From contig CAMCSA010000025.1 in assembly GCA_945877405.1 (NCBI GenBank), positions 1 through 34,015 of the forward strand: a stretch of 34,015 nucleotides of DNA. Reading direction: 5' to 3'. Of this stretch, positions 1 to 34,015 are shown in pieces. The position numbers and the translations under genes were made by a program. Origin of the DNA: an uncultured Erysipelotrichaceae bacterium. GTDB lineage: Bacteria > Bacillota_I > Bacilli_A > Erysipelotrichales > Erysipelotrichaceae. Every line of letters begins with the position of its first letter. The first letter of the stretch is position 1. The notes under the pieces are model-generated. The model saw nothing but the letters and a program-made list of their open reading frames with translations, did no database searches and was not told where the DNA came from.

Positions 1-92
1 AACAGTAATTTCGACTTTCGGGGGTTAGAAGTGGAATTTAAGTTTTCAATTCAGCCTTTTTTTTATTCAGTTCTGTTGTTTTTTCAGAATGA

Positions 93-121
93 TTGTACAA
101 TCAGGCTGATCTGTCTATAAT
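93..121 (+). promoter_or_regulatory. Promoter of the XRE regulator with a palindrome over the -35
   Basis: A TTGTAC -35 (93-98) and a perfect TATAAT -10 (116-121) are separated by 17 bases, 20 bases before the regulator start codon. The -35 lies inside a perfect 12-base palindrome, GATTGTACAATC (91-102). That placement suits an operator for autoregulation, which is an inference. Bases 1-90 show no gene. Confidence 0.75.
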
Positions 122-141
122 GAAAACTGAGGTTTTATACT

Positions 142-672
142 ATGGGAAAGAAATCAATTCGTGAAGATAAGAATATTTTTCAGCTATCGCGTGAAGAGGC
201 TGGTCTGACACGTGCACAGGCAAGTGAAAAGCTCGTGTTCATATCGGAAAGCCGCATTGAAAAATATGAAAGTGGCAAGTCAGAAGTACATCCTGAAGAA
301 GTACTTGCCATGGCAAAGGCTTATAAAAAACCGATGCTGTGTAATTATTACTGCTCCAAAATGTGTCCGATCGGAAAGGAAAATGTGCCTGAAATCAAGA
401 TGAAGGATCTGGCACAGATTGTTCTGAATACTCTGGCAACATTAAATGCCCTGGAAGATGAAAAGGACAGACTGATTGAGATCACAGCGGATTCACAGGT
501 ATCAGAAGATGAGCTTTCTGATTTTGTCAGAATTCAAAGAGGCATTGAACAGATTGCTCTGGCTTCGGATTCTCTTTCCATGTGGATGAACCAGATGGTC
601 GCCAGTGGGCAGATTGATGAAAAAAGGCTCGAACAGGCAAAAACTGTTCTGGAACGGAAAGGGAAATTCTGA
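142..672 (+). CDS. XRE-family helix-turn-helix regulator with a CX3CX3C cluster
   Basis: A 176-residue protein with an N-terminal XRE/Cro-type helix-turn-helix at about residues 13-65 (SREEAGLTRAQASEKL, then RIEKYESGK). Immediately after the DNA-binding domain comes a cysteine cluster, C67-X3-C71-X3-C75, within CNYYCSKMCPIG. The C-terminal half is predicted all-helical and contains no recognisable enzyme. The start is ATG 142 with a GAGGT ribosome site about eight bases upstream and a near-consensus promoter before it. It probably acts as a cytoplasmic DNA-binding repressor or activator. Its targets are unknown; candidates are its own promoter and the two genes that follow. The cysteines could bind metal or sense redox state, which is inference. 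I am confident of the HTH class and unsure of the function. Confidence 0.85.
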   Translation: MGKKSIREDKNIFQLSREEAGLTRAQASEKLVFISESRIEKYESGKSEVHPEEVLAMAKAYKKPMLCNYYCSKMCPIGKENVPEIKMKDLAQIVLNTLATLNALEDEKDRLIEITADSQVSEDELSDFVRIQRGIEQIALASDSLSMWMNQMVASGQIDEKRLEQAKTVLERKGKF

Positions 673-755
673 TTTTCCGTATTGGAGGAATAACGTATCC
701 TGATTTTCCATTTCCGGGATTTATCATCTGAGCAGGTCTGACTATACTTATTCTC

Positions 756-813
756 ATCAGATCAAGGTGAGTATTCTGATCTGCATGCACATATATTCCT
801 CACCTGATCTGAT
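756..813. promoter_or_regulatory. Imperfect inverted repeat upstream of the small membrane protein gene
   Basis: The arm at 756-771 (ATCAGATCAAGGTGAG) is complemented by the arm at 799-813 (CTCACCTGATCTGAT) with a single bulged base, around a spacer of about 27 bases. No T-run follows, so it is not a terminator. It could be an operator with two half-sites or an RNA hairpin in the leader of the next gene. A TATACT (743-748) just upstream could be a -10, but no good -35 is visible. Confidence 0.5.
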
Positions 814-835
814 ATGACGAAAGAAGGTAAATGTT

Positions 836-1057
836 ATGTTGAGTTTTCTGTTTCTGATTCTTGTGCTTGTCGGCATGTTTAAAATGACAGGCTTTATGTT
901 AGGACTTGGTTTCAAGGTTGTAGGGCTGATCTTCTCTTTGATCGGTTATCTGATCGTCGGAGCTTTGTCAATTGCGATGATCGGCATGGCAGCCTTCGTT
1001 GTTCCACTTGTTCTGATTGGAGCAATCGGCTCCATTATGTATTACATGTTCCGCTGA
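836..1057 (+). CDS. Small hydrophobic membrane protein, unknown function
   Basis: This 73-residue protein is almost entirely hydrophobic, with two to three predicted membrane segments (about residues 2-14, 20-40 and 43-70) rich in Gly, Leu, Ile and Val. There is no cleavable signal peptide and no known motif. The start is ATG 836 with AGAAGG at 822-827. An overlapping ATG at 831 reads into a stop after three codons. The next gene begins 12 bases downstream, so the two are almost certainly co-transcribed. I cannot assign a family; the size and pairing recall small partners in phage-shock or Lia-type envelope responses, but that is only an analogy. Confidence 0.7.
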   Translation: MLSFLFLILVLVGMFKMTGFMLGLGFKVVGLIFSLIGYLIVGALSIAMIGMAAFVVPLVLIGAIGSIMYYMFR

Positions 1058-1069
1058 GGAGGATTGTTT

Positions 1070-1507
1070 ATGTACGAAGTTTATGATCGGGTAAAGGAAA
1101 TCCGTGAAGCAATTCTGGCTGGTGAAATTGCTTTGGATCATTTGAAAGAGGCGAAAGATCATCTGGACAGTGCTTCTACATGGGGAATGTTTGACCTGTT
1201 TGGTGGAAATATCTTCACCGGCATGATGAAACACAGCAGAATCGACGACGCTTCAAAATGTGTGGAACGTGCAAAAAAGGAACTTGCCAGATTCCGTGAT
1301 GAACTGGAAGATATCCAGAATGTGGAAGGTATCCATATTGAAATCGATTCTTTCCTTGTCTTTGCGGATTATCTGTTTGATGGACTGTTTGCGGACCTGT
1401 TTGTACAGTCCAAAATCTCTGATTATCGCAAACAGGTAGAAGCGGCAATGGACCGTGTACAGGATATTCTGTTTGTTCTGAAAAATCAGCTTTCAAAAGC
1501 GCAGTGA
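1070..1507 (+). CDS. Helical protein of unknown function paired with the small membrane protein
   Basis: A 145-residue, mostly helical and charged protein with no membrane segment or signal peptide. Residues about 10-35 and 60-90 look amphipathic or coiled-coil. Between them is a Gly/Trp-rich stretch, STWGMFDLFGG, followed by KHSRIDDA, which looks like a conserved family core. I chose ATG 1070 over the TTG at 1064 because GAGGAGG (1056-1062) sits seven bases before it. A strong terminator directly follows the stop codon. Together with the preceding membrane protein this could be a cytoplasmic partner docking at the membrane. No enzyme motif is visible and I do not recognise a named function. 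Confidence 0.75.
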   Translation: MYEVYDRVKEIREAILAGEIALDHLKEAKDHLDSASTWGMFDLFGGNIFTGMMKHSRIDDASKCVERAKKELARFRDELEDIQNVEGIHIEIDSFLVFADYLFDGLFADLFVQSKISDYRKQVEAAMDRVQDILFVLKNQLSKAQ

Positions 1508-1536
1508 ACTGCTTCTGTAACGGAAGCAGTTTTTTT
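1507..1536 (+). terminator. Rho-independent terminator after the helical protein gene
   Basis: A 9-bp stem (AACTGCTTC at 1507-1515 with GAAGCAGTT at 1523-1531) closes a 7-base loop and is followed by a run of T to 1536. It overlaps the stop codon of the gene it ends. Confidence 0.9.
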
Positions 1537-1540
1537 GCGT

Positions 1541-1566
1541 AAAAAAGCCCATGCATGAATGCATGG
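1541..1566 (-). terminator. Rho-independent terminator of the dehydrogenase gene
   Basis: Read on the minus strand, an 8-bp stem (CCATGCAT/ATGCATGG, 1549-1566) with a 2-base loop as drawn is followed by GC and six T. It lies back to back with the plus-strand terminator and insulates the convergent genes. Confidence 0.8.
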
Positions 1567-1575
1567 ACCTGAGTG

Positions 1576-2523
1576 TTATTCACCAAGAAGCTGGCATGCC
1601 ATTTCTGCAGCGATGATGTCCTGTACCGCAATGCCTGTCAGGTCTGCTACTGTAATCTGATCATCGTTTTCTCTGCCTTTTCCAGTATGAATCAGTGTAC
1701 CAAGTTCAATGATGGATTCTTCTTTGATGGTACCTTTCTTTAAAGCAAAGGATGTATCACCATCGACTGTACACTGGCTCTTGGAATCATTGACAACAAG
1801 ATCTGCCACAGCAAATACACTTGCATCAATTTCATTCTTTCCACCGGCATCGGCACCGACTCCAGTGATGTGTGTGCCTGGTTTTACCATGTCTGCTGTA
1901 ATGAGTGGTGTCATTGTTGTTGTGGCAGTAACAATGTAATTGCATTCATCGCAGACTGTATTTACATCATAGGCAGGTTCAATATCAAATCCCTTTTCCT
2001 TAAATTCAGCCACAAATGCATCTGTCAGCTCCTTTGTATAGCCATAAACAACTACCTTCTGCTTACCAAGCACATATGGTGTCATGGAAAGAATGGCGTG
2101 TGCCTGTGTACCTGTACCACAGATACCGACTTTTGTAATGTGCTTTGGAGCAAGATGTTTTGCGCACACAAGTGTAGCACCGGCTGTACGGAAACCTGTC
2201 AGCCATCCTTCATCCAGAAGAATTGCCTTTGTCATACCGGTTTTCGAGTCAAAGACCATATTTAGACCATCACTGGTAGGTAATCCTGATTCCGCATTTT
2301 CAGGAAACCCATTGAATACCTTGATGACAAAGCTGTCATCACCTTTGACATAACCATATTTGATGTATGTGTTCCCTACAGGTTCATCAAAATGCAGATA
2401 GCCGACTGGCGGTACGACTGTTTCGCCAAGAGAATACTTTTCATATCCTTTTTCCAGCTGTTCCACCATGAGTGGGATGTCCTTTTCGATCTTTCTGATC
2501 TGTTCAAGTGTATAGATTTTCAT
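1576..2523 (-). CDS. Ornithine cyclodeaminase / alanine dehydrogenase / mu-crystallin family protein
   Basis: A 315-residue NAD(P)-dependent enzyme of the ornithine cyclodeaminase/mu-crystallin superfamily. The Rossmann nucleotide-binding motif is GICGTGTQAHA at about residues 133-143. Expected active-site residues are present: K68 in FVIKVF, R112 in LTGFRTAGA, and an Asp in GVGADAGGKNEID. Members include ornithine cyclodeaminase, archaeal-type alanine dehydrogenase and ketimine reductases, and sequence alone does not decide between them. I chose ATG 2523 (MKIYTLEQ) because AAAGGA sits just before it, although the reading frame is open further upstream. A TATAAT on the minus strand (2549-2554) may be its -10. 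It stands alone between two terminator/promoter regions, so context does not reveal the substrate. Confidence 0.88.
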   Translation of the reverse strand: MKIYTLEQIRKIEKDIPLMVEQLEKGYEKYSLGETVVPPVGYLHFDEPVGNTYIKYGYVKGDDSFVIKVFNGFPENAESGLPTSDGLNMVFDSKTGMTKAILLDEGWLTGFRTAGATLVCAKHLAPKHITKVGICGTGTQAHAILSMTPYVLGKQKVVVYGYTKELTDAFVAEFKEKGFDIEPAYDVNTVCDECNYIVTATTTMTPLITADMVKPGTHITGVGADAGGKNEIDASVFAVADLVVNDSKSQCTVDGDTSFALKKGTIKEESIIELGTLIHTGKGRENDDQITVADLTGIAVQDIIAAEMACQLLGE

Positions 2524-2643
2524 AATCTTTTCCTTTCGTAATGTAACAATTATATGCAATGTATGGTTCATATCCTCTATAAATTGTGCAAAAGATGCAG
2601 AAAACTGACTATTCTGCTGAAAAAAATGTAAATGTACATGATT

Positions 2644-2721
2644 TTGTACAATAAAAATACGGTTTTCCTTGTATACTGCTGTAGTCTTAACTGATGTTGA
2701 TCCACTGTACATAAGCAGTAT
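2644..2721. promoter_or_regulatory. Candidate control region upstream of the Wadjet operon
   Basis: The divergent gap 2524-2794 holds a TTGTACAA palindrome (2644-2651), the same core as in the XRE promoter. A possible plus-strand -10 (TATACT, 2672-2677) follows, and an 8-bp inverted repeat (ATACTGCT 2673-2680, AGCAGTAT 2714-2721) overlaps it. No good -35 is visible. Several further GTAC-containing words lie nearby. Assignment as the jet promoter/operator is inference. Confidence 0.35.
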
Positions 2722-2794
2722 TTCCCAGGCAATACACACTCATGTACAGGAATGGTTATCATGTCAGCTGTAAAAAGAAGGAAAGAGGTAGGAA

Positions 2795-4264
2795 ATGAGC
2801 GGAAAATACGATGCCATACAGGAAACGTCATATCTTTCAGCCCCGAGTGCACGTACGTATCGTGCCATCATGAGAAACATGTTCCTTTCACATGAACGTA
2901 TGCATTACAGGCTGTATCGGGAAGAAATATTGAAGCTTCTTCATCGGGATGAAGAATATGTTGATATTACGGATGAACAGCTGAAACTGGATCTGGATCA
3001 GCTTGTTACATGGGGGAATCTGAATGCGGTACAGGATCCAGGTGCTGTACGTACAATTGCAGAATACAAAAACAGGAAATTCCGGTACTTCATGACGGAT
3101 CGGGCAATTGAGATTGAACGCATGACATTGCGTCTGGAAAATCTGTATCTGGAATCCGGTAATCTTTCTTCCAATTACTTTGTGCGTATTGAAAATTCAC
3201 TTTCTCAGATTTCTGCATTAAGGCAGGCTCCTTATGGTGATGTGAATCAGTGGTGGCATGAGTTGCAGGACGATTTTGGCAGGTTGAATCAGAACTATAA
3301 GAATTATCTGAGAGAGTTCTATTCCGCTGATACGGTTACACTCATGAAATCTGTTGATTTCCTTCTTCATAAAGATCAGTTCATGGTTTATCTGCGAGAG
3401 TTCATTTCCCAGATGCAACTGCACGCAAGAAAGATTCAGCGGATGCTGAAACAGTATGGCAGTGATTTTGAAAGCTGGCTGTTGGACAGAATCATTGACA
3501 GTGAACTTGCGATACCGCATCTGAATGAAAAGCAGGTAACAAGAGAAATGCTGAATCAGGGAATTCATGCAGGCTATGATTCTCTTGTCAGCTGGTTTGT
3601 TGCGGAAAACGGCAGAAAACCTGAATACGAAACAATTCTTGAAATCACAAATGACATCATCCGCAGCATTATTGAAAATGCAAGTATGATTGCCAATATG
3701 TCATCCTATGGAATCAGCCGCAAGGATGATTACAGGCATTATATGAAGATGTTTGCGAAATGTGAAACGCTGGATGATGCACATTGTCTGTCTGCTCATG
3801 TGTTCGGTGTCTCCACGATGCAGCACTTTCATCTGCTGCAGATGGATGAGTCGGATTCCTTCAGAACAAGCATGTTCGAAAAGGAACATGATGAAATTGA
3901 ACTGACTTCTTCTTCTCGAACCTATCGGGAAAAACGCTCGAAAGCAGGTTATGCGGACCGCTCTTTTGAAAAACAGATGCAAAGACAGGCATATCTGAAG
4001 CAGGTGGAGCAGCAGACATCCGATCTGATGCGTTTTGTGAAAGACCATCAGCTGAAGATCAGCGAAATCCATGAAGTAATTCCATCGTTTGCCAGAGAAG
4101 TTCTGCTGAGGTGGATCGCAAATGCCAACATGGTGGAAAGCAGATCCGGTATGACAGAATTTGGAAATACCTATCATCTTGGAAAGGAGGAAGGTACATG
4201 TGTGCTGCATTGTGAAGACGGTGATCTGACAATGCCATGTTATGTACTGACATTTGCATCATGA
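2795..4264 (+). CDS. jetA: Wadjet type III subunit JetA (DUF2397/TIGR02677 family)
   Basis: A 489-residue protein resembling the kleisin-like JetA subunit of type III Wadjet (TIGR02677). The N-terminal family signature is LSAPSARTYRAIMRNMF then ERMHYRLYREEI, residues about 14-47, followed by a winged-helix-like region and a long helical middle with charged stretches (about residues 120-440). In Wadjet the kleisin bridges the SMC-like JetC heads and recruits JetB. The start is ATG 2795, preceded by GAGGTAGG. The stop overlaps the jetB start in ATGA, and four jet genes in canonical order follow. Assignment rests on family resemblance plus the unmistakable JetC next to it. It appears full length and intact. 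Confidence 0.9.
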   Translation: MSGKYDAIQETSYLSAPSARTYRAIMRNMFLSHERMHYRLYREEILKLLHRDEEYVDITDEQLKLDLDQLVTWGNLNAVQDPGAVRTIAEYKNRKFRYFMTDRAIEIERMTLRLENLYLESGNLSSNYFVRIENSLSQISALRQAPYGDVNQWWHELQDDFGRLNQNYKNYLREFYSADTVTLMKSVDFLLHKDQFMVYLREFISQMQLHARKIQRMLKQYGSDFESWLLDRIIDSELAIPHLNEKQVTREMLNQGIHAGYDSLVSWFVAENGRKPEYETILEITNDIIRSIIENASMIANMSSYGISRKDDYRHYMKMFAKCETLDDAHCLSAHVFGVSTMQHFHLLQMDESDSFRTSMFEKEHDEIELTSSSRTYREKRSKAGYADRSFEKQMQRQAYLKQVEQQTSDLMRFVKDHQLKISEIHEVIPSFAREVLLRWIANANMVESRSGMTEFGNTYHLGKEEGTCVLHCEDGDLTMPCYVLTFAS

Positions 4265-5397
4265 ACAGTTTACTGACATTAATGGAAAAACAGTGGGTTC
4301 TGCGTGATCTTGACCGACAGCTGTATTATCAGGTGAAATACGAAATCAATGCATACCAGAAATTCATTCAGAATCTTCTCGGATGGCGTCTGATTCATAA
4401 CGAAAACCTGATCCGTCTGGAAAAGACACCATCCCACGCACTGCCTTTTATGGGGATTGGTGTATTTACAGATCGTAGAGATTACTGCATTCTGTGTGCC
4501 GTACTGATGTTTCTTGAGGATCGGGAAGAAGGTAATCAGTTTCTGCTTTCTGAACTGATCCGCTTTGTGGAAACGGTACTGGTTAACGTTATGGATGTGG
4601 ACTGGACTGTATTTTCACAAAGAAGATCGCTTGTCAGAGTCATGCAGTATGCCCAGCAGATGCACATGATCCGTATTTATGAAGGAGATACTGAAACATT
4701 TGCCCGACAGCAGGATACGGAAGTTCTTTATGAAAATACCGGGTGCTCAAGATATTTTGCAGTGCAGTATCCGATCGATGTTACAAAGTTTGATAAATGG
4801 CAGGATTTTGAAGGAAAGATGATGGAAGAGCTGGAAGATGACAGGGGTAACAGAAGAACAAACCGTGTTTATCGTACATTGTGCCTTTCTCCGATTCTTT
4901 TGTGGGAAGATCAGAATGATCCGGATGGCCTGTATGTCAAAAACCAGAGAAAGGCAATCCGTTCCGCACTACAGAAAAACATGGAAGCAGATCTGTACCT
5001 TTCCCGCAATGGGGCATCACTTGTATATACGCAGGATGGGGCAGGAGACATGCATCCACGTCGCAGTATGATCAGCGACATTGTTACACTTGTATCAGAA
5101 AGGATCAGCGAAAGCGCTCTTGATGCAAGAAAAATGAAAATTGATGCGAATGACTGTATTACAGTCAGAAGTACAAGGTTTGATTCGATACTTCTGGATA
5201 TACGGGAACGCTACGAAAAACTGTGGGGTAAGGAATTCAGAACGATGAGTCATGAAAAGTATATCGCATGTATCAGACAGTACATGAAATCATGGATGAT
5301 GATCATCGAAGAGGAAGATCAGGTTATCATCACACCTGCCTGTGTTATGGTGACAGGCAGATATCCAAAGGATCTGGAGGACAGAACAGATGAGTGA
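4261..5397 (+). CDS. jetB: Wadjet type III subunit JetB (DUF2398/TIGR02678 family)
   Basis: A 378-residue protein in the position and size range of the KITE-like JetB subunit of type III Wadjet (TIGR02678). Its N-terminus, MEKQWVLRDLDRQLYYQVK, resembles family members. JetB-type proteins are winged-helix subunits that bind the kleisin and DNA in the JetABC motor. I chose ATG 4261, which overlaps the jetA stop (ATGA), over an upstream in-frame ATG at 4237. No strong ribosome site precedes it, so translation is probably coupled to jetA. Its 3' end overlaps jetC by eight bases. No membrane segments or catalytic motifs are seen, as expected for a structural subunit. Confidence 0.87.
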   Translation: MNSLLTLMEKQWVLRDLDRQLYYQVKYEINAYQKFIQNLLGWRLIHNENLIRLEKTPSHALPFMGIGVFTDRRDYCILCAVLMFLEDREEGNQFLLSELIRFVETVLVNVMDVDWTVFSQRRSLVRVMQYAQQMHMIRIYEGDTETFARQQDTEVLYENTGCSRYFAVQYPIDVTKFDKWQDFEGKMMEELEDDRGNRRTNRVYRTLCLSPILLWEDQNDPDGLYVKNQRKAIRSALQKNMEADLYLSRNGASLVYTQDGAGDMHPRRSMISDIVTLVSERISESALDARKMKIDANDCITVRSTRFDSILLDIRERYEKLWGKEFRTMSHEKYIACIRQYMKSWMMIIEEEDQVIITPACVMVTGRYPKDLEDRTDE

Positions 5398-8300
5398 AAG
5401 ATGGAAGATGAACCGGGTGGGGTTTGTGAATTTCTGGCTTTATGATGATGAATGTTTTGAGCTGGAAGATGGAAAAATGCTGTTAAGGGGTCAGAATGGT
5501 TCCGGTAAATCCATCACAACCCAAAGCTTTATTCCTTTTATTCTGGATGGTGACCGTACTCCGGGAAGACTGGATCCGTTTGGATCTGCAGATCGGAAGA
5601 TGGAATACTATTTCCTGATGGATGGTCAGAAAGAGGAATCGACAGGTTATCTGTATCTGGAGTTCAAAAAGGAAGGTTGTGATGAATATCGCACAATCGG
5701 GATCGGACAGAAAGCACATAAAGGCAGACCAATGGGTTTCTGGGGATTTGTCATTCTTGATCAACGCAGAATCGGCATTGATCTGCAGCTGTATCAGCGC
5801 AGTGGTGACATCCGGATTCCACTTGAAAAAACAGAACTGAAAAAACTGCTTGGTGAACAGAATCCTTTTACCGATGAACAGGGCAAATACAAGGCACTCG
5901 TCAATCAATATATTTTCGGATTTGAAAGAATGGAACAGTACGAACAGTTTCTGAGTCTTCTGATCAAAATCCGTGGATCCAAACTTTCCAATGCATTCAG
6001 ACCGACAAGGATTTATCAGATTCTCAATGACTCTTTGCAGGTATTGTCTGATGAAGATCTGCGCCCGATGGTAGAGGCTATGGAGAGAATGGATGCCATA
6101 CAGGAAAAACTGGAAGGACTGATCCGTTCTCATAATAATGCCAAGGTAATTGCAGGTGAATATGACCGCTATAATCAGTTTATGCTGATCAGAAAGTGGC
6201 AGGCATGTAAGGAAAGTGAAGAAGCTGCTGATGCGGTGGAAAAGAATCTGAACACAATGATCGCAGAAACTGATCAGAAAAAACAGGAAGTACTTGAGAA
6301 AAGAAATGAGATTGCACGTTTGGAAGCAGAACTGAATGCAATCGCAAGACAGATTGAGGAATACCTGGATCCGGAAGTGGAAAACATGGATCAAAGACTG
6401 GTCAATGCGGAAAAGCAGGTACAGACTGTAAACAGCAGGCTGTCTGATAAAAACGGCCAGATTCGCGAAAAGAAAGAACAGCTTCTGATCTGTGAGAGAA
6501 ATGAGGAACAGTACATTTCTGCAAAGGAGTATCAGGAAGGCAAGGCAGATGAGAAAATCAGAGAACTGAATGACCTGAACGAAACACTGCAGATGGATGT
6601 TCATGTAAAGGCTGTTTCTGATTCATACGAGGATGCATCGATTCTTCTGGAAATTGCAGATGTGGAAAAGCAGATCAGTGATACATGTCACCTTCTTCAG
6701 GTGAGTTACAGGAAAAATGAAGAGTGGCACAAGGCACAACAGGAAGAACATGACCATTTCCAGATTGTGTCCGCAAAGACTGCGGTTGTGGAAGAAAAAG
6801 AAGAAAGACGTGATCAGATGAAAGATCAGCTGATTGAGGATCTGCATTCCTTACGTGATAACACATACTGGAGTGTTGAACAGAAGACGATTGAAGATGG
6901 AAAAGAAATCGTGATGAGCTATGAAAGAAGTGCTGACAGTATTCCATTTGATGCTGTTCTTTCATCAGATTATCAGCGTGTACTGCATTCATACAACTAT
7001 CAGCAGATGCAGAAGGAAACACAGCTGCATGGTCTGAACAAGAAGATGGATGTACTTGTGGATGAATATCATCAGCTTGAGGAAGTCAGAGAAGTAGAAC
7101 CTGTCAGGGATGATCGGACGGCTGCTTCCCGTCAAAGACTGATGGAAGTTGGAATACAGGCAATTCCGTTTTATCGTACAGTAAAGTTTGCAGATGGTGT
7201 GGATGAACATCGGCAGGCAGTGATTGAAGCTTCTTTACTGAAAGCCGGACTGCTGGATGCACTTGTTGTCACAAAACAGGATCGCAGGACCATGGAAGAA
7301 AAATGTCCGGATCTTCTGGATGTTACGATTCAGCCAGGAGAAGATCATCATGAGCTGACATTTAAAGAACTGGTTGTTGAAGATGGTCTGAATGAAGCAA
7401 TGGCAACAGAAGTTGCCCGGATTCTTTCCTGCTTTGATCATGAGTTCATTGTGACAGATGATGGCGCTTTTACCCATGGACTTCTTCAGGGACGCAGCGA
7501 TCAGAATGCATCCCTGTATATTGGAGCTACCGCAAGACTGCGTGCACATCAGCTTGCGTTACTTGAAAAACAGAAGCAGATTGATGAACTTGCTGGGGAA
7601 ATCAGAGAAGTAACCGCTGAACTGGACGAAATTGCAGCCATCTGCAAGGGAATGAAGGAAGAATGGGAAAAACGTCCATCTGTAAAGGAACTGGGACAGC
7701 TTTGTGATACGATCTTTGAAGATACGCTGATCTTAAATGGACTGTATGAGCGGCAGAAACAACTGGAAACAGCCTCACTTGCAAAAAAAGCGGAAGCAGA
7801 TCAGTGTCTGCAGAGTGCAAATAAGGCATGTTCCCGTTTCCCATATGAAAGAACTGTTGGAGCGTATGAAGATGTACTTTCTGATCTAAAGCTGTATCAG
7901 CGTTTGTTTACATCCCTTTCAGGATTCAGACGGGAAATGGAAAAATACCAGTCCATGATTGCACAGAATGCAGAAATGAAAGAGCAGGCTGAAAATGACT
8001 GCGATTTCATGATCCGTGAAAAACAGAGTCTTGAAGCAGAACTCTCTTCTCTGCAGGAAACCATTGCGACAATTCAGTCTTATCTGACATCAGATGAAAT
8101 GGTGGAAAAGGTGGAGAAACTACAGTCATTCAGACGCGATCAGAAGGAAAAGGAGAACCTGCTGCATCATGTACAGACACGGGTTTCCATTCTGGAACAT
8201 GACCTGGAAGGTAGTGATGACAGAATTGCACATCTGAGAAAAGAAATGCAGATTCATGATCATGATCGTGCTTTATGCAGGCAGTATATGATGGAAGAAG

Positions 8301-9409
8301 TAGGGCTCAGGCTTGTTTTTGAAGAAGATATTACTTCCGTAAAACAGGCATCCATGAAAATCTCCCAGCTGGATGCATCGCAGTTTAAGGACAGAACACC
8401 AGCAGAAATGGTACAGAAACTGTTTGATGTATATACAAGAAACAACAGTGATATTGTCCAGTATTCCCCATCCTTTGAAACGGTCTTTGCACAGCCTGTG
8501 GAAACAGTTGAAATCAGAAGTGCAGAAAGATCCAGACAGACGGTTGTTGCCTGGTGGCATGGAAAGAAACTTTCCATCAATGATTTTGCGCGGATTGTCA
8601 GTCAGGCAGTAGAAGAAACAAAGGCGCTGATTGAAGAAAAGGATCGTGAACTGTTTGAAAACATTCTTTCTCAGACAGTTGCGCAGAAACTGACTGCAAG
8701 AATTGATGATTCCCGCAAGTGGGTGAAAGATATGTCTGCATTAATGAAAAAGATGAAGACATCGATGGATCTGCACTTCTCCCTTTCCTGGACGCCAATT
8801 GAAAAAGATGAATCCGATGAGCTGAGTATTTCACAGCTGGAAAAGATTCTGAATATGGATCGTGAACTGATCAGCAGTGAAGATGAGATGAAGGCAGCCA
8901 GATATTTCCGCAATCGTATCGCAAAGGAAAAGCAGAAAATGATGGAAAGAAATGAAGCCATCAATTACATGGAGCTTGTTCGTGATGTTCTGGATTATCG
9001 CAGATGGTTTGAATTCAGAATGTCATACTGGCGCAATACAGGTAACCGCAATGAACTGACCAATGCGGCATTCAACAGATTCTCAGGTGGTGAAAAAGCC
9101 ATGGCGATGTACATCCCGCTGTTTGCAGCCCTCAATGCACAGTATCAGAAAGCATCAGATCCATGGCATCCACGTATTCTGGCTCTTGATGAAGCATTTG
9201 CTGGGGTAGATGATACCAATATCGCTTCCATGTTCCAGCTTGTTGAGGAACTTGACTTTGACTATATCATGAATTCACAGATTCTCTGGGGCTGCTTTGA
9301 AACCGTCAGAAAACTGAAGATCTGTGAGCTGTTACGACCATTGAACGCCGATCATGTAACGGTAATCAATTATATATGGGATGGTCACCACAGGAGGCTT
9401 TGTGATTGA
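5390..9409 (+). CDS. jetC: Wadjet type III SMC-like ATPase JetC (TIGR02680 family)
   Basis: A 1339-residue SMC-like ATPase, the motor of Wadjet. In the family it dimerises, extrudes DNA loops on ATP hydrolysis and recognises small circular DNA. Walker A is GQNGSGKS at residues 34-41, followed by the TIGR02680-typical PGRLDPFGSADRKMEYY. Long coiled-coil arms occupy roughly residues 270-560 and 760-1000. An ABC signature, RFSGGEKAMAMY, lies near residue 1230, and Walker B, RILALDEAFAG, near residue 1262. Both nucleotide-binding halves are intact. The start is ATG 5390 with GGAGG upstream, overlapping jetB. The frame is uninterrupted, so the motor is predicted functional despite the damaged jetD behind it. 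Confidence 0.96.
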   Translation: MSERWKMNRVGFVNFWLYDDECFELEDGKMLLRGQNGSGKSITTQSFIPFILDGDRTPGRLDPFGSADRKMEYYFLMDGQKEESTGYLYLEFKKEGCDEYRTIGIGQKAHKGRPMGFWGFVILDQRRIGIDLQLYQRSGDIRIPLEKTELKKLLGEQNPFTDEQGKYKALVNQYIFGFERMEQYEQFLSLLIKIRGSKLSNAFRPTRIYQILNDSLQVLSDEDLRPMVEAMERMDAIQEKLEGLIRSHNNAKVIAGEYDRYNQFMLIRKWQACKESEEAADAVEKNLNTMIAETDQKKQEVLEKRNEIARLEAELNAIARQIEEYLDPEVENMDQRLVNAEKQVQTVNSRLSDKNGQIREKKEQLLICERNEEQYISAKEYQEGKADEKIRELNDLNETLQMDVHVKAVSDSYEDASILLEIADVEKQISDTCHLLQVSYRKNEEWHKAQQEEHDHFQIVSAKTAVVEEKEERRDQMKDQLIEDLHSLRDNTYWSVEQKTIEDGKEIVMSYERSADSIPFDAVLSSDYQRVLHSYNYQQMQKETQLHGLNKKMDVLVDEYHQLEEVREVEPVRDDRTAASRQRLMEVGIQAIPFYRTVKFADGVDEHRQAVIEASLLKAGLLDALVVTKQDRRTMEEKCPDLLDVTIQPGEDHHELTFKELVVEDGLNEAMATEVARILSCFDHEFIVTDDGAFTHGLLQGRSDQNASLYIGATARLRAHQLALLEKQKQIDELAGEIREVTAELDEIAAICKGMKEEWEKRPSVKELGQLCDTIFEDTLILNGLYERQKQLETASLAKKAEADQCLQSANKACSRFPYERTVGAYEDVLSDLKLYQRLFTSLSGFRREMEKYQSMIAQNAEMKEQAENDCDFMIREKQSLEAELSSLQETIATIQSYLTSDEMVEKVEKLQSFRRDQKEKENLLHHVQTRVSILEHDLEGSDDRIAHLRKEMQIHDHDRALCRQYMMEEVGLRLVFEEDITSVKQASMKISQLDASQFKDRTPAEMVQKLFDVYTRNNSDIVQYSPSFETVFAQPVETVEIRSAERSRQTVVAWWHGKKLSINDFARIVSQAVEETKALIEEKDRELFENILSQTVAQKLTARIDDSRKWVKDMSALMKKMKTSMDLHFSLSWTPIEKDESDELSISQLEKILNMDRELISSEDEMKAARYFRNRIAKEKQKMMERNEAINYMELVRDVLDYRRWFEFRMSYWRNTGNRNELTNAAFNRFSGGEKAMAMYIPLFAALNAQYQKASDPWHPRILALDEAFAGVDDTNIASMFQLVEELDFDYIMNSQILWGCFETVRKLKICELLRPLNADHVTVINYIWDGHHRRLCD

Positions 9410-10669
9410 AAACGATTGTGCACAGTATCTGAAAAAGAAAAACCTGCATCTGTTTTTAACAGAAGTCAGGAAAAAATATGAGACCTATGGCAGGTTTACC
9501 GGCAGGATCACGATCACACAGCAGGAATGCAGTGATCTTTCCGGTATCCTTGGTATTTCTGTTACACCAGGGACACCTGTGAGTGTAATCCGTTTTGTTG
9601 AAGCATTGCAGAAAACAAAGTTCGGATGTGTGGATATGAAAAAGCTGCTGGAAGCATATTTTGAAGAACCTGTTGTGACAAAAGAAGAAAGAAGGCAGAA
9701 GCAGCAGGGACAGCAGGAACAGTTCCATACCCGTATCCTTTCTGCGGGAAAGGAACTAGGTGTAGATGAAATACTGATGCACTGGCTGGAAGATATGACT
9801 GAAAACAGAAATGGGGGCTACAGGCTTTTATCTGCATACAGAAATCATGAGGAAGCAATCCTGTTGCCTGTGCTTTATGGACTGCAGCTGGTGCATGATC
9901 AGATGCTTCATGAACCACTTGCGGTAGCGGCTCCCATATTTCCGGTAATCCACATTTTCTGGATCGTGATAGCGATGGTGGCAGGCTGTTTGTTTATGGC
10001 CTGTGTCATCTGTATGATGTGCCTTTTCCTGTAAACTCACTTGAGATGGAACAGCTGTATGCAACTGCAGGTATTACAAAAGATGAAATTGCAGGAAGTG
10101 TTGTCATGTATGGCGTTCCTTTATACCGCAAAGACGGGATTCATCTTGGCGCAAAGGCATGTTATGCATATGGCGAGCCGTTTGTCTGCACAAAATCAGC
10201 TTTGCAGGGACTGGTATCCATTGGGGATCAGAATCAGATCATAGTCATTGTTGAAAATGAAATGGTATTTACCTGGCTGATGAATCATATACCAGACAAT
10301 CATGAAATCGGACTGATCTGTACCTCCGGTCAGTTGAGCACGGTTGCCTGGAATGTACTGTCGTTACTGAAAAAGACTTCCTGCAGGCTGTATTACAGTG
10401 GCGATATGGATCCGGAAGGACTTCTGATCGGGCAGAGTGTAGTGCAGCAGATGGATGGACAGGTTACTTTGTGGCATATGGGAGAACAGGATTATCTGAA
10501 AGCTGTTTCAAAGGAAACAGTGAGTCAAAGGAGAATGGCTCTGCTTGCCAGTATGAAAAATGAACAGCTGACTGCAACCGCGGGCATGATCCGGAAAACC
10601 GGCTTTGCGGCTTATCAGGAAAACATTCTCGATCTGTATCTGAAAGATATTGAAAACTCTTTTCAGTAA
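9402..10669 (+). pseudogene. jetD: Wadjet type III nuclease subunit JetD, frameshifted (TIGR02679 family)
   Basis: JetD is the Toprim-fold nuclease that cuts DNA held by JetABC. Frame one runs from GTG 9402 (AGGAGG at 9392-9397, overlapping the jetC stop) to TAA 10034 and holds the N-terminal DUF3323-like part. Its last ~33 codons become a hydrophobic sequence foreign to the family. The normal continuation (HISGNPHFLDRDSDGGRLFV, then the DUF2399/Toprim-like half with VENEMVF and the YYSGDMDPEG DxD motif) is in another frame, open from 9914 to 10669. The switch point must lie in 9914-10034 and fits loss of one base near 9930-9935. No slippery heptamer is evident there. It is probably a recent inactivating mutation or a sequencing error; internal re-initiation at GTG 10019 or ATG 10046 cannot be excluded. 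Confidence 0.88.
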
Positions 10670-10685
10670 ATAAATGCCTGTTTTC

Positions 10686-10714
10686 TTGCGTAAGCGGTTG
10701 TAAATGATTAGAAT
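10686..10714 (+). promoter_or_regulatory. Promoter of the serine operon
   Basis: TTGCGT (10686-10691) and TAGAAT (10709-10714) are spaced by exactly 17 bases. Transcription would start near 10721, leaving a leader of about 17 bases before serC, too short for a riboswitch. Confidence 0.65.
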
Positions 10715-10737
10715 GGATATACTTGACGAGGTGACGT

Positions 10738-11826
10738 ATGAGAGAAGATCGTGTATTCAATTTTTCTGCCGGACCAGGTGTACTGGCAGAACAGGTGCTT
10801 CAGAAAGCACAGGATGAGATATTCAACTACCATGGTACAGGCATGTCCATCATGGAAATGAGTCATCGATCTTCATCTTACCAGTCTGTATTTGATCATG
10901 TGAAAGCACAGTTCAAAAAACTGATGCATGTACCGGATGACTATGAGATTCTGTTTCTGCAGGGTGGTGCATCTACGCAGTTTTCCATGATTCCACTCAA
11001 TCTGATGGGAATTACAGGAAAAGCCGACTATGCTGTAACAGGTAATTTTTCCTCTATCGCATACAAAGAGGCAGGCAAATATGGCGAGGCAAAATGCGTT
11101 TATGATGGAAGTCAGAATGGATTTACGAAGATTCCATCTCAGGATGAGCTGCAGTTATCAAAGGGAGCATCCTACTTCCATTATTGTGCCAACAATACGA
11201 TTTATGGTACAGCGTGGGATTATGTTCCTGAAACAGGTGATGTGCCGATTGTATGTGATATGTCCAGCGAAATCACTTCACATGTTGTGGATATCAGCCG
11301 TTATGGACTGATCTATGCCGGTGCACAGAAAAATATGGCACCAGCTGGGGTGACAGTTGTCATCATCCGTAAGGACCTGGCAGGTAAGCAGATGGAAAAT
11401 ACACCATATATGCTGAACTATCAGACGATGATTGATAAGGATTCCATGCTGAATACACCTCCATGCTGGTGTATCTACATGCTTGGGCTGACACTTGAGT
11501 GGCTGGATGAACAGGGTGGTGTAGAAGCAATGGAAAAGATCAAGCATGCCAAAGCACAGATGATCTATGATGTCATTGACGCTTCATCCCTGTATATCGG
11601 ACATGCAGAAAGATCTGCAAGATCCGATATGAATATTACTTTCCATACAGGTAACCCTGAAACAGATGCACTTTTCATTCAAGAAGCTGCGGCTCAGGGA
11701 CTTGTCAGTCTGAAGGGACATCGCATTACTGGAGGGATGCGTGCCTCCATCTACAATGCCATGCCGATGGAAGGCGTAGAAAAGCTGAGAGATTTCATGA
11801 TTGATTTTGAAAGAAGGAACGGTTAA
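10738..11826 (+). CDS. serC: Phosphoserine aminotransferase
   Basis: A 362-residue PLP-dependent class V aminotransferase that converts 3-phosphohydroxypyruvate and glutamate to phosphoserine and 2-oxoglutarate, the second step of serine synthesis. The N-terminus FNFSAGPGVL and the segment FLQGGASTQFSMIP are diagnostic. The PLP-binding lysine is K198 in AGAQKNMAPAG. The length matches the family (about 360). The start is ATG 10738 with GAGGTG at 10728-10733. serA begins four bases after its stop codon, so the two enzymes are co-expressed. No serB follows in this window. Confidence 0.97.
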   Translation: MREDRVFNFSAGPGVLAEQVLQKAQDEIFNYHGTGMSIMEMSHRSSSYQSVFDHVKAQFKKLMHVPDDYEILFLQGGASTQFSMIPLNLMGITGKADYAVTGNFSSIAYKEAGKYGEAKCVYDGSQNGFTKIPSQDELQLSKGASYFHYCANNTIYGTAWDYVPETGDVPIVCDMSSEITSHVVDISRYGLIYAGAQKNMAPAGVTVVIIRKDLAGKQMENTPYMLNYQTMIDKDSMLNTPPCWCIYMLGLTLEWLDEQGGVEAMEKIKHAKAQMIYDVIDASSLYIGHAERSARSDMNITFHTGNPETDALFIQEAAAQGLVSLKGHRITGGMRASIYNAMPMEGVEKLRDFMIDFERRNG

Positions 11827-11830
11827 GAAC

Positions 11831-12994
11831 ATGTACAGAATCAAAACATTAAACAATATTTCCCCAAGTGTGCTGGAAGTACTGAAAAAAGATGAATATG
11901 AACTTTCCGATCACATCGAAAACCCGGATGGTTTATTTGTGCGTGCATCTGATCTGCATGGGTATGACTTTAATGAGAATCTGAAGTGTATCGGCAGAGC
12001 TGGAATCGGTGTCAATACGATTCCATTAAAGGAATGTGCAGAAAAGGGTATTGTCGTATTCAATACACCAGGAGGTAATGCCAATGCGGTCAAGGAACTG
12101 TTCCTGTTTGGTATTTCCATGGCGGGCAGAGATATTCTTAAAGCCATGAAATGGGTGTATGAATATGATGGAAGTGAAGGTCCGATCGCACAGCGGATGG
12201 AAAAAATCAAAAAGCAGTTTGCAGGACCTGAATACGCCGGAAAGACAATCGGTGTAGTCGGTACTGGTAATGTCGGCTCTCTTGTTGCCAACATTGCGCT
12301 TGATCTTGGTATGAAGGTATATGCTTACGATCCGTATTTGAGTGTTGATGCAGCATGGAAGGTGTCACGTCGTGTGTTCCGTGTTGCTACACTGGATGAT
12401 CTGCTCAGACATGTAGACTATCTGTCATTGCATTGTCCATTGACAGATGAGACAAGAGGTCTGATTGGAGAAAAGCAGATTGCAATGATGAAAGATGGTG
12501 CGCGTATCATCAACTATGCACGTGGTGAAGTAGTTGATGAAGATGCAATAATTGCAGCACTTGAAAGTGGAAAAATCGCAAGATTTGTATCTGACTTCCC
12601 GACAGAAAAGATGGTTCAGGCACCAAATACCGTATTAACACCACATCTTGGTGGTACAACAGGGGAAGCAGAAGCAAACTGTGCCAAGATGGCAGCTGTA
12701 CAGATGGACGATTATCTGAAAAACGGTAATATCCGCAATTCTGTCAATTTCCCGGATGTCACTCTGGAAAGGGCAGGCAGTGCAAGAATCTGCCTGATTC
12801 ACAGAAACATTCCTGGAATGCTGACAAACATCATGCCTGTTTTCTCACGCGATGGAATCAATATTGAAAACATGACAAACAAGTCATCTGGTGAATTTGC
12901 CTATTCCATCTTCGATGTCAACAGTGTTGTTGATGAAAAGGCTGTTGCGGATCTGAATGCATTAGATGGCATGATCCGAGTCAGAGTACTTTAA
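11831..12994 (+). CDS. serA: D-3-phosphoglycerate dehydrogenase, short form with ACT domain
   Basis: A 387-residue enzyme oxidising 3-phosphoglycerate to 3-phosphohydroxypyruvate with NAD, the first committed serine step. Residues about 85-280 carry the NAD-binding Rossmann fold (GVVGTGNVGSLVANIALDLG). The catalytic Arg is in NYARGEVVDE and the catalytic His in TPHLGGTTGEAE. The C-terminal ~70 residues are an ACT domain (RICLIHRNIPGMLTNIMPVF), a likely serine-sensing feedback site. There is no intervening ASB domain, so this is the short bacterial form. I chose ATG 11831 (MYRIKTLNN), preceded by GAAGGAA, over an upstream in-frame ATG at 11801 that would overlap serC. Confidence 0.96.
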   Translation: MYRIKTLNNISPSVLEVLKKDEYELSDHIENPDGLFVRASDLHGYDFNENLKCIGRAGIGVNTIPLKECAEKGIVVFNTPGGNANAVKELFLFGISMAGRDILKAMKWVYEYDGSEGPIAQRMEKIKKQFAGPEYAGKTIGVVGTGNVGSLVANIALDLGMKVYAYDPYLSVDAAWKVSRRVFRVATLDDLLRHVDYLSLHCPLTDETRGLIGEKQIAMMKDGARIINYARGEVVDEDAIIAALESGKIARFVSDFPTEKMVQAPNTVLTPHLGGTTGEAEANCAKMAAVQMDDYLKNGNIRNSVNFPDVTLERAGSARICLIHRNIPGMLTNIMPVFSRDGINIENMTNKSSGEFAYSIFDVNSVVDEKAVADLNALDGMIRVRVL

Positions 12995-13003
12995 TCAGAA
13001 ATC

Positions 13004-13022
13004 AGGGCGTAATGCCCTTTTT
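13004..13022 (+). terminator. Weak terminator-like hairpin between serA and the LarA homologue
   Basis: A 5-bp stem (AGGGC/GCCCT) with a 5-base loop followed by five T. It is short, so it probably attenuates rather than stops transcription into the next gene, which starts 15 bases further on without a visible promoter. Confidence 0.5.
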
Positions 13023-13036
13023 CAGAAAGAAACGAT

Positions 13037-14281
13037 ATGATTACACAAATCAGAAAAGGAAATGAAATACTGGAAGTGAATCTTCCGAACACATCAGTCA
13101 TTCTGAGTCCTGCCAACCTGCCACAGGACATGGATGAAGCAGAAATTGTAAAGAAAGCACTTCTTTCTCCGATTGGATCGAAGAGATTGAACCAGATTGT
13201 TCATCCTGCAGAAAAGATTGTCATCATTACCAGTGATATTACAAGACCAATGCCAACGGATCGGGTGATGGATCCTTTGATGGAAGAACTGGTATCGGCA
13301 GGCGTGGATCCAAAGGATGTGACGGTTGTGTTTGCACGAGGTTCTCATCGTCATCACACTGAAGCAGAAATGCGTCATCTTGTCGGAAAATGGTATGATC
13401 GGATCAGATGTGTTGATTCTGACAGTGAAAATGTCATTCATCTTGGCACCACTTCAGCTGGAACACCGGTAGATATTGACGCCCGTGTTGTTCAGGCGGA
13501 TCGAAGAATTTGTCTTGGTAATGTGGAATTTCATTATTTTGCGGGATACTCCGGAGGAGCCAAGGCAATCATGCCGGGTGTTTCCACGACTTCTGCAATC
13601 ACGATGAATCACAGAATGATGGTGGATCCAAGAGCCTGCGCAGGAAATCTCGATGATAATCCGGTCCGGTGTGATATTGAAGAAGCCGGAAGGATGACGG
13701 GGATCGATTTTATTGTCAACGTCGTATTGAATACGAAAAAACAGATCATTTATTGTGCATCTGGAGACAGTGTGAAGGCACATCGTGATGCATGTGCCTA
13801 TCTGAAAGGTATCTATCAAAGCCCGATCGAGAAGAAAGCGGATGTTGTAATTGTATCTCAGGGTGGTGCACCAAAGGATCTGAATCTGTATCAGACACAG
13901 AAAGCACTGGATAATGCAGGTCATGCGGTGAAGGATGGAGGAACGATCATTCTTGTTGGCAGCTGTAAAGAAGGATTCGGAAATGCACTGTTTGAAGAAT
14001 GGATGATGCAGTATACAAAGCCGGATGATATGATTGGTGCCCTGCATAAACATTTCATGCTGGGAGCGCATAAGGCAACTGCGATTGCAATGCTGAAGAA
14101 AAGAGCAGATATTCTGTTTGTATCAGATATGGATGATTCCATCATTCAGAAAACATTCCTGCAGCCTGTTGATGATCTACAGACTGCAGTGGATGTGTGT
14201 CTTGAAAAATATGGTGCAGATGCCAGGGTCATTGTCATGCCGTATGGTGGCAGTACATTACCTGTCTGTCAGTCAATTTGA
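13037..14281 (+). CDS. LarA-family (DUF2088) nickel-dependent racemase/epimerase homologue
   Basis: A 414-residue member of the lactate racemase LarA family, enzymes that racemise or epimerise 2-hydroxy acids through a nickel-pincer cofactor. Key residues are visible: the histidine motif RGSHRHHTEAE (H104, H106, H107), H166 and K176 in HYFAGYSGGAKAIMPGV (K176 would tether the cofactor), and H192 in NHRMMVDP. The H166-K176-H192 spacing matches H174-K184-H200 of lactate racemase. None of the cofactor genes larB, larC or larE is in the window. It follows serA by 42 bases with only a weak hairpin between. The substrate is unknown; 2-hydroxy acids other than lactate are plausible, so I give no gene symbol. 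Confidence 0.88.
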   Translation: MITQIRKGNEILEVNLPNTSVILSPANLPQDMDEAEIVKKALLSPIGSKRLNQIVHPAEKIVIITSDITRPMPTDRVMDPLMEELVSAGVDPKDVTVVFARGSHRHHTEAEMRHLVGKWYDRIRCVDSDSENVIHLGTTSAGTPVDIDARVVQADRRICLGNVEFHYFAGYSGGAKAIMPGVSTTSAITMNHRMMVDPRACAGNLDDNPVRCDIEEAGRMTGIDFIVNVVLNTKKQIIYCASGDSVKAHRDACAYLKGIYQSPIEKKADVVIVSQGGAPKDLNLYQTQKALDNAGHAVKDGGTIILVGSCKEGFGNALFEEWMMQYTKPDDMIGALHKHFMLGAHKATAIAMLKKRADILFVSDMDDSIIQKTFLQPVDDLQTAVDVCLEKYGADARVIVMPYGGSTLPVCQSI

Positions 14282-14311
14282 GTCAGTTTCTGATTAAGAG
14301 ACTGACTTTTT
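14281..14311 (+). terminator. Terminator of the serC-serA-larA-like operon
   Basis: An 11-bp stem with one mismatch (AGTCAGTTTCT 14281-14291 with AGAGACTGACT 14297-14307) is followed by five T. It begins at the last base of the stop codon. Confidence 0.85.
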
Positions 14312-14371
14312 GCATGTTTTCAATCAAAATTTCAGAATTTTTGTATGATTTTAAAAAAAAACGGGAATAAC

Positions 14372-14392
14372 TATAATGCCGGCGGAAAAGCC
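14372..14392 (+). promoter_or_regulatory. -10 box and leader hairpin upstream of the SSB-like gene
   Basis: A perfect TATAAT lies at 14372-14377, preceded by an A-rich tract but no good -35. A small GC hairpin (CGGC/GCCG, about 14380-14392) sits right before the AAGGAGG ribosome site (14394-14400), within the expected 5' leader. Confidence 0.5.
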
Positions 14393-14408
14393 GAAGGAGG
14401 TTATTCAA

Positions 14409-14774
14409 ATGAAAGATCGTAATGAAACATTAATTGTGGGGACCATTTTTGGTGAACCACGCTTCAGCCAGACAAAAAATGGCGGAACCTGTGCATCGTT
14501 TACTGTGGCAGTAAAGCGTCCGGATCCAAGTAAGACAAAGGATCTGATCAATGTTACTGCATGGAATGACATGGCAGACAGGCTTGCTTTGGAGTTTGGA
14601 CCGGAGCGCAGGATTCTTGTTCGTGGAAGCATTCATCGGACAAGTTATGTATCCGCAGATGGTTCACGCAGAAACTTCACCAAGATCAATGCGGACATTC
14701 TGGAACATCCGGATGAGGCGGTGGAAGTACCTGTTCAGGAAGAAACGGCACATGAGTATGGGTATTCCGCATGA
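14409..14774 (+). CDS. Short single-stranded DNA-binding (SSB-like) OB-fold protein
   Basis: A 121-residue SSB-family protein. The OB fold spans about residues 5-103, with typical elements: TLIVGTIFGEPRFSQTKNG, ASFTVAVKRP, INVTAWNDMADRLA and ILVRGSIHRTSY. It lacks the glycine/glutamine-rich linker and the acidic DDDIPF-type tail that main SSBs use to recruit repair partners, ending instead in HEYGYSA. This suggests a second, specialised SSB rather than the replicative one, and it is not beside rpsF/rpsR as the main ssb usually is in Bacillota. The start is ATG 14409 after AAGGAGG; the in-frame ATG at 14376 lies in the -10 box. The stop overlaps the following surface-protein gene in ATGA. Confidence 0.85.
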   Translation: MKDRNETLIVGTIFGEPRFSQTKNGGTCASFTVAVKRPDPSKTKDLINVTAWNDMADRLALEFGPERRILVRGSIHRTSYVSADGSRRNFTKINADILEHPDEAVEVPVQEETAHEYGYSA

Positions 14775-17431
14775 AAAGATCATTCCTGCTGAGTCTTGCC
14801 GGCATGGCAGGACTGATGGTACTTCCTCTGCATGGACAGCAGCCGCTGATGAAACTGGAAGAGGAGGTGGAAGGTATCCGGTATGGACTGTATGAAGATG
14901 AAGACTGTCTGATTCCACTTGTGGATGAAGAGGATCATCCTGTTGAAATCATCAGTGATGAAAACGGGATTCTGGCTTTGAATCATCAGATCAGTGATCC
15001 GTATTATCTTCGTCAGAGTGGAACTGTGAGGGGGTATTATTTCGATCCACAGATCTATTCCTCAGGCCAGGATCACTTCATTCTGCCTGTGTATCCGATT
15101 GAAGTGGAAGTTGACTGTGGTGAATGCAGGGAAGGTACATTTCAGATTTATGAGGCACAAAAGGAGGTGATGGTGATGGAATGGAGTCTGGAAGACTGTG
15201 AAAACCCGTCCGTAGAAGAAATCGGTTCTCAGCTGGAAGCCGGGAAGGAATATGTACTTGTACAGAAGGATCTGCCGGAATGGATGTATGGGATGGAACT
15301 TCCCTTTCAGGTTCCCGAATACGCAGAAGAAAAGCTTATCATCAAGGCAGAGCAGATGATGTATGGAAGTCTTTCTTTCCATCTGGAAGGGTTGAAAAAG
15401 GAAAACGGGTTCCGTTATCAGCTGTTTGAGGATGAAGAATGCAGCCGCCCTGCAGAAGACGTGGATGGAAATGAAGTAAAGATGGAAGGGAATGGAACAT
15501 ACCGATACAGCCTGCCGGAAGGTAGTTACTGGCTGAAGGCTGTTAACCAGGATCAGTACTATCTGCCTGTCAATATTCAGACTGTGTCTGTTACCGCAAA
15601 GCAGGAAAAGCAGCTTGTACTTGACCATACATTGATATGCCCTGTCGTGACACTTCTGGATGAAAAGATGCATCCGATCAAAGGAAGCTTTGAGATCAGC
15701 TGTGATGAAGAAGAGGTGATGCATGTTGAATCACAGCACTCACTCAATCTCAGACGGGATCGGATTTATACCATTACACCAGTCAGTGTTCCAGCAGGAT
15801 ATTACTTTCCTTCTGCGGTAACATATGAAACCGTCTATGAAAACGGCATTGTCAGAAATATTGATCTGACTGCTTCCAGCTTTACCGTCGCTCTTTCTTT
15901 AAAAGACCAGCAGACCGATCAGGCAATCGGAGGTGCGGAGTTTGGTATTTATGATGAAGCTGGAAAGATGGTCTGCAGTATCAGAACAGTAAATGGGGAA
16001 GCTGAAATGACAGGTTTAGAGGCTGGGAAGTCATATCGGATTCATCAGACCCGCACAACCGATACATGGCTGCCGGTAAAGGATCAGATTGTTTCAATCC
16101 CTGTTTCTGGAGATCCACTGATCCATGTGGCTTTATATGCGGAAGGATATGTGCACTTGCGTGCATCTATTGTTGATGATGAAGGAAGTGTGATTTCTGA
16201 TGGTGTGATTTCCGTTTTTGATGATCCATTGTGTACGGTTCCATCTGTTGATATTCATGGAAGAAAAATCACCGGTACAGGATTTCTGCAGTCAGATGTA
16301 CAAAATGGTACTTATTACGTGAAACTGGATGGGATCGGTGAAACATGGTATATGAGGGAGGAGGCTGTCAAAGTACAGGCAGATCACTCCTTATCCTCAA
16401 TCGCAGAAGCTTCTGTTGCGACACGTCAGGTTGACTGCAGTATTGTGGTCAAAGATGATCAGGGAAATACAGTAGATGACTTTGTTGTGGACATTTACAA
16501 GGATGGCAAGAAGACAGGAAGGATGAAAGCGGATGGAACAACAGCTCTGAAACAAGGAATTTCATTCAGCAGAAATACGGATTATCTCATTAGACCTGTC
16601 TGTCTGCATGGGCAGTATGTGTTTGATGAAAAGGGAGAAACGATGTCTGTTTCAAAGATGCTTCCGATAGAAATGGAAAGCATGGAAATCAGTGTTACGC
16701 CATATGTCGGACTGCATGTTCTTGACAGCCAGGATGGGTTATCCACAACCTATCAGGTATATACGGATTCTGACTGTACACAACAGGCAACAGATCTGAT
16801 CAGCTCAGAAGACAGTGGAAAGAAAACGTGGAATCTTGCGGATGGCACGTATTGGGTGAAAACCGAATCCATCATTTCATCCTGGTATCCAGACAGTCAC
16901 CCTGTTTCTATTGTTTTGGATCATACGCGAAGCTGGAATGAAAATGTGCTGATGGAACATGCACCGGTTACGGTAGTTCTTTCCAGTATTGATGAAGATG
17001 GTAAGCCACTTTCAGATGCGATGGTGGAAATCCGATCCATGGATGGAGCAGTCCAGCAGACTGGTGCATTCACAGATGGCCTGCTTGTTGTACAGGGATC
17101 CTGGTTATGTAAAGGGGAAAGTTACGTCGTTTCTGAAATCCAGACACCGGATGGATATCACAGGTGTGCAGATGTGCAGTTTACTGTACCATCGAATCAG
17201 CCTTCTGTGCTTCCATCCATCACGATTCCTCATCAGAAAAAACAGGCGATCATCCTTGTTGAACAGGAAAAAACGCCGGTTATGAAACATGAAACACCAC
17301 AGGTACAGGAAACTGTTGAGTCAAAGAAATACTCTTTTTCTACTTCTGTGTTACCAGGTGCTGTTATGATTGGAGGTGTTCTGATCAGTGCATTTGTGAT
17401 TTTGAAAAATATTTCAAAAAGAAAAGTGTAA
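14771..17431 (+). CDS. Large surface protein with SpaA/Cna-B-like repeats and C-terminal membrane anchor
   Basis: An 886-residue predicted surface protein. A signal peptide occupies about residues 1-22 (KRSFLLSLAGMAGLMVLPLHG). Roughly eight beta-rich modules of 80-100 residues follow, each with SpaA/prealbumin-like phrases such as GIRYGLYEDEDC, FRYQLFEDEECS, GAEFGIYDEAGK, TYQVYTDSDC, NGTYYVKLD and DGTYWVKTES. A hydrophobic segment at about 859-878 (VLPGAVMIGGVLISAFVIL) and a basic tail (KNISKRKV) anchor it in the membrane. There is no LPXTG sortase signal. The start overlaps the SSB-like stop (ATGA) without a strong ribosome site, implying translational coupling. Modules of this type occur in pilins and adhesins, but no sortase or pilin genes are nearby, so the role is open. 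Confidence 0.8.
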   Translation: MKRSFLLSLAGMAGLMVLPLHGQQPLMKLEEEVEGIRYGLYEDEDCLIPLVDEEDHPVEIISDENGILALNHQISDPYYLRQSGTVRGYYFDPQIYSSGQDHFILPVYPIEVEVDCGECREGTFQIYEAQKEVMVMEWSLEDCENPSVEEIGSQLEAGKEYVLVQKDLPEWMYGMELPFQVPEYAEEKLIIKAEQMMYGSLSFHLEGLKKENGFRYQLFEDEECSRPAEDVDGNEVKMEGNGTYRYSLPEGSYWLKAVNQDQYYLPVNIQTVSVTAKQEKQLVLDHTLICPVVTLLDEKMHPIKGSFEISCDEEEVMHVESQHSLNLRRDRIYTITPVSVPAGYYFPSAVTYETVYENGIVRNIDLTASSFTVALSLKDQQTDQAIGGAEFGIYDEAGKMVCSIRTVNGEAEMTGLEAGKSYRIHQTRTTDTWLPVKDQIVSIPVSGDPLIHVALYAEGYVHLRASIVDDEGSVISDGVISVFDDPLCTVPSVDIHGRKITGTGFLQSDVQNGTYYVKLDGIGETWYMREEAVKVQADHSLSSIAEASVATRQVDCSIVVKDDQGNTVDDFVVDIYKDGKKTGRMKADGTTALKQGISFSRNTDYLIRPVCLHGQYVFDEKGETMSVSKMLPIEMESMEISVTPYVGLHVLDSQDGLSTTYQVYTDSDCTQQATDLISSEDSGKKTWNLADGTYWVKTESIISSWYPDSHPVSIVLDHTRSWNENVLMEHAPVTVVLSSIDEDGKPLSDAMVEIRSMDGAVQQTGAFTDGLLVVQGSWLCKGESYVVSEIQTPDGYHRCADVQFTVPSNQPSVLPSITIPHQKKQAIILVEQEKTPVMKHETPQVQETVESKKYSFSTSVLPGAVMIGGVLISAFVILKNISKRKV

Positions 17432-17439
17432 AATTTCCA

Positions 17440-17468
17440 TTGACTCATGTAACCGGTTGGAATATGAT
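17440..17468 (+). promoter_or_regulatory. Promoter of the histidine operon
   Basis: TTGACT (17440-17445) and TATGAT (17463-17468) have 17-base spacing, close to the vegetative consensus. The -35 begins only nine bases after the surface-protein stop codon, and no terminator separates the two units. Confidence 0.85.
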
Positions 17469-17475
17469 AGTCATA

Positions 17476-17740
17476 CAACGTCGATGATGGGAAAAAGTAG
17501 GGCAGTTACCAATTTCAGAGAGCCTTTGGATGCTGAGAAAAAGGTATGCGGTACTGTAGCGAAAACACATCCCTGAGACGATTTCCTGAACATGTACAGT
17601 AAGGAAATACGGGAGTGCCCGTTACAGCACAGAAGTATGACTGTACTTCATGAGGCCTGTCATCGTAAGGTGCAGGTGAAAATCAGGTGGAACCACGTTT
17701 ATTATGGACGTCCCGATTACGGGATGTCCATTTTTGTTAC
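17476..17740 (+). ncRNA. T-box riboswitch leader with histidine (CAC) specifier
   Basis: The leader between the his promoter and hisZ has T-box hallmarks. Stem I starts at GATGGGAAAAAGTAG. A candidate specifier, CAC (17566-17568, in GAAAACACATCCCTGAG), matches histidine. The T-box sequence CAGGTGGAACCACG lies at 17684-17697, and a terminator with T-run follows at 17706-17735. Uncharged tRNA-His would pair with the CAC codon and the T-box bulge, stabilise the antiterminator and allow transcription. The class is very secure; the specifier is assigned by position, not by a folded model. Confidence 0.93.
17706..17735 (+). terminator. Regulated terminator of the his T-box
   Basis: A GC-rich stem (GGACGTCCCG paired with CGGGATGTCC, allowing one G-U pair) with a short ATTA loop is followed by ATTTTT. 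Its 5' side lies just after the T-box sequence, as expected for competition with the antiterminator. Confidence 0.9.
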
Positions 17741-17755
17741 AGGAGGATGAAAAAC

Positions 17756-18865
17756 ATGCAGGAAATCCGTATTCCCCAGGGGATGAGAGATCTGACGGCA
17801 TCACAGAGCCGTCGCAAGGAAGCACTCAGAAAAAGAATAGAGGATGTATTTGAATCATTCGGATATGAAAAGATCTGTACACCGACAATCGAATATGCAA
17901 AGACATATCAGATCGGATTCACATCGTCCACAGATTTTTCTGAAATGTACAGATTTCTGGATCAGGATGGAAAAATGGTCATGATGCGTGTGGATATGAC
18001 CGTACCGATTGCACGTCTTTGTGCAACACGCTATTCCACAGCAAATCCTCCATTCCGTTTTCGTTACTGTTCTGAAGTATTCAAGATCAGACATACATTT
18101 GCCGGAAAACGGTCACAGGTCACCGATTGCGGCATTGAACTGATCGGACTGGATGAAAACAGTGATATTGAAGTTCTGTACACGGCACTCAAAGTACTGC
18201 AGCAGATCGGAACAAAAGAATACCGTCTTGAAATCGGTAATTCCGGTTTCTTCCGTGTTGCTGCAGAAAAACTGAATCTGAGTGAGGAACAGCGGACGAC
18301 ACTGGCAGATCTGATTGATCGCAAATCTCTTGTTGAGCTGCAGGAATATCTTGAAAAAATGGATGTATCCGATGAGATTCAGACTTTCCTTCAGAGCCTT
18401 CCTTTACTTGGTGGAGGCAGTGAAATACTGAATGAGGCAATGGAATCAAGCTTCTGCGAAGAGCTGAAACAGGAAGTCAGAAAACTGATGAAGCTGGATG
18501 AGGATTTAAGAAAGCTTGGTGTCATGGATCACGTCAGCTATGACTTTGGTAAGATTCCACATCTGGATTATTACACGGGAATCATCTTTGAAGGTTATGT
18601 ATCCGGTGTAGGAACATCGGTATTATCCGGAGGCAGATATGACAGCCTTGTCGGAAGATTTGGAAGGGATCTGCCAGCCTGTGGCTTTTCCATCAAACTG
18701 GACGTACTGCTGGATGTACTGGATGAAGTGGAAAAGAAAGTGATTCGGATCGGCTATCCGAAAGGAAAGGAAACGGAAGCACTGATCTATAGTGAAACAT
18801 ATCGGAAGGACAGTTGTGTCGAACTTGTCCCATGGGAAAAACAGCAGATTGAGGTGATCTTATGA
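17756..18865 (+). CDS. hisZ: ATP phosphoribosyltransferase regulatory subunit
   Basis: A 369-residue HisRS-like protein without a full anticodon-binding domain. HisZ binds the short form of HisG and is needed for its activity and feedback by histidine. Visible class II synthetase-like motifs are MRVDMTVPIARL (motif 2 entry), FRFRYCSEVFKIRH, YYTGIIFEGYVSG and LSGGRYDSLVGRFG. I chose ATG 17756, nine bases after AGGAGG (17741-17746); an in-frame ATG at 17747 is too close to that site, and 17687 lies inside the T-box. It is the first gene of a ten-gene operon and overlaps hisG (ATGA). Pairing with a 211-residue HisG supports HisZ over HisRS. Confidence 0.94.
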   Translation: MQEIRIPQGMRDLTASQSRRKEALRKRIEDVFESFGYEKICTPTIEYAKTYQIGFTSSTDFSEMYRFLDQDGKMVMMRVDMTVPIARLCATRYSTANPPFRFRYCSEVFKIRHTFAGKRSQVTDCGIELIGLDENSDIEVLYTALKVLQQIGTKEYRLEIGNSGFFRVAAEKLNLSEEQRTTLADLIDRKSLVELQEYLEKMDVSDEIQTFLQSLPLLGGGSEILNEAMESSFCEELKQEVRKLMKLDEDLRKLGVMDHVSYDFGKIPHLDYYTGIIFEGYVSGVGTSVLSGGRYDSLVGRFGRDLPACGFSIKLDVLLDVLDEVEKKVIRIGYPKGKETEALIYSETYRKDSCVELVPWEKQQIEVIL

Positions 18866-19497
18866 GTCTTGCGGTTGCATTAACAAAAGGAAGACTGGAA
18901 AAGTCCGTTACCGCCATGCTGGAGGAATGCGGCTATGGTGTGGAAAGACTGAAAGATAAAGGCAGAGCCCTTGTCTTTGAAGATACAAAGAAGGATATCC
19001 GTTATTTTCTGGCGAAACCGAATGATGTCATTACCTATGTGGAACATGGTGTTGCGGATATCGGTATTGTCGGTAAGGATACACTTATGGAAGGTGGAAA
19101 GGACTACTATGAACTGCTGGATCTGAAAACAGGGGAATGCAGATTCATTCTGGCAGGATTACCTGGAAATAATCCATTACAGAAAGTAGGTCATATTACG
19201 ATCGGTACAAAGTATCCGAATGTTGCTGGCGAATACTTCCGCACGCATTCGCTGGATCCGGAAATCATCAAGATTGACGGTTCTGTCGAGCTTTCTCCAT
19301 TACTTGGATTATGTGATGGAATCGTGGATATCATGGAAACAGGCACAACACTAAAGGAAAACGGCTTGGTTGTATTTGATGAGGTATGCCGTATCAGTGC
19401 CAGAGCAATTGTCAATAAAGTCAGCTTCAAGATGAAGCGTGAAGAAGTGATGACATTCATCACGGATCTGAAAGAGAAGGTAAATGAGAAATGCTGA
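18862..19497 (+). CDS. hisG: ATP phosphoribosyltransferase, short form catalytic subunit
   Basis: A 211-residue enzyme that joins ATP and PRPP to form phosphoribosyl-ATP, the first step of histidine synthesis. The N-terminus VALTKGRLEKSV and the segment GVADIGIVGKDTLME are typical. The PRPP-binding loop is DIMETGTTLKENGL at about residues 154-167. The length lacks the C-terminal ACT-like regulatory domain of long HisG, so it depends on HisZ encoded just upstream. The start codon overlaps the hisZ stop (ATGA) and the 3' end overlaps hisD by seven bases. Confidence 0.97.
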   Translation: MSLAVALTKGRLEKSVTAMLEECGYGVERLKDKGRALVFEDTKKDIRYFLAKPNDVITYVEHGVADIGIVGKDTLMEGGKDYYELLDLKTGECRFILAGLPGNNPLQKVGHITIGTKYPNVAGEYFRTHSLDPEIIKIDGSVELSPLLGLCDGIVDIMETGTTLKENGLVVFDEVCRISARAIVNKVSFKMKREEVMTFITDLKEKVNEKC

Positions 19498-20780
19498 AGG
19501 AAATATCTGTCAAAGATGAAAAGAAGCTGAGATCCTGGCTGGATGAAAGAAGCCAGGAAATCAATCCGGATGTCGTTGCAAAAGCAGCTGAAATTCTGAA
19601 TCGTGTCAGAAAAGAAGGAGATGCGGCACTCATTGATTATACCCAACGGTTTGATGGTGTTTCCATTCAGAACTTCCGTGTATCGGAAGAAGAACTGGAT
19701 GAAGCAGAAGCAAAGTGTGATGCATCATTCAAGGAGGCTATGCGCCTGGCTGCAGACAATATAGAAACATTCCACAAGGCTCAGCTGCCGCAGTCCTATC
19801 TGTTACAGCAGGATCGTGGTATTTATCTTGGTGAAAGGGTGATTCCTTTATCCAGTGTCGGTATTTATGTTCCAGGAGGCAGAGCACAGTATCCAAGTTC
19901 TGTACTGATGAATGCCATCCCTGCTAAAGTGGCAGGCGTACAGAGGATTGTCATGGTGACTCCACCAAATAAGGAAGGAACAATCAATCCGAATATTGCC
20001 TATGCTGCCCGTCTTGCTGGGGTGAGTGAAATCTATAAAGTCGGTGGTGCACAGGCTGTTGGTGCACTGGCTTATGGTGCCGAGTCCATTCCATCTGTTG
20101 ATAAGATTACCGGCCCTGGCAACATCTTTGTGGCAGCTGCCAAAAAGCTTGTTTATGGAAAAGTGGATATTGATATGATTGCCGGACCATCTGAGATCCT
20201 TGTGATTTCTGATGAAGGAGCGGATCCATCTTTCGTGGCGGCAGATCTGCTTTCTCAGGCAGAGCATGATCCGCTTGCTTCTGCCATTCTTCTGACAACT
20301 TCACGCACATTACTGGAAAAAGTCAATGAAGAGCTGGAAAGACAATGCGCATTACTTCCGAAAAAGGAAATTGCGCAGGCTGCCATCCGGGACTATGGAC
20401 GTTCGATCGTCTGTGACTCCATCAGTGAATGCATTGATTTTGCCAATGCGATTGCTCCGGAACATCTGGAGTTGTGTATCGCAGATCCGATGGCGTATCT
20501 GTCACAGGTTAAAAATGCGGGTTCCGTATTCCTTGGCTACTATACATGTGAATCCATCGGGGATTACTTTGGTGGTACAAACCATGTACTGCCGACAAAC
20601 GGTACGGCAAGATTCTCCAGCGCACTTGGTGTGGATGCATTTGTGAAGAAGTCTTGTTTCCTGCATTACAGTAAGGAAGCCGTATATCAGTATGGTCACT
20701 ATATCGAGACAATGGCGAAAGAAGAACAGCTGCAGGCCCATGCCAATGCAGTAACAGTGAGGTTGCAGAATGGAAAATAA
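19491..20780 (+). CDS. hisD: Histidinol dehydrogenase
   Basis: A 429-residue zinc enzyme that performs the last two steps, oxidising histidinol through histidinal to histidine with two NAD. Signature segments are VGIYVPGGRAQYPSSV, the zinc-site LSQAEHDPLASA (Gln and His), the catalytic Glu-His pair in IAPEHLEL, the Asp in GDYFGGTNHVLPT and the C-terminal zinc His in QAHANAV. The length matches the family (about 430). It starts inside the hisG 3' end and overlaps hisC by 11 bases, so it is tightly coupled. Confidence 0.98.
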   Translation: MLKEISVKDEKKLRSWLDERSQEINPDVVAKAAEILNRVRKEGDAALIDYTQRFDGVSIQNFRVSEEELDEAEAKCDASFKEAMRLAADNIETFHKAQLPQSYLLQQDRGIYLGERVIPLSSVGIYVPGGRAQYPSSVLMNAIPAKVAGVQRIVMVTPPNKEGTINPNIAYAARLAGVSEIYKVGGAQAVGALAYGAESIPSVDKITGPGNIFVAAAKKLVYGKVDIDMIAGPSEILVISDEGADPSFVAADLLSQAEHDPLASAILLTTSRTLLEKVNEELERQCALLPKKEIAQAAIRDYGRSIVCDSISECIDFANAIAPEHLELCIADPMAYLSQVKNAGSVFLGYYTCESIGDYFGGTNHVLPTNGTARFSSALGVDAFVKKSCFLHYSKEAVYQYGHYIETMAKEEQLQAHANAVTVRLQNGK

Positions 20781-21801
20781 GGTTACATACCAGGCAAGAC
20801 AGTCTGGAAAAATCATGCTCAATGCAAATGAATCCGGTGAGAACCTGACTGCACAGATGATGGACAGGGTGGTGGAAGCCATCCGCAATACAGCCTTCAA
20901 CCGTTATCCGGAGAATTCACAGGTAAAACTGCGGGAAGCCTATGCTTCTGTGATCGGTGTAAATGCAGATCAGATCATTGCAGGCAACGGATCGGACCAG
21001 CTGCTTGGATATCTGATCGGAAAACTGGCTGGTGTGGATGGAACAGTATATACCTTTGACCCGGATTTTTCCATGTACGATTACTATACTTCTTCCTATG
21101 GATCACAGATCATCAAGTATCCATGTGATGAAGATGGAAGCCTGGATCTTGATTCCTTTATCCGTTATGGAAACGATCAGAATGCAGATCTGGTGATCTT
21201 TTCCAATCCGAACAATCCATCCGGTCATTGCCTGTCCATTGAAGAGGTGGAAAAGGTGATTCAGGGATTTGATGGAACACCGGTCATTGTGGATGAAGCC
21301 TACATTGAATTTGCTGATGAAGCGAGTGCAATATCCTTGCTTGATCAGTATCCGCAGCTGTATGTGACCAGAACTCTTTCCAAAGCATATGGGCTTGCAG
21401 GAATGAGAGTCGGATTTGCGATCGGGCAGAAGCAGAACATGGATGCCTTAAGGGAAGGATATGTGCCATATGCACTGTCCACCCCGGCAATGGAAATTGC
21501 ATGTGCCATTCTTTCTGATCCAGGTGCAGTACAGAACAGGATCTGTGAAATCAAAGCACAAAGACAGAAGATGCTTGAAATCATGAAGCAGATGAAATGT
21601 CTGACGGTTTATGATTCACAGGCAAATTTCATTTATGGTCGTACAGAAGAAAGGGACCGTTTATGTGCCATTCTCGATGAGGAAGGCATTGTCATACGTC
21701 TGTATGGAGATGGCAGTACATTCCGTATTACCGTATCCACACAACAGGAAAACAGTCTTCTGCTGCAGGCATTACAGAGATTTGAAGGAGAAGGACAATG
21801 A
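20770..21801 (+). CDS. hisC: Histidinol-phosphate aminotransferase
   Basis: A 343-residue PLP-dependent class I/II aminotransferase converting imidazole-acetol phosphate and glutamate to histidinol phosphate. Recognised segments are NANESGENL near the N-terminus, NRYPENSQVKLREAYA, GNGSDQLLGYLIG, SNPNNPSGHCLS, VIVDEAYIEFADEA and the lysine motif TRTLSKAYGLAGMRVGFAIG. HisC-type enzymes can also act on aromatic substrates, but the his operon position settles the role. It overlaps hisD upstream and hisB downstream (ATGA). Confidence 0.97.
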   Translation: MENKVTYQARQSGKIMLNANESGENLTAQMMDRVVEAIRNTAFNRYPENSQVKLREAYASVIGVNADQIIAGNGSDQLLGYLIGKLAGVDGTVYTFDPDFSMYDYYTSSYGSQIIKYPCDEDGSLDLDSFIRYGNDQNADLVIFSNPNNPSGHCLSIEEVEKVIQGFDGTPVIVDEAYIEFADEASAISLLDQYPQLYVTRTLSKAYGLAGMRVGFAIGQKQNMDALREGYVPYALSTPAMEIACAILSDPGAVQNRICEIKAQRQKMLEIMKQMKCLTVYDSQANFIYGRTEERDRLCAILDEEGIVIRLYGDGSTFRITVSTQQENSLLLQALQRFEGEGQ

Positions 21802-22379
21802 GAGAGGCATCTTTATCAAGAACAACGAAAGAAACAGATGTTTCTGTAACATGGAATCTGGATGGAACAGGCAAAGCATCCATTGATACCGGAATCGGTT
21901 TTTTCAATCACATGCTGGAACTGCTTGCCTTTCATTCTGGCACGGATCTGACAATCAGGGCTGCTGGTGATATTGATGTGGATGATCATCATACCATTGA
22001 GGATATCGGAATTGTGATGGGCACGGTTTTCAGACAGGCATTAGGAGAGAGAATCGGTATCGCAAGATATGGTTTTTTCCTGTTGCCGATGGATGAAGTG
22101 CTTGCCGAAACTGCCATGGACATATCCGGGCGTCCTTATCTTGTGTTCAACTGTGATTTCAATCGTGAAAATGTCGGTGCCATGGCAACGGAAATGGCAG
22201 AAGAATTCTTCCGGGCATTTGCGGTTGCGGCAGGTGTGAGCTTGCATATCAACGTCCGCTATGGAACAAATGATCATCATAAAATGGAAGGCATCTTCAA
22301 ATCCTTTGCTCATACAATCAAGGCGGCAGTCAAGGTGGAAGGTGATCAGCTGCCATCCACGAAAGGAATGCTGGAATGA
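21798..22379 (+). CDS. hisB: Imidazoleglycerol-phosphate dehydratase
   Basis: A 193-residue single-function dehydratase that converts imidazoleglycerol phosphate to imidazole-acetol phosphate; there is no fused histidinol-phosphatase domain. The manganese-binding repeats are visible as DDHHTIEDIG and NDHHKMEGIFKSFAHTIK. The N-terminal motif reads TGIGFFNHMLELLAFH, with Asn where many homologues have Asp (FFDHML); the metal-binding His is retained. The gene overlaps hisC and hisH by four bases each. Confidence 0.97.
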   Translation: MREASLSRTTKETDVSVTWNLDGTGKASIDTGIGFFNHMLELLAFHSGTDLTIRAAGDIDVDDHHTIEDIGIVMGTVFRQALGERIGIARYGFFLLPMDEVLAETAMDISGRPYLVFNCDFNRENVGAMATEMAEEFFRAFAVAAGVSLHINVRYGTNDHHKMEGIFKSFAHTIKAAVKVEGDQLPSTKGMLE

Positions 22380-22984
22380 TCGGAATTATTGACTATGGAA
22401 TGGGCAATCTGCGCTCTGTAGAAAATGCCTTAAAAAAACTGGGAAAGGAATCTTTGATCAGTGGGGATCCGAATGTTCTTTCGTGTTGTGAAAAACTGAT
22501 CCTGCCAGGAGTCGGTGCTTTTCCTGACTGCATGGCGAATATCCACCAAAGAGGTCTGTTTGAACCGATCAGGCAAATGGTAAGCAATGGTACGCCATTA
22601 CTTGGCATATGCCTTGGCATGCAGATGCTGTATGAGACAAGTGAGGAAATGGAACTGACAAATGGATTCGGTTTCCTCAAAGGTACGGTAAAGAAGATGG
22701 AAACGGATCTTCCAATACCACAGATCGGATGGAACGAGCTTGTCTTTGATGGAAATCATCCTGTAAAGGAAGTGCTTTCCGATCATCCATATGTATACTA
22801 TGTTCATTCCTATTGTGCTGATGCGTATGAAGAAGCACAGCTGTATGGTTATTCGATGTATGGAGATATCCGTGTACCTGGACTTGTTGGAAAAGACAAT
22901 GTTCTTGGCGCACAGTTTCATCCGGAAAAAAGCGGCAGGGAAGGACTTGCCATACTGAAATACTTTGTGGAGGAATTTGTATGA
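22376..22984 (+). CDS. hisH: Imidazole glycerol phosphate synthase, glutaminase subunit
   Basis: A 202-residue class I glutamine amidotransferase that hydrolyses glutamine and channels ammonia to HisF. The catalytic triad is seen as Cys in LLGICLGMQML and His and Glu in QFHPEKSG. The oxyanion strand is LPGVGAF near residue 43. The N-terminus IGIIDYGMGNLRSVENAL is diagnostic. It is four-base coupled to hisB and hisA; its partner HisF is encoded two genes downstream. Confidence 0.98.
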   Translation: MIGIIDYGMGNLRSVENALKKLGKESLISGDPNVLSCCEKLILPGVGAFPDCMANIHQRGLFEPIRQMVSNGTPLLGICLGMQMLYETSEEMELTNGFGFLKGTVKKMETDLPIPQIGWNELVFDGNHPVKEVLSDHPYVYYVHSYCADAYEEAQLYGYSMYGDIRVPGLVGKDNVLGAQFHPEKSGREGLAILKYFVEEFV

Positions 22985-23709
22985 TTATTCTGCCGGCAAT
23001 TGATATGATGGGTGGACTTCCTGTCCGCCTGTACCAGGGAGCATATGAATCAGCTGCACAGGTTGCAGATGACGTATTGAAAACGGCACTTTCTTTTGAA
23101 AAGGCCGGTGCGGAATGGATTCATATGGTGGATCTGGACGGTGCGAAAACCGGCAAAAAGGAAAATGCGCAGAAGATTGTTGAAGTAGCACAGAATGTCC
23201 GTATTCCGATTGAAGTCGGTGGTGGGATCAGATCCATGGAAGATATTGAATGGTATCTGGATCATGGTGTCGCCCGTGTCATTCTCGGCACTGCGGCAAT
23301 AGAAAACAAAGAGCTTCTCAAAGAAGCTGTTGCGAAATACGGTGAGAAGATTGCGGTAGGAATTGACTGTAAAAACGGCATTCCATGTGCACGCGGATGG
23401 CTGACTTCTTCTTCCTGCAACTATGTTGATTTTGCAAAGGAGCTGGAGCAGATTGGTGTTTCTGTGATTATCGTTACCGATATCGCAAAGGATGGTACCC
23501 TGCAGGGGCCGAATCTTGAGATGCTGAAGACATTACAGGAAAATGTATCCATGAAGATCATCGCAAGCGGTGGTGTAGCAGATCTTTCCCATATAGAAGC
23601 TCTTGCTGGAATGAATCTCTATGGAGCAATCACAGGAAAAGCTGTTTACAGTGGAACGCTGGATCTGAAACAGGCAATTGCCTGTGGAAAGGAGTGCCAT
23701 GCTGAGTAA
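22981..23709 (+). CDS. hisA: ProFAR isomerase
   Basis: A 242-residue TIM-barrel isomerase converting ProFAR to PRFAR. The catalytic Asp lies in [17 protein letters not shown] and the second in [14 protein letters not shown]. The phosphate-binding loops are [12 protein letters not shown] and [10 protein letters not shown]. The fold and length are standard. It overlaps hisH (ATGA) and runs past the hisF start by 11 bases. Confidence 0.97.
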
Positions 23710-24460
23710 AAGAATCATTCCATGTCTGGATGTTAAGGATGGAAAGGTCGTCAAAGGTGTTAACTTTGTCGGATTAAAGGAAGTCGGCGACCCTGTAGCT
23801 TTGGCTGAAAAGTATGATCAGGATGGTGCGGATGAGCTTGTCTTCCTGGATATTACCGCAACAAGTGACAACCGCAATACAATGGTGGATGTTGTGGAAA
23901 GAACCGCAGAAAAGGTATTCATTCCTTTTACGGTTGGAGGCGGTATCCGCTCTGTAGATGATATGCGTATCATGTTGCGTGCAGGAGCAGATAAATGCAG
24001 TCTGAACAGTGCTGCTGTCAGGAATCCAGATCTCATCAATGAAGGAGCACGCAAGTTCGGTAATCAGTGTGTTGTGCTTGCGGTTGATGGCAGAATGCGG
24101 GCGGATGGCAGTGGCTGGAATGTTGTCATTGCCGGAGGAAGAATTGATACAGGGATTGATGCTTTGGAATGGATCAAAGAAGGAGTAGCCAGAGGTGCTG
24201 GAGAAATCCTGTTGACAAGCATGGATGCCGATGGCACAAAACAGGGCTTTGATCTTCCGTTTTTAAAGGCAGTACGTAAAAGTGTCAGTGTTCCTGTCAT
24301 TGCTTCTGGTGGCTGTGGCAGCCTGGAGCACTTCGCACAGGTATTTGAAGAAGATGCTGCAGATGCAGCCCTTGCGGCAAGCCTGTTCCACTATGGTGAG
24401 CTTTCCATCAGGGAAGTCAAGGAATACCTCAAACAGAAGGGGGTACCGGTACGTTTATGA
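23699..24460 (+). CDS. hisF: Imidazole glycerol phosphate synthase, cyclase subunit
   Basis: A 253-residue TIM-barrel cyclase that uses ammonia from HisH and PRFAR to make imidazoleglycerol phosphate and AICAR. The catalytic Asp residues are in [16 protein letters not shown] (near residue 11) and [14 protein letters not shown] (near residue 130). [11 protein letters not shown] and [10 protein letters not shown] form the phosphate sites. I chose ATG 23699 ([11 protein letters not shown]), preceded by AAAGGAG, over the in-frame ATG at 23678, which would add a non-family extension into hisA. Confidence 0.98.
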
Positions 24461-24783
24461 TCAAAGTGGATTTTGAAAAAGGCAACGGCCTTGTACCTGC
24501 CATTGTGCAGGATGCCATCAGTGGTGAAGTGCTGATGCTTGGCTATATGAATGAAGAAAGTCTTCAGAAAACACTTGAAACTGGACTTGCGACATACTGG
24601 TCACGCAGCAGAAATGAATTATGGACAAAAGGAGAAACGTCAGGTCATTACCAGCATGTACAGGAAATCCGGATTGACTGTGATGAAGATACACTGTTAG
24701 TGAAGGTCATACAGGATGGATCTGCATGTCATACAGGAAACAGAAGCTGTTTCTATCGACTACTGGAGGATAACAATGAGTGA
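24457..24783 (+). CDS. hisI: Phosphoribosyl-AMP cyclohydrolase
   Basis: A 108-residue zinc/magnesium-dependent enzyme opening the adenine ring of phosphoribosyl-AMP. The metal-site segment [20 protein letters not shown] and the following [10 protein letters not shown], with its conserved cysteines, are diagnostic, as are [11 protein letters not shown] and [18 protein letters not shown]. It is a stand-alone cyclohydrolase, not fused to HisE, which is encoded separately and overlaps by eight bases. It is coupled to hisF (ATGA). Confidence 0.97.
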
Positions 24784-25099
24784 ACTGAAAAAACAGTATG
24801 AAACTGCCGTTGACAGAAAAAATAATCCGGAAGAAGGAAGTTATACAACCTATCTTTTCAACAAGGGATTGGAAAAGATCCTGAAAAAAGTAGGGGAAGA
24901 AAGCACGGAAGTCATCATTGCTTCTTTAAACGGTTCCAAGGAAGAACTTGTTGGAGAAATCAATGATCTGATTTATCACGTTCTTGTACTGATGGTGGAA
25001 AAAGGCATCACCTTGGAAGATGTTGAAGAGGAAATGGTGCGCCGCTCACAAAAGCAGCATAACCTCAAGGCAGAACGTAAACCGATTACAAATCTGTAA
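24776..25099 (+). CDS. hisE: Phosphoribosyl-ATP pyrophosphatase
   Basis: A 107-residue all-helical MazG-like pyrophosphatase hydrolysing phosphoribosyl-ATP to phosphoribosyl-AMP. The metal-binding EExxE-type segment [14 protein letters not shown] and the later [13 protein letters not shown] match the family, as does the start [18 protein letters not shown] chose ATG 24776 with GGAGGA (24765-24770) over an upstream in-frame ATG at 24716 inside hisI. It is the last gene of the operon and a terminator follows. Confidence 0.96.
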
Positions 25100-25104
25100 T
25101 GCAG

Positions 25105-25130
25105 ACCGGGGAAAGATTTCCCGGTTTTTA
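25105..25130 (+). terminator. Terminator of the histidine operon
   Basis: The stem ACCGGGGA/TTTCCCGGT (25105-25125, one bulge) is followed by a run of T. It lies five bases after the hisE stop codon. Confidence 0.9.
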
Positions 25131-25132
25131 TA

Positions 25133-25161
25133 TTGACACGGATCCGTATTCCATCTACTGT
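25133..25161 (+). promoter_or_regulatory. Promoter of the radical SAM gene
   Basis: A perfect TTGACA (25133-25138) with 17-base spacing to TACTGT (25156-25161). It directly follows the his terminator, so this gene is an independent unit. Confidence 0.75.
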
Positions 25162-25178
25162 TTTCCTGAGGTGAAACA

Positions 25179-26048
25179 GTGCATTTTGTTCAGACGAAAG
25201 GTATTCTATCGGCCCGTAACGGGATGAATCTGTATCGGGGCTGCATGCATGGCTGTATTTACTGCGATTCTCGAAGTGCATGTTATCAGATGCATCATCC
25301 TTTTGAAGATATTGAAGTCAAGGAGAACGCAATTGAGCTTCTGGATCACACCTTACGTTCAAAACGGAAAAAGGGAATGATCGCAACCGGATCCATGAGT
25401 GATCCGTATATGCCAATTGAACAGACTCTGCATATGACGCATCAATCAATGGAATGTGCATTAAAACATGGCTTTGGATATACGGTACTGACAAAATCAG
25501 ATCATATACTGGATGATCTGGATGTATTGCGTCAGTTACATCAGAAAACACGCTGTGTTGTGCAGATGACATTGACGTGCATGGATGATGAACTGAGCAG
25601 AATCATTGAGCCTGGTGTCTGTCCGACTTCCCGCAGGATTGAAGTGTTGAAAATACTGCAGAAGGAAAGGATTCCAACCGTTGTATGGCTGTGTCCTGTA
25701 TTGCCATATCTGACAGATACGAAAGAAAACATCACCGGTATTGTCAATGCATGTCACAAAGCAGGGGTATGGGGGATCATCTGTTTTGGAATGGGAGTAA
25801 CGTTACGGGAAGGAAACCGGGAATATTTCTATGATTGCCTGGATCGTCATTTTCCAGGGTTAAAACAAAAGTATATCCGTACCTATGGTCAAAGCTATAC
25901 ATGTAGCAGCATTCATCATAACAGGCTGATGCATCTGTTTCATGATTTATGCAGAAAATACAGCATAGAGGATAATCCTGACCGTATATTTGATTATCTG
26001 CAGTATTTTGAAGAAAAGAAAAAGGCAGAACAGCTGACACTGTTCTGA
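25179..26048 (+). CDS. Radical SAM protein (SPL/Rv2578c-like)
   Basis: A 289-residue radical SAM protein. The iron-sulphur cluster motif is C22-X3-C26-X2-C29 in RGCMHGCIYCDSRS. An SPL-like phrase follows (GMIATGSMSDPYMPIEQTL), then TVLTKSDHILDDLDVL and IEPGVCPTSRRIE, as in the family related to spore photoproduct lyase and Rv2578c. The start is GTG 25179 with GAGGTG five bases before it; the frame has no better ATG. The reaction and substrate are unknown. The gene is monocistronic and neighbours give no clue. I am confident of the superfamily, less of the subfamily. Confidence 0.87.
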   Translation: MHFVQTKGILSARNGMNLYRGCMHGCIYCDSRSACYQMHHPFEDIEVKENAIELLDHTLRSKRKKGMIATGSMSDPYMPIEQTLHMTHQSMECALKHGFGYTVLTKSDHILDDLDVLRQLHQKTRCVVQMTLTCMDDELSRIIEPGVCPTSRRIEVLKILQKERIPTVVWLCPVLPYLTDTKENITGIVNACHKAGVWGIICFGMGVTLREGNREYFYDCLDRHFPGLKQKYIRTYGQSYTCSSIHHNRLMHLFHDLCRKYSIEDNPDRIFDYLQYFEEKKKAEQLTLF

Positions 26049-26102
26049 TCTTAAGATGATGTTGAGTCTTAGAATTGCCGTATTCCGGGATTTTTTCTGT
26101 TT

Positions 26103-26166
26103 CTCACATCATTCTCACATGGACGACTGCTTACTCACAGATCACTCACAGCATGCATTCTAAAAT
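26103..26166 (+). promoter_or_regulatory. Phased CTCACA array and -10: response-regulator-type promoter
   Basis: Four exact CTCACA hexamers start at 26103, 26114, 26134 and 26145. They form two pairs with 11-base phasing within each pair and 31 bases between pairs. TAAAAT (26161-26166) follows the last box by ten bases. This geometry, with direct repeats on one helix face replacing a -35, is typical of OmpR/PhoB-class activators such as Pho boxes. The identity of the regulator is inference. Confidence 0.6.
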
Positions 26167-26186
26167 ATTGAAGAAGATGAAATGAG

Positions 26187-26390
26187 GTGATCGATGAAAA
26201 CAGTCTTTATGAACAGATTGCTGATAATGGTTCCTACACAAAAAGGAATATAGGGGCTTCCGGATATTCTAAACGATCAAAACTCAGAAAGTGCAACCTG
26301 GAAGGTTTTGCTTATGTTGTTGATGTGTTTCTCTTGGAATATTTTGTGCGAATCATTCCTTATGAAAAAACAGGTTCATATACACGTTGA
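26187..26390 (+). other. Doubtful short reading frames downstream of the CTCACA promoter
   Basis: The 366-base gap 26049-26414 has no convincing gene. A GTG-started frame (26187-26390) would give 67 residues without recognisable features. A better ribosome site (GAGGTGA) precedes ATG 26194, which encodes only 19 residues (MKTVFMNRLLIMVPTQKGI). After its stop the same frame continues with a hydrophobic stretch (WKVLLMLLMCFSWNIL). This could be a decayed gene, a small peptide gene or a small RNA. I see no homology I can name. Confidence 0.25.
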
Positions 26391-26412
26391 ATTCCGTGTG
26401 TTTGGACCTGTT
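26365..26412 (-). terminator. Long-stem terminator of the methyltransferase-rluA-vanY-like operon
   Basis: An 18-bp stem with three mismatches or G-U pairs (26369-26386 with 26395-26412) and an 8-base loop is followed on the minus strand by six T. It may also stop plus-strand transcripts from the CTCACA promoter, though the T-run there is poor. Confidence 0.8.
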
Positions 26413-26414
26413 TG

Positions 26415-27572
26415 TTACGATGTCTGATAGTCTGTCTTTTCCAGTATTGCTTTGGATGGAATCAGAGATTCCTCGTTCCATTCTGCCATATATAACAGAT
26501 AGTATTCATCATAGGATAAAGAGGAGGCATTGACTTTTTCGGCAAGCTTCTTACCGATATATCTCAGATGTGCCGGTTCATTTCTGCCGGTAATCAGCGC
26601 CTTTTCCATTGGATAACGGATGATGAATCCATAGGATGCCGCGTTTTCCTTAAGCCATGCATAGGCTTCCGTATTGACCAGATCATCTGTGTTTTCATAT
26701 GTTAGAGCAATATTGACAGCAGTGCCGCTCTGATGTTCGGAAGAGCCGGCACGCTCTGTATAATAATCCGCACTGCCTGCACCCATATGATTGACATAGT
26801 AGGTATAGGCTGTCTGCTGGGTTGCATAATCGACATATCCTGCCGTTGCATACATGGAATGGGCTGCCTGGACAGAATCCGCAGACAGCTGTGCAAATGC
26901 ATCAGCAGCTGCTTTGCTGAGCTGTACACCGTCCACCGCATGTTCACTGGACAGTGTTGTCAGGTTTTCAGGGATATAGGATTCCATCAGCTGATATGTC
27001 TGAGAAATCAGGGAATCCGGCTGGGGATCAGTCACTGTTTCGCTCAGTCTGTACCACGTGATGTATTCTTCATCCAATGTGAATGTACCGGAAGCAGATG
27101 CTTCTCTGTTACGGATGACATCATCGATATACTGTTGTTCATTCCATTGATAGTCATAGACAAGCAATGGTGTCAGTTCTGCAAATGTCAGATTCTGATA
27201 CAGATTGACAAGCTGGTCTGTTTCATAGCCTTCATCTACAAGTCTGTTATACAGCAGCAGATCTTTTTCTTCCAGATGACGGTCGCTGTCAAGTACCGTA
27301 TACAGATACATGTATTCCCGATGCAATGAACCATCGTTAATGACCTGCGCAAGATAGTCGGAATAATAGGAGTGAGACAGAATATCATCCTGCAGATCTT
27401 CCTTCAGGATATTCTGAATGGTTGTCTTATCATAGCCAAGCTGTTTCAGATTCCGTTTTGTCAGATATCCTGGTGCATATGCAGCAACAATACCACACAG
27501 GATGCATCCCATCAGAAACAGGATGATGCTTTTGCGGATTCTGCGCTTTGGTTTTCTGTCTGTGTTATTCAT
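26415..27572 (-). CDS. VanY/LdcB-like M15 peptidase, membrane-anchored, with altered zinc motif
   Basis: A 385-residue protein with an N-terminal membrane anchor (residues about 14-34 after a basic KPKRRIRK) and a C-terminal M15B D-Ala-D-Ala/LD-carboxypeptidase domain. The family zinc motif SxHxxGxAxD reads SEHQSGTAVN, with H280 kept but Asn287 in place of the usual Asp ligand. The second motif, EPWH in most homologues, reads EPAHLRYIG, with H335 and the Glu retained. The middle 200 residues are helical and Tyr/Asp-rich, without a clear domain. It would trim peptidoglycan peptides outside the membrane if active. The start is uncertain: ATG 27572 (chosen) or ATG 27587, both overlapping the upstream gene and lacking a strong ribosome site. 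Confidence 0.82.
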   Translation of the reverse strand: MNNTDRKPKRRIRKSIILFLMGCILCGIVAAYAPGYLTKRNLKQLGYDKTTIQNILKEDLQDDILSHSYYSDYLAQVINDGSLHREYMYLYTVLDSDRHLEEKDLLLYNRLVDEGYETDQLVNLYQNLTFAELTPLLVYDYQWNEQQYIDDVIRNREASASGTFTLDEEYITWYRLSETVTDPQPDSLISQTYQLMESYIPENLTTLSSEHAVDGVQLSKAAADAFAQLSADSVQAAHSMYATAGYVDYATQQTAYTYYVNHMGAGSADYYTERAGSSEHQSGTAVNIALTYENTDDLVNTEAYAWLKENAASYGFIIRYPMEKALITGRNEPAHLRYIGKKLAEKVNASSLSYDEYYLLYMAEWNEESLIPSKAILEKTDYQTS

Positions 27573-28230
27573 AAATGTCAAACTCATTCCACGGTGCTCT
27601 GTTTTCCGGCAGGCATGTTACCGTGATGTTTTCATGGGTAATCGGATGCGGGAATGTCAGGCGGTATGCAAACAGTGCGATCTGTCCCTTTGTGGCATTC
27701 CTGTTATAACGCTGGTCATGCAACAAAGGTGTATTTCTGGAAGCAAACTGTACACGGATCTGATGAGATCTTCCGGTTTCCAACTGAATTCTGACAAGGG
27801 TATGTCCATGATGGACAGAATCGATCTGGTAGTGAAGCATGCTTTTTTTACCATGGGCTGCATCAGTTGTGCGTACCATGTTCGTGCGGTGATCCTTGAT
27901 CAGGTAATCTGTCAATGTATCTTCTTTTTTGGAAGGCACTCCGTCCAGTATTGCCAGATATTCTTTTTTCAGTGCATGTGTACGTACACTTTCGGACAGA
28001 CGTGACGCCGCCTTGGAAGTCTTTGCGAAAACCATGACACCACCGACAGGACGATCCAGACGATGGACAAGACCTAGATATACATTTCCAGGCTTATGGT
28101 ATTTTTCCTTAATGTACTGCCTGCACATGGAAAGCAGGTCTTCATCATGGCTGTCATCGGAATTGACCGGTATATTGACAGGTTTACGGACACACAGGAT
28201 ATGATTGTCCTCGTACAGTACGTCGATCAT
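27565..28230 (-). CDS. RluA-family RNA pseudouridine synthase
   Basis: A 221-residue RluA-type pseudouridine synthase acting on rRNA or tRNA. The catalytic Asp is in LVHRLDRPVGGVMVFAK at about residues 53-69. Other family segments are VLYEDNHILCVRKP near the N-terminus and VRIQLETGRSHQIRVQFAS later. It lacks an N-terminal S4 domain, so it is the short form. I chose ATG 28230, which overlaps the upstream methyltransferase stop (ATGA) and has GAGAGGA before it. The target uridine cannot be read from the sequence. Confidence 0.93.
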   Translation of the reverse strand: MIDVLYEDNHILCVRKPVNIPVNSDDSHDEDLLSMCRQYIKEKYHKPGNVYLGLVHRLDRPVGGVMVFAKTSKAASRLSESVRTHALKKEYLAILDGVPSKKEDTLTDYLIKDHRTNMVRTTDAAHGKKSMLHYQIDSVHHGHTLVRIQLETGRSHQIRVQFASRNTPLLHDQRYNRNATKGQIALFAYRLTFPHPITHENITVTCLPENRAPWNEFDIYE

Positions 28231-29102
28231 TTCCTCTCCCATCTGCCGACAATACCGCATGGTAACAGCAGATCTCTTTCCTGTAATGGAATGGCAATTT
28301 CACCAGTAGTAACGATTCCATCCGGATGAGATGGAAGGATCATTGTCTTCATCATGTTATCCAGTACAATGGAAGAAAAACCGGTCGTATAGCTGTTGAT
28401 CAGGAAAAACAGGGCATGATCATCCAGAATTTCCATACACGCCTGAATCAGACCTGTGATTTCCTTTTCAAACTTCCACATTTCACCATTTGGGCCACGT
28501 CCATAGGAAGGTGGATCCATGAGAATACCGTGATAGGTATGACCTCTGCGCTTTTCTCTTTCCACAAACTTCAGGCAGTCATCCACAATAAAGCGGATTT
28601 TCGCATTCTGCAGACCGGACAGATCCCTGTTTTCCTTGGCCCAGTTAACCATGCCTTTGGAAGCATCCACATGTACGACTTCTGCAGCTCCTGCTGCAGC
28701 ACATGCCATGGTTGCTCCACCAGTATAGGCAAACAGATTGAGGACACGGATGTTCTCATCTTTATGTGATTGAATCAGATCCATCATCCAATCCCAGTTG
28801 GCAGCCTGTTCCGGGAACAGACCGGTATGCTTGAATCCGGTAGGGGATACCTTGAATGTCAGGTTTCTGTAGTTTACAGTCCATGACTCCGGAAGTTTCT
28901 TTTTATATTCCCAGCTTCCTCCACCGGTTTTGGAACGGTGATAAACCGCATCTGCCTTCTTCCAGGAAGTGCGGTTATCAACTGCCCAGATTGCCTGTGG
29001 ATCAGGTCTGCGCAGAACAATGCCTTTCCACTGTTCCAGTTTTTCACCATTTCCTGCATCGATGCAGGAATAATCTTTCCATTTATCTGCTTTTAATAAC
29101 AT
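28227..29102 (-). CDS. RlmI/RlmK-like SAM-dependent RNA methyltransferase
   Basis: A 291-residue class I SAM-dependent methyltransferase of the RlmI/RlmK-like group (PF10672 type). The SAM-binding motif I is VLNLFAYTGGATMACAAAGA at about residues 119-138, followed by VVHVDASKGMVNWAKEN. The catalytic-loop motif is LMDPPSYGRGP. Family members methylate 23S rRNA. There is no N-terminal PUA domain, so it is shorter than E. coli RlmI. The start has GAGGTT upstream. Adjacency to an RluA-type gene, with overlap, supports a role in RNA modification. Confidence 0.9.
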   Translation of the reverse strand: MLLKADKWKDYSCIDAGNGEKLEQWKGIVLRRPDPQAIWAVDNRTSWKKADAVYHRSKTGGGSWEYKKKLPESWTVNYRNLTFKVSPTGFKHTGLFPEQAANWDWMMDLIQSHKDENIRVLNLFAYTGGATMACAAAGAAEVVHVDASKGMVNWAKENRDLSGLQNAKIRFIVDDCLKFVEREKRRGHTYHGILMDPPSYGRGPNGEMWKFEKEITGLIQACMEILDDHALFFLINSYTTGFSSIVLDNMMKTMILPSHPDGIVTTGEIAIPLQERDLLLPCGIVGRWERK

Positions 29103-29120
29103 ATTTTTAACCTCGGACTG

Positions 29121-29126
29121 ATTATA
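29121..29126 (-). promoter_or_regulatory. Extended -10 promoter of the methyltransferase operon
   Basis: On the minus strand TGGTATAAT forms an extended -10, about 18 bases before the methyltransferase start codon. The -35 is weak (ATTCCA-like). Confidence 0.65.
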
Positions 29127-29186
29127 CCATGGTTAGGGAAATATGGAATCGGGTTGTGAATGATACTGCAGTGTGGCAAGTAATGA

Positions 29187-29192
29187 TATAAT
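29187..29192 (+). promoter_or_regulatory. Extended -10 promoter of pcrA-ligA
   Basis: TGATATAAT gives a perfect -10 with an upstream TGN extension, 24 bases before the pcrA start. No clear -35 is present, which an extended -10 can compensate for. It diverges from the methyltransferase promoter about 60 bases away. Confidence 0.7.
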
Positions 29193-29216
29193 AGGCAGAC
29201 GACAAGGAGAGTAAGC

Positions 29217-31361
29217 ATGATTGATATATCACGATTGAATCCTCAACAGAAGGAAGCAGTACTGTCAGATGATCAGTACCTGCGGATTATTGCCGGAGCA
29301 GGATCTGGCAAAACAAGAGTATTGACAATGAGGATCGCTCATCTGATTGAAGATGAAGATGTCCGTCCGGACAGAATTCTGGCGATCACATTTACCAATA
29401 AGGCGGCAAATGAAATGAAACAGAGAATTGCCGATATGATTGCACCATCTTTTCACAGACCATGGATCTCAACCATTCATTCCTTATGTGTAAGGGTGTT
29501 GAGAGAAGAGATCGGTTGTCTTGGATATCCGAAAAGCTTTACGATCATGGATGGAGATGATCAGAAGTCGCTTGTCAAGGAAGCATGCAGAAAACTGGAA
29601 CTTGACAGTGATTCTTTGACGCCTTCCTCATTAGTCAACTATATTTCCAACAATAAAACAGCAGAAGTATCAGTTGATGCAGCCTTCAAGATTGCAGGTC
29701 ATTTCAGTGATGATATTGATCGGGCAAAAGTCTATCAGTATTACATGGAACGTCAGAGCCAGATGTTTGCACTGGACTTTGATGATCTGATTCTGTTTAC
29801 AGTCAGAATCTTCCGTGACTTTCCATCTGTACGCGAAAAATGGCAGAAACGGTTTGAATTCATTCTTGTGGATGAGTTTCAGGATGTAGACAGACTGCAG
29901 TACCGTCTGATCCGCTACCTGTGTGATGAAAATACAAGTCTCTATGTTGTCGGTGATCCGGATCAGACCATCTACACATGGCGTGGAGCTGATGTGAATA
30001 TCATCATGAATTATAAAAGAGACTTTTCAGGTGCAAAGACTGTAATTCTCAATGAAAACTACAGATCTTCAAAGGAAATTCTGCAGGCGGCCAACTCTGT
30101 GATTGCCAATAACAGCAACCGTATGGAAAAGGAACTGTTTACAAGCCGTAAGGATGGAGAGAAGATCACACATTTCAGTGCCATGAGTGATGAATATGAA
30201 GCAGCTTATGTTGCGGAAAGAATTGCGGCTTTACATCATAATGGTCTTCCATATAAGGATATTGCGATCTTGTACCGATCCAACTATCTTTCAAGATCAC
30301 TGGAACGTGGGCTTGTCGATCTGAGAATCCCATATATTATCTACGGTGGTATCCGGTTCTACGAACGTCAGGAAATCAAGGATGCCTTATGTTATCTGCG
30401 TATGGTTTCTAGCAGTGATGACCTTGCCTTGCAGAGGGTACTCAACCGTCCAAAGCGTGGCATCGGTCAAAAAACCATGGATGCGATTGAAACGGAAGCA
30501 CGTAAACAGGATGTATCCATGTATGAGATTCTTAAGCAGAATCAGATCTTTTCTGGCAGGACTAAAACAAAGATCGAAGAGTTTACTGCCATGGTGGAAA
30601 AGTGGAAGGCATATAATGCAAAGGAAGACAGTGATCTTGTCCATCTGCTTTCCATGATTCTGCGTGACTCTGGTTATCGCGCTATGCTTCAGGAGGATCA
30701 GGAAAAAGGTGAAGAAAGAATGGAAAACCTCAAATCCTTATCGGATGATCTGAGAGTATTTGCTGAAAATGATCCACAGGCTGGACTGGATGAATATATG
30801 CAGGCAATCTCTTTGTATACAGACAAGGAAGAGAGGGAAACTGCAGATGCGGTACAGATGATGACTGTTCATTCTGCAAAGGGTCTTGAATTTGATACCG
30901 TCTTTGTGGTGGATCTGAATGAAGGTATTTTCCCGAATGAAAGAGCGGTCAATGAAAGCCGCAGGGGTATTGAAGAAGAAAGACGTCTTGCCTATGTAGC
31001 CTTCACCAGAGCAAAACGGAAGCTGTTCCTTGTTGAGGCAGGCGGCTTCTCCTATATTCTGCAGCGGATCCGTACAACATCCCGCTTCATCAATGAAATT
31101 GATCCGGAATGCATTGAACAGCCAAAACGTATGGAAAGAAAAACACAGGAGCGGAATACGGAATCCCATGGAGGAAGTATCCGTACTGCAGGTACATCCG
31201 CAAAGGGTGTGAAAAAAGGAGACAAGGTGATGCATGCTGTGTTTGGAGAAGGTATTGTTGTGCGGGTGGATGGTTCCATCGCTCAGATTGCATTCCCATA
31301 TCCGGCTGGTATGAAAAAAATTGCTGCAACACATCCAAGTCTGAAGAAAGTTAAAAAGTGA
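29217..31361 (+). CDS. pcrA: ATP-dependent DNA helicase PcrA (UvrD/Rep family)
   Basis: A 714-residue superfamily 1A 3'-5' helicase used in DNA repair and removal of proteins from DNA. Motifs in order: Q-motif LNPQQKEAV, Walker A GAGSGKT (residues 27-33), Ia AITFTNKAANEM, II LVDEFQDVD, III VVGDPDQTIYTWRGAD, IV NENYRSSKEIL, V TVHSAKGLEFDTVFV and VI RLAYVAFTRAKRKL. The C-terminus (KGDKVMHAVFGEGIVVRV) is the Tudor-like domain typical of PcrA. The start is ATG 29217 after AAGGAGAG. ligA begins three bases after the stop, the usual Bacillota pairing. Confidence 0.96.
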   Translation: MIDISRLNPQQKEAVLSDDQYLRIIAGAGSGKTRVLTMRIAHLIEDEDVRPDRILAITFTNKAANEMKQRIADMIAPSFHRPWISTIHSLCVRVLREEIGCLGYPKSFTIMDGDDQKSLVKEACRKLELDSDSLTPSSLVNYISNNKTAEVSVDAAFKIAGHFSDDIDRAKVYQYYMERQSQMFALDFDDLILFTVRIFRDFPSVREKWQKRFEFILVDEFQDVDRLQYRLIRYLCDENTSLYVVGDPDQTIYTWRGADVNIIMNYKRDFSGAKTVILNENYRSSKEILQAANSVIANNSNRMEKELFTSRKDGEKITHFSAMSDEYEAAYVAERIAALHHNGLPYKDIAILYRSNYLSRSLERGLVDLRIPYIIYGGIRFYERQEIKDALCYLRMVSSSDDLALQRVLNRPKRGIGQKTMDAIETEARKQDVSMYEILKQNQIFSGRTKTKIEEFTAMVEKWKAYNAKEDSDLVHLLSMILRDSGYRAMLQEDQEKGEERMENLKSLSDDLRVFAENDPQAGLDEYMQAISLYTDKEERETADAVQMMTVHSAKGLEFDTVFVVDLNEGIFPNERAVNESRRGIEEERRLAYVAFTRAKRKLFLVEAGGFSYILQRIRTTSRFINEIDPECIEQPKRMERKTQERNTESHGGSIRTAGTSAKGVKKGDKVMHAVFGEGIVVRVDGSIAQIAFPYPAGMKKIAATHPSLKKVKK

Positions 31362-31364
31362 CGT

Positions 31365-33341
31365 ATGGAAAACGAAGAATTACAGAAAATGAAAGAACTT
31401 GTTGCAAGGCTGAATGAAGCTTCTGCTGCATATTATAACGGTAAGGCAGAACTGATGAGTGACTATCAGTGGGATGCCATGTTTGATGAGCTTAAAAAGC
31501 TCGAAGAGAAAACAGGGACCATTCTTGAAGATTCACCAACATCCAATGTTTCTGCAGATACAACTGCAGGTCAGAAGGAAGCACATGAATATGCTGCCCT
31601 TTCCCTTGCTAAAACAAAAAAGGTGGAAGACCTTGTCAGATGGGCACAGGATAGGAAAATATGGCTGTCATGGAAGCTGGATGGTCTGACACTTGTTGTG
31701 ACATATGATCGTGGCAGACTGCATAAAGTCGTCACACGAGGAGATGGTCATATCGGCACAAACATCACACATCTTGCTTCTGCAATTGATGGAATTGCAT
31801 CAAAAATCAGCTATAAAGGTCATCTTGTCATCCGTGGAGAAGCAGTGATTTCCTATGAGGATTTCAATGCTTTTGTCATGGAAACAGGAGAAGACTATGC
31901 AAATCCAAGAAACCTTGCTTCCGGCAGCCTTTCTTTAAAGGATGTGGAAGAAGTAAAAAGAAGAAAGATTCACTGGATTCCGTTTACTCTGGTTCATAGT
32001 GATGAGCCGATGGATTCCTGGGGTGCACAGATGCAGTGGCTTGACGAACTTGGATTTAAGACAATCCAAAGAGAGTGCATTGAACAGCCATCACAGGAAA
32101 ACATTCAGGGTGTAATTGATCGCTGGAGTGATCTGGTCAGTCAGAATCGAAATCCGTATCCGGTGGATGGTCTTGTCATCAATTATGATGATGTAGTGTA
32201 TGCTTCCAGTGGTGAAGTGACAGGACATCATGCAACAAGGGCAGGATATGCCTTCAAATGGCAGGATACAGCAGCTGAAACAGTATTGGATCATATTGAA
32301 TGGTCCTGTGCTGCTTCTGCCATTACTCCTGTTGCGGTTTTTGAACCGGTGGAACTGGAAGGAACAACGGTCAGGCGTGCATCTTTATGCAATATCAGTG
32401 AATGCATACGCCTTGGCATCGGCGAAAAAGGAACCGTCTTATCGGTGATTAAGGCAAACAAAATCATCCCAAAGGTTGTATCTGTTAATAGAAAAGAAGG
32501 GGAACTGATCATTCCACAGGTTTGTCCAGTGTGTGGTGCACCAGCAACAGTGGATGTCAGCGAAGTCTCAGGGACAAAGGTACTTCGCTGCAGCAACGAT
32601 GCATGCGCTGCCCGCAAACTGAAGAAATTCACCCGTTTTGTATCCCGACAGGCATGCGACATTGATGGTATTTCTGAAGCAACCCTTGCAAGATTCATCA
32701 ATGAAGGCTGGATCAGCAACAACGCAGATATTTACCGACTTGTCAGTCACAGAGATGAAATTGCACAGCTGGAAGGATTTGGTGATAAATCAGCTGACAA
32801 TCTTGTCGCTTCCATTACAAAAGCACGGAAAGTCAATGATGTGCGACTTCTGTATGCCTTATCCATTCCATTAGTCGGACAGGATGTCGTCAAACGTCTG
32901 CTTGGTGCATATCCATTGGAAAAGCTTGTTGAAATGGCAGTGAGTGCAGAAAGTGAAGATATCTTTTCTTCCATCGATGGGATTGGACAGGAAAAAAGCA
33001 GTTCCTTTGTCAGATGGTTTCAGAATGAAACAAACCGGAAAGACTTTGAAGATCTGCTTGGTGAAATCGAAGTTGTTTCCACACAGATCAAGGCAGAAGG
33101 AAACCGTTGTGAAGGTTTGACGTTTGTTGTGACGGGAGATGTTTATCAGTATAAAAACAGAAATGAACTGAAGGCATACATTGAATCTCAGGGTGGAAAG
33201 GTTACAGGTTCTGTATCCAAAAGTACAAAATTCCTCATCAATAATGATGTGACAAGCACCTCTTCCAAAAATACGAAGGCAAAAAGTCTCGGTATTCCGA
33301 TTCTTTCGGAGCAGGATTTCATCGATCAGTTTGTAAACTGA
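31365..33341 (+). CDS. ligA: NAD-dependent DNA ligase
   Basis: A 658-residue NAD-dependent ligase sealing nicks during replication and repair. Residues about 1-60 are a divergent Ia NAD-binding region (SDYQWDAMFDEL in place of the usual DxEYDxL). The adenylated lysine is K104 in SWKLDGLTLVVTY. Other motifs are VTRGDGHIGTNITHL, VIRGEAVI, the four-cysteine zinc finger CPVCGAP with CSNDAC, helix-hairpin-helix repeats (QLEGFGDKSADNL) and a C-terminal BRCT domain (GLTFVVTGDVYQYKNRNELK). The KLDGLT variant resembles the form seen in many anaerobic Bacillota. It lies three bases after pcrA and has only a weak ribosome site, suggesting coupling. Confidence 0.95.
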   Translation: MENEELQKMKELVARLNEASAAYYNGKAELMSDYQWDAMFDELKKLEEKTGTILEDSPTSNVSADTTAGQKEAHEYAALSLAKTKKVEDLVRWAQDRKIWLSWKLDGLTLVVTYDRGRLHKVVTRGDGHIGTNITHLASAIDGIASKISYKGHLVIRGEAVISYEDFNAFVMETGEDYANPRNLASGSLSLKDVEEVKRRKIHWIPFTLVHSDEPMDSWGAQMQWLDELGFKTIQRECIEQPSQENIQGVIDRWSDLVSQNRNPYPVDGLVINYDDVVYASSGEVTGHHATRAGYAFKWQDTAAETVLDHIEWSCAASAITPVAVFEPVELEGTTVRRASLCNISECIRLGIGEKGTVLSVIKANKIIPKVVSVNRKEGELIIPQVCPVCGAPATVDVSEVSGTKVLRCSNDACAARKLKKFTRFVSRQACDIDGISEATLARFINEGWISNNADIYRLVSHRDEIAQLEGFGDKSADNLVASITKARKVNDVRLLYALSIPLVGQDVVKRLLGAYPLEKLVEMAVSAESEDIFSSIDGIGQEKSSSFVRWFQNETNRKDFEDLLGEIEVVSTQIKAEGNRCEGLTFVVTGDVYQYKNRNELKAYIESQGGKVTGSVSKSTKFLINNDVTSTSSKNTKAKSLGIPILSEQDFIDQFVN

Positions 33342-33342
33342 G

Positions 33343-33368
33343 CAGTCGGGTAAAACCGGCTGTTTTTT
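33343..33368 (+). terminator. Terminator of the pcrA-ligA operon
   Basis: A 7-bp stem including one G-U pair (CAGTCGG 33343-33349 with CCGGCTG 33356-33362) is followed by six T, starting right after the ligA stop codon. Confidence 0.85.
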
Positions 33369-33386
33369 ACATGAGAAAAGACTGCT

Positions 33387-33968
33387 TTATGCAGTCAATT
33401 TACATGTGATATTCTTACGATACCAGTCAACAATCGGTCCAGTTCCAAATACGATAAACAGTGTTGCAAGACCTGCGGTTGTGATATTACCGATCATGCC
33501 TGTTACAAGTCCTGTGATTCCACAGACAAGATCTGTCATGATTCGAGCATATTTGAACGGAATCTTTCCGTCTGTCTTATCTTCAATGATCGGGGCAAGG
33601 GCGTCATATGGTGCAACACCAAGATCACAATCCATATATAACGCACATCCAAAACAGAGAATCAGTATTCCTGCAACAAGCAGAATGACACGGATGAAGA
33701 TGCTGGATGCAACTGCTGAAGCAGTAAATCCGAACATCGAGAAGAAGAGACCGATATATTGAACGATATAGCCAAGCAGAAACAGATTGATGAGGGCACC
33801 AATACCGAATGCCTTGCGGTTGATCATCAGAACAGGTACATACATGACAAGATTGAATGACATCTGAAACACACCAAGTCCTACGCCAAGCAGATTGGAA
33901 ATACCTGTAGTCATGGATGTAAATGCATCAATACCAAATCCGGATACATTCAATGAAGAATGTGCCAA
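33387..33968 (-). CDS. YczE/YitT-like integral membrane protein, 5' end missing or damaged
   Basis: At least 193 residues with four to five predicted membrane segments and the phrases FGIDAFTSMTTGISNLLG and YMDCDLGVAPYDALAP, which resemble YczE/YitT-family membrane proteins of unknown transport or regulatory role. Homologues usually begin with another hydrophobic helix before the segment that opens this frame. The frame starts only at TTG 33968, with AGGA just upstream, and an in-frame TAG lies at 33975-33977. Either TTG is the true start of a shortened protein or a mutation has cut off the first helix. The window ends before this can be settled. Confidence 0.65.
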   Translation of the reverse strand: MAHSSLNVSGFGIDAFTSMTTGISNLLGVGLGVFQMSFNLVMYVPVLMINRKAFGIGALINLFLLGYIVQYIGLFFSMFGFTASAVASSIFIRVILLVAGILILCFGCALYMDCDLGVAPYDALAPIIEDKTDGKIPFKYARIMTDLVCGITGLVTGMIGNITTAGLATLFIVFGTGPIVDWYRKNITCKLTA

Positions 33969-34015
33969 GGGATCCTACTGATTGATCTGTGGGAGGAATT
34001 GGCACTGTTGTTTAC

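What the first reader, a model, noticed from the sequence alone, without database searches (positions are those of the whole stretch)
9914..10034. jetD is split by a one-base frameshift before its Toprim nuclease half
Frame one ends in about 33 codons of non-family hydrophobic sequence, while the expected family text (HISGNPHFLDRDSDGG...) begins in another frame near 9935 and runs on to the catalytic VENEMVF and GDMDPEG motifs. Loss of a single base near 9930-9935 explains this. No slippery heptamer is seen. If real, the cell keeps a loop-extruding JetABC without a full nuclease, which could disarm plasmid defence or leave a different activity.
Basis: seen in the sequence. Interest (0 to 1): 0.65.

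Follow-up and report, generated by a model that had tools for sequence, protein, structure and literature searches.

The report
Frameshifted nuclease gene in Wadjet operon
A bacterial anti-plasmid defence operon (Wadjet type II) looks intact except that its DNA-cutting gene, jetD, is one base short in the middle; this is most likely a recent knock-out mutation or an assembly error, and it is an ordinary kind of gene damage.

Summary
The window is a whole 34,015-base contig and carries a type II Wadjet operon, jetA-jetB-jetC-jetD. jetA, jetB and jetC are complete. jetD is in two frames. Family text runs in frame 0 to PLAV (ends 9926) and resumes in the -1 frame at ISGNPH (from 9938). Relatives have 12 bases (four residues) between these motifs; here there are 11. 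A codon-statistics test that uses no relatives puts the switch at 9933. All 22 distinct JetD homologues aligned have the junction in one frame, so the split is not conserved. The overlap has no slippery heptamer, and the C-terminal half has no start with a ribosome site. The cut lies inside the CAP domain, before the Toprim domain. The C-terminal half keeps all 16 near-invariant residues, so the lesion is recent, or an assembly error, or that half is still under selection. In 434 kb of this genome jetD is the only strong frameshift found, so the assembly is not broadly indel-ridden, but one error is not excluded. Most likely: recent loss of the Wadjet nuclease with JetABC kept (about 0.55) or an assembly error (about 0.4). 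Frameshifted Wadjet genes are already documented. Low interest.

The parts
2795..4264 (+). jetA (type II; DUF2397), 489 aa, intact
   Evidence: PADLOC PDLC00540 1.4e-160, Pfam PF09660 4.1e-124
4237..5397 (+). jetB (type II; DUF2398), 386 aa, intact
   Evidence: PDLC00542 3.3e-123, PF09661 3.4e-87
5390..9409 (+). jetC (type II; MukB/SMC-like), 1339 aa, intact: Walker A GQNGSGKS at residue 34, FSGGE signature at 1231, ILALDEAF Walker B
   Evidence: PDLC00550 E=0 over positions 1-1352 of 1355; PF13558 5.5e-25; motifs and ORF text
9381..10034 (+). jetD N-terminal ORF (217 aa): family sequence to about 9926-9933, then 33 codons of out-of-frame hydrophobic tail
   Evidence: PDLC00556 positions 5-158, PF11796; alignment
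9927..9937 (+). junction: 11 bases where relatives have 12; frame 0 family text ends upstream, the -1 frame begins downstream
   Evidence: alignment; best coding-frame switch 9933
9938..10669 (+). jetD C-terminal half in the other frame (rest of CAP, then Toprim: VENEMVF, GDMDPEG); no stop inside; first ATG/GTG/TTG is GTG 10019
   Evidence: PDLC00556 positions 189-426 1.9e-70, PF09664 1.7e-25; starts

Best explanation
An otherwise complete type II Wadjet operon whose nuclease gene jetD has recently lost one base in codons for the CAP domain. Translation gives a truncated N-terminal arm with part of the CAP domain and a 33-residue out-of-frame tail. The Toprim catalytic half is not joined to it and has no good start of its own. 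JetABC should still be made but cannot cut plasmids, so plasmid defence is lost. Shown: the gene split, its position, intact jetABC, and intact homologues elsewhere. Inferred: that the base is missing in the cell, and the loss of function.
For: Both halves match one JetD2 profile in register. The interval is one base short against all aligned relatives. An independent dicodon switch falls at 9933. All 22 distinct homologues aligned are unsplit at the junction. In the family set 11 of 11 other complete jetC2 genes are followed directly by an unsplit jetD. A single strong frameshift turned up in 434 kb of this genome, with 65% recall of simulated deletions at D>12, which argues against a generally indel-ridden assembly. 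jetC is intact. All four Jet subunits are needed for plasmid suppression (PMC10586767), and Mg-site alanine mutants of the JetD homologue MksG are drastically impaired (PMC10123090).
Against: No reads and no second strain of the species are available, so an assembly error is not excluded. The C-terminal half keeps all 16 near-invariant residues and has no stop, which an old pseudogene would not; the event must then be recent (neutral divergence below about 8%), or be an artefact.
Confidence: 0.55

Rival explanations
1. Sequencing or assembly error: the real jetD is one frame and the Wadjet system is complete.
For: The C-terminal half shows no decay: 16 of 16 near-invariant residues and no stops. 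The genome is a draft of 86 contigs. Spurious pseudogenes are common in public assemblies; at 10-fold coverage or less at least one per Mb is expected (PMC11017572).
Against: The junction interval has no homopolymer longer than three bases. The rest of the 434 kb sample shows no comparable frameshift, so the overall error rate is low. jetD is about 10 kb from the nearer contig end.
Confidence: 0.4
2. Recoding: a programmed -1 frameshift or transcriptional slippage makes full-length JetD.
For: The shift is in the -1 sense, both frames overlap over 121 bases, and the C-terminal half looks conserved.
Against: No slippery heptamer and no long A/T run near the junction. Homologues encode this junction in a single frame, so recoding would be unique to this species.
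Confidence: 0.03
3. Functional split: the two halves are separate proteins, the C-terminal one started at GTG 10019 by reinitiation near the upstream stop at 10034, and the N-terminal one gains a membrane-like tail.
For: The ORFs overlap by 16 bases. The tail is unusually hydrophobic: GRAVY 2.54 against a mean of 1.13 in synonymous randomisation, P about 6e-4.
Against: No Shine-Dalgarno upstream of GTG 10019. The coding signal in the second frame begins at 9933, about 86 bases before that start. Starting there drops part of the CAP domain. The same shifted frame is neither consistently open nor comparably hydrophobic in relatives. The tail test was made after seeing the tail, and the segment is rich in T at third positions (20 of 33 against 32% gene-wide).
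Confidence: 0.02

Closest known systems
Wadjet type II (JetABCD)
   Same: Gene order, all four families in sequence, JetC ATPase motifs, JetD Toprim acidic motifs
   Different: jetD is in two frames; aligned relatives have it in one
Frameshifted Wadjet genes as shown by PADLOC (jetC frameshift example, PMC9252829) and Wadjet pseudogenes in Xylella fastidiosa (jetA, jetC; PMC9148166)
   Same: A single Wadjet gene inactivated or mis-assembled in an otherwise complete operon
   Different: Here the nuclease gene jetD is hit, in a type II system
MksBEF of Pseudomonas aeruginosa
   Different: No evidence here of a chromosome role; jetD sequence is still largely present, not deleted

Membership tests
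Wadjet type II | JetA, JetB and JetC of type II, adjacent and in order | tested here: met
Wadjet type II | JetD with N-terminal arm/CAP and C-terminal Toprim in one protein | tested here: not met
   Both parts are present in the DNA but in two frames
Wadjet type II | Plasmid restriction | not testable with these tools
   Needs a transformation or conjugation assay
Topoisomerase VI A-like CAP-Toprim fold (JetD/MksG) | Fold match of the intact homologue L010 JetD | tested here: met
   Model mean pLDDT 91.5, pTM 0.54. VIA Z 16.3 to 1d3y (249 aligned, rmsd 6.0), 15.3 to MksG 8b7f (272, 8.1), 13.3 to JetD 7til (271, 13.3)
Pseudogene by frameshift | Interrupted frame relative to single-frame homologues | tested here: met
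Pseudogene by frameshift | Lesion present in the cell's DNA, not only in the assembly | not testable with these tools
   No reads and no same-species strain held
Programmed -1 frameshift gene | Slippery heptamer at the junction and conservation across relatives | tested here: not met
Phase-variable gene | Long homopolymer or short tandem repeat at the switch | tested here: not met
   Longest run in 9927-9937 is three bases

The most novel reading that the evidence does not exclude
The lineage keeps a working JetABC loop extruder with a deliberately uncoupled JetD (a membrane-tailed N-terminal half plus a separate or recoded Toprim half), an early step towards a nuclease-free MksBEF-like condensin or a regulated defence switch.
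Probability: 0.03. Interest if true: 0.55.

Novelty: new member of a known kind. Interest (0 to 1): 0.15.

Why it matters
If the base is really missing, the strain should be open to small circular plasmids despite carrying a Wadjet operon. Such loss of the nuclease with the motor kept is the step proposed for the origin of MksBEF condensins. It also warns that annotation tools that need all four Jet proteins would miss or miscall this system.

Tried and rejected
Programmed frameshift: no heptamer, not conserved. A second intact jetD in the genome: a search of the own genome finds only these two pieces. A genome full of indels: a dicodon scan of 434 kb gave one strong case (jetD, D=27.4) and two weak ones (D 13.0 and 12.4) with tails of 18 and 24 bases that I take to be ordinary gene overlaps. 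Same sequence elsewhere: no near match in plasmids, and no exact junction match in viral contigs. Solved structures by sequence: no hit with A1, so the fold route was used. A second family genome, G092, that seemed to have jetC without jetD is cut at contig ends.

Full report
What is there. The window is a complete contig (G000:C25, 34,015 bases) of an 86-contig, 2.125 Mb draft genome, 95.6% complete. Bases 2795-10669 carry a type II Wadjet operon: jetA 2795-4264, jetB 4237-5397, jetC 5390-9409, jetD from about 9408. jetC matches its profile over 1-1352 of 1355 positions and has Walker A, signature and Walker B motifs.

The split. Frame 0 (ORF 9381-10034) matches JetD2 profile positions 5-158. 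The frame one base back, open from 9914 to 10669, matches positions 187/189-426. In relatives the text at the junction is PLAV + four residues + ISGNPH/ITGNPH. Here PLAV ends at 9926 and ISGNPH begins at 9938, so 11 bases stand where 12 are expected. A dicodon model trained on 21 stretches of the same genome, with no use of relatives, gives the best switch from frame 0 to the other frame at 9933.

Where it cuts. An intact homologue (L010 JetD, 430 aa) was modelled with mean pLDDT 91.5 and pTM 0.54. Residues 156-430 match the CAP-Toprim core of topoisomerase VI A, Spo11, MksG and JetD (VIA Z 13-16). The junction corresponds to residues 186-189, in a helix of the CAP domain. The catalytic VENEMVF and GDMDPEG motifs lie downstream, in the other frame.

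Is it conserved? No. The 22 distinct homologues aligned all have the junction in one frame. In 272 genomes of the family, 12 have a jetC2 gene complete on its contig. The 11 others are each followed at once by an unsplit jetD; only this one is split. One further genome, G092, has both genes cut by contig ends. The system itself is patchy: 4 of 70 genomes of the genus have this JetD.

How old? Of 16 columns that are at least 95% invariant in relatives of the C-terminal half, the window keeps 16, with no stop codon. If that half had been free to drift, neutral divergence since the event would be below about 8% (rough bound). So the event is recent, or an artefact, or the half is still used.

Artefact or real? 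A scan for coding-frame switches in 434 kb of this genome (355 coding-like ORFs) gave jetD as the only strong case, D=27.4. Simulated single-base deletions are recovered at D>12 in 65% of trials. One event in 434 kb fits either a true mutation or the occasional assembly error: one spurious pseudogene or more per Mb is expected at 10-fold coverage or less (PMC11017572). No reads or sister strains are held, so this stays open.

Expression of the pieces. There is no slippery heptamer in the overlap of the frames. The first usable start in the second frame is GTG 10019, with no Shine-Dalgarno-like sequence. The coding signal in that frame starts about 86 bases earlier, which fits a broken gene better than a native second gene.

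The hydrophobic tail. The 33-codon tail has GRAVY 2.48 and no equal among 4,106 same-sense shifted stretches of other genes. Given the protein text it replaces, synonymous randomisation already predicts a hydrophobic tail (mean 1.13), with the observed value at P about 6e-4. The stretch is rich in T at third positions: 20 of 33 against 32% gene-wide. Relatives do not show a conserved tail in that frame. I regard it as chance plus local base composition, seen after the fact.

Function. All four Jet subunits are needed for plasmid suppression (PMC10586767), and changing the Mg-binding residues of the homologue MksG drastically impairs cutting (PMC10123090). If the lesion is real, JetABC is probably left without its nuclease. 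The same review proposes that MksBEF arose by loss of JetD, which gives one path by which JetABC could be kept; nothing here shows that it has a new role.

Novelty. Frameshifted or pseudogenised Wadjet genes are on record: jetC in the PADLOC paper (PMC9252829), jetA and jetC in Xylella (PMC9148166). This is another case, in jetD of a type II system. The base that would rejoin the frames is not named here.

Noticed in passing
window 9933-10031: The out-of-frame tail of the truncated JetD would be an almost perfect hydrophobic segment (GRAVY 2.48), more hydrophobic than any of 4,106 comparable shifted stretches.
   Followed up: partly
window 1064-1507: 147-aa ORF upstream of the operon with no Pfam match.
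   Followed up: no
window 14771-17431: 886-aa protein with SpaA-type prealbumin-like domains between a single-strand-binding-like protein and the histidine genes; looks like a surface protein.
   Followed up: no
window 17687-25099: Complete-looking histidine biosynthesis cluster starting with a HisZ-like histidyl-tRNA-synthetase paralogue, all frames intact.
   Followed up: no
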